Positions 1-64,000 of a DNA stretch of 64,000 bases are shown piece after piece. The notes beneath the pieces were generated by a model, which was not told the DNA's origin, did not search any database, and saw only the letters and a list, made by a program, of their open reading frames with translations. A program made the translations under genes and the position numbers. How positions within the stretch are numbered: the stretch's first letter is position 1; each line of letters opens with the position of its first letter. Source of the DNA: Fervidobacterium changbaicum (GTDB lineage: Bacteria; Thermotogota; Thermotogae; Thermotogales; Fervidobacteriaceae); NCBI RefSeq assembly GCF_004117075.1, contig NZ_CP026721.1:1240001-1304000 (forward strand), in the 5' to 3' direction.

Positions 1-126
1 ACGGATGAACTTGGAAAAATAATAAAAGACTCGTGTGGTAAAATATTAAAGGATAGATATACGAAAGAGGACTATAGAAAAATTGCTGAGCTGTTTTTAA
101 TGTACGTAAAGGATGGTGTAATTTGA
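1..126 (+). CDS. C-terminal end of an unknown protein (partial)
   Basis: An open frame enters from the left edge and ends with TGA at 124-126, two bases before the methyltransferase ATG. Only 41 residues are visible; they are charged and helical and end in YVKDGVI. The tight spacing says it is co-transcribed with the methyltransferase, so a cognate restriction endonuclease is the natural guess, but nothing in the visible part shows a nuclease motif. Confidence 0.6.
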   Translation, partial: TDELGKIIKDSCGKILKDRYTKEDYRKIAELFLMYVKDGVI

Positions 127-127
127 C

Positions 128-1042
128 ATGGCCAGTAGAAAAATTGGCACAGTTACAAGTGCGTTTGGTGCACCAAGTAGGATTAACCATGACTCCTCGC
201 CTTTCTATAGCAGAAATCTTTATTCAAATCTTCCTAAGGAGCAAAATCTAAGTTACGTAGAGACACCTTTACCGGACGAAGTAATTAATAAAATAATTCT
301 GAAAAGTAGCGAAAATATGGAAGAACTTCCAGATAACAGTATTCACCTGATGGTCACTTCTCCTCCTTACAATGTTGGTAAGGAATACGACGAAGATTTA
401 ACTCTCAATGAGTACAGAGATTTTTTAAAAAGAGTTTGGAGAGAAGTGTATCGTGTCCTTGTACCAGGAGGTAGGGCTTGCATAAACTTAGCAAACTTGG
501 GAAGAAAACCATATATTCCATTGCATGTGTATGTTATTGAAGATATGTTAGAAGTTGGATTTTTAATGAGAGGAGAAGTTGTTTGGAACAAAGGTGCAAC
601 TGCCAGTTCCTCTACAGCGTGGGGAAGTTGGATGTCGGCCAGTAATCCAAGCCTAAGAGATGTACATGAATACATCCTAATCTTCTCAAAGGGAACGTTT
701 ACAAGAAAAAATCCGAAGGGTCGAAAAAGTACCATATCCAAAGAAGAGTTTCTGGAGTTTACAAAAAGTATCTGGACATTTCCAGCTGAGTCTGCAAAAA
801 AGATAGGACATCCCGCACCGTTTCCTGTAGAACTTCCCTACCGTTGTATTCAGCTTTATACTTTTGAAGGTGAGGTCGTCTTAGATCCTTTTATGGGTAG
901 CGGACAAACTGCGATTGCAGCATTGATGACAGGAAGAAATTATGTTGGATATGAGATTAATGAAGAATATTTAAACTTGGCAAATAGAAGAATCTATGAT
1001 TTTCTTCAGAAAAAGAATACCAAAACACTCTTCGATATTTGA
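128..1042 (+). CDS. Beta-class DNA methyltransferase (probably N4-cytosine)
   Basis: 304 residues. It transfers a methyl group from S-adenosylmethionine to an amino group of a DNA base. The catalytic motif TSPPYNVG is near residue 78 and the SAM-binding motif DPFMGSGQT near 258, so the order is catalytic then SAM-binding (beta class). SPPY rather than DPPY favours N4-cytosine, although some N6-adenine enzymes also have it. A further conserved-looking block, WTFPAE, lies between them. The target-recognition part is probably residues 145-220. It follows the truncated upstream frame by one base and could be the modification half of a type II restriction system, or an orphan. The recognition site cannot be read from sequence. 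Confidence 0.9.
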   Translation: MASRKIGTVTSAFGAPSRINHDSSPFYSRNLYSNLPKEQNLSYVETPLPDEVINKIILKSSENMEELPDNSIHLMVTSPPYNVGKEYDEDLTLNEYRDFLKRVWREVYRVLVPGGRACINLANLGRKPYIPLHVYVIEDMLEVGFLMRGEVVWNKGATASSSTAWGSWMSASNPSLRDVHEYILIFSKGTFTRKNPKGRKSTISKEEFLEFTKSIWTFPAESAKKIGHPAPFPVELPYRCIQLYTFEGEVVLDPFMGSGQTAIAALMTGRNYVGYEINEEYLNLANRRIYDFLQKKNTKTLFDI

Positions 1043-1121
1043 GTAAACACTTTAACGATGTGACAAATGATGCTTTTTATAAAGAGTGTTGTATTGTGAT
1101 TTTCTCTTTGTACGTACCAAC

Positions 1122-1130
1122 TGGTATAAT
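1122..1130 (+). promoter_or_regulatory. Extended -10 promoter ahead of a terminator
   Basis: TGG-TATAAT (TATAAT at 1125-1130) is a good extended -10 element. No convincing -35 box lies 16-18 bases upstream. The next feature on the same strand is a strong terminator about 35 bases downstream, so a transcript starting here would be only about 60 nt unless it reads through into the ECF operon. Confidence 0.45.
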
Positions 1131-1164
1131 GTATGAGGTGTGGGGTTGTAGATACTTAACAGAC

Positions 1165-1200
1165 AAAAAATGCTGAGCAAGTGGTCGCTCAGCATTTTTT
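1165..1200 (+). terminator. Rho-independent terminator
   Basis: Perfect inverted repeat TGCTGAGC (1171-1178) / GCTCAGCA (1187-1194) with an 8-base loop, extended by A6 on the left and T6 on the right. It ends the methyltransferase transcript, and would also end any transcript started at the TATAAT at 1125. Confidence 0.9.
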
Positions 1201-1536
1201 CCATTTTTTCTCGTTCCCTTTTATATCCTTAGTTGACATTCCCAATTTCAAGGGGAATGGTATCCTTATCAGTTCGAGTTTGCCTTCTATGGAAATTTGT
1301 TTACTCCATAAAAGTGGCATTTAACAACTTAGAAACTTGAGTTTAGTGTCCAAAATGCATGTCTTTCGCTTCCATAGGAGAGAAGCTTGCGGGTTTGTCA
1401 GGTACTGTTACGTTTGTTTCAGTTTAAGATAACTCAAACCGGGAAATTTTATGGGGATCCATGTTACAATATATATGAGACTAAAGTTTAAGGTTTTCTA
1501 TAATTTTCAAGACTCTTAAGTTGGGGGGATGTTATT
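1201..1536 (+). other. 336-bp leader of the first ECF operon, no gene
   Basis: No supported open frame. It holds a short perfect inverted repeat, CATTCCC (1237-1243) / GGGAATG (1253-1259), and a possible -10 (TACAAT, 1465-1470) without a clear -35. The stretch is long for a leader and could hold an unrecognised riboswitch for the transported compound. I do not recognise a known class (no thiamine, FMN, cobalamin or purine core). Confidence 0.4.
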
Positions 1537-2112
1537 ATGGCAAGGTCTTCAAGACTCACAACGATGATAGTTGTCCTGATTCCTGTAGCGGTAGGCATCA
1601 ACTATGCGGGTAAATTTTTTGCGGAGGCTTTGAAACTACCGCTGTGGTTGGACTCTATAGGTACGGTACTTGCGGCCATGCTTGCTGGTCCAGTCGTTGG
1701 TGGACTTAGCGGGGCAATCAACAATATCATCTACGGTTTGACAGCTGGACCTATATCGTTCATCTACGCACTTACAAGCATAGGTATAGGTGTGGCTGCT
1801 GGATTACTTTATAAAGCAAAGATGTTCGAAAACGCATTTAGAGCTTTCCTGAGCGGTTTGATCATAGCCGTTGTGGCGACGGTTATCTCTGTACCTCTGA
1901 ACGTTATTTTCTGGGAAGGTCAGACGGGAAATGTCTGGGGAGATGCACTTTTCGCATTCCTGAGGTCCAAGAATGTAGGTGTTTGGTTGGCTTCTTTCTT
2001 CGATGAACTTGTTGTCGATTTAGTAGATAAAGTTCTGACAGTTTTCATCGCATATGGAATTTTCAAAGCACTACCAAAATCACTAGTATATAGCTTCAGG
2101 CAAGAACAATAA
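1537..2112 (+). CDS. ECF transporter substrate-binding (S) component
   Basis: 191 residues, almost entirely membrane-embedded, with about five or six hydrophobic segments. S components capture a vitamin or other micronutrient in the membrane and dock on the energising module. The small size, the N-terminal basic residues with a Leu/Thr-rich first helix and the Gly/Ala-rich loop GPVVGGLSGAINN fit the family. The next three genes encode the T, A and A' subunits, so this is a self-contained (group I) transporter. A GGGGGG ribosome site precedes ATG. The substrate is not identifiable from the sequence. Confidence 0.75.
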   Translation: MARSSRLTTMIVVLIPVAVGINYAGKFFAEALKLPLWLDSIGTVLAAMLAGPVVGGLSGAINNIIYGLTAGPISFIYALTSIGIGVAAGLLYKAKMFENAFRAFLSGLIIAVVATVISVPLNVIFWEGQTGNVWGDALFAFLRSKNVGVWLASFFDELVVDLVDKVLTVFIAYGIFKALPKSLVYSFRQEQ

Positions 2113-2142
2113 AGTGAGAGATTGATTTCGGAGGTTGAACCT

Positions 2143-2922
2143 TTGAGAACGATAAGCCTCTACGTTGAGAAAAACACACCAGTGCATAGGCTAGAGCCCG
2201 TTACCAAATTGTGGTACGCTTTTACCTCAGTCATTCTGACTTTCTTATTCCCATCCATGTGGATGGGACTTCTCTTTCTTTTAATTTCCTTAATAATTGC
2301 AGTTCTAGCACGCGTTTTGAAAAACATGGTTGGATTCATAAATGCAGCTTTAGTTGTCTCTACGACAATGTTGATAATTCAAGGTATGTTCTATCAGGGT
2401 AATGCAACGTTGATTTTTACACTTGGCAAACTAAGTTTTTACAAAGAAGGTTTCCTACACGCAACAGTTCTTATTATACGCGTGATAAACATGATAGTAG
2501 CCTTCGGAATGCTTATACTCACGACCAGACCATCTGATATGGTATCAAACCTTGTTCAAAAAGGATTGTCGCCGAAATTGGGCTACATTCTCTCATCCGT
2601 GTTGCAAATTATTCCTCAGATGCTATCCACAGCTTCCACGATAATCGATGCCCAGCGTTCTAGAGGACTTGAGACGGAAGGTAGCTTAATGCAAAAACTG
2701 AGAGCGTTTTTCGCACTCATAGGTCCTCTTGTCTTGAGCTCGCTTGTTGAAGCCAGAGAAAGGGCGATCGCAATTGAAATGCGAGGGTTTGGTGTTTCAA
2801 GAAAGCCAACATTTGTGAAGATAATTCCCGAGACAATGCTTGACAAGAGTATAAAACTTATCATGAAATCAACTTTAATCTTTGCCATCGCGTGGAGGGT
2901 TATTTCATGGATAACGATTTAA
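2143..2922 (+). CDS. ecfT: ECF transporter T component (EcfT)
   Basis: 259 residues from the chosen TTG start. The scaffold subunit couples the two ATPases to the S component. It has about five membrane helices and both coupling-helix motifs: QRSRG near residue 175 and EMRGFG near residue 215. The frame is open back to a TTG at 2122, but the ribosome site CGGAGG (2129-2134) sits inside that extension and is correctly spaced (8 bases) for TTG at 2143. The stop overlaps the next gene. Confidence 0.85.
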   Translation: MRTISLYVEKNTPVHRLEPVTKLWYAFTSVILTFLFPSMWMGLLFLLISLIIAVLARVLKNMVGFINAALVVSTTMLIIQGMFYQGNATLIFTLGKLSFYKEGFLHATVLIIRVINMIVAFGMLILTTRPSDMVSNLVQKGLSPKLGYILSSVLQIIPQMLSTASTIIDAQRSRGLETEGSLMQKLRAFFALIGPLVLSSLVEARERAIAIEMRGFGVSRKPTFVKIIPETMLDKSIKLIMKSTLIFAIAWRVISWITI

Positions 2923-3797
2923 GTATAGATGAAGCAAGGTTGTCAAAGCAAGAAAAAATAGTTGTCGCGGACCTGAGCTATGAATACCCACTTTCTGGAA
3001 AGAAAGTGTTAAACAGCATTTCCTTTTCCGTATCGCGAGGTGAGTTCATTGGTATCATCGGTAGGAATGGTGCTGGTAAATCAACACTTTGTTTTGCCCT
3101 AACAGGGCTTGTTCCTTCATTTTTTGGTGGTAAACGTAGTGGAAGCGTTTTAATCGATGATGTAGATGTTCTGCACATTCCAAAAGAACAGCTTGTCAAG
3201 AAAGTAGGACTTGTACTTCAGAATCCATTTTCGCAAATCAGTGGTGCAAAGATGACGGTGTTCGAAGAGGTGGCTTTCGGGCTTGAAAATATCGGAATCG
3301 ATCGTGAAGAGATAGTTGAACGGGTCGAGAATGTCTTGAAAAGATTCAAACTATGGGAAAAAAGGGAAGAAAATCCTTTCGAACTTTCCGGTGGTCAGCT
3401 GCAAAGGTTGGCAATAGCAAGTGTTCTTGCCTTAGAGCCTGACATTGTTATTTTGGATGAGCCTACTTCACAACTTGACCCACAGGGTACAACTGAGGTC
3501 TTTGAAGCTTTATTGGAACTAAAGGAGCTTGGAAAAACGATTATTTTGGTTGAGCATAAATTCGAGAAGTTGGTAGAGTACTGCGACAAGTTACTGTTCT
3601 TGTACAATGGAGAGTTAATAAGCTACGGGACAGCTGAAGAGATCTTTTCTATGCCGGAAATTGACCAGTACCACGTAGGTGAGCCTATATACACTTCTTT
3701 GTGCAAGGTTTTGAACCTCAAAAAATCCAACGGATTGTATCCTGTGCATTTCGATGATGCAGTTAGCTTATTGAAGGGAGTTTTTCAAAGGCCATGA
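2907..3797 (+). CDS. ecfA1: ECF transporter ATPase A
   Basis: 296 residues. Nucleotide-binding subunit of the ECF module. Walker A GRNGAGKST, Q-loop LQNP, signature LSGGQ, Walker B VILDEPTSQLDP and the switch histidine (VEHK) are all intact. An upstream GTG at 2892 is possible, but GGAGGG at 2895-2900 points to ATG 2907, which overlaps the end of ecfT. The last 60 residues form the extra C-terminal tail usual for EcfA proteins. Confidence 0.9.
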   Translation: MDNDLSIDEARLSKQEKIVVADLSYEYPLSGKKVLNSISFSVSRGEFIGIIGRNGAGKSTLCFALTGLVPSFFGGKRSGSVLIDDVDVLHIPKEQLVKKVGLVLQNPFSQISGAKMTVFEEVAFGLENIGIDREEIVERVENVLKRFKLWEKREENPFELSGGQLQRLAIASVLALEPDIVILDEPTSQLDPQGTTEVFEALLELKELGKTIILVEHKFEKLVEYCDKLLFLYNGELISYGTAEEIFSMPEIDQYHVGEPIYTSLCKVLNLKKSNGLYPVHFDDAVSLLKGVFQRP

Positions 3798-4600
3798 GTG
3801 GGACTTATAACGATGATGTGATAAGCGTTCAAAATTTGTGGTTTGCATACAAAGACGAAGAGTTTGTACTTAGGGATGTAACGATTACAATAGACAATCG
3901 ACCTACTGCGATTGTTGGTCAAAACGGAGCTGGCAAGACAACGTTTGTCAAACTCCTAAAAGCATTGTTAACCCCAACGAAAGGGGATATATGGATATTT
4001 GGACAAAACACCAAGGATACAACAGCGGCTAAATTGGCAAAGACTGTCGGTTTAGTTTTCCAAAACCCAGCTGATCAGATATTTAAGAGTAAAGTAATCG
4101 AAGAGGTTATGTTCGGTCCAATGAATGTTTTCAAGGATAAGCACGTAGCTTACGAAAATTCAGTAAGAGCTCTTGAACTTGTGGGGCTGAAAGGAAAAGA
4201 AGAGGAACATCCGTATGACCTCACATTATCTGAAAGAAAACTGTTGTGTCTTGCCTCTATCCTTGCGATGGAACCGAAAGTGATTATTTTCGATGAGCCA
4301 ACAATCGCACAAGATAGGTACTCCACACAAGTAATTGCTGGGATTATAAAATCACTCGTCTCTTCTGGAAAGTTTGTTATAACCATAACACACGATATGG
4401 ATTTTGTTCTAGAAAATTTTTCAAGGACAGTGGTTTTTTCAGATGGCATGATAATTGCCGATGGTGAAACAGAACACGTTCTTAGTGACGACGAAATCTT
4501 AACCAAAGCCCATCTTGAGGTGCCTTGGTTGATACGCCTGTCACGTGAGTTGAATGTGCCCTATAAAAAGATTAGGGAAATAAAGACCGTAAACTATTAG
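3794..4600 (+). CDS. ecfA2: ECF transporter ATPase A'
   Basis: 268 residues. Second, non-identical ATPase of the module, starting in an ATGA overlap with its partner. Walker A GQNGAGKTT, Q-loop FQNP, Walker B IIFDEPTIAQD and THD switch are present. The signature motif is degenerate (LTLSERK instead of LSGGQ), as is seen when the two ATPases form an asymmetric heterodimer with one strong and one weak ATP site. This is the last gene of the operon. Confidence 0.9.
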   Translation: MSGTYNDDVISVQNLWFAYKDEEFVLRDVTITIDNRPTAIVGQNGAGKTTFVKLLKALLTPTKGDIWIFGQNTKDTTAAKLAKTVGLVFQNPADQIFKSKVIEEVMFGPMNVFKDKHVAYENSVRALELVGLKGKEEEHPYDLTLSERKLLCLASILAMEPKVIIFDEPTIAQDRYSTQVIAGIIKSLVSSGKFVITITHDMDFVLENFSRTVVFSDGMIIADGETEHVLSDDEILTKAHLEVPWLIRLSRELNVPYKKIREIKTVNY

Positions 4601-4661
4601 CGCACGTATTTCAAATAACAATGTGAGAAAGAAAAATTCCAATTTCTAAGGAGGGATTTCT

Positions 4662-5903
4662 GTGCTTAATACCTTTTTCCTTTTATTCCTATTCACAATC
4701 ATTCTAAAGTACGTTTGGGAAATTGCACTTGATGTTCTTAACTTAAGATATTCTACAGGTCCGAGTGCAAGAGTACCGGACATCTTAAAAGATAGGTTTT
4801 CACCAGAAGATTTTGAAAAGGCAAAAAGGTATTTGAAAGACAAGGTCAGGCTAGCAACGCTTGAGAAAATAACTTCCTTGATACTTACCCTTTTCTATGT
4901 ATTTTACCTTTTCCCAACTCTTGATAAGTCACTTTCCAGTGGACGTTCTGTGATTATCCAAGCGCTTATTTTCTTTGGTATATACGCTGCGATAGAATAC
5001 GTAGTTGAACTTCCGTTCAAGGTGTATTCCACCTTCGTTATTGAGCAAAAATACGGTTTCAACACGACAACTGCTAAGCTATTTATTAGAGACCAGATAC
5101 TACAAATTCTCCTTGCCGTCATCATTGGTGCACCGATAATCGCCGGTATAATCTGGTTCTTAGTTAAGTTTCCCGTTTGGTGGTGGCAACTTTCCATTTT
5201 GGCTTTTGTGATCTTAATATTTTTCATGATCATCCAACCGATTTTAATCGCTCCGCTTTTCTTCAAGTTCTCTGAGCTCGAAAACGAAGAGCTCAAATCA
5301 AAGATTCGTGCCATCCTTGATAAAGCACGCATTAAAGTTCCGAACATATACAAAATGGATGCCTCGAAAAGAACAAAAAAGCAGAACGCATATCTGACAG
5401 GTATTGGAAAATCAAGAAGACTTGTACTATTCGACAATATCTTAAGTTACAATCAAGATGAGATTCTCGCTGTTGTTGGTCACGAGCTGGGGCACCACGC
5501 TAAAAGGCATATTCCCAAATTGCTGGTATTGAATGCACTACTGATAACATTTACTTTCTTCATAACAAACGCTATATACAAATTCCTCATGGAAACGCAT
5601 ATATTCGGTGTTTCGCAACCATACACAGTCTTTGCGTACGCGTTCATGTTCGTTTCATCGATAATGTTCTTTTTGGAACCAGTGATGAACTATTTTTCTA
5701 GGAAAATGGAGTACGAAGCTGATGAATACTCGGCCAAATTGCTTGGTTCACCGACCTATTTGATCTCTTCTTTGAAAAGGTTAGTAAAAGAAAACCTATC
5801 AAATCCAAACCCGATGCCACTTTACAAAATTTGGTACTATAGTCACCCTGCCCCAGAAGAGAGGATTAAAAGACTTATGGAGGTCGGGCAGAATGACCGC
5901 TGA
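4662..5903 (+). CDS. M48 family membrane metalloprotease (Ste24-like)
   Basis: 413 residues. Zinc protease with its active site near the membrane. The zinc motif HELGHH is at about residues 272-277 and the third ligand lies in MEYEADEYSAKLLG, about residue 352. The layout (an N-terminal block of long helices, then the HEXXH helix) matches Ste24/CAAX prenyl protease type 1. Bacteria have no prenylated CAAX proteins, so the likely role is membrane-protein quality control. GTG start with AGGAGG six bases upstream. The stop overlaps the nuclease start. A decayed second copy of the N-terminal part lies near 62623-62718. Confidence 0.9.
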   Translation: MLNTFFLLFLFTIILKYVWEIALDVLNLRYSTGPSARVPDILKDRFSPEDFEKAKRYLKDKVRLATLEKITSLILTLFYVFYLFPTLDKSLSSGRSVIIQALIFFGIYAAIEYVVELPFKVYSTFVIEQKYGFNTTTAKLFIRDQILQILLAVIIGAPIIAGIIWFLVKFPVWWWQLSILAFVILIFFMIIQPILIAPLFFKFSELENEELKSKIRAILDKARIKVPNIYKMDASKRTKKQNAYLTGIGKSRRLVLFDNILSYNQDEILAVVGHELGHHAKRHIPKLLVLNALLITFTFFITNAIYKFLMETHIFGVSQPYTVFAYAFMFVSSIMFFLEPVMNYFSRKMEYEADEYSAKLLGSPTYLISSLKRLVKENLSNPNPMPLYKIWYYSHPAPEERIKRLMEVGQNDR

Positions 5904-6456
5904 GCGAAAAACTCGCAAAACAAAAAGGGTCAAAACCGTATCGCTTGGCAGCTTATTCACTGCAATTTTAGTTATGATAGTGCTATTTTTTCAGTACCAA
6001 GGTGAGTACAAACCGTGCTACGTGGTTGAAGTTATCGATGGGGACACGATAAAGGTTGATCTAGGTGGAGAAAAATACAAAGTCAGACTTATCGGTGTGA
6101 ACACTCCAGAGACAAACCACCCGGTGAAAAGAGTTGAACCGTATGGTCCGGAAGCGAAGGCCTTTACTAAGAAAATACTGACAGGAAGAAAAGTATACTT
6201 GGAGTTCGATGTTCAAGAAAAAGATAGGTATGGAAGATTGCTCGCATACGTCTGGCTTGAAAAACCAAGTCAAATAACAGACGATGAGATTAGAACAAAG
6301 ATGTTCAATGCGATACTTCTTCTCGAAGGTTATGCTCAGGTTATGACGATTCAGCCAAACGTGAAATACGTTGACTACTTTTTGCGGTACCAACGCGAAG
6401 CATTGGAAGCAGGTAAAGGTTTGTGGGGACTTTCGGTGTACCGGAAAAGCAAATAA
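5893..6456 (+). CDS. Thermonuclease-family (SNase) protein, membrane-anchored
   Basis: 187 residues. A basic N-terminus and one membrane segment (about residues 16-34) are followed by a staphylococcal-nuclease fold: DGDTI near 52, VRLIGVNTPE near 65, and DRYGRLLAYVWL near 110. The calcium ligands and catalytic Arg/Glu positions of the family appear to be kept. It probably degrades nucleic acid at the outer face of the membrane. The ATG lies inside the last codons of the M48 gene with GGAGG just before it, so the two are translationally coupled. Confidence 0.88.
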   Translation: MTAERKTRKTKRVKTVSLGSLFTAILVMIVLFFQYQGEYKPCYVVEVIDGDTIKVDLGGEKYKVRLIGVNTPETNHPVKRVEPYGPEAKAFTKKILTGRKVYLEFDVQEKDRYGRLLAYVWLEKPSQITDDEIRTKMFNAILLLEGYAQVMTIQPNVKYVDYFLRYQREALEAGKGLWGLSVYRKSK

Positions 6457-6641
6457 AGAAGATGAAATTTAGAAAAACATATAACCATCTTCTACTTTTT
6501 AATCTCTTCCTTTGTGCAAAAGCTGTTTTTTATTTCTCCACCTAAAGAAAAAAAGCAATCAGTTTTGAACTGAGAAGAAAAGAAACAACAGGAGCTATAA
6601 ATTAACAAAATTCACAACTTTCTTAACTCATATCCGATATT

Positions 6642-6670
6642 TTGAAACAACCAAAACTTTGTGATATAAT
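6642..6670 (+). promoter_or_regulatory. Sigma-70 promoter with palindromic operator on the -10
   Basis: TTGAAA (6642-6647), 17-base spacer, TATAAT (6665-6670). The -10 lies inside the inverted repeat GTGATA-N4-TATCAC (6661-6676), a typical place for a repressor site. It drives the transporter operon 6709-11644. Confidence 0.8.
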
Positions 6671-6708
6671 TATCACGACCCACACTATTCCAAGGGAGGG
6701 GATTGGGT

Positions 6709-7824
6709 ATGAAGAAACTGATGGTATTGCTTGTAGCGGTTTTGTTTATTACATCACTCTACGCTGCTCTCGGTTTTAAGATAGGCGTTGTCACGGGAAC
6801 TGTTTCACAAGGCGAAGATGAGTACAGGGGTGCTGAAAACGTTGTTAAGAAGTACGGTAAAGAAATCATCCATGTGACATATCCAGACAAATTCATGCAA
6901 GAACAAGAAACAACGATAGCAAGGATCGTCGAACTGGCATACGACCCACAAGTTAAGGCAATTGTTATATGCCAAGGTGTACCCGGAACAACGGCAGCAA
7001 TCAGAAGGGTCAAAGAAATGAGGAAAGATATCGTTTTCGTCGTTGGCGTGCCACACGAAGACCCAGGGGTTATTTCACCTGCGGCAGATGTTATTCTCGA
7101 AGTAGATACTCCAGGCCGTGGAAAAACAATAGTTGAACTCGCAAAGAAGATGGGTGTCGAAACGATAATTCACTACTCATTCCCAAGGCACATGAGTTAC
7201 AAGCTTCTTGCGGAGAGAAGAGATATCATGGAAAAAACAGCTAAGCAAATGGGAATTAACTTCGTGTTTGTTTCCGCTCCAGACCCACTTGGTGAACAAG
7301 GTTTGACTGGTGCTCAGCAGTTCATACTTGAAGATGTCCCAAGACAACTTGCGAAGTATGGTCCAAAGACAGGATTCTTCTCAACGAACTGTGGAATGCA
7401 AGAACCTCTCCAAAAAGCGATTCTCAAACACGGTGGATACTATCTTGAACCATGCTGCCCATCGCCAACACACGGATTCCCTGGTTCACTTGGCATTTCC
7501 ATTCCAGAAGATAAAAAAGGAGATATGACCTACATACTTAGAGTTGTAAACCAGAAGATCATAGAAATGGGTGGCGCAGGAAGGTTTGCAACATGGCCAG
7601 TACCTATGAACATGCTCTTTGTTGAAGCAGGTGTCGAAATTGCTAAGGCACTTGTGCAAAAGAAAGTCAGCCCAACTAATTTGAATGGTATCAAACTCAT
7701 CGTGACAGAAGAAGCAAAGAAGAAATATCCAAAGGCAGAACTTCAAGTTAGAACACTCGATCCATACAAGAATTACTACATGTTCATCCACAAATCGGTT
7801 ATATTCGGAGTTGACAAATTCTGA
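6709..7824 (+). CDS. DUF3798 periplasmic substrate-binding protein
   Basis: 371 residues. Signal peptide at residues 1-20 (MKK then a hydrophobic run ending SLYA), then a two-lobed periplasmic-binding fold (FKIGVVTGTVSQGEDEYRGAE at the start of the mature protein). The next genes encode a sugar/nucleoside-type ABC ATPase and two permeases, so it is the capture subunit of that importer. The family is known from Thermotogota, Fusobacteria and Firmicutes but has no firmly assigned ligand. The ATG 6709 has GGGAGG nine bases upstream; a TTG six bases earlier is the alternative. Confidence 0.82.
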   Translation: MKKLMVLLVAVLFITSLYAALGFKIGVVTGTVSQGEDEYRGAENVVKKYGKEIIHVTYPDKFMQEQETTIARIVELAYDPQVKAIVICQGVPGTTAAIRRVKEMRKDIVFVVGVPHEDPGVISPAADVILEVDTPGRGKTIVELAKKMGVETIIHYSFPRHMSYKLLAERRDIMEKTAKQMGINFVFVSAPDPLGEQGLTGAQQFILEDVPRQLAKYGPKTGFFSTNCGMQEPLQKAILKHGGYYLEPCCPSPTHGFPGSLGISIPEDKKGDMTYILRVVNQKIIEMGGAGRFATWPVPMNMLFVEAGVEIAKALVQKKVSPTNLNGIKLIVTEEAKKKYPKAELQVRTLDPYKNYYMFIHKSVIFGVDKF

Positions 7825-7850
7825 TACGTTTTTTTGACTGCACGAATTGG

Positions 7851-7876
7851 GGTGTCGGCACTCGCCGACACCTTTA
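7851..7876 (+). terminator. Intercistronic hairpin (partial terminator or mRNA stabiliser)
   Basis: Perfect 9-bp stem GGTGTCGGC (7851-7859) / GCCGACACC (7864-7872) with a four-base loop, followed by only three T. It lies between the binding-protein gene and the ATPase gene. The weak T-run suggests partial termination or 3'-end protection, giving more binding protein than membrane complex, as in many ABC importer operons. Confidence 0.75.
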
Positions 7877-7910
7877 AATTAAGTTTAAGCCTTTGAATAG
7901 GGGGATGAGC

Positions 7911-9515
7911 ATGAAAATGGTTTTAGAAATGAGAAGTATCTCTAAGTTTTACTACGGTAACCAGGTTTTAAAGAACGTTTCTATCTCAGTCGGTGAGGGC
8001 GAAATATTGGGATTAGTTGGTGAGAACGGTGCTGGTAAATCAACACTCATGAATATCCTTTTCGGGATGCCTGTGATACATTCCACAGGAGGCTTTGAAG
8101 GAGAGATTATTTTCGATGGACAAAAAGTTGATATAGACTCTCCTTCTAAAGCGATGTCGCTTGGAATAGGGATGGTACATCAGGAATTTATGTTACTTCC
8201 CGGATTCACAGTGACGGAGAACATAAAGCTCAACAGAGAGATTACCAGACCAAACATACTCAGTAAATTACTACGAAAAAATGGAAAAAGACTCGAAACT
8301 TTAGATATACCTGCTATGCGTAAAGATGCAAGGCAGGCACTTGATACTATTAAAATGTACTCAATTGACGAAATGGAATATGTGGCATCCCTTCCGGTTG
8401 CACACAAGCAATTTGTTGAGATAGCTCGTGAAATCGACAAAAAGACGTTGAAGCTTCTTGTTCTTGACGAACCTACTGCCGTTTTGACGGAATCAGAGGC
8501 GGAGAACCTACTGAATATTATCAGATTGCTTTCTGAAAAGGGCATTTCTATCATATTTATTTCACACCGTCTCCATGAAATTTTAGAGGTTGCTCATAGG
8601 ATAGTTATCCTACGAGATGGACAGGTTGTTGCTGAAGGGAACAAAGAAGAGTTCACCGTCTACGAAATTGCGGAAAAAATGGTTGGTAGAAAAATAGAGA
8701 ATGTGGAGCTCCCACCGAGGAAAAAGGAAATGGATGAGAACAATATTATAATGTCGATAAGGCACTTGAAAGTTCATATGCCCGGAGAGGAAGTGAAAGA
8801 CTTTTCAATTGATATCAAAGAAGGAGAAATTCTTGGTATTGGAGGACTTGCAGGGCAAGGAAAACTTGGCATTGCAAACGGTATCTTTGGACTTTACCCT
8901 GCCGAAGGTGATGTAACCTTCATGGGACGAGCGTACCAATTGAACTCTCCAATGTACGCTTTGAAAAGTGGTATAGTTTATGTCTCTGAGGACCGAAGAG
9001 GGGTTGGATTGCTTCTTGATGAATCTGTCGAGATGAACATAGTCGCCACCGCTATCACCGCATTTGGAATGTTCACAAAGAAGTTCCTGGGTTTAACCAT
9101 ATACGACAGAAAAGCTATCAGAGAGCATGCCGAGAAGTTAATAAGGGAATTGGATATACGATGCAAAGGACCCACGCAACCAGTAAGAAGGCTCAGTGGT
9201 GGTAATCAGCAAAAGGTATGTCTTGCACGTGCGTTTACACTCAATCCGAAACTTCTGTTTGTCTCAGAACCGACACGTGGAATAGATGTTGGTGCGAAGA
9301 AGCTTGTTCTTGATTATTTGGTGAAACTCAACAGAGAGCACGGTATTACCATTGTACTTACCTCAAGTGAGTTGGCAGAGCTGAAATCCATATGTGACAG
9401 AATAGCTATCGTTGCTGAAGGTAAGCTCGCTGCAGTGCTACCACCAACAGCGCCAGATGTTGAATTCGGCTTGGCTATGGCTGGCGAGCTAAAGGAGGTA
9501 AAGGCAAATGGGTGA
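7911..9515 (+). CDS. Duplicated ABC ATPase, sugar/nucleoside importer type
   Basis: 534 residues with two fused nucleotide-binding domains. The first has a full Walker A (GENGAGKST) and Walker B (LLVLDEPTAVLT) but a non-canonical signature region (PVAHKQFVEIARE). The second has a degenerate Walker A (GLAGQGK) and a good signature (LSGGNQQK). This asymmetry is characteristic of RbsA/nucleoside-type ATPases. It powers the importer formed with the next two genes. ATG 7911 fits the AGGGGG site; earlier in-frame TTG 7893 and ATG 7905 are less well spaced. Confidence 0.9.
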   Translation: MKMVLEMRSISKFYYGNQVLKNVSISVGEGEILGLVGENGAGKSTLMNILFGMPVIHSTGGFEGEIIFDGQKVDIDSPSKAMSLGIGMVHQEFMLLPGFTVTENIKLNREITRPNILSKLLRKNGKRLETLDIPAMRKDARQALDTIKMYSIDEMEYVASLPVAHKQFVEIAREIDKKTLKLLVLDEPTAVLTESEAENLLNIIRLLSEKGISIIFISHRLHEILEVAHRIVILRDGQVVAEGNKEEFTVYEIAEKMVGRKIENVELPPRKKEMDENNIIMSIRHLKVHMPGEEVKDFSIDIKEGEILGIGGLAGQGKLGIANGIFGLYPAEGDVTFMGRAYQLNSPMYALKSGIVYVSEDRRGVGLLLDESVEMNIVATAITAFGMFTKKFLGLTIYDRKAIREHAEKLIRELDIRCKGPTQPVRRLSGGNQQKVCLARAFTLNPKLLFVSEPTRGIDVGAKKLVLDYLVKLNREHGITIVLTSSELAELKSICDRIAIVAEGKLAAVLPPTAPDVEFGLAMAGELKEVKANG

Positions 9516-10572
9516 GGCTATGGGTATTAAGAACTTTCTGACACAGATTTTCAAGAAGGTTGATATTCCTATACTGGTCATAATTCTTTTCTTACTATCC
9601 TTGTTTGTTTTGGCTGCGTTTACTTCGGTTTCTATAACTGGTTTGATAAATGATTCCTTGGTAAGAATTGGTATGAACGGTGTTTTGGTCCTCGCTATGC
9701 TTCCGACAATTAGGGCCGGCATAGGTCCAAATTTTGGTTTACCTGTCGGTATCATTGGCGGCTTATTGGGGATGCTTATCGTTATGGAGAATCACATAAC
9801 AGGCCCGATAGGCTTTTTTGTAGCAGTTGCCATCTCGATAGCTTTCAATTTGGTTCTTGGATGGATATATGCTTGGTTGCTTGATAAGGTGCGCGGACAA
9901 GAGATGATGGTTGAAACGTACGTTGGTTATTCAATCGTCGCATTTATGTCCATCATGTGGTTGGTGCTCCCGTTTAAAAATCCTGAGATGGTATGGGCCA
10001 TCGGTGGTGTTGGACTGAGGTATACGTTAACGTTACAAGGGTATTTTGATAAGGTTCTGAATAACTTTCTAAGGTTCAAAATTATCGGAGACCTCTACTT
10101 CCCAACAGGTTTGATTCTGTTCTTTGCTTTTATGTGTTTCATCATATATCTATTCTTCAAAACAAAAGCTGGCTTATCTATCGATTTAGTTGGACAGAAT
10201 GAAATGTACGCAGTCAGTTCTGGTGTTAAACCAAGAGCTGCACGAAGGAATGCAGTGATTTTATCAACAGTTTTAGCAGGCATAGGAATTGTTGTTTATG
10301 CCCAAAGTTACGGTTTTGTTCAACTTTATCAAGCACCGCTCTTCATGACATTTCCTGCCGTTGCTTCTATTTTGATAGGTGGAGCGTCGATAAGGAGAGC
10401 TACGATAACAAACGTAGTAATGGGAACGATAATTTTCCAAACTCTTCTGACAGTCGCGTTGCCAGTGCTGAGCCAAGTAACACGCGGTGATATCACCGAA
10501 GTTATGAGGCTTATCGTAAGTAATGGTATGATACTTTACGCACTGACACGCGCTCCAAAGGAGGCAAATTGA
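9508..10572 (+). CDS. ABC importer permease 1 (RbsC/BmpC type)
   Basis: 354 residues with about eight to ten membrane helices. It belongs to the branched-chain amino acid/ribose-type permease superfamily, with the family-like motif RVGMNGVLVLAM in helix 2 position and a Gly-rich GVKPRAARR cytoplasmic loop that contacts the ATPase. AAAGGAGG precedes the ATG, which overlaps the ATPase stop. It pairs with the second permease as a heterodimer. Confidence 0.85.
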   Translation: MGEAMGIKNFLTQIFKKVDIPILVIILFLLSLFVLAAFTSVSITGLINDSLVRIGMNGVLVLAMLPTIRAGIGPNFGLPVGIIGGLLGMLIVMENHITGPIGFFVAVAISIAFNLVLGWIYAWLLDKVRGQEMMVETYVGYSIVAFMSIMWLVLPFKNPEMVWAIGGVGLRYTLTLQGYFDKVLNNFLRFKIIGDLYFPTGLILFFAFMCFIIYLFFKTKAGLSIDLVGQNEMYAVSSGVKPRAARRNAVILSTVLAGIGIVVYAQSYGFVQLYQAPLFMTFPAVASILIGGASIRRATITNVVMGTIIFQTLLTVALPVLSQVTRGDITEVMRLIVSNGMILYALTRAPKEAN

Positions 10573-10573
10573 T

Positions 10574-11644
10574 ATGGAAAAGAACGTAGTAAGCAGAATA
10601 AAATCAATCCTTTTGGGTAATATAGTACCGATAGCTTTCTTCCTACTAACTTTGGGAGCGGTTATCGCAGCAAAGATTCCACCTTTGTTCTTATTATCCG
10701 AAGTTGTCCGAAGGTTAAGCCGAAATACATTTCTTGTCCTCGCTCTTATCATCCCAGTCATTGCAGGACTTGGTTTGAATTTTGCTATAGTTCTTGGGGC
10801 TATGGCTGCTCAGGCTGCGCTTTTCTTTGTTGTGGATTGGAACGTCACAGGTCTAAAAGGTATTCTACTTGCGATGGTTATAGCAAGTTTGATATCTGTC
10901 TTCCTCGGTTGGCTCGTTGGATTAACACTCAACAGAGCTAAGGGGCGCGAAATGATAACATCCATGATACTTGGCTTTTTTGCCAACGGTGTCTATCAGT
11001 TAATATTCCTGTTCTTTATTGGTTCGCTCATACCTTTTTCGAAAGCAGAAATGCTTTTACCACAAGGTGTTGGTTTGAGGAATACCGTTGATCTGTACGG
11101 AACAGTTGCCGGTGCGTTGAATAATATATACGTTGTGAACATAAAGTTCATAAGCATATTTGTAGTACCTTTGCTATTTGTAGTTGGGCTATGTTTATTC
11201 ATCACATTCCTCCTGAAAACAAAGCTTGGTCAAGACTTTAAAGCGGTTGGTCAAGATATGCACATCGCCAGAACAGCTGGTATCGATGTGGACAAGACAA
11301 GGATCATAGCGGTTATATATTCAACTGTTTTGGCAGCAATAGGGCAGGTCATATATCTCCAAGATATAGGAACGGTGAACACGTACAACAGCCATGAACA
11401 AATAGGCCTGTTCTCAATAGCAGCCTTGCTAGTTGGTGGCGCCTCTGTTCGGAAGGCTTCTATATGGAACGCAATAATTGGTGTTTTGCTCTTCCATACG
11501 CTTTTCGTGGTGGCACCAAGTGCAGGTAACAGATTGTTTGGACAACCACAGATAGGTGAATTTTTCCGAGAATTCATAGCTTATGCGGTCATTGCATTTG
11601 CACTCGCAATGCATGGTTGGAAAGCAAGAAAGGCAAAGCATTGA
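10574..11644 (+). CDS. ABC importer permease 2 (RbsC/BmpC type)
   Basis: 356 residues, similar length and topology to its neighbour, with the same arrangement LGLNFAIVLGAMAAQAA near helix 2 and the coupling loop GIDVDKTRIIAVI. Starts one base after the previous stop with AAAGGAGG upstream. Two distinct permeases plus a double ATPase are typical of nucleoside and BMP-family importers, so a nucleoside-like ligand is possible but unproven. Confidence 0.85.
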   Translation: MEKNVVSRIKSILLGNIVPIAFFLLTLGAVIAAKIPPLFLLSEVVRRLSRNTFLVLALIIPVIAGLGLNFAIVLGAMAAQAALFFVVDWNVTGLKGILLAMVIASLISVFLGWLVGLTLNRAKGREMITSMILGFFANGVYQLIFLFFIGSLIPFSKAEMLLPQGVGLRNTVDLYGTVAGALNNIYVVNIKFISIFVVPLLFVVGLCLFITFLLKTKLGQDFKAVGQDMHIARTAGIDVDKTRIIAVIYSTVLAAIGQVIYLQDIGTVNTYNSHEQIGLFSIAALLVGGASVRKASIWNAIIGVLLFHTLFVVAPSAGNRLFGQPQIGEFFREFIAYAVIAFALAMHGWKARKAKH

Positions 11645-11660
11645 AGCAGGCGGAATAATT

Positions 11661-11686
11661 AAAGGGGGACTCTTCCCCCTTTTTAT
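11661..11686. terminator. Bidirectional terminator between convergent genes
   Basis: AAAGGGGGA (11661-11669), loop CTCT, TCCCCCTTT (11674-11682), then TTATTTT on the plus strand and A-rich sequence on the left, which gives a U-tract on the minus strand. It closes the importer operon and the convergent gene ending at 11683. Confidence 0.88.
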
Positions 11687-12147
11687 TTTCTGTACCAGTA
11701 CGCTATCATTACATTTCCAGAAGGATTTTGTAGAGCCGTTATTGCAAAGAAAACATCTGTGCCTGACAGAATAATCAAGTGCGAGATAGAAGAACTTTTT
11801 GCAAGGTCGAATCTGTACCTATTTTTTCCAATTTTCTTTACCGTAACGTTTTCAGCCTTAAAGGTTAATCCTGAAGTTAACTCAAGTTCGACTTCTATAC
11901 CTCTCTTACCCTTTGGATACTTTACCACAATATCATGCGGATGTTTTTTAGGTTTTGGTAATTTTATTTCTTTTCCTTCGGATATCTCGTAATTCACAGA
12001 AACACCAAGAGAAAAATTTAAACCAAAGTTTTGAGTTAGATAAAGCGATAGCTGCAATGATACATTTGGTTCTTTTGAGTCTTTTGGACCTGCAAAAAGC
12101 AGAGAAAATAATAATACACATACAAGTAAGACGTATACTCTTTTCAT
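11683..12147 (-). CDS. Small exported protein, unknown
   Basis: 154 residues. Clear signal peptide (MKRVYVLLVCVLLFSLLFAG) followed by a beta-rich, lysine-rich mature part with alternating hydrophobic residues (VSLQLSLYL, FGLNFSLGVSVNY), which looks like a small beta-barrel or beta-sandwich envelope protein. ATG at 12147 is chosen because GGAGGT lies just upstream and because translation from there starts with the signal peptide; the frame is open further upstream. I do not recognise a family. Confidence 0.7.
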   Translation of the reverse strand: MKRVYVLLVCVLLFSLLFAGPKDSKEPNVSLQLSLYLTQNFGLNFSLGVSVNYEISEGKEIKLPKPKKHPHDIVVKYPKGKRGIEVELELTSGLTFKAENVTVKKIGKNRYRFDLAKSSSISHLIILSGTDVFFAITALQNPSGNVMIAYWYRK

Positions 12148-12199
12148 TTCGACACACCTCCTACACAAACGAAGTAAAACCATGTTTTCACTTTTTAAA

Positions 12200-12228
12200 A
12201 TTATAGCACACAAAGTGTCTTATTTGAA
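12200..12228 (-). promoter_or_regulatory. Promoter of the small exported-protein gene
   Basis: On the minus strand TTCAAA (12228-12223), 17 bases, then TGC-TATAAT (TATAAT 12205-12200), an extended -10. It is about 50 bases upstream of the ATG at 12147. Confidence 0.65.
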
Positions 12229-12243
12229 AGGAGTTGATTAATC

Positions 12244-13074
12244 ATGGGAAATACTTTCATAACAAGCGATGGCGTTGGAATAAAGTACGAGTATTACATC
12301 ACCAAAGCTTTTGAACATACCAACAAAATTCCATTAGTGTTCCTCAACGGAATCTTTATGCACTACGAATCTTGGAAACTTTTTACGAAAGACATTTCAG
12401 AAAAGATGCCTTTGCTTTTCCACAATTTCCGATGTCAGTGGGATTCTGATTGCGAAGAGACTAAAGAATGCTCGTTTGAAAGACACGTGCAGGATTTGAA
12501 AGAATTACTCGACCATCTCGGGATAAAGAAAGCAAAGTTTGTAGGGACCTCTTATGGTGGAGAGGTTGCAATGCTTTTTGGGGTTTTTTATCCACAATAC
12601 ATTGAATCGATGATGATTATAACCTCAACCGCTCGTACGGACAAAGTTATGGAAAGCAAAGCTATGAGATGGAAAGATGGCGCAAAAACAAGAAATCCGG
12701 AGAGTTTTGTTCACAGCTGGCTTACCGATGTGTACAGCGAAAAGTATATAAATTCCTTCGATAACTTAGTGCAAATCATTTCTTCAAGACTTAATGGCTT
12801 TAACTATCGTGGTGCGGAAAGATTAATTGATGCTTTTCTGAACCTGAATAGCTATGACCTTCTCAACAGGATAAAGGATGTAGAATTTCCGTTAGTCGTT
12901 GTTTCTGCGGAATTTGACAGAATAAAACCAAAGAGTTTTAGCCAAGAAATACACAATAGTTTGAAAAAGGGAGTGCATATAACCATTCCAGACTCAGGTC
13001 ATGCGGTCGTTGTCGAAAAGCCAAAGGAAATTGGATGGCTGATTAGGAACTTTGCCTTTGATTTCTGGAAATAG
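12244..13074 (+). CDS. Alpha/beta hydrolase
   Basis: 276 residues. Nucleophile elbow GTSYGGE near residue 103, acid in SAEFDRIKP near 225, and histidine in DSGHAVV near 256, so the Ser-Asp-His triad is complete. A strand-turn of the form VFLNGIF near residue 31 gives the oxyanion region. Cytoplasmic (no signal). An esterase or lipase-like activity on a small ester is likely; the substrate is unknown. GAAAGGAG precedes ATG. Confidence 0.85.
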   Translation: MGNTFITSDGVGIKYEYYITKAFEHTNKIPLVFLNGIFMHYESWKLFTKDISEKMPLLFHNFRCQWDSDCEETKECSFERHVQDLKELLDHLGIKKAKFVGTSYGGEVAMLFGVFYPQYIESMMIITSTARTDKVMESKAMRWKDGAKTRNPESFVHSWLTDVYSEKYINSFDNLVQIISSRLNGFNYRGAERLIDAFLNLNSYDLLNRIKDVEFPLVVVSAEFDRIKPKSFSQEIHNSLKKGVHITIPDSGHAVVVEKPKEIGWLIRNFAFDFWK

Positions 13075-13118
13075 CCTCCTGGCAAATTAGAGAATGGTAG
13101 CTTTTTGGAGGGGTGGCA

Positions 13119-13793
13119 GTGAAAAACGTGTTTAGCTTGATTTTGTTAGTTTTTTTCCTTCCGAATTTGGTTCTATTTGCGCATGCACCTATTGTTTCAA
13201 ATCTTTCGGGTTCAAACATGGCTGAAGCTATTCCGATAAAGAATATCGATATATCTCAGGTTTTATACAAAGTCTTCAAGGAAGACAACTCTTTTCTCTG
13301 GATGACATTTGAAGGCAAGGGAGGAGACGAGTTATACTTCCAAGTAGGCACTCCTAAAGAGGATAAGTACATACAGCTAAGACCAGCTGTCGTAATAATA
13401 GGTCCGGGGTTTCCAAAAGTTGATGGTTTGCCATTTGAAATTCCAGCGGAAATGGGAGCAGTTGTTTGCAAATCTAAGGAATCACCAACAGCCTTTTATG
13501 AGCCTGTAACCGATACAAATTCGTGGATACATTTAACAAAGAGGATAACTTTGCCGCAGACTGGAAGGTACTATTTGGTGGCGTTTTTTCCACCAGATGG
13601 GAAAGCTGGAAATCTATTTGTTGCTGTTGGTACAAAAGAACGATTCACGATGGAGGATATAATTAACGTTTTCAAAATCCTGCCAGAAATAAGAGCTTTC
13701 TACGGACTTTCAGGTTTGCCAACATGGATGAATGTTGTTTTGGGAATTTCAATATTCGGATTAGTGATTTTGTTGACCTCTATATTCAGGTGA
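13119..13793 (+). CDS. Exported membrane-anchored protein, unknown
   Basis: 224 residues. Signal peptide (residues 1-22, ending LFAHA), a soluble beta-rich domain with several Gly/Pro turns, and a C-terminal membrane helix (WMNVVLGISIFGLVILLTSIF). So a domain held outside the cytoplasmic membrane. GTG 13119 is preferred over GTG 13113 because GGAGGGG at 13107-13113 would otherwise overlap the start. No recognised family. Confidence 0.7.
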   Translation: MKNVFSLILLVFFLPNLVLFAHAPIVSNLSGSNMAEAIPIKNIDISQVLYKVFKEDNSFLWMTFEGKGGDELYFQVGTPKEDKYIQLRPAVVIIGPGFPKVDGLPFEIPAEMGAVVCKSKESPTAFYEPVTDTNSWIHLTKRITLPQTGRYYLVAFFPPDGKAGNLFVAVGTKERFTMEDIINVFKILPEIRAFYGLSGLPTWMNVVLGISIFGLVILLTSIFR

Positions 13794-13806
13794 ATGGAGA
13801 GTTGAT

Positions 13807-14502
13807 TCATTCTAAGAAAAGAGGGCCGTAAAGGTCTTTTACCAGGTCTTTTAATAGCAATTGTATGTCCTCGCCTTTTTTCTTAAACACCTTCTTTAAG
13901 TCAGGATTTATTTCGTTGTTTGGATTTTCCCAAGGTCTGAAACCGCTGTATTTCCTGTATTCACCAGAAATCCAAAGGTACCTGTGCAGATCAAAAACAG
14001 AAGTTTTGAAATCAAGCGAGTTCAAAAGCATGTAGAAATCATGGTAGAAATCGCTGTACGTGGCGTATTTCTTGTTGCCCTTAATTTCTTCATGCACATG
14101 GTATCCAACCATGCGGGCTATAACGGAATTGTAAATTGGGAACTTTTCGCTTAAGAAAGTATGTGCCAAAACTGAAGTGAAGCTGATGTAGTGCTTTTCC
14201 TTCCCTTCGTCACCGTTGTTTTTCAAGACAACAACGGACAATTTGTCTACAAATTCAGGTTCAATAACAATGCCATCTTGTGCGATAAGTTCTGAAATAT
14301 GATGCGCGACATCGTATACTCGAAAGATATTTGTGTTGTAAAGTGAGTTCACAACCGCAACCTTAACAAGTACAGATTGGACGGTAAAGTCTGGGAAAGT
14401 GTTTCTCACCTTCTTTAGTGCTTTTTCAATATTCTGAAGTTCACTGGCTAACTCGTACACCTTAACAGCTGATTCGACCTGTTCTTTAAAAATTTTAATC
14501 AT
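13807..14502 (-). CDS. Unknown cytoplasmic protein
   Basis: 231 residues, mostly helical, no signal or membrane segment. A motif SEKFPIYNSVIARMVGYH near residue 114 resembles the FPIYDS segments seen in several uncharacterised families linked to DNA metabolism, but this is only a pattern impression. It is convergent with the exported-protein gene upstream and separated by a terminator from the PotD-like gene. Confidence 0.65.
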   Translation of the reverse strand: MIKIFKEQVESAVKVYELASELQNIEKALKKVRNTFPDFTVQSVLVKVAVVNSLYNTNIFRVYDVAHHISELIAQDGIVIEPEFVDKLSVVVLKNNGDEGKEKHYISFTSVLAHTFLSEKFPIYNSVIARMVGYHVHEEIKGNKKYATYSDFYHDFYMLLNSLDFKTSVFDLHRYLWISGEYRKYSGFRPWENPNNEINPDLKKVFKKKGEDIQLLLKDLVKDLYGPLFLE

Positions 14503-14591
14503 CCAACCACCTCTGGAGTGTTTCTGGAGTGTTTTCAGATTCTACTACAATTCTACAATAAGCAGTCTCATTTTGTGCTACCGGACTGAGT

Positions 14592-14624
14592 ATAAAAAAC
14601 GGGGCTTTTCACAAGCCCCGTTTT
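14592..14624 (-). terminator. Terminator of the PotD-like gene
   Basis: 12-bp perfect stem AAAACGGGGCTT (14596-14607) / AAGCCCCGTTTT (14613-14624) with a five-base loop. Read on the minus strand it ends in a T-run and lies 17 bases after the potD-like stop. Confidence 0.9.
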
Positions 14625-14640
14625 AATGTTAGCATTTTGT

Positions 14641-15678
14641 TCACTTTATTATCTCTTCCCAAGCTTTGTTGTAGAGATCAATGTATTCTCCTATGTAATC
14701 TATTATTTCGCAATTTTCTAGTTGATTCAGTGTGTAGAGTGGTTCTACTTGTTGATATTTTGCAGCATCTGTTATAGGAGATGGGATCATTAAATAATCG
14801 GAGATTTTTGCAGCAATTTCCGGTCTTAAGATGAAGTCGATAAACTTGTACGCAAGTTCTTTATTCTTGGCATCTTTTAATATAACCATATTATCGATCC
14901 AGAGTGTTCCGCCTTCTTTAGGAACGAAGAATTCGAAATTCTCCCGTTCCTCTTCGGGGATGAGCTGGAAGACGTTTTCTGGATAGCCGTGCACGACCCA
15001 GAATTCGCCATTTACAACACCTTGCGCATACGTAGTTGCATCGAACTTTACGATGTTTTCTTTCCATTTAAGTATCACTTGTTTAGCTTTTTCTATCTCT
15101 TCTGGATTTGTCGTGTTTACAGAATAGCCGAGGTATTTCAACGCTGCTCCGAAGACCTCACGCATATCATCAAGAAGCGTCATCTTGCCTTTTAAATCCG
15201 AACGTTCGTATATGCTCCAGGATTTTTCGTAGTCTTTGAGATATTTCTTATTAACTATTAAGCCAGTAGTTCCCATCATGTAAGGCACGGAATACTCGTG
15301 GTTTGGATCGTACGTTGTTTTCGCTAATACAAGCGGGTCAATGTTCTTGAAGTTTGGGACTTTGTTCAAGTCGAGCTTTTCTAACAGCCCTTCGTTTATC
15401 ATCATCTTCACGTGATCACCAGAAGGAAAGACGATATCGTACCCAGTTCCGCCCGCTTTGATTTTTGCGAACATCTCTTCGTTCGAAGCGTAGGTGTCGT
15501 AGATGATCTTGCAGTTGTACTCCTTTTCAAATTGTTCAATTACTTCTTCTGGAATGTAATCCGCCCAATTGTAAATGCGAAGTGTGGACTGTTTATTACA
15601 CGAGCCCAAGAGAGTAATCAAAAGCAAAAATAACACTCCTACGAGTACTAAATCAAATACACGTTTTAGAGCCTTCAT
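14641..15678 (-). CDS. potD: Spermidine/putrescine-type binding lipoprotein (PotD-like)
   Basis: 345 residues. Lipoprotein signal with lipobox LLGSC, then the opening LRIYNWADYIPEEV that is diagnostic of PotD/PotF. Later GYDIVFPSGD and GTLWIDNMVILKDAKNKE, which hold the polyamine-site residues of the family (Trp and Asp). No ATPase or permease gene is adjacent, so it either works with a transporter elsewhere or is a stand-alone duplicate. The start is ATG 15678 or GTG 15684: the AGGAGG lies 11 or 5 bases upstream respectively. Confidence 0.85.
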   Translation of the reverse strand: MKALKRVFDLVLVGVLFLLLITLLGSCNKQSTLRIYNWADYIPEEVIEQFEKEYNCKIIYDTYASNEEMFAKIKAGGTGYDIVFPSGDHVKMMINEGLLEKLDLNKVPNFKNIDPLVLAKTTYDPNHEYSVPYMMGTTGLIVNKKYLKDYEKSWSIYERSDLKGKMTLLDDMREVFGAALKYLGYSVNTTNPEEIEKAKQVILKWKENIVKFDATTYAQGVVNGEFWVVHGYPENVFQLIPEEERENFEFFVPKEGGTLWIDNMVILKDAKNKELAYKFIDFILRPEIAAKISDYLMIPSPITDAAKYQQVEPLYTLNQLENCEIIDYIGEYIDLYNKAWEEIIK

Positions 15679-15723
15679 CTCCACCTCAACCTCCTTTTTT
15701 CTGTAATAATGCTTCACTTTTCA

Positions 15724-15732
15724 ATTATAACA
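15724..15732 (-). promoter_or_regulatory. Extended -10 of the potD-like gene
   Basis: Minus-strand TGT-TATAAT (TATAAT 15729-15724), about 45 bases before the start codon. No good -35. Confidence 0.5.
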
Positions 15733-15828
15733 CGAAGTACTTTCAAGTATAACTTATCATTCATCCTTCCCGATGATAAAAGAGAGATTTTTCTTGTTTT
15801 TTGGACAACATATGATGAAAAAAGAACT

Positions 15829-15856
15829 TTGTCTTTCCACATATATGTGATAGAAT
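15829..15856 (+). promoter_or_regulatory. Promoter of the cobalamin operon
   Basis: TTGTCT (15829-15834), 16 bases, TGA-TAGAAT (TAGAAT 15851-15856), placed about 28 bases before the riboswitch P1 stem. Confidence 0.6.
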
Positions 15857-15883
15857 AATAAAAATGAAAAATGAATAGATTCA

Positions 15884-16033
15884 GCCTGCATGATGCCGGG
15901 AACTTCGGTGAAAGTCCGAGGCTGCCCAGCAACCGTGAGTGGGGACGAAATTCGCATCTATGCCACTGGCCGTTTGGCTGGGAAGGCGCGAAGAGTAGGA
16001 CGATCCACAAGCCGGGAGACCGATCTTGCAGGT
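15884..16033 (+). ncRNA. Cobalamin riboswitch aptamer
   Basis: Outer stem GCCTGCA (15884-15890) with TGCAGGT (16027-16033). Inside are the hallmark B12 elements: GGTGAAAGTCCGAGGCTGCCC..GCAACCG near 15908, GCCACTG (the B12 box) near 15962, GGGAAGGCGCG near 15979 and AAGCCGGGAGACC near 16010. It binds adenosylcobalamin, and the terminator that follows shows control by attenuation. The gene content downstream agrees. Confidence 0.95.
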
Positions 16034-16039
16034 ATGCAA

Positions 16040-16078
16040 TTCCCAATGACTCGGGTCATTTGGGAAGCTTTTTGTTTA
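16040..16078 (+). terminator. Riboswitch-controlled terminator
   Basis: TTCCCAATGAC (16040-16050), loop TCGG, GTCATTTGGGAA (16055-16066; one bulged base), then GCTTTTTGTTTATT. Expected to form when B12 is bound, stopping transcription 29 bases before cobT. Confidence 0.9.
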
Positions 16079-16106
16079 TTCTTAAGAAAAAAGGGGGACT
16101 TGCGTT

Positions 16107-17135
16107 ATGGATGTTAGTATCAGAGAACAGATTATTTCACGTTTAAACAACCTCACAAAACCTGTTGGAAGTCTTGGTTATTTGGAAGAAATCGCTTTGA
16201 AGATGGGGATTATCCAAAACAAAGTCATTCCGGACCTGCCTAAAGATAAGCGTGTTTACGTCTTTGCTTCGGATCATGGGGTAGTTCAAAACGGCGTTTC
16301 CGCATATCCAAAAGAGGTTACCTATCAGATGGTTCTCAATTTCCTAAACGGTGGTGCGGCGATAAACGTCTTTGGAAGACACGTAGGAGCGGATGTTTAC
16401 GTAGTCGATGCGGGTGTGGATGGAGATTTTGACATCGCTCACCCGAAATTCATAAACGCAAAAGTTGGATACGGCACAGCGGATTTCACAAAAGGACCAG
16501 CAATGACGATAGAACAAGCAAATACTAGCTTGGAACTCGGGCGAAAGATAGCACGAAACGCAATTAAGGAAGGTGCTGATCTGCTTGTGGTAGGTGATAT
16601 GGGGATAGGGAATACTACCACCGCCACCGCAATCGCTGCTGCTTTCGGTTTTTCGATTGATGAAATTCTCGATATTGGCACTCCTCTTGACAGTGAAGGT
16701 TTAGAAAGAAAAAAACAAGCGGTAGTAAGAGCTTTGGAAGTTAATAATCCAAAAAAAGAAGATCCAATCGATATCCTTCACAAAGTCGGAGGATTTTGCA
16801 TGGGTGAGATGGCTGGTTTCATTCTCGAAGCTACAGAGCACAAGATCCCTGTGATTGTGGACGGTTTTCCCACAACGGCAGGCTTGCTAATTGCATGGAA
16901 GATGAACCCAAAAGTGACTGGTTTTGTCTTCGCTGGCCACAAATCGATGGTAAAGGGGCACAAAATATTGCTCGATGAAATGGGACTCAGGCCTATACTC
17001 GACCTTGATATGAGGCTTGGCGAGGGAACTGGGGCCGCACTCTCCATCTTTCTAATCGAGGCTGCTATCAAGATGATAAGAGAGATGGCAACATTTGAGA
17101 GTGCAGGTGTTTCTAAAGGTAGTGATAACATTTGA
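16107..17135 (+). CDS. cobT: Nicotinate-nucleotide:dimethylbenzimidazole phosphoribosyltransferase
   Basis: 342 residues. Makes the alpha-ribazole phosphate of the lower ligand from nicotinate mononucleotide and a base. Typical opening LNNLTKPVGSLG, FASDHGVVQNGVSAYP near 49, the phosphate-binding GDMGIGNTTTATA near 168, and RLGEGTGAA near 312, which contains the catalytic Glu. Full length. First gene after the riboswitch; its end overlaps cobU. Confidence 0.95.
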   Translation: MDVSIREQIISRLNNLTKPVGSLGYLEEIALKMGIIQNKVIPDLPKDKRVYVFASDHGVVQNGVSAYPKEVTYQMVLNFLNGGAAINVFGRHVGADVYVVDAGVDGDFDIAHPKFINAKVGYGTADFTKGPAMTIEQANTSLELGRKIARNAIKEGADLLVVGDMGIGNTTTATAIAAAFGFSIDEILDIGTPLDSEGLERKKQAVVRALEVNNPKKEDPIDILHKVGGFCMGEMAGFILEATEHKIPVIVDGFPTTAGLLIAWKMNPKVTGFVFAGHKSMVKGHKILLDEMGLRPILDLDMRLGEGTGAALSIFLIEAAIKMIREMATFESAGVSKGSDNI

Positions 17136-17629
17136 TACTCGTTACAGGTGGAATTAAGTCAGGCAAAAGTACAGTTGCATTGAATAAAGCTTTAAAATAC
17201 CAAACCCGTGCGTTTTTGGCAACGGGTGTACCGTTCGATGAGGAGATGAAAGAGCGTATAAGAAGACACCAAGAGGAAAGAAGAAACCTTTTTGATACGT
17301 ACGAAGAGCCCGTGGAAGTAAGTCGAGTCTTGCGAACAATAGACGGAAGGTACGACGTTGTTGTCTTTGAGTGCCTCACAACTTACCTCGGTAACCTTTA
17401 CTATTACGAAGTGAACGTACAAGAGCACCTTGGGAAATTCATTGAAACTCTCGCTTCCATGAGAACGGAAGTTATTATTGTTACGAACGAAGTTGGCTGG
17501 GGAATAATACCGGAAAACAAATTAGCCAGGGAATTTGCGGAAACACTCGGCAAAACGAATGCAAAGTTAGCTAAACTTGCAAGCGAAGTTTACCTTGTTG
17601 TGGCCGGGATAGAAATCAGAATTAAGTAA
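17132..17629 (+). CDS. cobU: Adenosylcobinamide kinase / guanylyltransferase
   Basis: 165 residues. Phosphorylates adenosylcobinamide and then activates it with GTP. P-loop GGIKSGKST at 6-14, the guanylylated His at residue 46 (RRHQEERR), FECLTTYLGN near 85 and VTNEVGWGIIPENKLAREF near 116. TTG start overlapping the cobT stop by four bases. Confidence 0.95.
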   Translation: MILVTGGIKSGKSTVALNKALKYQTRAFLATGVPFDEEMKERIRRHQEERRNLFDTYEEPVEVSRVLRTIDGRYDVVVFECLTTYLGNLYYYEVNVQEHLGKFIETLASMRTEVIIVTNEVGWGIIPENKLAREFAETLGKTNAKLAKLASEVYLVVAGIEIRIK

Positions 17630-17655
17630 AAAATCTGCCTACAGGAGATGGGCTC

Positions 17656-18342
17656 GTGCATACAAATTTGGAAAAACAACTTATCGGTACAACATCGTGG
17701 ATAATACCGGGTACCTACTACGAAAATGTCGAATACATAACTCGCAACTTCAGAACAATTCAGTTTGTCGAATTACTCGTCTACACTTGGGACGAAGATA
17801 CGTTCAATTTGCTTGAAAAAGAGAAAGACTATCTCTTTGAGATCGCAAGGCAAACGGGTATAAAATACACCGCACATCTGCCAACTGATTCACTTTCGAA
17901 TGTTTTCGAAGCTTTCAAATACCTCGAAAACAACTTTGAAATCGAAAACTACGTCGTGCATCCTTTTGAAGAATTTGACACTGGGGATTTTGAAAGCAAA
18001 GAACTCCAATTATTGTTAAATCATCCAAAGATAAGCGTTGAGAATCTCAAAGAGCACTACTTTAAACATTCCAGAACGGTTTTTGACACCGGACATTGCT
18101 TTTTGGGAATACCAGTTGACCAAGAATTTTTGAACAACGTTGTCGAGATCCACATGATGGGAGTCAATGGTGATAAAGACCACGAAGTGCTTGATTTTGC
18201 AACACTTGAAAAAGTACACGAATTGCTTTCTGACACGTTATTCAAAACCAGATATTTGTGTTTTGAGATATTCGATGCTGAAAAACTCGAAGAATCCTTG
18301 AAGATTTGGAACGAATTCAAAGACAACAGATGGGGAGTTTAA
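17656..18342 (+). CDS. cbiR: TIM-barrel AP-endonuclease-like protein, candidate cobamide remodelling enzyme CbiR
   Basis: 228 residues. Signs of a xylose-isomerase/AP-endonuclease TIM barrel: an acidic strand QFVELLV near 36, KYTAHLPTDS near 73 with a likely metal His, NYVVHPFEEF near 98, TVFDTGHCF near 138, VEIHMMGVNGDKDH near 162 and CFEIFD near 205. These give a set of His/Glu/Asp metal ligands. CbiR, described in Akkermansia, belongs to this superfamily and removes the nucleotide loop of incoming cobamides so that they can be rebuilt. Position between cobU and cobS supports this. The symbol is an inference. Confidence 0.7.
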   Translation: MHTNLEKQLIGTTSWIIPGTYYENVEYITRNFRTIQFVELLVYTWDEDTFNLLEKEKDYLFEIARQTGIKYTAHLPTDSLSNVFEAFKYLENNFEIENYVVHPFEEFDTGDFESKELQLLLNHPKISVENLKEHYFKHSRTVFDTGHCFLGIPVDQEFLNNVVEIHMMGVNGDKDHEVLDFATLEKVHELLSDTLFKTRYLCFEIFDAEKLEESLKIWNEFKDNRWGV

Positions 18343-18345
18343 ATC

Positions 18346-19098
18346 ATGGAAGAGAAGCCAAAATTGTATGATTTCGTCTCAGACCTTGCCTTGTCTTTGT
18401 CCTTTATTTCCAGAATACCGGTGAAAATTAAAAACTTAGACAGCTGGGAAGCGAGAATAAAGCGTGTTCCCATATACTTCCCCGCCGTCGGGTACATTCC
18501 CGGGCTTATTTACGGGCTTGGCAATTTTCTTTCAAAACAGTTCAGCGATTTCAAACTGCCGATTTTGTTCCTTTCAACTGCGTTGGGATTTTACTTTTTT
18601 GATCTATTCCACTTCGATGGATTACTCGATATGCTTGATGGTTTTTTGAACCAATCGAACAAAGAAAGACGCCTTGAGATAATGTCCAAAGGTAACGTTG
18701 GCCCATTCGCTGTTTTTTACGGCACGCTTTATGTCATACTTTTTTACGAACTTTTACCCACTCTGAATTGGTATCACTTCATCTTCGCTTCGGTTTTCGG
18801 AAGGTACGCTATGGATGTGCTCCTTGTCTTTTCAAAACCAGCGAAATCAACAGGACTCGGTGCAGTGCTATTTCCCTATGAAAAGTTTTATACTCTTTAT
18901 GCCTCTATGTTCCTCACTCCGCTGATATTCACCAACTATATTGCATTCTTAGTTAGCTTTTCTTTATCTTGGCTTGTGGGATTTGCAGTCTCTAAGATCT
19001 CTGAGAAGAAGATAGGTGGAATCACCGGAGATGTGCTCGGTGGTACGTGCTTGATTGCTCAGATGGTTGTTCTATTGGCAGGGTATGTTTTTAAATGA
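18346..19098 (+). CDS. cobS: Cobalamin 5'-phosphate synthase
   Basis: 250 residues, integral membrane. Joins adenosylcobinamide-GDP to alpha-ribazole phosphate, the last step of nucleotide-loop assembly. The metal-binding motif HFDGLLDMLDGF is near residue 88, followed by NVGPFAVFYG. ATG with GGGGAG eight bases upstream; three-base gap from the previous stop. Confidence 0.95.
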   Translation: MEEKPKLYDFVSDLALSLSFISRIPVKIKNLDSWEARIKRVPIYFPAVGYIPGLIYGLGNFLSKQFSDFKLPILFLSTALGFYFFDLFHFDGLLDMLDGFLNQSNKERRLEIMSKGNVGPFAVFYGTLYVILFYELLPTLNWYHFIFASVFGRYAMDVLLVFSKPAKSTGLGAVLFPYEKFYTLYASMFLTPLIFTNYIAFLVSFSLSWLVGFAVSKISEKKIGGITGDVLGGTCLIAQMVVLLAGYVFK

Positions 19099-19129
19099 GT
19101 GCATTTGAATTTCGATAGGGGGCTTGACT

Positions 19130-19972
19130 GTGCATCTGATGGTCCTTGGTACGATGTCGAATGTTGGAAAATCAACGTTAGCGATGGTACTCTGCAGATA
19201 CTTTACAAAGAAAGGTCTTGATGTTGTTCCGTTTAAATCTCAGAATATTTCAAGAAAGTTTATACCGGTAAACAACGGCAGGATAGCCACCGCTCAGTAC
19301 CTGCAGGCTCTTTCATGTGAGAAAGAGCCATCGGTGGAGTACAATCCAATCTTACTAATTCCCGAAAATAATGGTGTAGAAGTTTACTTCACGGGAGAAT
19401 TCATCGGTCACCTGGGTTCTGAAAAATACATGTACGAATCAAAAGAGAGATTACTTGCCAAAGTGTTAGAAATTCTTAAAAATCTATCCGAAAACCACGA
19501 CTTAGTGATCATCGAAGGAGCTGGAGCCGCAATCGAGCCAAATTTGAAGGATACTGAGATCGTGAATATGCGTATTGCAACAAGTGTTGCTGCAAACGTC
19601 ATACTCATTGCCGACATCTCAAAAGGTGGAGCCTTCGCACAGGTTGTGGGGACTTTAGAATTAATGAGCCCAGATGAAAGAAAACTTGTCAAAGGATTTT
19701 TATTCAACAAATTTTTCGGTGACAAGTCGCTACTAAAAGACGCGCCAAACGAGCTTGCTAAGAAATATTCGATCGAATATTTCGGCACAATACCTTATTT
19801 TGAAAACAAAATCCCAGACGAAGATGTGATTGATACAAAGCAAGGCGAGTTTAATTTGGAGAACAAGAAGGCTTTGATGGAAGAGATAGATAGGATCACA
19901 GAGTTCGTGGTAGACCAGATCGATATTTCAAAAATCGAAAAGATAGTGTACGAGGAGTTATCAATGAAATGA
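19130..19972 (+). CDS. cbiP: Cobyric acid synthase-like ATPase domain, without glutaminase
   Basis: 280 residues. P-loop GTMSNVGKST near residue 6, then PFKSQNIS and YNPILLIPE, which match the ATP-binding half of CbiP/CobQ, and IIEGAGAAIEPNL near 125. Standard CbiP is about 480-500 residues, with a C-terminal class I glutamine amidotransferase domain holding a Cys-His-Glu triad. That half is absent here and no separate glutaminase gene follows. It could use free ammonia, share another glutaminase, or amidate a different corrinoid group. GTG 19130 is seven bases from AGGGGG; TTG 19124 is too close. Confidence 0.8.
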   Translation: MHLMVLGTMSNVGKSTLAMVLCRYFTKKGLDVVPFKSQNISRKFIPVNNGRIATAQYLQALSCEKEPSVEYNPILLIPENNGVEVYFTGEFIGHLGSEKYMYESKERLLAKVLEILKNLSENHDLVIIEGAGAAIEPNLKDTEIVNMRIATSVAANVILIADISKGGAFAQVVGTLELMSPDERKLVKGFLFNKFFGDKSLLKDAPNELAKKYSIEYFGTIPYFENKIPDEDVIDTKQGEFNLENKKALMEEIDRITEFVVDQIDISKIEKIVYEELSMK

Positions 19973-20883
19973 GTCCTTCGTCAGATAAAGTGTATGTTTT
20001 TCTTTTCGCAGTAACAATAGACTTACTTTTTGGGGAGTATCCTTCCAAGTTACATCCTGTCGTCTACATGGGATTTGTCGGAAAGTTGTTCGACAAAGTT
20101 ACGCAGCAAAAAAAGAATGCTCTCAGGTTCATAGCTGGAGCTTTTGCTTTGGTGGTTGAGATATTCTTTTTCGGCGCTATTGCAGTGGTTGTTTTACATT
20201 TTAGAAAGGTTGAATCGTCGACTTTTGGCATAGTATTATTTGCTATAAAGGTGTATCTTCTAAAATCTACGTTCTCTATTAAAAGCCTTTACCAACACAT
20301 GTCAAGGTGTTACACGGACGATTTAGAAACACTGAGAAAGAACGTTTCGTACATCGTATCACGCGATGTATCAAAGCTTACCAAGGGACATCTTTATTCT
20401 GCAGCTATTGAGAGTTTGTCAGAGAACATTTCAGATAGCATTACAGGACCATTGTTTTTCTACATACTCTTTGACTTGCCCGGAGCTTTGATCTACCGCA
20501 TTGTCAACACGTACGATGCGCTTTTTGGGTACAGAAACGAAAGATACGAATGGTTCGGGAAATTCCATGCACGATCCGACGATTTACTCAATCTGGTCCC
20601 ATCAAGGCTCACGGCCTTGGTAATTTCGTTTTTCAACCCACTCAGGGCATGGAGAAATATGATTAAGTACGGAGCAATCAAAATAAACGCGATGTATCCC
20701 ATGAGTGCTTTTGCCGGTGTTCTTGGATTTGGTATCGAGAAAGTGGGATATTACAAAGTTGAAGGAAGGTTACCTGAAAAAGAAGACGTAAAACGTGCGC
20801 TTAAACTCTACGCTAAGGTTGTAGTTCTAATTTTGGCAACGGCGGTGGTGGTGTTAGTGTGGCAAACAATACAAAAAGGTTAA
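19969..20883 (+). CDS. cbiB: Adenosylcobinamide-phosphate synthase
   Basis: 304 residues, membrane protein. Attaches aminopropanol (phosphate) to adenosylcobyric acid. Typical opening DLLFGEYPSKLHPVVYMGF, ESLSENISDSITGPLF near 145, YRIVNTYDALFGYRN near 172 and FHARSDDLLNLVPSRL near 197. ATGA overlap with the previous gene; overlaps cobD by 25 bases. Confidence 0.95.
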   Translation: MSPSSDKVYVFLFAVTIDLLFGEYPSKLHPVVYMGFVGKLFDKVTQQKKNALRFIAGAFALVVEIFFFGAIAVVVLHFRKVESSTFGIVLFAIKVYLLKSTFSIKSLYQHMSRCYTDDLETLRKNVSYIVSRDVSKLTKGHLYSAAIESLSENISDSITGPLFFYILFDLPGALIYRIVNTYDALFGYRNERYEWFGKFHARSDDLLNLVPSRLTALVISFFNPLRAWRNMIKYGAIKINAMYPMSAFAGVLGFGIEKVGYYKVEGRLPEKEDVKRALKLYAKVVVLILATAVVVLVWQTIQKG

Positions 20884-21905
20884 GAAATTTCCACGGTGGA
20901 ATCAAAGACGAACACATAGTGGATTTTTCGATCTCGGTTAATCCTTTTGTCCCGGAATTTTTGCTTGAGGCTCTGAACCATTCTCTAAAGAATTTGAAAA
21001 GATACACCTATGTTGAATGGATAGAGGAAGATTTCAGAAAGTATTTTGGAAAAGATGCCGTTGTTCTTGCCGGGGCTACCGAAGCTTTTCAAATTTTAGC
21101 ATTCACATTGATGAATAATAGCACAGTTTTAATCCCCGAACCAAATTACACCGAATACGAAAGAGTTGCCAGATTCGGTGCTAAAGAAATTGTGAAAGTA
21201 AATTACATTTTACACGGAACGATAAAGCTCGAAATCTTAAAGAAAACGATTGAAAAATTGACGGAAAACTTCAACAAGGTTGTGTTGATCACCGGCAATC
21301 CGAACAACCCAACCGGTATGTACGAGGACTACTCAGAGCTGTTGCGGTGGTCTTTGGAAAATTACGGATCGGATGTGCTTTTCGTTTTAGATGAAGCCTT
21401 CGTTGATTTTGTACCAGAAGAGCTAAGAAAATCCGTAGGTATTGAAAAATATCCAAATACAATAATCGTACGGAGCTTTACTAAGGTACTTGGACTTCCT
21501 GGAGTGAGAGTTGGTTATGTCAGGTCGATCGAGTTTCGCAATTTATTTGAAAAGTATCGAATGCCTTGGGGTATTGGTGGAGATGGGTTTACTATATTAG
21601 ATGCGCTGATAAAAAACATCGATTCTTATTTTAACTTTCTCAAAAACACGCAGTCTTATTTTAAAAAAGAAAGGCAAAAGTTCGAACAATACGTGCTTTT
21701 TCCATCGGTGACAAACTTCATTACCATAAAGGTTGGTAATGTCGAGAACTTCATCGAGCGATTGCACAAAATGAAAATGCACGCAAGAAGGATGTACGAT
21801 TTCGGGATAAAAGATTGTGTGAGGATAGGTTTGAAAGATGAAAATTCAAATGACAAGCTTCTTGACTTTCTGAAAGAGTGGAAAAAGGAACAACAAAAGG
21901 AGTGA
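20859..21905 (+). CDS. cobD: Threonine-phosphate decarboxylase (PLP enzyme)
   Basis: 348 residues. Makes the aminopropanol phosphate used by CbiB. Aminotransferase class I/II fold close to HisC: NFHGGIKDEHIVDFSISVNP at the start, TGNPNNPTG near 147, LDEAFVDF near 178 and the PLP lysine in SFTKVLGLPGVRVGY near 207. Neighbours make CobD far more likely than HisC. GTG start within the end of cbiB. Confidence 0.92.
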   Translation: MANNTKRLRNFHGGIKDEHIVDFSISVNPFVPEFLLEALNHSLKNLKRYTYVEWIEEDFRKYFGKDAVVLAGATEAFQILAFTLMNNSTVLIPEPNYTEYERVARFGAKEIVKVNYILHGTIKLEILKKTIEKLTENFNKVVLITGNPNNPTGMYEDYSELLRWSLENYGSDVLFVLDEAFVDFVPEELRKSVGIEKYPNTIIVRSFTKVLGLPGVRVGYVRSIEFRNLFEKYRMPWGIGGDGFTILDALIKNIDSYFNFLKNTQSYFKKERQKFEQYVLFPSVTNFITIKVGNVENFIERLHKMKMHARRMYDFGIKDCVRIGLKDENSNDKLLDFLKEWKKEQQKE

Positions 21906-21909
21906 TACG

Positions 21910-22437
21910 ATGGCAAATTTTGGAGAAAAAGGCTACATCCACGTTTACACCGGCAATGGAAAAGGCAAAACAACGGCAGCCTTTGGATTGGCACTGAGAG
22001 CTGTTTGCGCAGGAAAGAAAGTTTACATCGGGCAGTTTATAAAGGGCATGAAATACAGCGAATTGGATGCACCAAAGTACTTGGCAAATCTTGTTATTGA
22101 GCAGTATGGAAGAAATTGCTTTATAAAAAACGCGCCAACTGAGGAAGACATCCGGCTTGCAAAAGAAGGACTTAGAAGAATTCGAGAGGTACTTACCTCT
22201 GGTGAATACGATGTTGTAATAATGGATGAAATAAACGTCGCTCTTTACTATGGGCTTTTCTCAGTAGATGAAGTTTTGGATTTGTTGAAATCAAAGTCTG
22301 AACACGTCGAAATAATCCTTACTGGCAGATTCGCACCTCAGGAGTTAGTTGAAATTGCAGATTTGGTTACTGAGATGAGGGAAGTGAAGCATTATTATCA
22401 AAAGGGTGTTCTGGCAAGGAAGGGGATTGAGTATTAG
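21910..22437 (+). CDS. cobO: ATP:corrinoid adenosyltransferase (CobO/BtuR type)
   Basis: 175 residues. Adds the 5'-deoxyadenosyl group to cobalt. P-loop TGNGKGKTTAAFG near residue 16, FIKGMKYSE near 47, IMDEINVALYYG near 98 and ILTGRFAP near 136. AAAAGGAG precedes ATG. Last gene of the operon; no clear terminator was found in the 212 bases before the convergent nuclease gene. Confidence 0.95.
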   Translation: MANFGEKGYIHVYTGNGKGKTTAAFGLALRAVCAGKKVYIGQFIKGMKYSELDAPKYLANLVIEQYGRNCFIKNAPTEEDIRLAKEGLRRIREVLTSGEYDVVIMDEINVALYYGLFSVDEVLDLLKSKSEHVEIILTGRFAPQELVEIADLVTEMREVKHYYQKGVLARKGIEY

Positions 22438-22649
22438 AGCTATGTTTCTGATAAAATGACATTTTGGCTGAGAAAACTCAAATGGATAAAGTACTCATAA
22501 ATTGGTCAAAACCTGGGTTGCACACCATGGAACTGAATTCGAAGACGAAGAACAGCGTTCAATCACAATTTGCTAGGTACTAAGCTAATATAAAAACGCT
22601 GAACAACTAATAGACATGCCCAATATGTGATTGAATTGGTTTTAAAACC

Positions 22650-23648
22650 TCAGATAATCTCTAATCTCATCATACTTACTAGTTGATCATACTCGTAATC
22701 CTCAGTTTGATTAAGTCCATCGAAAGAGTATTTGATCTTCAAAATCTTGGCTGTATTTGTCTTAAGATTCTTTGGGAAGTCTTCAGCGATAAGTATGCCG
22801 CACAGAAGTTCACCTTCTTTATCAAAGTCATCGATGTATTCATTAAGTTGATTAAGATCTTTATTACTTGCCACTCTGTTTTTTGCTTCTATCAAGATGT
22901 ATTGATTCCTTTCAACAGGGTGCTTCAGCTTAACAAACAAATCTACGAAACCTTTTGATAAGGCCTTCTCACTGAGAATTTCGAATTCATGTGGTTGTTT
23001 GTTAGAACCACAACGGATTAATATTTCATTGAGCAAAGAACTTAGGGTTCTTTTTAAGAGCGACTGAAGAATATTTTCGTTGAATTTCACTACCGTATAA
23101 TCTTCTTTTCCAATCTGTGGTTGTGTCTTACGAAATGTGATTTTTGGTACAAATTCTTCGACATCCAGGTCGCTGATAGGAGTTTCAATTTTCTGTTCTG
23201 TGGATATTTCTACGGATCTTCCCAAACTTGAAACATAGGACAGCATTGCAGCATCGGCTTGGAAATGAGTTTTCCGATAGCCTCCTCTAAGTAGAAGATC
23301 TTCCGCGACGTAGGCAAATTCTGAACGAACTATACTTTCATCGAATTCTCGGACAAGTCTAAGTTTCATCCTATATGGAAATGAGTACGTTTTCCCAGAT
23401 TCTTTAAATGTTATTGGCTTCCACGGCGGTAGTTTTCCAGCGTTTTTATACGCGATTTTCTTCTCAGCTTTATAAAGATTTTTAATCCTTGCACCATACA
23501 GGAAAGATATGTAATCACCTTCATCGATGTCTAAATAAGACCATAGTCCGTTGGTACTACTAGGAAATCCTGCTAGCTGATATTTGACACACAAGTTCAA
23601 ATTTTCTTTGTTTGATACAGAAATAAGATAGTACTTTGGTTCTGACAT
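22650..23648 (-). CDS. Predicted modification-dependent restriction enzyme: EVE/YTH-like domain plus PD-(D/E)XK nuclease
   Basis: 332 residues. Residues 1-150 look like a PUA-superfamily EVE/YTH module, the fold that flips out and reads modified bases: YYLISVSNKENL at the start, DIDEGDYISFLYGARI near 45, and SFPYRMKLRLVREFD near 91. The C-terminal third has a PD-(D/E)XK core, with D in GFVDLFVKLKHP, then a strand ending ILIEAKNR (E-x-K). Such two-part proteins cut DNA carrying modified bases. It stands alone next to the B12 operon. ATG 23648 is favoured by GGGAG nine bases upstream; the frame is open 90 bases further. The assignment rests on motifs only. Confidence 0.65.
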   Translation of the reverse strand: MSEPKYYLISVSNKENLNLCVKYQLAGFPSSTNGLWSYLDIDEGDYISFLYGARIKNLYKAEKKIAYKNAGKLPPWKPITFKESGKTYSFPYRMKLRLVREFDESIVRSEFAYVAEDLLLRGGYRKTHFQADAAMLSYVSSLGRSVEISTEQKIETPISDLDVEEFVPKITFRKTQPQIGKEDYTVVKFNENILQSLLKRTLSSLLNEILIRCGSNKQPHEFEILSEKALSKGFVDLFVKLKHPVERNQYILIEAKNRVASNKDLNQLNEYIDDFDKEGELLCGILIAEDFPKNLKTNTAKILKIKYSFDGLNQTEDYEYDQLVSMMRLEII

Positions 23649-23696
23649 TAAATAACACTCCCTACGCAAAGTTGAATTTAGCATTTTGGCATAAAT

Positions 23697-23705
23697 ATTA
23701 TACCA
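23697..23705 (-). promoter_or_regulatory. Extended -10 of the nuclease gene
   Basis: Minus-strand TGG-TATAAT (TATAAT 23702-23697), about 50 bases before the ATG. The -35 is poor, so this is an extended -10 promoter. The same TGGTATAAT stands in front of several other genes in the window. Confidence 0.55.
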
Positions 23706-23791
23706 TTTGGTTATTATTAAAACGGTTTTAATCAACATGCTTATTGAGAAATTAGAAACTTAGTAAAAAACTTCATTTCTATTAACAGTGA

Positions 23792-24602
23792 TTACAAAAA
23801 CGGGTTGTAAAATCTACCTTTGTTGACGTAGATACCAATTAATATTACCACTACAAAGCTCGCCACTGCAACCATGAGTGCTAAATAATCTTCCTTTGTA
23901 AGTCTTTTCGTCGTATACCACGTTCTCTTTTTATATTTGCCAAAGCCTCTCAAATCCATTGCGTTGCTTATTTTCTCAACTCGTTCCAAGCTGGAAAAAA
24001 TCAAAGGAATGAGTATGAGCAAAGCGTACTTGAATCTGTCTTTAAACTTCGCTTTACGGGACAAATCGATACCTCTTGCCTGCTGTGCCAGGCTTATATC
24101 CGTATAAGCCCTCTGAATATCGGGAAAATACCTAAGTGTAAGTGCAAAAGCGTAGGCTACTTTGTAGTTGACACCTATTTTGTTGAGCGAAGATGCCAGT
24201 TCACTTGGGTTCGTTGTGAATAAGAAAATCATCCCAAGTGGTATCACGGATACGTACTTTAAGAATTTAGTAGTTTGGTAGAAGAGTTGTTCGAGAGTCA
24301 CCGGATAATTCTTAGAAATAAAAAACAACACGTGTTCTGTACCGAAGATTTTCACGCCTTCCATCGGAGCAAAAAGGAATGTGAATATCTCATTAACAAC
24401 AAGAAATGCAAAAACGTACGCGAACATCAATTTGACCCTTGAGAATCTTATTTTAGCAACACGCATCAAAAAGAACGAGAAGAATAGGATAGCTACGATG
24501 ACTCTTATATCGTACGTGTACATTACCGCAGATGTTAGTAAAAGGAAGGCTATCAATTTGGTCAAACCGGAAAGCCTGTGAATAATTGTTTCATCGGAGT
24601 CA
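23792..24602 (-). pseudogene. ecfT: ECF T component, 5' end split off by the IS110 insertion
   Basis: The T subunit of the second ECF operon. The frame reads DSDETIIHRLSGLTKL directly from the IS junction at 24602, matching the usual EcfT opening (..IHRLDPRTKL), then five or so membrane helices with both coupling motifs, QQARGID near residue 165 and DLRGFGKY near 205. The natural start codon and codon 2 lie on the far side of the IS, at 25990-25992. A GTG/ATG restart inside would give a shortened protein, so activity is doubtful. The rest of the gene is intact. Confidence 0.85.
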
Positions 24603-24603
24603 A

Positions 24604-25803
24604 CTATGCAAAATTAAATTTTTGTTTTGAGTGTGAGATAGCATAATCAATATTGAACTTCTCTTTCTTTCTCAACATTGCGTACAACGTTCGCAATAAC
24701 TTGTGTACTACTGACATTATCGCTTTTTTGTACGGTATACCTTGCTGCCTTTTTCGTTCATAGTATGTTCGGAAATATTCGTTGTGAATCACTACACTCA
24801 CTGCCATTAGCCATAGTATTCGTCTTAGGTGGGCATTGCCCCTTTTCGATATGTGTCCTTCTACTTTGCTTTTGCCTGATTGGGCAATGCTTGGATCGAG
24901 TCCACAATACGCAATGAGTTTTTTGTATGTACTAAATCTTGAGATATCTCCAACTTCTGCCAAGAAATGCATCGCGCTGTTTTCACCAATACCTGGTATT
25001 GACGTGAGTATCTCGATATCAAGGTTTATCGCACTACATTCGCAATATTCTTTCATCATCTTGTCGTATTCTTCAAGCTGTTGCTGTAAAAATTGTAGTT
25101 CTTTGATATTTTGCACAAGAATCTTTTCTTTCATCGGCCAATATTGAGCAATCGAGTTATTAGCGAGTTCTTTAAGTTTTTGAGCATTAAGTTTTGTACT
25201 TCTGCCACGGTCTTTGGAAAAGAACACATCCAGATTACGAGCCTTTTGAATAGCCTTGGCAGAAGGGAAATGAGAAAGAAGATTGAGGATAGTGTCACTG
25301 TAGATATTGGTAACTCTTTCGAGTTCAGGGAAAAGAACGTTGAGCAGTTTTTCGATATTGTCTTTAACTTTTGCGATGCGGTGGATAATGTTTTCGCGTG
25401 CTCTGACAATATCACGAAGCTCAGAGTTGACAAAAGCAGAAGAAGGAATTTGATGTTGTAGGTAAAACAAAGCAGTAGCGATAATGCGAGCATCGATTTT
25501 GTCGGTTTTGGTCTTTCGAAGAGAAGCAAAGTTTTTAACAGTTAGAGGATTAAAAACAGCGCAAGCAAAGTCGTTGGAAGAAAGGAAAGCCAGAAGGTTG
25601 AGATGATAACAGCCAGTAGATTCCATAGCGATGATGATGGATTGTTTTGGGAAGGCAGAGAGTTTGTTTGCGAAGGAGGAAAAGCCTTGCTGGGACATAT
25701 CGAAAGAAGATTCGAAGATGATGGAACTGGGATTAGAGATAGCGCAGACGTTGAACTTATCCTTGGAAACATCGATGCCGACGAATATGGAGAAGTTATT
25801 CAT
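24604..25803 (-). CDS. IS110-family transposase (DEDD recombinase)
   Basis: 399 residues. The N-terminal RuvC-like domain starts FVGIDVSKDKFNV with AMESTGCYH near 66 and KTDKIDARIIA near 105. The C-terminal Transposase_20 domain has SIPGIGENSA near 264 and then AYCGLDPSIAQSGKSKVEGHISKRGN, which holds the catalytic serine region. Together with a bridge RNA it joins the circular element to a target. ATG 25803 has AAAGGAGG seven bases upstream. The stop codon TAG uses the G of the flanking GT core. Confidence 0.93.
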   Translation of the reverse strand: MNNFSIFVGIDVSKDKFNVCAISNPSSIIFESSFDMSQQGFSSFANKLSAFPKQSIIIAMESTGCYHLNLLAFLSSNDFACAVFNPLTVKNFASLRKTKTDKIDARIIATALFYLQHQIPSSAFVNSELRDIVRARENIIHRIAKVKDNIEKLLNVLFPELERVTNIYSDTILNLLSHFPSAKAIQKARNLDVFFSKDRGRSTKLNAQKLKELANNSIAQYWPMKEKILVQNIKELQFLQQQLEEYDKMMKEYCECSAINLDIEILTSIPGIGENSAMHFLAEVGDISRFSTYKKLIAYCGLDPSIAQSGKSKVEGHISKRGNAHLRRILWLMAVSVVIHNEYFRTYYERKRQQGIPYKKAIMSVVHKLLRTLYAMLRKKEKFNIDYAISHSKQKFNFA

Positions 25804-25987
25804 ACAAGAACCTCCTTTCAATTGATGAGGGCAGGGAGCCTACTGAACCAATCCTCCATGCTGACGAGGGCTGAAAGCCCAACCAACTTATCATGGTTAA
25901 AGGCAGGCAACAGACTCCCAAAATGGCTTAAAAGCCAAGGTGACATAAGTTGTCCTGCCCTCAATTTTTTTAAGCTAAATTATTTAT
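24605..25987 (-). mobile_element. IS110-family insertion sequence, about 1.38 kb
   Basis: One DEDD recombinase gene plus a structured 5' non-coding region, no terminal inverted repeats. Both edges can be read: GT at 25989-25988 and GT at 24604-24603 (minus strand) flank the element. Keeping one GT restores ATG-GTT-GAC-TCC in the interrupted gene, so GT is the likely core dinucleotide. It separates the second ECF ATPase from EcfT. Confidence 0.9.
25826..25963 (-). ncRNA. Candidate bridge RNA of the IS110 element
   Basis: The 5' non-coding region of the element is bounded by a perfect 10-bp inverted repeat, TGAGGGCAGG (25826-25835) / CCTGCCCTCA (25954-25963). Inside are two loop structures. 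Loop 1 has apical stem GGCTT/AAGCC (25925-25936) and closing CAAC/GTTG. Loop 2 has apical stem GGGCT/AGCCC (25868-25880). This is the two-loop plan of IS110 bridge RNAs. In loop 1 the 5' strand carries UUAUG and the 3' strand GGAGUC (25918-25913). The insertion site reads TATG-GTT-GACTCC on the same strand, so both halves match in the expected orientations. Confidence 0.7.
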
Positions 25988-27331
25988 ACCATATTTTTAT
26001 GTAGGAGGTGTACATTATTAATTTCTCCTGCATGGCTCTTTCTCACCATCCTATCGTAGTTGATGAAGTGTTGGACGAACCTTGTGGAATCTTGTACACC
26101 TACTATCTGTGCCAATTTGTAGAGTGAGGTTTCCTTCAGGTTTGCCTTTTCGATTACCTGTACGTCGGTCAAAATCTCAGATGGTTTTGCATTAGCTACG
26201 ATTTCTCCGTCTGCAAAAACAACAGCCCTGTCTGTGTATTCCATGATTAAGTGCATGTCGTGCGTGATTAGGATTATCGTCTTTCCCATAGAATTTAGCT
26301 GCGCTAAGAATTCCATAATTTCAGAATAATGTTTGAAATCTTGACCTGCGGTTGGTTCGTCGAGGATGATTATTTCAGGGTCAAGTACTAATATTGAGGC
26401 GATTGTGACACGCTTTTTCTGACCATAGCTCAACGCAGAAATAGGCCATTCGAGAAAAGGTTTGAGACCGCATATTTCGGCGACTTCGGAAACTTTGCTT
26501 TTAATTTCATCCTCGGGGACTTTTCTTAATCGCAGTCCAAGGGCTATTTCGTCGTAGATCATAGGTTTTGTAATCATCTGATTGGGATTCTGCATCACAA
26601 ATCCTATAATTTCTGCTCGTTCTTTTATCGTCATATCGTTCAATTTCTTGCCTCTGTACGTTATCGTTCCGGAATCTTCTTTAACGAATCCGCAAAGAAC
26701 TTTCGCAAATGTTGATTTGCCGGCGCCGTTCTTACCTACTATGGAAATCATTTCTCCTTCTTTGATTTCAAGATTTATATTCCTTAAAACAGGCTTGTTC
26801 TTCTCATATGCGAAATTCAAGTTCTCGACTTTCAGTATTGGTTCTGAATCGAAATCTTTATCGTCCAAATCTCGGTCACTACCAGCCTTGAACCAATTCA
26901 CAACCTTTTGCTTTTCGGCTTCCCCTAATTCAAGTGTGTGTATGTAACCAGGTTTAAGGGAAGGTGATACATTGACTCCCGCGTATTTGAGTGCGGAAAC
27001 ATACAGTGGCTCTCTCAAGCCCGCTCCTTTAAGGATATCGCTTGCCATTAGTTCGTGTGGATGCATGTCAGCTATAATTCTACCGTTGTTCAGTACAATC
27101 ACACGGTCCACTTCTATGTGAAGCACGTCTTCGAGTCTATGTTCGACGATGATAACAGTTTTTCCCGTTTTCTTGTGCAGGTCATCGATAATCTCCATTG
27201 CCTTCTTTGCTGTTGCCGGGTCTAAATTTGCTAAAGGCTCATCGAACAGTAAGATATCAACATTGTCCACCAACACACCGGCTATCGTGGTTCTCTGTTT
27301 TTGTCCACCAGATAATTCAAAAGGAGAATGA
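25984..27331 (-). pseudogene. ecfA: Fused double ECF ATPase, 5' part missing
   Basis: The surviving frame begins HSPFELSGGQKQR, that is, at the signature motif of the first ATPase domain; its Walker A and Q-loop (about 130-150 codons) are gone. The second domain is complete: Walker A GKNGAGKST, Q-loop MQNPNQ, signature-like ALSYGQKKR, Walker B IIILDEPTAGQD, THD. The left edge joins the TnpB element directly. I could not find the missing 5' part on the other side of that element, so it was deleted. At its 3' end the frame runs into the IS110 element. Confidence 0.85.
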
Positions 27332-27450
27332 GTGAACCGCCCATGACTGAAGTCACGAGCTTCCTGCTTCACTGACAAGACTTGCTACCAGTGGTACACC
27401 ACCGATAGTAGAGGTCTTGCCTCCACAGGCATCGCCTTCCGGCTCGGGCC
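27332..27450 (-). ncRNA. Predicted reRNA (omega RNA) of TnpB
   Basis: In TnpB elements the guide RNA comes from the 3' end of tnpB and the element's right end; the guide is the flanking host sequence. Here the scaffold would end with the hairpin near 27337-27360 and GGTTCAC, and the guide would be the first bases of the ATPase remnant (minus strand, 27331 downward, TCATTCTCCTTTTGAATTA). The 5' limit is a guess. Confidence 0.5.
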
Positions 27451-28627
27451 GTCCCAGCCCTACGGGTTTATTAATCTCGCTAAGCAGCTTTAGACCTTCT
27501 GCAAGTATATTCCTCGCCGCATTGAAATCTCTGTCGTGTACACTACCACACCTTGGACACTCCCAAACTCTCACACTCAGCTCTTTCACTTCTTCGTTCT
27601 TGTATCCACAATCACTGCATGTTTGTGATGATGGAAAGTTGGGCGATACCTGTATGAATATCCTGCTTCGTCTCTCAGCTTTGTATTTGAGCATTCGCAA
27701 AAATTTCGACCATGATGCATCATGTATGCTCTTTGCAAGCCGTCCGTTCTTTACCAGGTTTTTAACCCTCAGCTCCTCGCAGATAATTACTTGGTTTTCG
27801 TTAATCACCTGCGAGGATAATTCCTCCAGAAAATCATTCCTGATATTTGATATTTTCTGATGCAACTTAGCAAGTTTGATTCTGGCTTTCTCAAAGTTCT
27901 TGCTTTTTACTTTCTTTCTTGATAAATCTTTTTGCAGTTTCTTTAGTTTTTTCTCATATTTAGCAAGCACCTTCGGTGCTTCGACACGATTACCGTTGCT
28001 ATCCACGTGGAAACTTTTAAGTCCAAGGTCGAGTGCAACTGCATAGTTGATTGGCTCTGGTGTTTGGTTTTTGTTATTAACTTTATCAACCTCAACAGCG
28101 ATTGAAACGTAGTAGTGTCCACTGGGAAGTAACGTGACAGTTGCTGTCTTTATCTTACCGTTGAACGTTCTGTGTATTCGTGCTTTAATCCAACCAAGTT
28201 TCGGTAGTCTTATTTTTCCCCAACAGCGGTTCTTGGTCTTATCTTTTGCCATAACTCCGAAATCAATCTGGATGTTGTTGTTTGTAGAATACGTTGTATA
28301 TGAAAACCTGTGTGATTTTTTCTTCTTAAAGTGAGGTTTACCGGATAGACCCTTGAAGAATCTGTTATATGCATTATCCAATCTTATCAATGCATCTTAC
28401 AGAGCAAACTTATCGACTTCCCTAAGCCAAGGATACTGCTCTTTGAGCACACTATTTAGGTGTTTTCTACACTCAGCCTCTGTGGTTGCGAGTTTTTGTT
28501 CTTTATATCTTTCCTCTCTCCAAGCAAGAAAGTAGTTCCACACAAATCTTGTGCAGCCGAATGTTTTGGAAAGTTGCAGTTTTTGTTGCTTGTTTGGATA
28601 TATCCTGTATCTGTACGTGACTATCAA
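27353..28627 (-). pseudogene. tnpB: tnpB with an internal nonsense codon
   Basis: RNA-guided RuvC-like nuclease of about 424 residues. The frame is continuous except for TAA at 28399-28397 (KFAL-stop-DALIRLDNAYNRFF), where CAA (Gln) is the likely ancestor. The catalytic residues are all present downstream: ALDLGLKSF (Asp), IICEELRVKNL (Glu), CGSVHDRDFNAARN (Asp), with zinc finger CSDCG..CPRCG. The C-terminus (GGVPLVASLVSEAGSS) runs into the element end as usual. The 77-residue upstream piece alone cannot work. Confidence 0.88.
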
Positions 28628-28710
28628 CTTAACTTCTCTCCTTATCTTTCCATCTGCAAAGGCACGCCACTACCGATGCTCATTTGTAGGTAAATTAACA
28701 TGCTAAATGT

Positions 28711-28719
28711 ATTATACCA
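28711..28719 (-). promoter_or_regulatory. Extended -10 inside the TnpB element
   Basis: Minus-strand TGG-TATAAT (TATAAT 28716-28711), about 84 bases ahead of the tnpB ATG, with TCGACT about 17 bases upstream as a modest -35. Confidence 0.5.
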
Positions 28720-28888
28720 TCTGTTGTTTGAAAGTCGAAACAAAACGACGATTCTGGTAACATAACTATCTAACATATCAGCTGTTACTCATGTCTGAAG
28801 ACACGAGAGTGTCTTTAGCTTCAATATAAAATCTCCCCAGCCTTCAAGCTGGGGAGAGCATCTTAAAAACTTTTGAAAAAACTTAAGA

Positions 28889-29449
28889 TTATTCTGCTTT
28901 CTTTAAACTGCCTTTCTTTGGTTTTGTTGCAACGTAGGCTATGAGCAGAAGTGTTCCGATGACTCCCGCACTTATAATATTCATTATCATCGCTGTAACT
29001 CCTTGGATGAAAACCTTGTCGGCAGGCTCGGCGTATATAACGATATCAAGTACAGGAGCAACAATTAACCAAGCAATCGCGTTTCCAATTATTTGGAAGA
29101 TATTTACTTTGAGTATGTTTTTACCAGTGAACTCACCTTCTTCGACTTTTGTGAATTTGTAAGCCAAGCCGTATATAAAGCCGGCAAGTCCACTTGCGAT
29201 GACCCAGCTCCACCATGGAGAACCATATTGAATAGCATCGCTAAGTGCGTGACCAATAAACGCAGAAAGTCCGCCAGCTATGGGACCGTAGAGCGTGGCT
29301 ATAAAAAGTGCAAAGCCTTAAGCAGTCATGAAACTCGTTTGAGGAACTGGTGAAGGAATCTTAACGAACATGAACAAGAGCAGAAAGATAGCTGCCCCGA
29401 TACCCGATGCAACAACCGTTGCAGTTGAAAACTTGAAAAGTTTCTTCAT
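28889..29449 (-). pseudogene. ECF S component of the UPF0397 family, nonsense at codon 44
   Basis: ATG 29449 (GAGGAGG upstream) starts MKKLFKFSTATVVASGIGAA, then PSPVPQTSFMTA, then TAA at 29320-29318, and the same frame continues GFALFIATLYGPIAGGLSAF and SPWWSWVIASGLAGF to 28889. The PVPxTS and SPWWSWVIASG blocks are hallmarks of UPF0397 S components. Total 186 codons, the normal length. With the fused ATPase and EcfT that follow on the same strand, this is the first gene of the second ECF operon. Reinitiation after the stop would lose the first membrane helix. Confidence 0.88.
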
Positions 29450-29578
29450 ACTTCCCATCCTCCTCTTCTTGGTTTTCGGAATAGAATCAAAAGTAGAATA
29501 TCCCTTGAATCATGAGATTTAGACATATTTTTGAAACCATTAAACCTTCTAATTTCAACATGAGGTTTTAACATAATC

Positions 29579-29608
29579 ATTATAACACACTATCTCTCAT
29601 TTTCTCAA
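29579..29608 (-). promoter_or_regulatory. Promoter of the second ECF operon
   Basis: Minus-strand TTGAGA (29608-29603), 18 bases, TATAAT (29584-29579). About 130 bases of leader follow before the S-component ATG; no known riboswitch was recognised in it. Confidence 0.7.
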
Positions 29609-29657
29609 ATTTGATTACTCTAATGTTTTTTTAGTTGATTTACTTTTTTTGAACTTG

Positions 29658-29666
29658 TGATAAAAT
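29658..29666 (+). promoter_or_regulatory. Extended -10 of the HEAT-repeat gene
   Basis: TGA-TAAAAT (TAAAAT 29661-29666), about 75 bases upstream of the start, no clear -35. Divergent from the ECF promoter. Confidence 0.45.
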
Positions 29667-29740
29667 TGTAAAGTTGTTCCGTTAATTGTAAGGATAAATC
29701 TGTTCCAAAGTGGGTAGATCCACGAATGGAGATGATTACC

Positions 29741-32700
29741 ATGGTGGATACTGAGAAGCAAGCAAGGGTTAAAGACATACGAACTGTTCAAATAATAGTA
29801 TCTGAAAAAAGTATGGAAAAACTTATATTCGGTAAACCTACGGTTGATTATTTTAAAATCACCAGAGATTTACTAAGAACCTACGGAGGCCTGAAGGTTG
29901 TTGAACAAAGAGTAAACGAGACCGATGCTCAAGTAGTGATTCAAACAGAAGAACAAGCGAACAAAATAGATGGTACTGTGGCATTTCGAGCAGGAGAATA
30001 TCTATACAACTCAAAGTTCACAATAAACCTATCCGAAAAATCAAAGGTCCAAGTTCCAACTTTCGAATTTGAGGCTTGTATTCTGGAGATACTGGCATAT
30101 GTGAAAGGAAATGAGGTCCTTTTAGCGGTTTTAAAAGAGAAGGATCTTAACAGAAAAAAGGCTTCAGTGAAAGCTATTGGGAATTTGAGTGATCCAAAAT
30201 TCATCTCTGCCTTAGTTGAACTACTACCTAATTCGCCTCCTTGTCTGAGAAAGTTAATTATCGAATCGCTCGGAAAAATAAGAGATCCAAGGGTAATCCC
30301 GCCACTCGCTTTATCACTGAAAGACGAAGATCCAGTCGTTCGTGATACTGCTAAGATCACTCTTTTTAATGCACTCCGTTCAGGCCTTCCGGTTGATAAA
30401 ACTGTATATTCGCTGTTAGAGGATAAAAAACCCTGTGTTCGTTCTGCGATCGTTGATATTTTAGCAAACGTGCACAGCGACATCGTTGTTGAACCACTAA
30501 TTAAAGCACTGAACGATGAAAATCCGAATATTAGGCTACGTTCCGTGCAAGCGTTGGAGAAATTGAAGGATCAAAGGGCTGTTGAACCTATATCGAAGCT
30601 ACTATCAGACAAGGATCCCACAATTAGGCTTTCCGCCGCTCAGGCAATCGGAACAATTGGACACGAAAAGGCTGTTGAGATGCTCTCTGCCGCTGTTAAC
30701 GATAGTGAATGGAAAGTTAGAAAGAGCGTTGCAGAGGCCCTTGGTAAGACGAATGATCCCAAGACCACTCCTTACCTTGTGGAACTAATCAAAGATCAAT
30801 CACCAGATGTAAGAAGAGCAGCGGTTGAAGCACTTCAATTTGTTGGAGATGAAACCTCTGTAAAGGCACTTATTGAGGCTCTGAGAGATGAAGATTCGTG
30901 GATAAGAATGTCTGCAGCTGAATTATTGGGGAAAATAGGAAGTTCAGAAGCTGTAGAAAGCCTCATTGAAGCTCTCCAGGATCCTTCTCCGAACGTTAGA
31001 AGGGCAGCAGCTGAGGCTCTTGGTCGGATAGGTGATGAGCGTTCTTTAGAACCTCTTATGGAAAAACTAAATGATGATTTCACAAAAGTAAGGGAAGCAG
31101 CTGCAGAGGCTCTTGGCAAACTACACGACATCCGAGCTTCATCTTCACTTATCGACGTATTGGAAAACCACAGTGAGGAGGATCCAGTAAAAGAGGCTTC
31201 AATAAGGGCTCTTGGAAATATAAGAGATTTTGAATCAGTTGATATAATCGTAACCATGGTAAATGATGAAAATCCCAATATACGAAAAGCAGTAGTTGAA
31301 GCACTTGGGAAGATAGGTGATGTGAGGACTCTGAATTTACTCGTCAGTATAGCTACTGATAGCAATGAAGAACTTTCGGTAAGAAAGACTGCAATTGAGG
31401 CACTTGGCCAGATAGGCGATGAGCAAGCCGTTTACCCCCTTATCGAATTTCTCAATAGTGACGATCCAGATTTGAGAAAATCAGCGGCTTGGGCACTCGG
31501 AGAGATTGGGAGCCTTGGAGCTGTTGAACATTTGGTTGGGATGGTCCAAGACAGAGACATCAACGTGAAAATTGCCGTAGTAGAAGCGCTGGGAAAGATA
31601 AAAGACAAAAGATCTGCAGATGTTATCATCCTGTTGTTGAAAGATAAAGAAGCTGAAGTAAGAAAAGTAGCTATTCAAACTCTCGGACAAATCGGAGATA
31701 ACACAAAAATTGATTATCTTATTCAATCACTGAAGGATCCTTCTGCCAATGTTAGAAAAGCTGCAGCAGAAGCCCTTGGTTCAATGGGAAATGCAGAGGC
31801 GATAAGTGCGCTTTTGGAAACGTTGAAAGATGAAGATAAAGACGTAAGGATGGCTGCTATGGATGCGCTCACTAAGATAGGAGGTTCGAAAGTTTTAGAG
31901 CAACTGCTGATTTTGACAATTAAAGGTAATGAGATAACTACTAAGTATCAAGAATCTCAGACTCGTGACAGAGTAACAGGTGCCATCGGAGACCTGATGG
32001 ATACGGTTCCCACAATCCTTGGATTAGGAACTCCACAAACACAGAAAAGAAGTTCTAAAAATACTGCTGATCAGAAAGAGACGGATGTCGAGATTTTGAT
32101 ACATATGGTTTCTGATGAAGATTTAGACATCGATCTGCGTCAAAGGGCTGTTGTTGTCCTTGGTGAGACAAGGGCACAGAAAGCTGTGGAAGCATTAACG
32201 AAAATGCTTAATGACAAGAACGAATCGTTGCGGGAGTCGGCAGCAATCTCGTTAGGAAAGATAAGGGACCGAAGCGCTTTACAGAGTCTAGGTATGTTAC
32301 TGAATGATAAATCTTCGGATGTAAAAAAGGCTGCAATTTGGGCGATTGGCGAGATAGGTGTTATAGAAGCTCTAGAATATCTTAAGAAAGCTTTGAAAGA
32401 TAGCGACTGGACTATTCGCGATGCTGTCGTTAAAGCGCTTCGGAGTGTTTGGCAACAAAACATTCAAGGAGCTTTTGAACTTATAGCTCAAGCAATAAGA
32501 GATGTAGATTACCACGTAAGAAACAGTGCGAAGATAGAACTACAGATAGCTGCTAAGTCAGGATGCAATATAACAGATATTCTCACCAAACTTTTGAAGG
32601 ATAGAGACCTCTTCGTAAGGCTTGGAGCTGCTGAAATACTTGGATACACAAAAGATCCAAAAGCTGTTGACGCTCTTATTGAAACTTTAAAGAGCGTAGA

Positions 32701-34438
32701 CACTGCGGTTCGAAAAATGGCTATAGAATCGTTAGGCAAAATTGGGGAACCAGATTCAGTCGCTGAATTGTCGAAATTAGTTAATGACAGAGATTTTGGT
32801 GTGCGTTTGGCATTAGTTAAGACTTTGGCGAGCATACAGCACGAGAATACAATAGAACCACTCACAAGAATGCTTAGTGACCAAAGTGATGAAATTCGCT
32901 CGATGGCTGTTCAAGCACTTGGAAAATTTAAGGACGAACGAGTAATTAATGCAGTTGGAGAACTCCTGAAAGACGAAAATGTGCAAATACGTTCTTCGGT
33001 GGTACAAGCACTTGACAATATTGGAGGAAAGGAAGTTTTGCAATTGTTAAGTACAGCAACAGCGGATAATGATTGGAGGATTAGAAAGGCTGCTATAGAA
33101 GCTATCAAGAGGATAGCTGAGAAAGAAGGAATAGCCGATCAGAGAATAATAACCGAAATTGTAAATCTACTTAAAGATCAAAATTCGACAGTGAGAAAAG
33201 CAGCAGCTGAAACACTCTATTCTATAGGTAATCTTGAAGTTCCTGGCATTGTTGAAGCCTTTCTCGATGCTCTAAACGATGAAGATTCTTGGGTACGGTT
33301 AGCAAGTGTTCAAGCCCTTGGAAAATTTGGTGGTTGGTCAGTTGTAGACCATTTAATAAGTGCCTTAAAAGATTCTGCATCTTACGTAAGAAGAGCTGCT
33401 GCAGAGGCATTGGGGAGGATAGGTGACTTGCGATCTACACAGGCGTTAATGGAGACATTGAAGGACACAGATTGGAAAGTTCGTAAAGCTGCCACGGAAG
33501 CTCTCGGAATGATAAGCGATGAAACAACAGTTGAAGCACTTGCTGACATCCTCAACGACGAAAACACTGAAGTCAAAATTACTGTTTTGGAAGTTCTAGG
33601 AGAATTAGCAGACTCTTCAATACTTGACAGAGTAGCAACGGCGCTTAGTGACAAAGATCCAGAAGTAAGAAAAAAGGCAGTCGAAACAATTTGGAAACTA
33701 GGTACACCTGAAGCCGTTAAGTTCTTAATTAAAGCTTTAAAAGATCATGACGCCGAGGTAAGAATCAAAGCTCAGGAAGGAATCCTCCGTGTCAGTGATT
33801 TCAGTGTGCTCGGGCATGTTAACGAGTTGTTGAAAGATGATGACCCAAACGTAAGATGGCTGGCAGTACAAGTATTGAAGAAAATAGGTGGGGCATCTGT
33901 GGTCAAACCATTGGTGAAAGCGACGCAGGATCCCGTTTTCAGTGTACGGTGGTTTGCTGTTGAAGCACTTGGTGAAATTGGGAATCAAAAAGCAATTCTA
34001 AATTTGTCTGAACTATTGGAAGATAAAGACTACACAATACGCAGGTCTGCTGCAGAGGCAATTGGAAGAATTGGAGGCAAGCAGGCGTTCGAAGTTTTAA
34101 TTGAAGCGTCAGGCAACAAAAATCCAGAAGTAAGGGAAGGTGCTGTTTGGGGATTAATGAAATTGGCAGTATACGAATCGGAAAAGGTTGTTGAGATCCT
34201 TGAGAAGATGACAGACGATGTGAACCAAAATGTTAAAAAGTCAGCAATAAAAGCTCTCACCAGTATGAGAAGTAAAGAAGCCTTCAAAATTATTATAGAA
34301 AAACTGAAAAGTCAAGATGCAGATACAAGAAAAATTGTATCAGAGGCACTTGAAGAAGTCACCGGAGAAAAATTCGGCCAAGATTATGAAAGCTGGTTAA
34401 ACTGGTTAAAAGATAGCGGACTATACTTAGATGAATAA
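29741..34438 (+). CDS. Giant HEAT-repeat (PBS-lyase type) protein
   Basis: 1565 residues. After an N-terminal domain of about 100 residues (RTVQIIVSEKSMEKLIFGKP..) the protein is an almost unbroken series of about 31-residue helical repeats with consensus DxxxxVRxAAxEALGxIGDxxAVxxLIxxLxD, over 40 copies by rough count. One break near residues 740-800 is a polar linker (TPQTQKRSSKNTADQKETD). No signal peptide, membrane segment or enzyme motif, so it should be a cytoplasmic solenoid scaffold. HEAT arrays of this kind bind proteins or nucleic acids. ATG 29741 has GGAG nine bases upstream; ATG 29726 is the alternative. Confidence 0.85.
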   Translation: MVDTEKQARVKDIRTVQIIVSEKSMEKLIFGKPTVDYFKITRDLLRTYGGLKVVEQRVNETDAQVVIQTEEQANKIDGTVAFRAGEYLYNSKFTINLSEKSKVQVPTFEFEACILEILAYVKGNEVLLAVLKEKDLNRKKASVKAIGNLSDPKFISALVELLPNSPPCLRKLIIESLGKIRDPRVIPPLALSLKDEDPVVRDTAKITLFNALRSGLPVDKTVYSLLEDKKPCVRSAIVDILANVHSDIVVEPLIKALNDENPNIRLRSVQALEKLKDQRAVEPISKLLSDKDPTIRLSAAQAIGTIGHEKAVEMLSAAVNDSEWKVRKSVAEALGKTNDPKTTPYLVELIKDQSPDVRRAAVEALQFVGDETSVKALIEALRDEDSWIRMSAAELLGKIGSSEAVESLIEALQDPSPNVRRAAAEALGRIGDERSLEPLMEKLNDDFTKVREAAAEALGKLHDIRASSSLIDVLENHSEEDPVKEASIRALGNIRDFESVDIIVTMVNDENPNIRKAVVEALGKIGDVRTLNLLVSIATDSNEELSVRKTAIEALGQIGDEQAVYPLIEFLNSDDPDLRKSAAWALGEIGSLGAVEHLVGMVQDRDINVKIAVVEALGKIKDKRSADVIILLLKDKEAEVRKVAIQTLGQIGDNTKIDYLIQSLKDPSANVRKAAAEALGSMGNAEAISALLETLKDEDKDVRMAAMDALTKIGGSKVLEQLLILTIKGNEITTKYQESQTRDRVTGAIGDLMDTVPTILGLGTPQTQKRSSKNTADQKETDVEILIHMVSDEDLDIDLRQRAVVVLGETRAQKAVEALTKMLNDKNESLRESAAISLGKIRDRSALQSLGMLLNDKSSDVKKAAIWAIGEIGVIEALEYLKKALKDSDWTIRDAVVKALRSVWQQNIQGAFELIAQAIRDVDYHVRNSAKIELQIAAKSGCNITDILTKLLKDRDLFVRLGAAEILGYTKDPKAVDALIETLKSVDTAVRKMAIESLGKIGEPDSVAELSKLVNDRDFGVRLALVKTLASIQHENTIEPLTRMLSDQSDEIRSMAVQALGKFKDERVINAVGELLKDENVQIRSSVVQALDNIGGKEVLQLLSTATADNDWRIRKAAIEAIKRIAEKEGIADQRIITEIVNLLKDQNSTVRKAAAETLYSIGNLEVPGIVEAFLDALNDEDSWVRLASVQALGKFGGWSVVDHLISALKDSASYVRRAAAEALGRIGDLRSTQALMETLKDTDWKVRKAATEALGMISDETTVEALADILNDENTEVKITVLEVLGELADSSILDRVATALSDKDPEVRKKAVETIWKLGTPEAVKFLIKALKDHDAEVRIKAQEGILRVSDFSVLGHVNELLKDDDPNVRWLAVQVLKKIGGASVVKPLVKATQDPVFSVRWFAVEALGEIGNQKAILNLSELLEDKDYTIRRSAAEAIGRIGGKQAFEVLIEASGNKNPEVREGAVWGLMKLAVYESEKVVEILEKMTDDVNQNVKKSAIKALTSMRSKEAFKIIIEKLKSQDADTRKIVSEALEEVTGEKFGQDYESWLNWLKDSGLYLDE

Positions 34439-34459
34439 TGCCTTTCAAATCCTAGAAAA

Positions 34460-34490
34460 ACAAAAGGGCCGATTTGGCCCTTTTGTTTAA
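34460..34490. terminator. Bidirectional terminator
   Basis: ACAAAAGGGCC (34460-34470), loop GATTT, GGCCCTTTTGT (34476-34486), with T-rich sequence on both outer sides. It ends the HEAT-repeat gene and the convergent reductase gene. Confidence 0.9.
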
Positions 34491-34523
34491 CATTTATGCA
34501 GATTGCATAGTTATTGTCAAAAC

Positions 34524-35450
34524 TCAGGGAATCATATTCCCAGCAGAAATATAAAGGCTGTACCATTCTTCTCTTGTTAGTTCAACCTCTGTAGCTTGTG
34601 CAATTTTTCTAAGTCTTTCAGGGTTTGTTGTTCCAACTATCGGCTGTATTTTAGCAGGATGTCTCAAAATCCAAGCGATGGCGATTGCTTCCTTTGAAAC
34701 ACTGTATTTCTGTGCCAAGTACTCTAATTTTAAGTTCAAGTCTGGGAATAGTGGGTTGTCTATGAACGTGCCTTGTATGTTCCCGTATTCGTTTCCATAC
34801 TGGAATGGCGACCAAGCTTGGATTGTTATACCTTTCAGTCTGCAGTACTCAAGCACGTTTCCATCTCTGTTTATAGATTGATGGAACTTTGTGTTCGTGA
34901 AGATACCTGAGTCTATCATTCCCGTGTTTGTGAGACTTAGCTGGAGTTGGTTAGTTAATAATTTGTGTTGCACCGCACTACTGAGCAGTTCGATTTGCAT
35001 AGAATTGAAATTGCTCACACCGAAGTATCTAACGTATCCTTTTGAATGCACGTAGCCGAACGCTTCGGCAATTTCTTCAGGTTCCATGAGTGTATCCGGC
35101 CTGTGCAAAAGCAAAACGTCGATGTAATCTGTATCCAGCCTTTTGAGCGCGTTTTCGACTGATGAGATAATATGTTCTTTTGATAGGTCGTAAAAACCAC
35201 TCCTGATACCGCATTTTGTTTGGATTATCACTTTGTCCCTTGGAATTTTGAGATTTTTCAACGCTTGTGCGAATACTTCTTCAGATCTTCCACCACCGTA
35301 TATATCCGCATGGTCAAAAAAGTCGATACCAAGCTCTAAGGAGGTAGCAATTAACCTTTCCACATCTGAAATAGGCTTATCCCAGATTCGCATACACCCA
35401 AGTCCGACAACAGGAACGTCGAGTTCGTTGCCGAGTTTCATACGCATCAT
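34524..35450 (-). CDS. Aldo/keto reductase (YdhF-like)
   Basis: 308 residues, NADPH-dependent reductase on a TIM barrel. The catalytic tetrad is present: Asp and Tyr in DHADIYGGG near 46, Lys in IQTKCGI near 78, His in LLLHRPD near 115. The cofactor end GTTNPERL is near 273. The layout, including the length and LEYCRLKGITIQAWSPFQYG, fits the YdhF group. AGGAGG precedes ATG. The substrate is unknown. Confidence 0.9.
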   Translation of the reverse strand: MMRMKLGNELDVPVVGLGCMRIWDKPISDVERLIATSLELGIDFFDHADIYGGGRSEEVFAQALKNLKIPRDKVIIQTKCGIRSGFYDLSKEHIISSVENALKRLDTDYIDVLLLHRPDTLMEPEEIAEAFGYVHSKGYVRYFGVSNFNSMQIELLSSAVQHKLLTNQLQLSLTNTGMIDSGIFTNTKFHQSINRDGNVLEYCRLKGITIQAWSPFQYGNEYGNIQGTFIDNPLFPDLNLKLEYLAQKYSVSKEAIAIAWILRHPAKIQPIVGTTNPERLRKIAQATEVELTREEWYSLYISAGNMIP

Positions 35451-35486
35451 ACCTTTTCACCTCCTAGTTTTTGTAATCAATTTAAA

Positions 35487-35495
35487 ATTATACCA
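35487..35495 (-). promoter_or_regulatory. Extended -10 of the aldo/keto reductase gene
   Basis: Minus-strand TGG-TATAAT (TATAAT 35492-35487), about 40 bases before the ATG. Confidence 0.55.
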
Positions 35496-35644
35496 TGTGG
35501 AACAGTTACAGTTTCCAGTTGGAAAAAGACAATTATCGTCTTAAATTTGGCTTTCAGAGTTTCATTTTTTCTGAATTAATCAGTTATTTGCTCATTCTCT
35601 CTTTCTGAAACTCTTATAACTTCACCTATTTGTTGAGAAGTTTA

Positions 35645-35664
35645 TGGTATAATAATGTATACCA
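35645..35664 (+). promoter_or_regulatory. Promoter of addAB within a perfect inverted repeat
   Basis: TGG-TATAAT extended -10 (TATAAT 35648-35653) forms the left arm of TGGTATA-N6-TATACCA (35645-35664). Because TGGTATAAT is common upstream of genes here, the right arm TATACCA may be a repressor half-site or a divergent -10. Confidence 0.5.
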
Positions 35665-35797
35665 ATAATACGATTGCAGTTGGAAGAGTTATGAGATTCA
35701 AACACATGTGTTAAAATATTTAAAAGACGTACATGGTTTTTGCAAATTGTTTAAATGTTATAATTTGTTAATCTCGAACCTTGAGAGGTGGAGTGTA

Positions 35798-38700
35798 ATG
35801 GAAGTTGAGCAGAAACTCACCGTTGCTGAGAAGGTTAGAAGAGACCCAAACAAGAATTACTTTATTTCAGCATCCGCTGGTACAGGAAAGACTTATACAC
35901 TCACCAACTATTACATAGGCATTCTCGAGCACTACGAACAAACTGGAGATAGCGACATCGTTGATCGCATTGTGGCGGTCACGTTTACAAATAAAGCAGC
36001 AAATGAGATGAAGGATAGGATTGTAAAGGAAATACAGAAAAAGCTTTCGAGTTTGAGTGAAAGTGATAAGGCTTACAAATACTGGAAGGACGTTTATAGA
36101 AACATGTCAAGAGCCATTATCTCAACGATTGACAGTTTTTGTAGAAGGGTACTAATAGAGCAGAACATAGAAGCTGGAGTTGACCCAAATTTTAAGATTA
36201 TAAACGAACTTAAGCAAAGAAGGTTGATTGATAAAGCAACGCAAAAGGCGATTCAACTTGCTTTTGAGGTGTACGACGCTGTTGAAAGTGGGGCTAACTA
36301 CGGCGATAAGGTTGGAAATTATCTGTACGGTCTTACATTGGAAAGATCAAATCGTGTAAAGGAACTATTGAACGAACTTGCGAAAAACACGGACGATATT
36401 TTTAGGCTGTTCGATGTTTTTGGAAGCATATCGGAAGTTGCCAGTAAAATTGAAACAGTCGTTATGAACTGGCGTTTGGAATTGAACGAATCAAAAGTGA
36501 GTGAAAAGCTCTTGGAAATTTTTGAAGAAGCTGGCGGAGCGTTGAGGGCGTTTAGAACGATATCCCTAATTGCAGCCGAATTTTACGAAGCAGAAACACT
36601 CGATAATTTCGAGTACGATTTCAAAGGCGTGCTTGAAAAGACATTAAGGGTGCTTGAAAATAGCGCAATTAGAGAATACTACCAGCAACGGTTTAAGTAC
36701 ATCATCGTTGACGAGTTCCAGGATACCAATGAGCTGCAGAAGAAGATATTTGACTTAATTCACACGGATGATAACTACATTTTCTACGTTGGTGATAGAA
36801 AGCAATCGATATACCGCTTCCGCGGTGGAGATGTGTCGGTGTTTATAAAAACCATGGAAGAATTTGAGCAGAAGATAAAGAGTGGAAGAACTGATTACGA
36901 AATGCTTTCGTTGAATGTAAACTACCGTTCGCACCCAGAACTTATCGATTACTTCAACTATATGTCAGAGAATACGATTTTCAACAGTAGCATATACGAA
37001 TCTTTTTCTGTAGATTCAAATAATTCAGCAACCAGCAAGCGAAAATCTTCTACGAAGAATAAATCAAAATCCAAAACTGTTAATGAGGAAATAGCCCCAT
37101 CGGAAGGCCTTGATGAGCTACTTTCTATAGACGACAAGATATATGTTCACGAGGTTTTCAGATTGCGATATCCTGAGCTTTACGAAAAGCTTTGGTTTAT
37201 TGAAAAAGATGACAAATCTGATGCGGCATTCTCACCAGATGAAAATGAGTTCTTACCCGGGGAAATAAGAAGGGTTAATTACATTACCATTTCAAAGGCA
37301 TTTTTGAAAGAAAACGTCGAAGAAAGTGAGGAAAGTGAGGAAGCCGCGGGTGGTGAAGTAACAGAGAATCTTGAAGGCACAGACAACGCAAAAAATTTAT
37401 CAGATATGGACGACAGGGAACTGGAAGCAGTGTATGTGGCGAAGGTTATAAACTCACTTGTTGGCAAAGAGATGACGTTTTATGAAAAGCAAGATGGAAA
37501 GTTCATACCTGTTTCAAGAAAGATCACATACAAAGATTTTGCCATACTGTCTTACAAACTGCAGGACATAGAGGATGTCTATAGAGAAGTCTTTGCAAGG
37601 GAAGGCATCCCACTTTACATCGTCAAAGGTAGGGGATTCTATAAAAGGCCGGAAATAAAGGCAGTTATCTCGGCACTTTACGTTATCCAAAATCCAAATA
37701 GTAACTACTACTTTACGCAATTTTTCTTTACACCGTTCACGGATGACGTAAATCGAAGCGTTGATAATTCGGAAGAGACAGGAAAAATGAAGAATTTCCA
37801 CAAGATTGTGACTAAATACAGTGAATCGAAAGAGCAAGGATCAAGAAAATCATTTTTCCAATGCGCAAAAGATCTTATCGATGAAGGTGCTTTACCAGAG
37901 CATGTCGTAGAGATTATCAAACTTGTTGCAAAATACGATGAACTGAAATACTACCTTAAGCCCGCTGAGACTTTGAAGCTCTTTGTTAAGGAAAGTGGCT
38001 ATCTAAAGAAGATTGCGCGATATCCAAACTCAAGCCAAAAGTTAAGGAACGTTCGAAAACTGCTTGAACAGGCCATGGAATTCGATGACCAAGCACCAAC
38101 GTTCTTTGAATTAACAAGGCTCCTTGAACGCATTTCGGAAGTTCAAGAGGTAGAGGCTTCGGAAATCTCTGAAGAAGAAGATGTTGTGAGGATGATGACT
38201 GTCCATGCGTCTAAGGGGTTGGAGTTCAATATAGTCTTTTTGGTAAATAATGATAGGGCAGATAAAGGTGAAGAGAAGACATTCTTCCCAGAGAGTGAGG
38301 ATGGAAATGGGAGGTATGTTTACATAAGTCAGTTCTTGGATAAGGCACTTAAGAAATTTGTCTCACCAAGAATGACTAAAGAGCTGGAAAAGGAATTGAG
38401 AAAGCTCTTGGAAGCAGAGGTCATATACGATGAAACCGAAATCTTGAGAAAGGTCTACGTTGCCATTACAAGAGCAAAAGAAATGCTTTTTGTTGTGGAT
38501 TTAAAGAAAAAAGACAAGAATAATAGAGGCGTACCGGCTATAAAGTATCTGGATCCTCATGGGTTCGAAGAAAAGATAAAGGTGATTGTAAGCCTTGATG
38601 AAATAGAGAGCGCAATCGGTAGTGTTGTGGAACCTTCGAGAAATGAAACAACATTGGAAAGGAGTATTATCCAACCACCCGAAGCTTTAGAAACCAACGT

Positions 38701-39433
38701 CGATGAAGATCTCATCTTCAGTGATTTCACACCGATGGCATACAAACGGTACATCTCACCTACATTGCTTTACGGCATAAACGATGAAAAGAGTGAAATT
38801 GAGTCTGTTGATGAATCGAGCGAAGATTTTGAGGTTGCAGAGACGATTTCAGCTATTCCGAGGACAAGTTTCGAAGCGTCGAAAACAAAGGCCAGATTGG
38901 AGGCATTGAACTCTCTCTTGGAAAAGACTTCAGAAATAACACGCGGGAAACGTATCCATTCAATGCTTGCAAGTGTGACAAGATATGAGCAACTGGAAAG
39001 ACTAGTGGAGGACGGAGTAATTCCAAGGGAGATTCTTAAGGTGCAAATATTAAAGACTCTTTTCAACGAAAGTGAAAAGATATTCTCAGAATGGCGATTG
39101 GCAAAGACCTTGGATATATACGATGAAAAAACTGGTGAACGGAAAAGCTACGTACTCTTTGGTGTTCCTGATAAAGTCTTTTTGAAAAACGGGGAATTCT
39201 ACGTTGTCGATTTCAAAAGCTCAGACCTATATGATTCATCACCTGACGTAGAACGCTATGTGTTCCAGCTGAAATTTTACATGATGCTTCTTTCAGACCT
39301 TGGGAAAGTTCGTAGGGGTTATCTTGTCAGCGTTCCGAGGGGACAAGCACTGCCAATTGACCCGCCCCAAGAGGACTTCATCGACGATATTGTTGAAAGG
39401 ATTAAGAAATTCGAGGAGATGATGAGCATATGA
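35798..39433 (+). CDS. addA: AddA helicase-nuclease
   Basis: 1211 residues. Subunit of the AddAB double-strand-break resection enzyme. UvrD-type helicase motifs in order: ASAGTGKT near 21, VDEFQDTNELQ near 304, GDRKQSIYRFRGG near 327, LNVNYRSHP near 370, MTVHASKGLEFNIVF near 800 and YVAITRAKEML near 885. The C-terminal nuclease has GKRIHSML near 1050 and YVVDFKSSD near 1135 (D-x-K). The open frame begins 90 bases earlier, but GAGGTGG places the start at ATG 35798. Overlaps addB by four bases. Confidence 0.95.
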   Translation: MEVEQKLTVAEKVRRDPNKNYFISASAGTGKTYTLTNYYIGILEHYEQTGDSDIVDRIVAVTFTNKAANEMKDRIVKEIQKKLSSLSESDKAYKYWKDVYRNMSRAIISTIDSFCRRVLIEQNIEAGVDPNFKIINELKQRRLIDKATQKAIQLAFEVYDAVESGANYGDKVGNYLYGLTLERSNRVKELLNELAKNTDDIFRLFDVFGSISEVASKIETVVMNWRLELNESKVSEKLLEIFEEAGGALRAFRTISLIAAEFYEAETLDNFEYDFKGVLEKTLRVLENSAIREYYQQRFKYIIVDEFQDTNELQKKIFDLIHTDDNYIFYVGDRKQSIYRFRGGDVSVFIKTMEEFEQKIKSGRTDYEMLSLNVNYRSHPELIDYFNYMSENTIFNSSIYESFSVDSNNSATSKRKSSTKNKSKSKTVNEEIAPSEGLDELLSIDDKIYVHEVFRLRYPELYEKLWFIEKDDKSDAAFSPDENEFLPGEIRRVNYITISKAFLKENVEESEESEEAAGGEVTENLEGTDNAKNLSDMDDRELEAVYVAKVINSLVGKEMTFYEKQDGKFIPVSRKITYKDFAILSYKLQDIEDVYREVFAREGIPLYIVKGRGFYKRPEIKAVISALYVIQNPNSNYYFTQFFFTPFTDDVNRSVDNSEETGKMKNFHKIVTKYSESKEQGSRKSFFQCAKDLIDEGALPEHVVEIIKLVAKYDELKYYLKPAETLKLFVKESGYLKKIARYPNSSQKLRNVRKLLEQAMEFDDQAPTFFELTRLLERISEVQEVEASEISEEEDVVRMMTVHASKGLEFNIVFLVNNDRADKGEEKTFFPESEDGNGRYVYISQFLDKALKKFVSPRMTKELEKELRKLLEAEVIYDETEILRKVYVAITRAKEMLFVVDLKKKDKNNRGVPAIKYLDPHGFEEKIKVIVSLDEIESAIGSVVEPSRNETTLERSIIQPPEALETNVDEDLIFSDFTPMAYKRYISPTLLYGINDEKSEIESVDESSEDFEVAETISAIPRTSFEASKTKARLEALNSLLEKTSEITRGKRIHSMLASVTRYEQLERLVEDGVIPREILKVQILKTLFNESEKIFSEWRLAKTLDIYDEKTGERKSYVLFGVPDKVFLKNGEFYVVDFKSSDLYDSSPDVERYVFQLKFYMMLLSDLGKVRRGYLVSVPRGQALPIDPPQEDFIDDIVERIKKFEEMMSI

Positions 39434-42400
39434 CAACCAAAGTTGATGCCAAAAACAATAATAGAATTGCATATGTCGTTCCTATAGACAAGTCCCATTT
39501 CCAATTCATTGCAAATCAAATTGAGAGGATTTACGAAGAAGACCCTCTGAACTTCCTTTTCATCGGTCCTTCCGGGTTTTACGTTAGACAAATTGCCGAC
39601 AATGTAGCAAAGCAACTGAATAAAACCATCAACAGAGACGCTTTCAGAGTCATCAACCAATACGTTACCGAAATACTCCGCCTTAACAATTACGATGCTG
39701 AGGTTTTCGACAGGGACTTTTACACAATCTATGTTACCGATGTTATCGACAAAATCCAAAACGATGCAAAATTTTCTGGCGATAGCCAAAAGCAGATAAT
39801 ACTAAGGACACTTTCAAAATCACCAACGATAATAGAGTACATTGTAGATTTGTTTGAAAAAATCTGGGAGCTGAACCTTTACGGAGAGAGTGGAAAAACC
39901 GAAGCAGAATTAACAGGTACATACGCACTAATTCATGACATCATCCAGAATCCAACAACACCATTTGCCGAGATACTAAATGAGGTTATTCGCAAGATGG
40001 AAGAGTCCGCGGAAAAACTGAAAGGAAAAAAGATTTACGATCCGATAAGCGTTTACAGATGGTACATAGACCAAGCAGAATACGTCGAACCTGGACGGAA
40101 GTACCTTGTTCTCAGCGGATTTTTCGATATCCCACCGCTTATGCGAAAAGCTCTTATGAAAATGATTGACAAAGCCGAAAACGTATTTTTCTACGTCTGG
40201 CAAAAGCCGGCAGATTTCTCATTTGACCAACTTGACGAAGTTTACGGATTCCTCCAATCAGCTGGTTTTGAGATCAGAACCGATTTCTGCCAAGAAAAGA
40301 TTGTTGCATTAGAGAAACTTGTAAACAATGTTCGACGTATAAAAGTGCCTACGGAAAATCAGCTTTACCAGTACAACTATGTAACTTCCCAAGTAAAGAA
40401 ATTGCTTTTGCAAGGTGAAAAGCCTGATAATATTGCAGTTGTTGTGCCTTCAGCTTCGATAGCGAAAAGGCTCATGGAAGAATTCAGCGATGCCAAAATT
40501 CCGTACAGGTACAGTGGAAAGATACCGGTCACTCAAAGTAAGATTGTTCAGATACTCACTCAACCACTGGAGACGTACTTCAACGAGTTCAGAACAGAAA
40601 ACCTACTTGCAATAATTGAATCTCCTCTCATACCAGACAGAAAACTCACAATGGATGAAGTCGAAGACCTCTTTAGAGAATTTGGATATTATTCTACAAA
40701 CCTGACAATCAGCATACTGAGGGATAAAGAAAAGCGATACGAGATATTCTTCAGAAGCTTAGATAAAGAGATAGAAGAAACAGCAAAGGAAAAGGAAGAG
40801 GGAGAAATAGAGGAAGACGTTTATCTTGACACTATCAAACGTTTGGAACAACTCAGAGAATTCAGAAACATCATTGAGAAGCTTTTTGAGATACTCGATG
40901 AAATAGATCAAAACAGTGGCAAAACGAATTTCTTTGATTGGTACAGAGGATTTATCTTGAAGTATTCCAAAAACTTTGCTGGTGCATTTGAGAAATCCGA
41001 AAATGCGAAGAGTTCAGAACACGCAGTCGAATCACGAGAAGTATCGCGAAGTCTCGGTAACGAAGTAAATGCGTTCTCAAAGCTCGTAGAGACAGTGAAT
41101 AAACTCGAAGATTACGTTGAAAAGATTGTTGAGCTCGGAGAAAGAACAAAAATAGAAGGTTGGAAGAAGATATACAGACTTTTGACTGTGATGCTTAACT
41201 CTTCGGGATACAGAGAGACCTTCAAATCCGCAAACGTAGTTGATATCGTCGATCTTTCAAATGCAAGGTTTTTGAGCAAAAAGTACAAATTCTTCTTGGA
41301 ATTCACGGATGATTATTATCCATCGATAGAAAGAATAAACCCTCTGCTTTTCAAAACAAACAGCGAAAGATCAAAGATATACGAGATGATCGAAGAGCGA
41401 GAACGCAGATCTCTGATACTTTCGATACTATTCAGCGGAGAATCGCAATTTGTCGTCCCGCTTGCCACAAATACTGGTGACATGCTCGTACCTTCAAAGT
41501 ATTTAAGTGAATTTTCGGATTTAAAAGACGAAAAAGAAAAGTTCGTTCCCACATTGTCGGACATATACTCAGAGATAGACTATGAAATTGAAAGGCTGAA
41601 ACAACAAGATTTGGAAAACAAAAACAAATTAGATAAGGTCTTGAAGGAGAGTGAATTCATCCTAGAAGAAAGGGTAAATATAAAGGATATCAGCTACAAC
41701 AAAATAAACACCTACATGAAATGCCCCCTGCAATTTTATTTCCAACAAGTGGCAGATCTTTTCTACAAGCCGGGTGCAACGCTCGAGAACAAGAGAGCTA
41801 TAAACGATGGTTTAATCGTGCACCGCGTAATGCGTAAGTTCTATGAACAATTCCTGGAGCAGACAATCTTTGAAGTTGATGTGAATCAAGTAATGAATTG
41901 GATAGAAGAAGAATACAGAAACTTCTACTTTGAGGGCATATACGCTTACTCGATTCCAAGAAAGCTTAAAGTGGCAGAAATTTCAGAACAGCTACTACCA
42001 CTACTGAAATCGTTTGTACAGGACAAAAAAGTGATAAACTTGAAGCAAAGGAGTATATCATTTTATCCTGATTATTTGGAAGAAAAATCGTCAGAGTCAA
42101 AATCTTCAAAGGGTGAAGAGCTGATTTCAGAAAGAATATTAGGTCTTGAAAAAGAATTTACAGCACATTATCAAGGTTATTCCTTTGTTGCACGAGTGGA
42201 CCGAATAGACAAAGTTTCCGTGCTAACAAACGAGGAGTCTAAACAAAAAGGCAAGAAGAACAAAACAAACGATTTGGACATGAAAAACGACGAAGGAGAA
42301 GGCTTTGCGATACTCGATTACAAATATGCCAGGGTAAGAAATTCTGCTATTGAACAGATCATGTTCTACGATTGGATACTCCAAAAATCGAAAGATAGTA

Positions 42401-42840
42401 CCATTGACAGCGACGATAGAGTTTATTTCATACTCTTCTCACTCAAGCCCAAAGAAGATAAAGGTAAATACACCTACGAATATGAGTATGCGAAACGACA
42501 GCATGACGGTGAAAATGCGAAAATATTCTTGCCTGCGGGCAAGCGAGGAAGGATTTCTTCGTATATTCCTTTCGATTATCAGATGTTCGAAAAGTGGTTG
42601 ATGAAATTAATTGGTGAAATAAGCGATGAAGGAAGATTTGTTCCGGTGTTTTTGGACAGTGAGATGAAATCGTTTGTAAAACTTGCAATGAAAGAGGTCA
42701 AAAGCAAAGAAATAGAACTTGCTGCACCCGATGGTTCAAAAAAGACAAGAAACTGCAGAACGTACAATTCAGGAAATTGTCCATATGAACCAATATGTTC
42801 AATGTATGAAATGTACGGTGTAAAATTGAAAAAGGGGTGA
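39430..42840 (+). CDS. addB: AddB-type nuclease with iron-sulfur cluster
   Basis: 1136 residues. Partner of AddA: an inactivated helicase-like N-terminal half and a C-terminal PD-(D/E)XK nuclease. One Cys in YMKCPLQFYFQQV near 760 and three in NCRTYNSGNCPYEPIC near 1105 would hold a 4Fe-4S cluster, as in AddB. Nuclease residues lie in FVARVDRIDKV and FAILDYKYARV (D-x-K). The low similarity of the first half is normal for this family. Confidence 0.9.
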   Translation: MTTKVDAKNNNRIAYVVPIDKSHFQFIANQIERIYEEDPLNFLFIGPSGFYVRQIADNVAKQLNKTINRDAFRVINQYVTEILRLNNYDAEVFDRDFYTIYVTDVIDKIQNDAKFSGDSQKQIILRTLSKSPTIIEYIVDLFEKIWELNLYGESGKTEAELTGTYALIHDIIQNPTTPFAEILNEVIRKMEESAEKLKGKKIYDPISVYRWYIDQAEYVEPGRKYLVLSGFFDIPPLMRKALMKMIDKAENVFFYVWQKPADFSFDQLDEVYGFLQSAGFEIRTDFCQEKIVALEKLVNNVRRIKVPTENQLYQYNYVTSQVKKLLLQGEKPDNIAVVVPSASIAKRLMEEFSDAKIPYRYSGKIPVTQSKIVQILTQPLETYFNEFRTENLLAIIESPLIPDRKLTMDEVEDLFREFGYYSTNLTISILRDKEKRYEIFFRSLDKEIEETAKEKEEGEIEEDVYLDTIKRLEQLREFRNIIEKLFEILDEIDQNSGKTNFFDWYRGFILKYSKNFAGAFEKSENAKSSEHAVESREVSRSLGNEVNAFSKLVETVNKLEDYVEKIVELGERTKIEGWKKIYRLLTVMLNSSGYRETFKSANVVDIVDLSNARFLSKKYKFFLEFTDDYYPSIERINPLLFKTNSERSKIYEMIEERERRSLILSILFSGESQFVVPLATNTGDMLVPSKYLSEFSDLKDEKEKFVPTLSDIYSEIDYEIERLKQQDLENKNKLDKVLKESEFILEERVNIKDISYNKINTYMKCPLQFYFQQVADLFYKPGATLENKRAINDGLIVHRVMRKFYEQFLEQTIFEVDVNQVMNWIEEEYRNFYFEGIYAYSIPRKLKVAEISEQLLPLLKSFVQDKKVINLKQRSISFYPDYLEEKSSESKSSKGEELISERILGLEKEFTAHYQGYSFVARVDRIDKVSVLTNEESKQKGKKNKTNDLDMKNDEGEGFAILDYKYARVRNSAIEQIMFYDWILQKSKDSTIDSDDRVYFILFSLKPKEDKGKYTYEYEYAKRQHDGENAKIFLPAGKRGRISSYIPFDYQMFEKWLMKLIGEISDEGRFVPVFLDSEMKSFVKLAMKEVKSKEIELAAPDGSKKTRNCRTYNSGNCPYEPICSMYEMYGVKLKKG

Positions 42841-42858
42841 AGAAAGGGGGCTGTAGCC

Positions 42859-43638
42859 GTGAAGGTATACTTCGACAAAGAGTTCCAATTGCATGAACTA
42901 ATGCAACACGCGGCACCGTGTATTATTCAAGTTGGAAATAGGCTAAGTGTTGATTTACATTCTACAAACATTTTAAACTTCATGATGTTAACTCCTATCA
43001 ATGAAACTGAGGAAAGAATCTTCGATTTTGAGTTGAAATCGCTTGAGTACGACCCAACCGAGAGTGCCGAACTCTTGGAATTTCGTGATCTGGTCGAACT
43101 AGATGAAAAGAGCTTCGAGAAGTTCAAAATTGTGAACATTATCGCACGTCATGTCAAAAGACAAAAATCTTCTGGTGAGCCAAGATTTCTGAACGTGGAG
43201 AATTCTTTGGTAGGTGTCGAAGTTGTACTTAGTGTTGATAAAGGGTTCTTAATCAGTCATCCAGAACTCTTCTCCCACAAAGGTTTCGTGTTCTTACTTG
43301 ATTGCATAATTGCATCCATGCTTGGACAACTAATGAAGGGAGAACCGGTTAGAATCTTGAGTAACGAACCGTTACTTTATCGGTTAGACTTGCAAAACAT
43401 TACAGCTGAAAAAGTGGAAGCTTTGGAAAAAAGATTTTCAGAATTTAACAGTAAAATCGTGGATATGATAGATGGCATGTTCGTGTTAATGAAAGGTGTT
43501 GCACAGAAATTTGAAGAAAGTATTTTGCAAAAGCATAGGGAAAGCGTTATTCCCATTTTATGTGAAGGAGTCGAACTGAGCAGTTTAGTTGATGAACTAC
43601 AGATGCTCGAGAACGCACTAAAAAGGATGAAGCTCTAA
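42859..43638 (+). CDS. Unknown protein, third gene of the addAB operon
   Basis: 259 residues, cytoplasmic, no recognised domain. The first 150 residues are mixed alpha/beta; the last 70 (LEKRFSEFNSKIVDMIDG..ELQMLENALKRM) are probably coiled-coil. It begins 18 bases after addB with GGGGG eight bases before a GTG. The position suggests a link with recombination or repair, but nothing in the sequence shows an activity. Confidence 0.7.
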   Translation: MKVYFDKEFQLHELMQHAAPCIIQVGNRLSVDLHSTNILNFMMLTPINETEERIFDFELKSLEYDPTESAELLEFRDLVELDEKSFEKFKIVNIIARHVKRQKSSGEPRFLNVENSLVGVEVVLSVDKGFLISHPELFSHKGFVFLLDCIIASMLGQLMKGEPVRILSNEPLLYRLDLQNITAEKVEALEKRFSEFNSKIVDMIDGMFVLMKGVAQKFEESILQKHRESVIPILCEGVELSSLVDELQMLENALKRMKL

Positions 43639-43661
43639 TTCTAAGTAAGAGAGGTCTGGGT

Positions 43662-44174
43662 ATGCTTGAATACGATGAAATTACCCGTCTGATGAGAAAA
43701 CACGCGAACCAAAAAATCGCTACAATATGCTACGCTGAAAACAATGGAAAGTTGTTGTTTTTGCTGCGAAAGAAGGAACCTTTTGCTGGGTACCTTGTAC
43801 CTCCAGGTGGTCACGTTGAAAAAAACGAAGATGTCGAATCTGCAACAAGAAGAGAATTCATCGAGGAAACCGGACTGGAGTTGGTGGATTTAAAATTGAA
43901 GATGGTGACCTCGGAAAGAGGACCTGAGCACTACAATTGGATACTCTTTATATTTGTCGGTAAGACAAACGGTACGAACTTCGTTGAGAGCTCTGAAGGA
44001 AAGTTGTTTTGGATAGATAAGGATAAAATATTACAAGAAAACTTGTCCCCCATCGATAAATTGTTGGCACCGTACATCCTTGATGGAACGGATATTGTAT
44101 GGAAAGTAGAAATAGATTATGACGAGCAGAAACAGTTCAAAAACGTGTTAATTGAGAAATTCACAGATTTTTGA
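43662..44174 (+). CDS. Nudix hydrolase
   Basis: 170 residues. Complete Nudix box beginning GGHVEKNEDVESATRREF and closing IEETG near residue 48. It hydrolyses a nucleoside diphosphate linked to another group. The short size and the PPGGHVE start resemble MutT-like 8-oxo-dGTP or related nucleotide pyrophosphatases. It probably belongs to the addAB transcript (23-base gap). Confidence 0.88.
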   Translation: MLEYDEITRLMRKHANQKIATICYAENNGKLLFLLRKKEPFAGYLVPPGGHVEKNEDVESATRREFIEETGLELVDLKLKMVTSERGPEHYNWILFIFVGKTNGTNFVESSEGKLFWIDKDKILQENLSPIDKLLAPYILDGTDIVWKVEIDYDEQKQFKNVLIEKFTDF

Positions 44175-44179
44175 GAGAC

Positions 44180-44851
44180 TCATATATTAACGATTAAGTA
44201 TTCGTTAGTCTCGGTGGAATGCTTACCAATTATTTTGATTTCTAAAGGCTCCTTGAATATTGGACCATCGTACACAACTGTATGGTATTCTCCGTTTTCA
44301 CCTGAAATGTCGATACTGAGCTTTTCAATTAGCTTGAGAGTTTCTCTATTGTGTAAGTCTTTTCCGAGCAGTTCTCTGTATTCGGTCTTAGTAGCGATAA
44401 TCTTTGCCTTAAAACCTTCCCTTATGAATTCCTCGATGAGTTTTTCTCTTGGTTCCAACCATAGCGGTTCCAAGACGCTAACGTTGTAAGTTGCGCACAC
44501 TCTTTCAACCCAATCTTTGTGTTCCTGCAAATCGATATCACCAAATATCCCTATCCCATTTTCAACACCTTTGAGAAATTCAAGGAACTCCCTTTCGTAC
44601 GTTTCCCAAGTTGCACACCTCATCATTAATTTGGCACCTATACTTTCTGCCTGCGCCTGTATCAGCCTCTTTGACAAACCATGAGCACGCGTGTGAACGC
44701 ACGTTTCATCGAACATTGTAAACAGAATATCAACTCTTTTAAGCTCTTTTAATGCTCTGTGCAGTGCGAGTGCGGAATCCTTTCCGCCACTCCAAGATGA
44801 GAATATTACCTTATCGTTTATTTTCTCAGATAATTGCATTTGCAGTTCCAC
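44180..44851 (-). CDS. PP-loop ATP pyrophosphatase (Dph6-like)
   Basis: 223 residues. PP-loop SSWSGGKDSALALHRAL near 18, then FTMFDE, HGLSKRLIQAQAESIG near 58 and GIGIFGDIDLQEHKDWVERV near 97, features of the Dph6/MJ0570 family. Archaeal and eukaryotic members amidate diphthine; bacteria lack diphthamide, so the bacterial substrate is unknown. The start is either GTG 44851 (two bases after GGAG) or ATG 44839. Confidence 0.82.
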   Translation of the reverse strand: MELQMQLSEKINDKVIFSSWSGGKDSALALHRALKELKRVDILFTMFDETCVHTRAHGLSKRLIQAQAESIGAKLMMRCATWETYEREFLEFLKGVENGIGIFGDIDLQEHKDWVERVCATYNVSVLEPLWLEPREKLIEEFIREGFKAKIIATKTEYRELLGKDLHNRETLKLIEKLSIDISGENGEYHTVVYDGPIFKEPLEIKIIGKHSTETNEYLIVNI

Positions 44852-44882
44852 AGCTCCTTTTGTTCAAATATACATATAGATT

Positions 44883-45704
44883 CTACAAAACTTCAAGACT
44901 GTAGTCAACATACTTGACTTCGCTTGTGATTCTACCTATGGAAATCACATCAATGTATTCGCACACATATTCTTCGATATTGTCGGGATTAACACCACCG
45001 GAGATTTCTACAATAACATCTGGGTACCTTTCCTTTATTAACCTTGCAGCCCTGCAAGCTTCTTGTGGGGAGAAGTTATCGAGCATGACGATGTCTGAGC
45101 CAGCCTGACACGCCTCGACTGCCATTTCGAGTGTCTCTGCTTCAACTTCTATCTTCTTAGTGAACGAAAGATGCTTTTTCACTTCATTGACCGCTCTTGT
45201 TATGGAACCGTAGAGCTTTATATGGTTGTCCTTTATCATAGCACAGTCTGATAAATTGAGCCTGTGTGTATCACCACCACCGTGCAGAACCGCGATTTTC
45301 TGGAGCTCTCCGGTAAATGGAATTGTTTTCCTTGTTGCTGCAATCTGAACCTTCCCGTCGGCCTTTTCCACAAGCTTTCTTACCTTTGTCGCAATTGCAC
45401 TCATAAAAGAAAGAACATTTAGAATGCTCCTTTCACAGATTAGTATATTGTAAGCATCCCCATGAATTTGTGCCACTTTGCCCTTCTTTACAAGGTCTCC
45501 ATCTTTGTACAAGAACTCTGCTTTTATGTTAAACCTTTCGCACACACCACTCACGATTTCCACACCGGAGATGACTGCGGCTTCATCTTTGAGAATTACT
45601 TCTGCGTTACATTTTGTTCCCTTTAAAGGATAAGAAGCGTAATCTAAGAAGTATTCGTCTTTCCTTATCAATTCAACAACGTTATCGATAATTCTATCAA
45701 GCAC
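44883..45704 (-). CDS. nadC: Quinolinate phosphoribosyltransferase (decarboxylating)
   Basis: 273 residues. Converts quinolinate and PRPP to nicotinate mononucleotide. Motifs: ERSILNVLSFMSAIAT near 95, ATRKTIPFTGELQKIAVLHGGGDTHR near 128 split by the Arg/Lys active-site positions, VEVEAET near 185, IVMLDNFSP near 208 and EISGGVNPDN near 237. GTG 45704 is chosen because AAAGGTGG sits six bases before it; the frame extends to 45737 within nadA. Confidence 0.93.
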   Translation of the reverse strand: MLDRIIDNVVELIRKDEYFLDYASYPLKGTKCNAEVILKDEAAVISGVEIVSGVCERFNIKAEFLYKDGDLVKKGKVAQIHGDAYNILICERSILNVLSFMSAIATKVRKLVEKADGKVQIAATRKTIPFTGELQKIAVLHGGGDTHRLNLSDCAMIKDNHIKLYGSITRAVNEVKKHLSFTKKIEVEAETLEMAVEACQAGSDIVMLDNFSPQEACRAARLIKERYPDVIVEISGGVNPDNIEEYVCEYIDVISIGRITSEVKYVDYSLEVL

Positions 45705-46653
45705 TTTTAACCACCTTTCTTTCTGAGCGTTCTGCACCTTCGGTTATTTCAAGCATTCTTTCTATAGCCTTTCTTGCCTTTGCAATAAGCTCACTATCCA
45801 ATGTTACCTCTATCTTTTCTTCCAAGAGTGCCAGGTATGTATTTCTTAAGTTGTTCTTTTTCATATTATAGCAAACCATCGAGGGCACTGGTATGAATAC
45901 TTTATCAGGATAGAGCTTTTCAAGTTTTGCCAGCATTCCGACCTCTGTCACGACGATGAATTCATTTGCCTTTGAAGAAGCGGGGTACTTCTCCATTTGC
46001 GATGTGCTTCCTATGAAGTGAGCCAGATTGCGTATATTCTTTGGAACTTCCGGATGGACCATAACTTCCGCGTTTGGATACTTTGACATCAGCTTTTTAA
46101 TCTCGCTATCCTTAACGTAGTTGTGCACATAACAATATCCTGTCTCGCCCGGTATTGGGATGATGTTTTTCCCCGTTTTTTCCGCTACGTAAGATGCGAG
46201 GTTTTTATCAGGTCCAAAAAGTATTGTATCTGAATCAAGTGCATTTACAACATCGATAGCATTTGCCGACGTACATACAACATCTGCAACTGCCTTCACT
46301 TCCGTCCTGCTATTGACATACACAACAACTGGTATGCCTTTGTAGATTTCTTTGTACTTCAGCACATCTTCAACAGTCAATGAATTTGCCATCGGGCAAG
46401 TGGAATATCCTACGGGAACGATGATTTTCTTTTCGGGATTCAAAACCTTCATAACCTCTGCCATGAAATCGACGCCGAGGAAGAGTATCTTCTTGGCATC
46501 TATCTTTGTCACTATCCTTGCCAGTTGCAGCGAATCGCCTAAATAATCCGCTATCTGTTGCAGTTCGGGAATCTGATAATTGTGAGCCACAATGATGTAT
46601 CCTTTTTCATCGGCAAGCTTTCTGATTTTCTCAGGTGTGACGTACATTGACAT
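45697..46653 (-). CDS. nadA: Quinolinate synthase
   Basis: 318 residues. Condenses iminoaspartate with dihydroxyacetone phosphate using a 4Fe-4S cluster. The three ligand Cys are in YSTCPMANS near 102, VVCTSANAID near 128 and SMVCYNMKKN near 282. YIIVAHNYQIPE near 19 and MVHPEVP near 190 are also typical. ATG 46653 follows GGAGGTGG by five bases; the open frame is 24 bases longer. Confidence 0.95.
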   Translation of the reverse strand: MSMYVTPEKIRKLADEKGYIIVAHNYQIPELQQIADYLGDSLQLARIVTKIDAKKILFLGVDFMAEVMKVLNPEKKIIVPVGYSTCPMANSLTVEDVLKYKEIYKGIPVVVYVNSRTEVKAVADVVCTSANAIDVVNALDSDTILFGPDKNLASYVAEKTGKNIIPIPGETGYCYVHNYVKDSEIKKLMSKYPNAEVMVHPEVPKNIRNLAHFIGSTSQMEKYPASSKANEFIVVTEVGMLAKLEKLYPDKVFIPVPSMVCYNMKKNNLRNTYLALLEEKIEVTLDSELIAKARKAIERMLEITEGAERSERKVVKSA

Positions 46654-46678
46654 ATTCTCCACCTCCACATGTAGCATA

Positions 46679-47410
46679 TTAGCCTACCTGAAACCTTTCT
46701 GCCCTTTTTCTCAAAGCTGATACCAACGATAACGGGGCAAGGTAACTTGTCTTTGGATTTGGTGAAGGCTTGTTCTTATGTATTATTTTGTATTCACCGA
46801 CTGAAGAATAGATGTTTATCTCGTGTACGTTCTCTTCGATCTTTGGGTCAGCTACTATGCGTACATCGACCTTATCGAAATCTCCAACAGCAAGTGAAAG
46901 AGTCATGGAAACGTTCGTGTTTTGCGGGAACTCCTCAATGGCTTGGCGTGCGTTTCCTGAAAATATCACTTGCTCTTCACTTAAGTTTTCGAGATTGAAA
47001 GCTTTTGGTGGTTTTCGTGTTACAAGCTCGACCTTACTGATGAATTTTTTAACAGCACGTATGATATCAAGTCCACCTATTGCACCTGAAGGGATGTAAA
47101 CTGTCTGGGAGGACCTTTTCAATTCCTCCATGAACTTGTCAAAGAACTCAACATCCGAAAATGCACCGGAGCTTATGATGTAAAAATCTTTCCCGCTTTT
47201 GAGCACGTCCAAACCATACTGTTTTACAGCATCTACGGAAGCGCACTCAACAACCACATCAGCATCTTCTGGAACAAAAAATCTTTCTAACCTTTCGCAA
47301 GGTAGGTCTGTTTCAATAACATCGTAATACCAGCACTTTTCAATCTCGTCTCTTAGTTCTTGGTAAACTATCTTTGCGATATTTCCCCCACCTATGAAAA
47401 ATACCTTCAT
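46679..47410 (-). CDS. nadX: L-aspartate dehydrogenase
   Basis: 243 residues. Oxidises L-aspartate to iminoaspartate with NAD(P), replacing NadB. Rossmann motif FFIGGGNIAKIV at the start, VVECASVDAVKQYG near 56, ISSGAFSD near 80 and PSGAIGGLDIIRA near 104, followed by the family's substrate-binding His in the C-terminal half. The homologue TM1643 was characterised in Thermotoga maritima. First gene of nadX-nadA-nadC. ATG 47410 has GGAG seven bases upstream. Confidence 0.93.
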   Translation of the reverse strand: MKVFFIGGGNIAKIVYQELRDEIEKCWYYDVIETDLPCERLERFFVPEDADVVVECASVDAVKQYGLDVLKSGKDFYIISSGAFSDVEFFDKFMEELKRSSQTVYIPSGAIGGLDIIRAVKKFISKVELVTRKPPKAFNLENLSEEQVIFSGNARQAIEEFPQNTNVSMTLSLAVGDFDKVDVRIVADPKIEENVHEINIYSSVGEYKIIHKNKPSPNPKTSYLAPLSLVSALRKRAERFQVG

Positions 47411-47493
47411 ACTGTCACTCCAATCTTCCACTGAACTTTTTTGTATTCTTCAGATTTTTCTAAAATTCGTTCACTTAAAGAATCTTCTACTTT

Positions 47494-47522
47494 ATTATAC
47501 ATCTACTGTTATTTAGTGTCAA
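47494..47522 (-). promoter_or_regulatory. Consensus sigma-70 promoter of the NAD operon
   Basis: Minus-strand TTGACA (47522-47517), exactly 17 bases, TATAAT (47499-47494): a perfect match in both boxes. It lies about 85 bases before nadX. A gene with such a promoter is normally held by a repressor (NiaR-type in Thermotoga), but no clear operator was identified. Confidence 0.9.
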
Positions 47523-47674
47523 ATACTGTAAAATTTTCATGTGGTGGTACCTACATGGCCAAAAAGGTGTAGAATTGTGGTATTGCTATGAGGAAGTTAA
47601 AGAAAATAGTTGCAACGTTCAAATAAGAGGCTGTAAGGTTTGTTCGAATTTTCTCTCTGAAAGGAGGGATAAGT

Positions 47675-49114
47675 ATGGCAAGAATGAAAAAGAAAGAAGA
47701 TGAAGAACGGATATTGAACGATGTTGCTAAACGTGAAGAGCGTGTAAGAACTTTTGCACAATTGGTTTCATTTGCACAAATATTAATCGTGGCTTCTGCT
47801 TTCTTGTCACGTAAAGATATAAAGTACGTTTTTAGTTTTGGCCCGCTGTTCTTTCTAATTCCCGGTATTATCAACATTCTGCGCGTCAAAGGTTACAGGA
47901 TATTAGGTGTTTCCTATTTTTTATCTTCACTAATTCTTTTGTACACAGCAATGAACGTTGTTGTTCCAGCTTCCACCATTTATTACATCTTGACCTTTGC
48001 AAATTACATTTTCTTATACAAAGCGACAAAACAAAAAGTGTTTAACAACCTGTGGAAATTAGTTTTATTATTTGCGCTTGCAGACATTATATTCATAGGA
48101 TTGAAATTGCTTCACTTAGTTCTCTTGCTACTTTTATTACATCAGATGATCCACTTGTATGCTTTATTGAACATGAGGTATGTCGACATACTGTACACAA
48201 AACCAGATAAAATAAAGAAAAAGTACTCAAATGCAAAAGGCGTTGATATTCCTGTTGACTTTGAGACAAGGACACCAAAGCAGATATTTAGAACGCTCGG
48301 TGGTATATATTTTTCACCAGTAATAACGAGTGATGAATTTGTTTGTTTTACTTCCGCAGATGGGAGTCTGTACAGTTTTGCCAGTAACGGTGAATTAAAA
48401 TGGAAGGTGGATGCTGGTAGTGAGGATTTTTCAGACCCCCTGCTGGATAGTAAGGAGAACATATTTATTGTGAGTTCTTCTGGGATGTTGATAAAATTAA
48501 GCGCTAAAGGTGAAGAGATATTCAGAATAAGAATAAAGCGCGGAATTTCTTGTATGCCTGTTATATTCAACGACATGATATACCTTTTCAATACTGCAGG
48601 TGTTTTGTATGAGATATCGACAGATGGTGAAAGGCAAAGAACAGTGTTTAATTTGAATGAATTTATCGATTTAAGTCCCATTATAACAGAAGACTCGATT
48701 TACGTCTTACTTCCCCCAGGAGAATTATACAGGTTTTCAATGGATGGTGAAAAAATCTGGAAGACAGATATGGGAACTGTTACAACAGCACCGGTGATAA
48801 GCGAAGATGGAATTATCTATGTCGGTTCGAACGATAAATTTATCTACGCGATCAATTCCGAAGATGGAAGTGTGATTTGGGCATTTGAGACTGACAGTGA
48901 GCTAACCGTCTCACCTGTCGTAAGCGAGGATGGAAGAGTATATTTCGGATCTGGAAAGAAATTTTACTGTTTGGACAAAGAAAAGAACATACGTTGGGAG
49001 TTCTCGATGAGTTCTGACATTTCAAGTTCTCCAGTTATCTCAGAGGGCTATATCTATTTTGGTTGCAAGAATGGGGATTTCTATTCACTAAGAACTGATG
49101 GGACGGTTGATTGA
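47675..49114 (+). CDS. Membrane protein with PQQ-type beta-propeller, cut short by TGA
   Basis: 479 residues. Charged N-terminus, about five membrane helices (residues 28-155), then a propeller of repeated blades of the kind SPVISEDGIIYVGSNDKFIY / GSVIWAFE. The frame stops at TGA 49112-49114 but continues without change as YYKFLTGVYAKPTVSKTG to DGSVYAF and TGA at 49211. The blade pattern puts a Trp at the stop, so TGG-to-TGA is likely and one blade has been lost. The shortened protein may still fold. GAAAGGAGGG precedes ATG. No enzyme function is evident: such propellers are often structural. Confidence 0.78.
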   Translation: MARMKKKEDEERILNDVAKREERVRTFAQLVSFAQILIVASAFLSRKDIKYVFSFGPLFFLIPGIINILRVKGYRILGVSYFLSSLILLYTAMNVVVPASTIYYILTFANYIFLYKATKQKVFNNLWKLVLLFALADIIFIGLKLLHLVLLLLLLHQMIHLYALLNMRYVDILYTKPDKIKKKYSNAKGVDIPVDFETRTPKQIFRTLGGIYFSPVITSDEFVCFTSADGSLYSFASNGELKWKVDAGSEDFSDPLLDSKENIFIVSSSGMLIKLSAKGEEIFRIRIKRGISCMPVIFNDMIYLFNTAGVLYEISTDGERQRTVFNLNEFIDLSPIITEDSIYVLLPPGELYRFSMDGEKIWKTDMGTVTTAPVISEDGIIYVGSNDKFIYAINSEDGSVIWAFETDSELTVSPVVSEDGRVYFGSGKKFYCLDKEKNIRWEFSMSSDISSSPVISEGYIYFGCKNGDFYSLRTDGTVD

Positions 49115-49246
49115 TACTATAAATTTCTCACAGGTGTTTACGCAAAACCAACTGTGTCAAAAACTGGCACTGTCTATGTACCTTGTTCTGATGGCAGTGT
49201 TTATGCTTTTTGAGGTTCAAAAATTATACGAACCGAGGTGAAAATT

Positions 49247-49786
49247 ATGGAAAGAATGGATATTTACAGAATTGGAAGCTGGCGTTGGATCGTGGTGAGC
49301 CTTATATTCACGATATTCTTTGGATATTTTGTTTTCGGACCATATGGTACCAAACTCAATGTTGCCTTAGGTGAAGAGATTATTGATTCAAAGTTCATAC
49401 TGTCTCAGGACTATATTTCAAAGTATATCGACAAGGTTAGAGAGGATGATTTGGAGCACTTTGTATATCTTCACGTTTTGGATTCATTCTTTGCGTTGAG
49501 TTATTCATTTCTTCTTTGGTCGATATCTGTGAAAGTTTTCCTGCAAAGACTTAAAATGTCAAACGAGTTTCTAACTGTTTTTGTGCTCTTTGGAGGGCTG
49601 TTCGATTTGATTGAGAACATACTCTTGATATGCTTGGTGTTCTTCAAAGAGAAGGTGCATGACGTATTCAGCAAGGTATTGATTTTTGTCACACCGGCTA
49701 AGTTCTTGTTACTTGCCGTTGTTGTGCTTATAATACTCGTAGGTATAGTTGTAGTCCTTTTTAAGAAAAGCCGAGGAGAGATTTAA
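49247..49786 (+). CDS. Small membrane protein, unknown
   Basis: 179 residues. Four membrane segments (about residues 12-28, 72-94, 104-125, 145-168) with a loop of about 40 residues outside after the first. Start ATG 49247 is six bases after GAGGTG; an upstream GTG 49238 overlaps that site. The next gene starts directly at its stop codon. Family not recognised. Confidence 0.7.
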   Translation: MERMDIYRIGSWRWIVVSLIFTIFFGYFVFGPYGTKLNVALGEEIIDSKFILSQDYISKYIDKVREDDLEHFVYLHVLDSFFALSYSFLLWSISVKVFLQRLKMSNEFLTVFVLFGGLFDLIENILLICLVFFKEKVHDVFSKVLIFVTPAKFLLLAVVVLIILVGIVVVLFKKSRGEI

Positions 49787-50665
49787 GTGAACATATTAAC
49801 TTTAAACCTGCACACCTATCAAGAAGTTCCCTTCAAAGAGTACGACAATATCCTATCGTTTCTTGAAAAATACAAGCCTATTCAAGAAGCGATTGCTGGC
49901 CTTATAATCCAAAAACGAGTCGATATTGCTTTTTTCCAAGAAGCAGGACAGTATATTCACGAAGAACCAGACATAAATATCCAAGGAATAGCTATCAAGA
50001 AAAGCAACTATGTAAGAATCTTAACAGAGATGCTTTCTGATAAGAGAAAAAACTACTATTTTGTATGGGACATCTCCCATTATGGCTTTGGCATTTGGGA
50101 AGAAGGGCTTGGAATTCTTTCAAAATTTCCCATCGTTGAATTCGAAAGTAGGTACGTTTCCAAACATACTTGTTTGGATACTTTTTACTCAAGAAAGATA
50201 ATCAGAGCAAGAGTTCAAGCTGAAAAAGAACAACCTGATTTATACTGTGTTCATCTCAACTGGGCTGAGGCAGGTTTTGTTGAGGAATTCTCTAATCTGG
50301 TGAAATGGATCGAAGAAATTGGGAATGAGAATTTTGTTATTGCTGGGGATTTCAATGTGCCATATGGTTCTGATGAATACGAATTGATAGTTAATACAAA
50401 AGTACTTGGTAGAAAATTGATTGATGCTTGGATAGTTGCCAATCCTGACAGACCTGTTCAACCAACTTTTGGTGGAGATGTAATTTCAGAGAGCACTGCA
50501 AGGATAGATTATATCTTCATCCCTGAAGGATGGGAAGTAGCGAGAGCAGAGATTGTTTTTGATAAGGAAAGAGTATCTGATCATATGGGAGTGTTTTGTG
50601 AAGTTAAGTCTTACTTTCATAGATTTGAAGTAAAAGAAAATTGTTTACTGAAAAATGGCAAATAA
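49787..50665 (+). CDS. Endonuclease/exonuclease/phosphatase-family protein
   Basis: 292 residues. EEP fold with its conserved blocks in order: ILTLNLHTYQ at the start, FFQEAGQY (metal Glu) near 47, CVHLNWAEAGF near 145, IAGDFNVPYGSDE near 186, RIDYIFIP near 240 and SDHMGVFCEV near 266 (catalytic Asp-His). It may act on DNA, a phosphorylated sugar or a lipid. No signal peptide. GTG start with GGAGAG upstream, immediately after the previous stop. Confidence 0.85.
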   Translation: MNILTLNLHTYQEVPFKEYDNILSFLEKYKPIQEAIAGLIIQKRVDIAFFQEAGQYIHEEPDINIQGIAIKKSNYVRILTEMLSDKRKNYYFVWDISHYGFGIWEEGLGILSKFPIVEFESRYVSKHTCLDTFYSRKIIRARVQAEKEQPDLYCVHLNWAEAGFVEEFSNLVKWIEEIGNENFVIAGDFNVPYGSDEYELIVNTKVLGRKLIDAWIVANPDRPVQPTFGGDVISESTARIDYIFIPEGWEVARAEIVFDKERVSDHMGVFCEVKSYFHRFEVKENCLLKNGK

Positions 50666-51406
50666 ATTGTGGTATATATATCTTTTTAAATAGGCGAGTT
50701 ACGACTATAGAATGTATAATACATCAACCTAGACATAGGATAGTTTAAGCTCTTTACCAACGAAATTTCGCTATTTTAAAACTGTTCTTCCAAAGTACTA
50801 CAGTTTACGAAAAACTCTGCGGGTAGTTTCATTCATGCACATCCCATGAAATTGTAAGGTTTCTTACTACTTTATAATTTCTCATCTAACGTATAAGTCA
50901 AATAGCTGCGCAAATATAAGTGATTTCGTTTTCATATTAGAATAGATGATTATGGCAAAGTTGTTAACTAACAAAAACTAAAAGCTAAAAACTCAGATAC
51001 GGAAAGTGCACGAGGGCTAGTTAAGTCATGAGATAGACGTGATAGGAACGTCCGTAGCAAGGGTGGTAGTACCAAAGTATATACTTTCGAAGTTACATTT
51101 CTGTGATTTTCTTACACTGCTCAGTGTATGGCTTAGTAGGACGAACTTCAAATTAAAAGGAGTGATTAACAGCTTTGAGTTTCGTTGATCCTTCTTGTGA
51201 ATGATTAGAACAGTGTTTGATTGGTTAAAGTGCAACAGTATCTTATTACTTTTTTACTGATGGTGGACAAATATCATTTCTATGCAAATGAGTGTAGTTA
51301 AATACGCTCTATTGGTGGAAAAAACTGTTTTTACAGGAGAGCTTCCAATATTTAAGACGACGAAAACACTTTTGAGTAAGCTTAGTAGAAGAAAAGGAGA
51401 TTAGAT

Positions 51407-51544
51407 ATGATGGTTTGGTGGCGTTCTTGCTTTAAGTGGTACAAATTCATGTTAATTCCTTTGTTTGTAAACTTTTCATACAAAACATTGGTGATTTTTC
51501 GATTGTTTATAATAGTTTACTATTCTCGTGCAACTTTGACTTGA
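51407..51544 (+). CDS. Possible 45-residue hydrophobic peptide
   Basis: AAAAGGAG, seven bases, ATGATGG.., then a frame rich in Phe, Leu, Ile, Tyr and Lys (FMLIPLFVNFSYKTLVIF) that ends in TGA. The ribosome site is good and one membrane helix is possible, but composition in this AT-rich, decayed stretch could produce it by chance. Confidence 0.22.
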   Translation: MMVWWRSCFKWYKFMLIPLFVNFSYKTLVIFRLFIIVYYSRATLT

Positions 51545-51660
51545 TATGTAAAATAATTGTAGATAGTGTGCCGCATTCTTGTTTTTTCATCTTGTAAAGA
51601 TGTTTTCCTTACTCTGAATTTTAACAAAGTGGCTTTTCAAAAACTCAATAACAACCTCAA

Positions 51661-51858
51661 AAACAGATTATATATGAAATTAAAACAGATGATTCATCTC
51701 TTGATTTTACAATAGTAAACGACTTAAAAGAGAATGTAGATTTAGAAGTTTCTGGAACCGTGTATTTCAATGGCTAAGAATGTTCATTTATTAAGAAGTA
51801 TCCAATGAAGAATTGGGAAAAGTTAGAAATAATTGTTGCTGACATTCCTAGAGACTAA
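51661..51858 (+). pseudogene. Broken open frame, unknown
   Basis: One frame reads KQIIYEIKTDDSSLDFTIVN then DLKENVDLEVSGTVYFNG, TAA at 51775-51777, and continues ECSFIKKYPMKNWEKLEIIVADIPRD to TAA. The composition is protein-like (alternating beta pattern), so it is probably the tail of a lost gene. No start codon in frame. Confidence 0.35.
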
Positions 51859-52632
51859 TTAACCAATGTAGGACTGCTCCTCTCTTTAAAGTTTACTGGT
51901 GATCATAATTATCAAGGAGGATTGTTTAGGTTTTCCTTTGGGCGTGAAACACCGGAAAGCACACTTCTTTCAGCTAGCAACTTCAAATAATCGATAACGA
52001 ATTCTTATCATTTGCAGCTTTTCATGAAATATGCTTGCAAATATCTCGACTTCTACCCGACCATGTCGGTGCACTTCTCTAGTCTCGACTATATAAGGAC
52101 CTTAGATTAGATTCTAATAATTTGTGCTCCCATCAATGGTATTCCTAGCTGTTTTCAATACTACTTAACGAGAGTGAGTAAACTGCCTTCGTTGTAAACT
52201 GGTATTTCAAACCAATGGAATAAGCATCAAATAACTGGTTTCACAAGTCATCCTTACATTTAGGTAAAAAGTTCAAAAAAGCTACTACTTAGTGGATTAT
52301 TCACAAACTGACACAACACCGTTTAGGATAAGAAACTCTTATTAACTGATATATTTCCATGTTATGGCCACATTCCAACTGATGTATTAAGTAAGAAATT
52401 CAAAAGCACATTGAATTAAATATACCCCAGAAATAGCTACACCCGACCACCTTTTGCATAAGAAAGCGCTAATACTTTTATTCCCAAAACATCTATTCAT
52501 TCGTTGAAACACTTTATTGTCGAATGCTTATTTTTTATCACTTATCTTCTTCTCTTCTCTTTTTTCATGCCCCTACTTCTTCTGTATCTTTTGATTCCTG
52601 AATCTAAAAAATGCTCTTTGCTTGTGCAAGCT

Positions 52633-53803
52633 TTAATCTAAAGAAACTGGCCTGAAAAAACGAAACCAGATAAGAGCAAACATTTTTAATTTTAATACTT
52701 CAACATCTTCCTTGTATATACTTATTTCCCTTAAATTACCTCCATTCCTGCTAAATACCATTAGCTTTGACATTATCTTTAATCCCTCTTTACTCCATCC
52801 TAATGTCCTACTGCTTAATCTCGCTGATAATACATGACTTATATGTTCTTCTGCACTGCATCCTATTACATCCTCGTCCTCTTTATATATTACTATCCCT
52901 TCCCAGTTATTTAATATATATCTCCTTGCTTCTTTTGCTCTCTCCTTTTCTGCCTTAGTTTCTGCTATATTTATTAACTCCTTAAATATCTCCTTTAAAG
53001 CCTTCTTATCCCCTTCATTTATCGCTCCACATATCTTTTGCCTATATTCTTCTCGCTTTGCTGTCTCTCTTATTATGTATTTGTTCAAATGATATCTATC
53101 TAATACAAATTTCGCTTTCGAAATCCACTCCATTCCTTCCTTTATCCATCTTGCTCCATCTCCTGCTATGTATATCTTTTCTATGCTCTCTATTTCATAA
53201 TTGTCATACACATAATTCGCTACATCTATCCATATCCCTTCAGCTTCTACACCAACGTATGCTTTGTTATATACATTCTTTAATTCGTTTCTCCCATTTT
53301 TGCTTTGCCTTCCTTCATTTATATATACAAACCTTGGTATCTCCTTCTTCCCGTTCTGCAATGCCACATGATCCTCATCCACTTCTATGTATAGCACCCT
53401 TACTTTCCTCTTTTCTTTTATTTCCCTTTTTACTTCTACCTCCCCTACGTGGCTTATTGCATTAAATACTGTCTGTCTGCTTAGTTTCTCGGGACATGTT
53501 TTTTTGCTACTCTCCTTGTAGGACATATTGATTGCGTTCTGCACCAGCTTTATCTTTACTTCTTTATCTATCTTCTCATCTTTGCTTATTCCTATAATTT
53601 CATCAAGTAAATATCTATATTCCCCACTCTTCTTAGATTTGTAATACGTTCTTGCATATTCTATCTCGCCTAGCATTGTTACAATCTTTTTTTGTCTTTC
53701 CTTTCTACTACCCATCCTTTTTTCTTTTTTCGTCTCCTTTAATCGTTTTATCTAATTCTTCTAAAAAGTCCTTTATTGTGTTTACTCCTAATTCATCAGT
53801 CAT
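52633..53803 (-). pseudogene. ISLre2-family (UPF0236) transposase, frameshifted N-terminus
   Basis: The main frame (ATG 53715 to stop 52633, 360 residues) has [27 protein letters not shown] and [12 protein letters not shown], the DDE-type catalytic blocks of the family. Full ISLre2 transposases are about 450-480 residues. The missing N-terminus is present upstream in other frames: [20 protein letters not shown] from 53803, and before an A-tract EEETISKEWDLTKHVDVVKK. At least one single-base frameshift near 53715 and probably one near 53805 separate the pieces. The plus-strand open frames opposite are shadows. Confidence 0.75.
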
Positions 53804-53890
53804 TTTTTAACTACATCAACATGTTTCGTTAAATCCCATTCTTTTGATATAGTTTCCTCCTCAATTATTGACAAATAGGCAATTAATATA

Positions 53891-53917
53891 GGTGGGCATT
53901 TGAGTAATTTGCCCACC
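53891..53917. other. Hairpin GGTGGGCA / TGCCCACC
   Basis: Perfect 8-bp inverted repeat (53891-53898 and 53910-53917) between the ISLre2 relic and the ABC-2 exporter genes. On the minus strand it lies about 60 bases after the permease stop and could be a weak terminator without a T-run, or part of the IS end. Confidence 0.45.
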
Positions 53918-53974
53918 CCAACTATAGACATAGGGCTGAAACTAATGTGCTAAATTTTTTTCATTTATTTTATA

Positions 53975-54733
53975 TTATATAGTCGAGTTTATAAGTTCAT
54001 TAAAGAACCTACTCAAAATTTTAACTAATATAAATCTCAAAACCAAAATCTGAACCATCAATATTAAATACATAATTTCAATTGGAAATATCAAATAATC
54101 CGCACTAAATGCACTTTTAAATATATTTATTATATATGTAAATGGTAATAAAAGGGCCACTATTTTAAATCCTGATTTGAGTAATCTATAAGGCATATAG
54201 CATGCAGAAAATATCAATAGAATACTAATCAGAAGTGAACTGTAAGCAAATCTTTTTGTTTTAAGAGTAAAGGCCGCTAAAAGCCCACTAATAATCGATG
54301 ATATAGCAATTATTATTACGATAAAGATTGCTGCATTTAATAGGGCATATAAAGAAATTTTTATATAAATTATTCCATAAACATTCATTAAAATTAATGC
54401 AAAAACATACTGAATTAAATAGATGAAAAAATAAAAAACCGTTTGAGCTAAAATATACTCAAATATCTTAACATTAGCTATTCTAAAATTTGACATTTTG
54501 CCACTTATAATTTCTTGATAAAGTTCATAGTTTGCAGCAATAACGGTGTTACTTATTATTCCTGCAATAATTATAGTTAAAAGGGTAAACCTTAGATTTT
54601 CTAAGTCATTTGATTGAGCCAATGCAAAATAATAAAATGGAACTATACTTAGATAAATTCTTAAAGTGTTTAATAATAATTCCTTCCAATTTCTTTTATA
54701 AAAAAATATATTTTTCATTAGAATGCTAATCAT
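53975..54733 (-). CDS. ABC-2 type permease, second subunit
   Basis: 252 residues, about six membrane helices, no soluble domain. Fits the ABC-2 exporter permease superfamily in length and layout. GGGGG followed by ATTTT points to ATG 54733; the open frame is 18 bases longer. Overlaps the upstream permease by eight bases. Strongly AT-rich with many AAA/ATA codons, unlike the core genes on the left of the window, which suggests transfer. Confidence 0.72.
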   Translation of the reverse strand: MISILMKNIFFYKRNWKELLLNTLRIYLSIVPFYYFALAQSNDLENLRFTLLTIIIAGIISNTVIAANYELYQEIISGKMSNFRIANVKIFEYILAQTVFYFFIYLIQYVFALILMNVYGIIYIKISLYALLNAAIFIVIIIAISSIISGLLAAFTLKTKRFAYSSLLISILLIFSACYMPYRLLKSGFKIVALLLPFTYIINIFKSAFSADYLIFPIEIMYLILMVQILVLRFILVKILSRFFNELINSTI

Positions 54734-55442
54734 AAAATCCCCCAGCCACAATATATTTTTTTATACTTTTTTCTGTATTCCATATTGCAAATGCCATCAT
54801 ACTTACAAACATTAAAATTGATAGTTCAATGTTAATATTATTTCCTTCTGAAAAGCTAATAACATAAGTTATTGGTATTAGCTGCGAAATACTTCTTAAA
54901 AATTTTGGAAATACGCTTATGGGATATAAAACGCCACTTATTATATAAACTATATCCATTCCAAAGTTAAATCTGTGAAAATAATTTTTTGTTTTTAAGT
55001 GAACAGCAAGCATTATATTGCTTACTATAACATTGTTGATAAAAACAAATATAGAACAAATTATAGCAAATAAAAAATCTATATTTAAGTGGAATATAAC
55101 CTCATAACAATACAGTATTATGAGTAAGGATGGAATATATAAAATATTTACTGCTACTGTTTGGTAAAAATTATATCTATGTAAGCTAATTTTAGAAAGT
55201 AATACATCATGTATTTTTTCACTGCCAAAGAACTCCATTCTCCTTGAAATTATCTCAAATATGGTAAAATAAAAGCATGACCACAAACACATCTTTAAAA
55301 TTATATTTTTATCTATATTTTGAGCTATTACACTGTTTAATAAAATCACTGGAAGAATCGAATTTATAGGTGCAATTAATAATAGTTTAATTATGTTCCA
55401 CTTGTTTCGTAAAAGACTTTTAAACATAAAATATATAATCAT
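54726..55442 (-). CDS. ABC-2 type permease, first subunit
   Basis: 238 residues with about six membrane helices; YIISGVLYPISVFPKFLRSISQLIPITYV near residue 170 is the typical Pro-rich ABC-2 signature region. Start ATG 55442 or ATG 55427 (MFKSLLRNKW), both directly at the IscB element edge, so the native ribosome site may have been displaced. Works with the ATPase at 56934-57884 and the second permease. Confidence 0.72.
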   Translation of the reverse strand: MIIYFMFKSLLRNKWNIIKLLLIAPINSILPVILLNSVIAQNIDKNIILKMCLWSCFYFTIFEIISRRMEFFGSEKIHDVLLSKISLHRYNFYQTVAVNILYIPSLLIILYCYEVIFHLNIDFLFAIICSIFVFINNVIVSNIMLAVHLKTKNYFHRFNFGMDIVYIISGVLYPISVFPKFLRSISQLIPITYVISFSEGNNINIELSILMFVSMMAFAIWNTEKSIKKYIVAGGFYD

Positions 55443-56713
55443 GAAACCGGGCTACGGATACACGTGCCTTTAGCCATGAACAAGTAGCCCTTTTCCTCCT
55501 TTCGAACATCAACGTTTTAGCTCTCTCAATTAGCCTTAACTTTGTGTACTTTACACTATCGCTTATTTTTTCTCCACCAAGACTACTTATCGAAAAGTAC
55601 CCACTACTTCTTAAGCCTGATATAATTCCTATTTTGCCTTCACACTCAACTTTATCAAACCTTCTGAACCCATTCACTTGCTTAACCGTGTTAATCGGTC
55701 TTGTTCCACCCTTAATCGGATTGGCTTTGTGAAGCGACCTGTTCTGATGTCTGAAGAATTTACCAAAATACCATTCGCTTGCTCTTTCTTGAATATTCCC
55801 ACCAGCTATCACAAATGCATCATCTCTGTGCGACTTCTCAAGTCCATATAGAATCCGTTTTTCTTTTGTAATACTACCATACGTAATCTCAACCTGATAG
55901 TTTTGCCTGAGTTTGTTGACTATGTGCCATCCAATCGTTGAAACGTGAGCCGCGTCCTTAAACACCTTTATTTGCTCTAATCTTGATTTAGGTATCTTTA
56001 TCTTGCCTTCGTGCAACATCTTGTGTTCTTCTGATGTTAGAACTATTAAATTGTTCGGTGTATCTGTACCACCTTCGCTTCTTGGAATGATATGGTGTAC
56101 TTCTAACACCCCTGTTTTACCAGATAGTTCGGACTTATATGCAGCCCGCCAAAGGCAGTACTCTCTCACATCACTAAATCCTTTCTGCTGGCCATTTTGG
56201 TAGTCCTTTTCCTTCTATGCCTGGATTTAGTACTTTCTGGATATCAAACGGTGCAACTTCCACAACGACTTTTGTTATCGGTATTATTTTGCTGAGCTTG
56301 TTTACTATCCTGACGTGCGCATCTACTTTCCACTGCAAGCTTGGTGGTAGCCAGCCATCTTTCTTTCGTCTGTTTAGAAATCTGGGTTTACGATATCTTC
56401 TTTTGCGATATCTTCTTAATCTTCTATGTTGCCTGCGCTCAAGCAATAATTTACTGATGTCTTGCCTGAGCTGGATTTGTGCAGAGAATATCTCTTCCTT
56501 GTCAGTGATGGCAGACACACCAACAACCTTAGAGCCTGTGTCTATTCCAACGGTAACAGGTTGCGTATAGTTTGTTGTTTCGTACAAAAGCTGGATGGTG
56601 AACGGTTCTCTTTTTACTACCTTTGCCAGACCTTGCTTTAAGAGTCTTCTAACCTTTCCATGCCTTTTGGTTGGCATGAGTGGTTTTCCATCTTTTGAAA
56701 TCACGAATACCAT
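55439..56713 (-). pseudogene. iscB: iscB with two frameshifts
   Basis: RNA-guided nuclease ancestor of Cas9, about 425 codons. N-terminal frame (56713-56174): PLMP motif (DGKPLMPTKRHGK), RuvC-I GIDTGSKVVG and Arg-rich bridge helix. Middle frame: DYQNGQQKGFSDVREYC, HNH HHIIPRSEGG and RuvC-III HRDDAFVIAGG. One extra base in the AAAAGG run near 56205 separates these. Near 55505 a second shift is needed to reach the natural end KGYLFMAKGTCIRSPVS-TGA at 55439. Both sites lie in A/G runs, so a sequencing error cannot be excluded. Confidence 0.88.
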
Positions 56714-56719
56714 GCGGTA

Positions 56720-56950
56720 AGCCTTCTATCAAAAGTTAGGTGCTCATCCCCAAAGTTAGGCTGGCTTGTCGTGTCTGCCACACTGTCCCTACCCATCAGG
56801 ACTGTTTAGTGGCAGACGGCAGGGCATGAAACTTGAGCAGCATTCCAAGATGCCTTAACCAGCCTAACGTAGCCCGATGACCTTTCGGCCCTGGCTGAGG
56901 GTAGTCAACCAGGGCCTTTACAAGCCCGCCACTTCAGTGGTGGGTGGTTG
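56720..56950 (-). ncRNA. Omega RNA (HEARO-type) of the IscB element
   Basis: Highly structured leader in front of iscB: GTTAGGCTGG (56755-56764) / CCAGCCTAAC (56859-56868), 10 bp; GTCTGCCAC (56773-56781) / GTGGCAGAC (56809-56817), 9 bp; GGCCCTGG (56887-56894) / CCAGGGCC (56909-56916), 8 bp. All are perfect. This is the expected place of the RNA that guides IscB. The guide would be the host sequence just upstream of the element, about 56972-56953 on the minus strand (GATGGATTGGGGGATACTAA), which is the 3' end of the ATPase gene. Confidence 0.75.
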
Positions 56951-57884
56951 ACTTAGTATCCCCCAATCCATCCTTATACAATTCATAGAAGAAAATATCT
57001 TCTAATTGTATAGATCTTTTATTAAATGACTTTATTTGAAACTTTGAGATAAAATCTTCTATGCTTTCTATCCTCTCCATTATTAAAGCTGTGCTATTAT
57101 CATTCTGCTCAAAAACAATATATTTTTTTATCCCATAGTCCCTGAGCTTTTTATGCATTTTATAAGTATCTTCTTTGGATAGTCTAATTTCTACAACTTC
57201 TTTATAGAATTCTTTAAAAATAGTATCCATATAACTATCCTTTATGATGCGTCCTTTATTTAGAAAAATAACTCTAGTGCAAAGCCTTTGAACTTCATTC
57301 ATAATGTGTGAACTTATTAAAATAGTTATATTCATTTCTTTAGCAAGTGTCTCCAATAAATTATGAACATCGGCTTTAGATATAGGATCCAATCCACTAG
57401 TAGGCTCATCTAATATTAAAAATTGAACTTCCAATAAAATAACCCTTATTATATTAAGTTTCTGTTTCATTCCACTAGATAAACTTTTAACTAGTGTATT
57501 TTCTCTGCCTTCCAAATCAAATTTCTTTAACAAACTTAAGATGTTCTCTTTATTTTTTTTAATTTTATGCATCCTCAAGAAAAAATATATATTTTCCATA
57601 ACCGTTAAATCATCATATAATTGGTTTGAATTTAAAATAAGACCAACTTTAGGAATTTTCCCTTTTCCTTTATAGATATCCTCACCCAAAACTTTTACTT
57701 CTTCATATTCCGTAGGTTTTAAAAGACCACTTAAAATTTTTATTAACGTTGTTTTGCCAGCTCCATTAGGCCCAACAAGTCCCACTATTTCTCCATTTTT
57801 AATTTCCAAATTGATGTTTTCCAAACTAAAAAAATTATTCTTTTCATATTTTTTACTGCACTTTCTAACATTAACAATATCCAC
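56934..57884 (-). CDS. ABC-2 exporter ATPase, 3' end altered by the IscB element
   Basis: 316 residues. Walker A GPNGAGKTT near 38, Q-loop LILNSNQ, signature SLSSGMKQK near 137, Walker B FLILDEPTSGLDP near 158, switch His in ISSHIMNE. The C-terminal regulatory tail follows. The last residues (STTHH) are encoded by the element, so the native end is lost after about 310 codons. GTG start eight bases after GGAGGT. It forms an exporter with the two permeases; the cargo (peptide, antibiotic) is unknown. Confidence 0.85.
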   Translation of the reverse strand: MDIVNVRKCSKKYEKNNFFSLENINLEIKNGEIVGLVGPNGAGKTTLIKILSGLLKPTEYEEVKVLGEDIYKGKGKIPKVGLILNSNQLYDDLTVMENIYFFLRMHKIKKNKENILSLLKKFDLEGRENTLVKSLSSGMKQKLNIIRVILLEVQFLILDEPTSGLDPISKADVHNLLETLAKEMNITILISSHIMNEVQRLCTRVIFLNKGRIIKDSYMDTIFKEFYKEVVEIRLSKEDTYKMHKKLRDYGIKKYIVFEQNDNSTALIMERIESIEDFISKFQIKSFNKRSIQLEDIFFYELYKDGLGDTKSTTHH

Positions 57885-57927
57885 TCTATAGCACCTCCAA
57901 TTGGGTCAAAATATTCATTATTATTAC

Positions 57928-58203
57928 TTAACATATTTTCAAATTCTGACTATCATAATCATAATTTTCAAACAAATCATCTGAAGTATTATATTTGATT
58001 CTTATGTCAGTGTGGAAAACTTTTTCGATTGCATCAAACCAGATTGGGAATTTAAATGCATCTACAGATAATAACTGCAAAAATTTATTTCTTGAAAAAA
58101 GATTTGTCCTAACATCAATTTTATATTCTAGTAATCCTAGAAGTTTTTGTGTATTTTGATAAAATATAAAAATATCCTTCGTTCTTATTTTAATATTGGA
58201 TCT
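57928..58203 (-). pseudogene. C-terminal remnant of an unknown gene
   Basis: A 91-codon stop-to-stop frame without a plausible start: KDIFIFYQNTQKLLGLLEYK, then RNKFLQLLSVDAFKFPIWFD, ending DYDSQNLKIC-TAA. The codon use and AT-richness match the exporter genes just downstream, so it was probably part of the same transferred block and lost its 5' part. Confidence 0.5.
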
Positions 58204-58254
58204 TTACTGTAAACATTCAGAGCCATCCTCATTACTAAGAATGTATTCACTTTT

Positions 58255-58609
58255 TATGCAGACGAAAACATTGTCATGTTAGAAGAACAAAAGTACTATG
58301 TCTGGTTCCTAATTGATAACAAAAATGATAGTTGATTGGCATTTTTCAAAATATCGTGGCATGGGACAATTGAAAGTACCGTTAGAGAAGTTCTTAGGTA
58401 ATGAAATTTGACCTATTGAAACTGCGACAGACGGACTTGATTCGTATGAGTTTGTGAAAATAGTGCGCAACGGTGTCAATCACATAGTAGTACGACTTGA
58501 ACAAAAAACAGTGGGAATCGAAGTTTTCGTTATTCAAAAGCTTTCTACCTTCACAAGGAGATCCAAAAGAACTTGTAAAAGCATGTTAACGGCTCTTGTG
58601 GACCGCTAA
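58255..58609 (+). pseudogene. Decayed DDE transposase (IS6/IS240-like)
   Basis: Two frames. First, 58255 on: YADENIVMLEEQKYYVWFLI, then DNKNDS, TGA (58333-58335, Trp expected), LAFFKISWHGTIESTVREVL. Second, 58412-58609: IETATDGLDSYEFVKIVRNG, then VNHIVVRLEQKTVGIEVF. The pattern DE-x(10)-YVWFLID..DGLDSY matches the catalytic core of small DDE transposases. Ends and inverted repeats not found. Confidence 0.6.
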
Positions 58610-58762
58610 ACTTGCTAAGCAAAACAATGATAATTTTGATTAAGTAATTCGTGCCCTGCATGCTATCGTTAATACAATTTAACAATACAATTTAACAGTA
58701 TCGTGTTTTCATTAAGCCGTTTTTGGGATGTTTTTATTGGTTGATAGCTATTGTCCACTTTT
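58610..58762. repeat. Short tandem repeat in intergenic sequence
   Basis: AATACAATTTAAC occurs twice in tandem (58671-58683, 58684-58696). Nothing else is seen between the transposase relic and the cupin regulator. Confidence 0.4.
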
Positions 58763-59290
58763 TCAGATAGTTTGTATCCACAGAACCTTTGCTTTTTCCT
58801 TTCCGGGATTTCTCATGTAGTGTACACAGTCGCCTGAGTAGTAGAAACAATCTCCTTCATTTGCGCGGTACCTTTTGCCATCGATGTAGATATCCACCGA
58901 ACCTTCGATGACGTATCCGAACTCATCACCATCGTGGTAGCCTTCCTGTTCAGTTTGAGCACCTGGCTCGAGCTCAACGATTTTGGCGTCGAGTTCTTTA
59001 TCTTCGACCGCGTCCATGAGTATCTCTATACTCACACCTTTTGGTAAATCGTAAACAGGAACGCGTTCGTCTTTCTTGAATATGATTTTTTTCTGTTCAT
59101 CTGAGAAGAAGTGCTTCAGGTCTGTTCCCAACACTCGAAGGATTCTTTCTAATGTTTCTACAGAAGGAGAAACTTTGTCACTTTCGAGTTGGGAAATAAA
59201 ACTTCTTGATAAATCACACCGGTCAGCCAATTCTTCTTGTGTGTAACCTCTTGCTAAACGGAGCCTTTTCAACTTACTACCCAATTTCAT
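58763..59290 (-). CDS. XRE-family regulator with cupin domain
   Basis: 175 residues. N-terminal helix-turn-helix (GYTQEELADRCDLSRSFISQ, residues 15-34), then a cupin sensor domain (HDGDEFGYVIEGSVDIYIDG near 115, GDCFYYSGDCVHYMRNP near 143). XRE-cupin proteins often control polyamine genes and in Thermotogales one stands next to pot genes. Here it is alone, about 43 kb from the PotD-like gene, so the link is only a hint. GAGGTG precedes ATG. Confidence 0.88.
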   Translation of the reverse strand: MKLGSKLKRLRLARGYTQEELADRCDLSRSFISQLESDKVSPSVETLERILRVLGTDLKHFFSDEQKKIIFKKDERVPVYDLPKGVSIEILMDAVEDKELDAKIVELEPGAQTEQEGYHDGDEFGYVIEGSVDIYIDGKRYRANEGDCFYYSGDCVHYMRNPGKEKAKVLWIQTI

Positions 59291-59470
59291 GATTTCACCT
59301 CTTCGACCTCGCCAATTGATGTGTCGGTTCTAATATATAATAATACCACAATTTGCTTGGATTTTCCAAAATCTGGCGTTTTGAGGTCGTAGAATTAGAC
59401 ACGAATTGAGAGCAGGAATATTGTAAGCGGATAATTCGACCGGATGTAAGGGGGATGTATTCTTAGATTT

Positions 59471-60868
59471 TCATTGCTCGCTCATTTCGCGAATGATGAA
59501 TTCGACAGCCGCACCACCTTCCACTCTGTTGTACGCTTTTATTTCTCCACCGAACAAATCAACTATTTTTTTGGATATGTAGAGTCCTAATCCAAAGTGA
59601 TCTTTAAAATCCTTCCCTTGATAGTAAGCTTTAAACAAGTTGTTTATATCTTCTTCGTTAAAGCCAACACCTGTGTCCAAACACAAAAAGTGTATGGCAT
59701 CGTCTTTATCATCTACTATCAATCTTATTTCTCCTTCCTGAGTAAATCGTAGGCTGTTGTACAATATGTTATCAAGAAGTCTCAGAAGTAGATTTTCATC
59801 AAGAGCGTAGTAATCTTTGCTTAGATTTATTTCGAATACCACCTCTACATCTTTTGAAAGGGTCATCATTTTTATTTCTTTTTCTTTTTCACTTAGGATG
59901 TCTTTAAGATTTACTCTACTTTTTCTGACAACTGGATTGGGAATTTCGATTTTCCCAAGAAGAGATATATTGTTCGCCAAGTTTGTTATCCTTTTACAGT
60001 TATTCTTGATAATTTTCAGAGAATTCTCAACGGAAGGATGGGGATTGAGAGTATCGATGATTTCTGCCTGCCCTTGAATAACAGTGACTGGGGTTTTTAT
60101 ATCGTGCGCTATGGAAGCTAACATCTTTCTTCTTTCGTTGTCTAAATCCCACAGACTTCTGAAAGCTGAGTGAATTGTGGAAATCATTTCGTTAAATGCA
60201 TCTTGAATTTTCAGAAATTCTGTTCCAGACATACCTTCTAGGGTGAAATTAAAGTCTTTTTTAGAAACTTTTTCTGCCGCTTCTAAAAGTTTATGCATGT
60301 TTTTAGATACATCAAGATAAAGGCTTCTTGTAAAAATAAGCAAGTAAATAATGAAAAAGATTATGGGCGAAACAATTGCGGGGAAATAGAGGAAAGCAAA
60401 TATTTGGTTTTTCGCTTTGTTATTTAAAAAGAAACTAAACGGAGCTCTCAACACGTATATTGCTTCGACTCTATTTTCTTTTACTACGGGAACATATCGA
60501 TAAATGTATCCATTTTTTACAAAATCCCTGTTGAAAGTTTTCCAATAGTCAATGCCTTTACTGGCGATGTTAAAATCTCCATAGAGGTGTTTACCATTAA
60601 TATCGATGACTTCGCCTTCAATTTCTTCAATTTCTTTTTCGAAAAGGCTTAAGTTTATTAGTTTTCCATTTATTATTTGCTCTGACTTCTTTTTTATTTC
60701 CTTCTCGATCTCATCCAAGTATCTTACATAATAGTCAGTTGGTCGAACGATTCCTCTGTATAAAGGAAGCACAAAAGCCAAGTAAACAACAAAAGAGGAA
60801 AGAAAGGTAAAAAACATTATTTTGAACACCAGTAAATAAAATTGGTGTTTCAATGATTTAATCTTCAT
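59471..60868 (-). CDS. Sensor histidine kinase
   Basis: 465 residues. Membrane helix near 10-34, external sensor of about 120 residues, second helix near 160-182, HAMP-like linker to about 235, H-box SIAHDIKTPVTVIQGQ near 255, N-box LLDNILYNSLRF near 355, G-boxes CLDTGVGF and FGLGLYISKKIVD near 395-440. The membrane layout means it senses something outside. It overlaps the response regulator by 11 bases. The signal is unknown. Confidence 0.92.
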   Translation of the reverse strand: MKIKSLKHQFYLLVFKIMFFTFLSSFVVYLAFVLPLYRGIVRPTDYYVRYLDEIEKEIKKKSEQIINGKLINLSLFEKEIEEIEGEVIDINGKHLYGDFNIASKGIDYWKTFNRDFVKNGYIYRYVPVVKENRVEAIYVLRAPFSFFLNNKAKNQIFAFLYFPAIVSPIIFFIIYLLIFTRSLYLDVSKNMHKLLEAAEKVSKKDFNFTLEGMSGTEFLKIQDAFNEMISTIHSAFRSLWDLDNERRKMLASIAHDIKTPVTVIQGQAEIIDTLNPHPSVENSLKIIKNNCKRITNLANNISLLGKIEIPNPVVRKSRVNLKDILSEKEKEIKMMTLSKDVEVVFEINLSKDYYALDENLLLRLLDNILYNSLRFTQEGEIRLIVDDKDDAIHFLCLDTGVGFNEEDINNLFKAYYQGKDFKDHFGLGLYISKKIVDLFGGEIKAYNRVEGGAAVEFIIREMSEQ

Positions 60869-61556
60869 TTCGTACCTCCCACTTATATCCTAATCCGTAA
60901 ACTGTTTGTATGTAACTATACTGATGATCGTACTCTTTGATTTTTTTCCTGATGTTTTTAATAACTTCTGTTACTGCTTCTAAATTGCTATTCGAATCAA
61001 ATCCCCACACATTATCAAATATTCTTTCTCTTGAAAAAACTATGTTTTTATTCATCATGAGAAATTCCAAAACTTCGTATTCTTTTCTCGTCAAGTCCAA
61101 CCTATTTCCTTTGCAAAATACTTCTTTAGATAGTACATCTAAAACTATGTTCCCCGATCTTATAGTAAGATTCTCAGTCGTACGTATTCTTTCTTCCCTT
61201 CTAATGTGTGATTCTATCCTCGCTAAGAGCTCCTTTAAGCTAAATGGTTTTGTTATGTAATCATCTCCACCAATGGATAGTGCTTTAATTATATCTTCCT
61301 CCAAGTTTTTTGCACTTAAAAATATTATTGGGCAGTTAATTTTTTCTCTTACCATTTTGCAAAATTCTATGCCGTCCATTCCTGGCATCATGATATCAAG
61401 TAGCACGAGATCTATTTTTCCGCTCAATATTATTTCAAATGCTTCTTTGGAATTCTTAGCCGTTAGTACGTCATAATTGTTCATTTCGAGATAATTTTTT
61501 AACATGTTTCTTATATCATATTCATCATCTACAACTAGTATAGTCCTTTTTTTCAT
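60858..61556 (-). CDS. OmpR-family response regulator
   Basis: 232 residues. Receiver domain with acidic pocket VVDDEYD (8-14), phosphorylation Asp in LLDIMMPGMDG near 54, Lys in YITKPF near 104; then a winged-helix DNA-binding domain (LDLTRKEYEVLEFLM near 152, VWGFDSNSNLEAVTEVIKNIRKK near 190). Its targets may include the cut-down ABC exporter gene upstream, by position only. AGGTGA precedes ATG. Confidence 0.93.
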   Translation of the reverse strand: MKKRTILVVDDEYDIRNMLKNYLEMNNYDVLTAKNSKEAFEIILSGKIDLVLLDIMMPGMDGIEFCKMVREKINCPIIFLSAKNLEEDIIKALSIGGDDYITKPFSLKELLARIESHIRREERIRTTENLTIRSGNIVLDVLSKEVFCKGNRLDLTRKEYEVLEFLMMNKNIVFSRERIFDNVWGFDSNSNLEAVTEVIKNIRKKIKEYDHQYSYIQTVYGLGYKWEVRNED

Positions 61557-61599
61557 AAAATCACCTGCCTATGAAATTTAAAAAATTATTATCATTAAT

Positions 61600-61764
61600 A
61601 CGCTGAGTGAGAAATTCAGAAAAGTATACGCGACAGTAATGCGTTAATTGCTGACTTTTATCGTCTTAAATGATTCTGCAGCCCCTAAGGTTCAGTTTCA
61701 AACCGTGTGCATGATTGGTTCTTTGTTTTTGTTATAGGGTTTGGTTTAATTTCTCACTCAACGT
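61600..61764. repeat. MITE-like element, 165 bp
   Basis: Bounded by inverted repeats ACGCTGAGTGAGAAATT (61600-61616) and AATTTCTCACTCAACGT (61748-61764), 16 of 17 positions matching. The inside has no open frame. A related end occurs at 50876-50896. The right end overlaps the last codons of the truncated ABC exporter frame, so insertion of this element probably truncated that gene. Confidence 0.6.
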
Positions 61765-62135
61765 ATAACGTCTATATCTGTATTTAATTGTGATATTATA
61801 ATCTGTTGCTCGTCTTTTTTAATTTCTGTAAGCTTCTTACTGACTACTGATTGCAAAATTTTTTCTCTGAGTTTCTCTTTTATTGATAGTGAATACCTTA
61901 CTCTGAATATTTTTGACAAGTACTCGCCGATTATTATTACCAATATTGTTATAACATAGGCATTCATCAAACAAATAGCTTTGCCGAATATCTTTATGTT
62001 ATCTAAGAACTGTTTAATAATTAAAGGTTGGAAAGTGTTGGATACTGATACTAGCATTGTGCCTAAAACAAAGCACGATAAATACAAATAATCGAAAACT
62101 TTGAAATCAACCAACTTTCTTTTCTTCAAGCTCAT
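61758..62135 (-). pseudogene. N-terminal fragment of an ABC exporter
   Basis: 125 residues that correspond to the start of a type I exporter membrane domain: two helices and then LREKILQSVVSKKLTEIKKD and a coupling stretch ending LNTDIDVIR, where TGA interrupts. Full proteins have about 570 residues with an ATPase domain. The stop falls inside the MITE-like repeat end. Confidence 0.65.
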
Positions 62136-62872
62136 ACCTCCATTTCAACCGGTGCTGTCGAATTTACTGACAAGACAATTAGGCTTTCACTCTTATTTCC
62201 TTAAGGAGCCTCTTCGAAAAGCGCAGAGCGTCTGATGGATATTTTCGTTGCATTGACTTTTAGAGTAATCAGAAGAATAGCTTGAATAACTATTTGTAGC
62301 TATCTCAAATGGTACTTACTCTGCAAATGTGTCTTTTCTTTAAGTTCTTACAATGCTTTCCTACCTTTTTTGTTGTTCAAAAGTATTACCGAAACACCTC
62401 TTTCATCTTTGTATTTCTCCGGTACATCCCAAAAAGTCTCCAAATCTTTAATCGCCTTGAAAGAGTGCTAAATGAAAATTCTTAGCGGGTTTTTCGCAGA
62501 TGGAGGCTCCACAATGAAATCGTAGAAGAATTGGAGCATTCATAAAGTGTTTACACGCTGTTATCAAGTCACGGTTAACTATCTTAGACACAAATCTGCT
62601 CCATCCATGTCTTTTGGATAACTCAAAGAATTACACTGCCTTTCAAATATTCTTTCGATTTTTCAAAATCTTGTTCCGAGAGATTGTCCTTCAATATATC
62701 CGGAATTATGCTATTGCTCGTGTACCTAAGATTTAAGAGCCCTTATACTTGCTCGGAGATTCTCTCAATATCAAAGTATCTCACGTATTAACAAACCTGC
62801 TTGCACCTGAAAATATCTTTAAAGTTCATATCTAAAAGAATCTTGCTGTGTGCAAAAGTAAAAATACCTCTC
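62136..62872. other. Gene graveyard with coding relics
   Basis: No intact gene. On the minus strand are pieces that still look coding: a fragment 62458-62348 (AIKDLETFWDVPEKYKDERG, VSVILLNNKKGRKAL, TAA), a fragment near 62570-62460 (CKHFMNAPILLRFHCGASIC..) and the M48-like fragment at 62623-62718. Different frames and stops separate them. Confidence 0.5.
62623..62718 (-). pseudogene. Remnant of a second M48 protease gene
   Basis: SNSIIPDILKDNLSEQDFEK, then SKEYLKGSVIL-TGA. Aligned by eye with VPDILKDRFSPEDFEKAKRY of the intact M48 gene at 4662-5903 it matches at about two thirds of positions. So a paralogue once stood here, now reduced to about 32 codons. Confidence 0.6.
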
Positions 62873-63418
62873 TTATTTCACTTGAAATTCAGACTTGATT
62901 CTCCAATATTCATCAGTCAAAATGCTCATTAAAACAATATCAAAATACTGGCCTTTGAAATACCTTGCTTGCCTCATGCGACCTTCCTGAATAAATCCGC
63001 ATTTTTCGTACACCCTTATCGCCCTCTGGTTATTCTCAAACACTCTTAACCAAATTCTGTTCAAATTGAGATATTCGAAAGCGTATTTGAGCATCATCTG
63101 TGTCACTTCTGTTCCTATACCTTTATTCCAGTAATTGGAATCGAAAATAGCAATACCGTACTCTGCGCTGCGTGCAACCCAATCAATTCTCATTAAACCT
63201 GCAGAACCAACAAGGTTACCATTTACCTCTATTGAAAAATTCAGTTGGTTGTGGGAGATTGCGTCCTTTTTAATCCATTCTTCTTTCAAATATTGATTCA
63301 TTGGGAGAACAAGACTTAAGTACTCTTTTGTCTTTTCATCGTTGATGAGCTGTGCGAATCTCGGTGCATCCGATATTTCCATAGGTCTAACTGTCGCCAA
63401 ATTTCCTTCCATCCTCAT
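62873..63418 (-). CDS. GNAT acetyltransferase (RimJ/RimL-like)
   Basis: 181 residues. Transfers acetyl from acetyl-CoA, probably to a protein N-terminus or small amine. Motif A region YWNKGIGTEVTQMMLKYAF near 93 with the Gly-rich pyrophosphate loop, then LNRIWLRVFENNQRAIRVYEKCGF near 118, typical of the RimJ/L and SpeG groups. GAGGTG seven bases before ATG. Confidence 0.88.
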   Translation of the reverse strand: MRMEGNLATVRPMEISDAPRFAQLINDEKTKEYLSLVLPMNQYLKEEWIKKDAISHNQLNFSIEVNGNLVGSAGLMRIDWVARSAEYGIAIFDSNYWNKGIGTEVTQMMLKYAFEYLNLNRIWLRVFENNQRAIRVYEKCGFIQEGRMRQARYFKGQYFDIVLMSILTDEYWRIKSEFQVK

Positions 63419-63554
63419 ATTTTTTCACCTCTCAAAAATTGCCATTTCATTAATTAAGAGCATAGCATTTAACATTTGTGGTTGTCAATTGCGCTGTCGG
63501 AAAATCCGGACAAATGTTGATGCTAATTAATTCATTGGTTAATTATCATTGTTC

Positions 63555-64000
63555 TTAAGCTTCGTGATTTGCCAAATTTGGATCGTAAGCATCCTCTGGC
63601 GCATTTAGAAGAAAAGCTATTATAACGACTGTTGAAATCACATTAACTGCGAAAAATAGCCAAAATGGATTCACTTTGTCAAGTAAGTATCCGTAAAGTG
63701 CTGACGAAATCGGTGTGCTACCCATGGCAAATAACGTCAGGATTGAAAATACTCTTGACCTTAATTGTGATGGTACTAATATCTGTAGATTTGAGATAAT
63801 TGGAACATTCACAAGTACGTTTAAAAAAGTTGTTGTAAATATTACAACAGCAAAAACTATATATATTGCAATATTATCGAGATGGAAGTAAGGCATGATA
63901 ATTATCGAAAGAACAACCATTAAGAATTGCTCTAACATGAGACCTGATGAGATGAGCGTTTTTGAACTTAGTTTGTGCAAAAAGAACATTATGGCGAAGT
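63555..64000 (-). CDS. MFS efflux transporter (partial, C-terminal part)
   Basis: The frame is still open at the window edge; about 148 residues are seen. Four membrane segments with SQLRSRVFSILTLFAMGSTP and LYGYLLDKVNPFW between them, the MFS motif A-like loop of the C-terminal half of macrolide/enterobactin-type exporters. Ends APEDAYDPNLANHEA. Confidence 0.8.
   Translation of the reverse strand, partial: FAIMFFLHKLSSKTLISSGLMLEQFLMVVLSIIIMPYFHLDNIAIYIVFAVVIFTTTFLNVLVNVPIISNLQILVPSQLRSRVFSILTLFAMGSTPISSALYGYLLDKVNPFWLFFAVNVISTVVIIAFLLNAPEDAYDPNLANHEA

Follow-up and report, generated by a model that had tools for sequence, protein, structure and literature searches.

Gene structure and upstream region

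The gene studied here occupies positions 22650-23648 on the minus strand of a 64-kb stretch of Fervidobacterium changbaicum DNA (64,000 nucleotides, referred to throughout as the window). Judging from its translation, an alignment of nine full-length homologues and an AlphaFold model, it almost certainly encodes an EVE-type reader joined to a NucS-like PD-(D/E)XK nuclease. The position agrees with that given in the initial annotation, which had left the strand unstated; the plus-strand reading of the same interval contains 16 stops and was discarded. The longest mechanical open reading frame at the locus begins at an ATG at 23738 and encodes 362 aa. Because the N-termini of the homologues align at the ATG at 23648 and a GGGAG sequence is found 9 nt upstream of this codon, we placed the start of the gene there, yielding a product of 332 aa plus stop. 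The gene is present in one copy in the whole genome, which is a single contig of 2.27 Mb, and it is under purifying selection, with dN/dS values of about 0.13 in two pairs (0.148/1.187 and 0.139/1.052).

The initial annotation described the gene as standing alone with its own promoter. It has no partner gene, but it does follow ecfT on the same strand at a distance of 143 bp. A two-hexamer promoter scan of the minus strand from ecfT to the start codon found none. A pattern search identified a possible extended -10 element, TGGTATAAT, at positions 23697-23705 of the minus strand, located about 49 nt before the start codon, and with this candidate a promoter of the gene's own is plausible. The extended -10 pattern to which this element belongs, TGNTATAAT, was found 15 times in the 64-kb window compared with 3.1 expected, suggesting that extended -10 promoters are common in this organism.

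The N-terminal domain is an EVE relative

The AlphaFold model, built from seven aligned proteins (mean pLDDT 84, pTM 0.84), contains two domains. VIA-align and hhalign both assign the N-terminal one (residues 1-145; 23214-23648, minus strand) to the EVE/PUA fold. Compared by VIA-align with solved structures, this part of the predicted model matches 2p5d with a Z of 14.7 (129 residues, 2.3 Å), PH1033 with a Z of 13.6 and many YTHDC1 entries with a Z of about 12 (12.4). A Z below about 8 may reflect merely a common arrangement, and the values obtained for both domains of the protein exceed this level. Foldseek agrees with VIA-align and also matched the EVE-HNH enzyme VcaM4I (1.2e-3).

The closest structural matches include both EVE and YTH proteins, and the profile comparison distinguishes between them. 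Aligned with archaeal-type EVE proteins, the N-terminal profile obtains an hhalign score of 34.5 (E 4.4e-5, probability 69), while the maximum in 150 column-shuffled controls is 21.1. Aligned with the YTH domain of YTHDC1 alone, it scores 18.6, a value reached by 3 of the 150 shuffles. Because the EVE score exceeds all shuffles and the YTH score does not, we conclude that the reader is an EVE relative and that its likeness to YTH is a resemblance of fold. The earlier assignment to an EVE/YTH superfamily is therefore retained for EVE, by fold and by profile, and limited to the fold for YTH.

Neither the Pfam EVE model (PF01878) nor the YTH model (PF04146) matches the protein, and a profile search with the DCD domain (PF10539, Dev_Cell_Death) returned no match in the gene or its relatives at E values up to 10. 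Bell et al. (2020, PMC7641849) note that many EVE domains of defence proteins likewise escape all but sensitive methods such as HHpred.

Several motifs are common to the reader and EVE proteins, namely YxI..T/S...N, GD, F/YPYR and a conserved His near the end of the domain. The GDxxxFxxG..FPYR features from which the reader had originally been proposed are present as G44-D45-Y46-I-S-F-L-Y-G and F90-P91-Y92-R93. Residues G44, D45, Y46, F90, P91 and R93 are invariant in the nine full-length homologues, a set that includes the window protein and eight others 29 to 65% identical to it. The strong fold matches, together with an EVE score above every shuffle, indicate that these features are not due to chance.

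The C-terminal domain is a NucS-type nuclease

Residues 190-310 (22719-23081, minus strand) form a PD-(D/E)XK nuclease domain of the NucS/EndoMS type, as identified by VIA-align and Pfam. This part of the model matches 2vld, the nuclease domain of Pyrococcus abyssi (Pab) NucS, with a Z of 11.2 over 103 residues (2.6 Å, 21% identity). Pfam reports only weak PDDEXK_9 and NucS_C matches for the window protein (residues 221-291); one relative matches NucS_C at 6.5e-7, above the curated cut-off. Membership of the NucS/EndoMS family itself was rejected: NF003270 covers residues 225-294 alone at 24.9 bits against a cut-off of 216, and the N-terminal part is EVE.

The active site of Pab NucS consists of D160, E174, K176, E127, Q187 and Y191 (NucS review, PMC7343888). 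Pairwise alignment places D236, E254, K256, Q267 and Y271 of the window protein at D160, E174, K176, Q187 and Y191, respectively, and the range of the fold alignment places E191 at E127. All six residues of this catalytic set (22836-23078, minus strand) are invariant in the nine homologues. The E-x-K core proposed in the initial annotation (E254-x-K256, with D236 and Q267-xxx-Y271) is thus present and invariant, within a predicted model that has the NucS-type nuclease fold. The window protein shares its nuclease fold and all six active-site residues with NucS/EndoMS (Pab NucS, 2vld; Tko EndoMS, 5gke); its N-terminal part is an EVE reader in place of the NucS DNA-binding domain. A family profile search of the protein detected neither an NTPase nor a helicase domain.

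The nuclease part also bears on two other possible functions. In a Shedu-type system, the N-terminal domain would sense a signal other than a modified base and unleash a non-specific nuclease, with destruction of the phage genome or death of the cell as the outcome. A distant relative (L005, 30% identical) has a match to SduA_C that stays under the curated cut-off (1e-4), and relatives match the PADLOC candidate PDC-S02 weakly, in the nuclease part. In the window protein and its close relatives the match is to NucS_C, and the sensor domain has an EVE fold whose candidate pocket residues are invariant, so that we regard a Shedu-type function as highly improbable. For L005 itself, a low-confidence model (pLDDT 54) has 2p5d as its top match and 2vld among the first four.

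The other possibility concerns RNA. RNA is the ligand of many EVE and YTH domains, and the reader fold matches many YTH-RNA complexes; the EVE domain could accordingly read a modified RNA base, with the nuclease cutting RNA or acting as an abortive effector during infection. NucS-type PD-(D/E)XK domains, however, work on DNA, and we consider an RNA-directed function quite unlikely.

Candidate base-binding pocket

In VcaM4I, the flipped base is held between W82/P24 and Y130, with Q128 filling the gap and T11 and E15 touching the edge of the base (PMC7897488). Eight residues of the window protein, invariant in the nine homologues, are candidates for an equivalent pocket: S12, N16, F28, W36, W76, H128, F129 and Q130 (23259-23615, minus strand). 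In our mapping W76 would correspond to W82, F129 or a neighbour to Y130, S12 to T11 and N16 to E15. Our alignment thus puts an invariant Asn where VcaM4I, which reads 5mC/5hmC with P24, W82, Y130 and E15, has Glu. N16 also aligns with N367 of YTHDC1, which we take to be an m6A contact.

W36 is a new invariant aromatic residue in this domain. An invariant Ala26 occupies the position of the Trp in the IWGV motif of archaeal EVE proteins, and in our alignment YTH proteins also have Trp there; the pocket would therefore differ from known ones. The initial annotation had made its proposal dependent on a nuclease fold and an aromatic base-binding cage. The model contains the nuclease fold. The reader fold is present as well, and the invariance of W36, W76 and F129 makes these three aromatics a candidate cage.

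The Asn at the Watson-Crick-edge position, as in m6A-reading YTHDC1 and unlike the Glu of VcaM4I, together with the invariant Ala in place of the archaeal EVE Trp, would fit a subfamily whose target base is neither 5mC nor 5hmC. Such a protein would join a repair-type NucS nuclease to an EVE reader whose specificity is new; it would be heat-stable and the first EVE-PD-(D/E)XK enzyme to be characterized. We put this forward as a speculative possibility that is more probably wrong than right.

Distribution and genomic neighborhood

Within the phylum, the gene family is found in 5 of 103 genomes (its own genome counted), all belonging to one family: none of the 8 other genomes of the genus and 4 of the 19 others of the family carry it. 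A homologue 65% identical to the window protein is present in the hot-spring MAG bacterium GBS-1. In a second phylum, represented by a set centred on an Acidobacteria MAG, the gene is found in 3 of 396 genomes, with two homologues 51-53% identical to the window protein. This patchy distribution, including another phylum at 51-53% identity, suggests horizontal transfer of the gene. No homologues were found in phages, plasmids or viral contigs, where the lack of a match does not prove absence.

In all genomes examined, the gene has no partner and is located among unrelated housekeeping genes. Its position varies from one genome to the next, and no cognate methyltransferase adjoins it. No recognizable defence island surrounds it in any of these genomes; such a location is typical of type IV genes without defining them.

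Two regions were compared, 22650-29725 of the window and 9183-13541 of GBS-1 (L063). In the window, the nuclease gene is located between cobO and ecfT. In GBS-1 it is located between a HEAT-repeat gene and a transporter S-component, at the opposite flank of the same transporter cluster. A sister genome (L078) has kept the neighboring HEAT-repeat and transporter genes and lacks the nuclease gene. The nuclease gene has been moved or gained twice within this one neighborhood, and its distribution and context have the pattern of a gene subject to gain, loss and relocation.

The ECF transporter cluster (24604-28627, minus strand) contains an IS110 transposase and an IS605-type TnpB that itself spans two frames. 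The ABC gene of the cluster encodes 464 aa compared with 601 aa in the sister genome, and both this gene and the S-component look truncated. Beside the cluster, a gene for a 1570-aa HEAT-repeat protein (29726-34438, plus strand) is conserved in GBS-1 and the sister genome. Further along the window, two adjacent open reading frames (55420-56713, minus strand) look by eye like an RRXRR/HNH IscB-type nuclease broken in two.

The genomic context is also where a role in DNA repair has to be weighed. The EVE pocket could read a damaged base (deaminated, oxidised or alkylated) at which the NucS-like domain would then cut. The nuclease fold is closest to NucS/EndoMS, a repair enzyme of thermophiles that cuts at mismatches and deaminated bases; several of the hosts are apparently thermophiles, and the neighbors are housekeeping rather than defence genes. 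Most sister genomes nevertheless lack the gene, as the counts for the genus and the family show, which is unusual for a repair gene, and its location differs from genome to genome. On balance, a repair function appears unlikely.

Methyltransferases in the same genome

A solitary DNA methyltransferase with an SPPY motif (m4C type) is encoded at 128-1042 on the plus strand of the window; its closest solved relatives are 2zie and DNA cytosine-N4 methyltransferases. Near 2.19 Mb in the same genome (L065, 3154-11153), a methyltransferase with a DPPF motif (m6A type) adjoins a ResIII/SWI2-SNF2 helicase and an AAA_23 ATPase, and this locus is a second restriction-like or defence system. If both of these methyltransferases are active, their presence implies that the enzyme tolerates m4C and m6A in their own contexts. 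Across 20 genomes of the family, carrying the gene showed no clear link with having or lacking methyltransferases.

A putative modification-dependent restriction endonuclease

Predicted fold, profile comparison and invariant residues all point to a fusion of an EVE-type reader with a PD-(D/E)XK nuclease. The features listed for NTP-independent modification-dependent enzymes are a single open reading frame, no methyltransferase partner and a spotty distribution (PMC7897488). The present gene combines sensor and nuclease in one open reading frame without an NTPase, has no cognate methyltransferase and is distributed spottily. Since it resembles the listed enzymes in these respects and, like them, contains no motor, we think that the protein is probably a stand-alone, NTP-independent, modification-dependent (type IV) restriction endonuclease. 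Of the original description as a modification-dependent restriction enzyme, the fusion is thus well founded, and restriction is the function we infer from it. Counted against restriction are the lack of a defence island, of a Pfam EVE/YTH match and of phage, plasmid or viral homologues, as well as Ala26; in addition, PADLOC gives no model matching the window protein.

As a type IV enzyme, the protein would act as follows. The N-terminal EVE domain would flip a modified base out of the DNA and hold it in the aromatic pocket. Connected to this domain through a linker of low order (about residues 146-185), the NucS/RecB-type PD-(D/E)XK domain would cut the DNA beside the modified base, using Mg2+ or Mn2+ and probably working as a dimer. 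Host DNA would escape cleavage, since the reader would not recognize the host's marks in their native contexts, and the likely target would be foreign modified DNA, which would be destroyed. In this scheme we infer the DNA rather than RNA target, the base flipping, the dimer, the defence role and the base that is read.

Relation to known systems

Many putative EVE-PD(D/E)XK fusions and some YTH-like-PD(D/E)XK fusions have been reported as putative type IV enzymes (Bell, Wolf and Koonin, 2020, PMC7641849). Their EVE-PD(D/E)XK class has the same architecture as the window protein, a diverged EVE reader and a PD-(D/E)XK domain in one protein, and is a prediction presented in that paper without biochemistry; the main text of the paper makes no mention of NucS, Thermotoga or Fervidobacterium (PMC7641849). 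Because such fusions have been reported, the kind is already known as a prediction, and the novelty claimed in the initial annotation was too strong for the architecture. What is new is the branch: the gene represents an unnamed subfamily of this predicted kind, one that no Pfam, NCBIfam or PADLOC model names. Our literature search found no assayed EVE-PD-(D/E)XK enzyme; a 2019 screen outside its scope could include one.

Among characterized enzymes, the EVE-HNH proteins VcaM4I, TspA15I and CmeDI likewise carry EVE and nuclease in one open reading frame without an NTPase, with the EVE domain N-terminal in VcaM4I, but their nuclease is HNH where the present one is PD-(D/E)XK. The archaeal EVE proteins MJECL36 (2p5d) and PH1033 (1wmm), whose folds are closest to that of the reader, are stand-alone proteins without a nuclease and have Trp in the IWGV motif where the reader has Ala. 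YTH-McrB of Thermococcus gammatolerans, which reads m6A (cited in PMC7641849 and PMC12707154), is also a restriction enzyme of a thermophile with a PUA-type reader. In contrast to the present protein, it has a McrB-type NTPase motor and a separate nuclease, and the reader described here has no sequence similarity to YTHDC1 beyond that of shuffled profiles.

The characterized EVE nuclease fusions that we found in the literature are all EVE-HNH, and PD-(D/E)XK fusions have been predicted for years. A compact, probably heat-stable and motor-free member with an unusual pocket would test which bases EVE domains read beyond 5mC/5hmC, and could possibly serve as a reagent for mapping modified bases. 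The m4C-type and m6A-type methyltransferases of the same genome provide a built-in prediction of the marks that the enzyme must spare.
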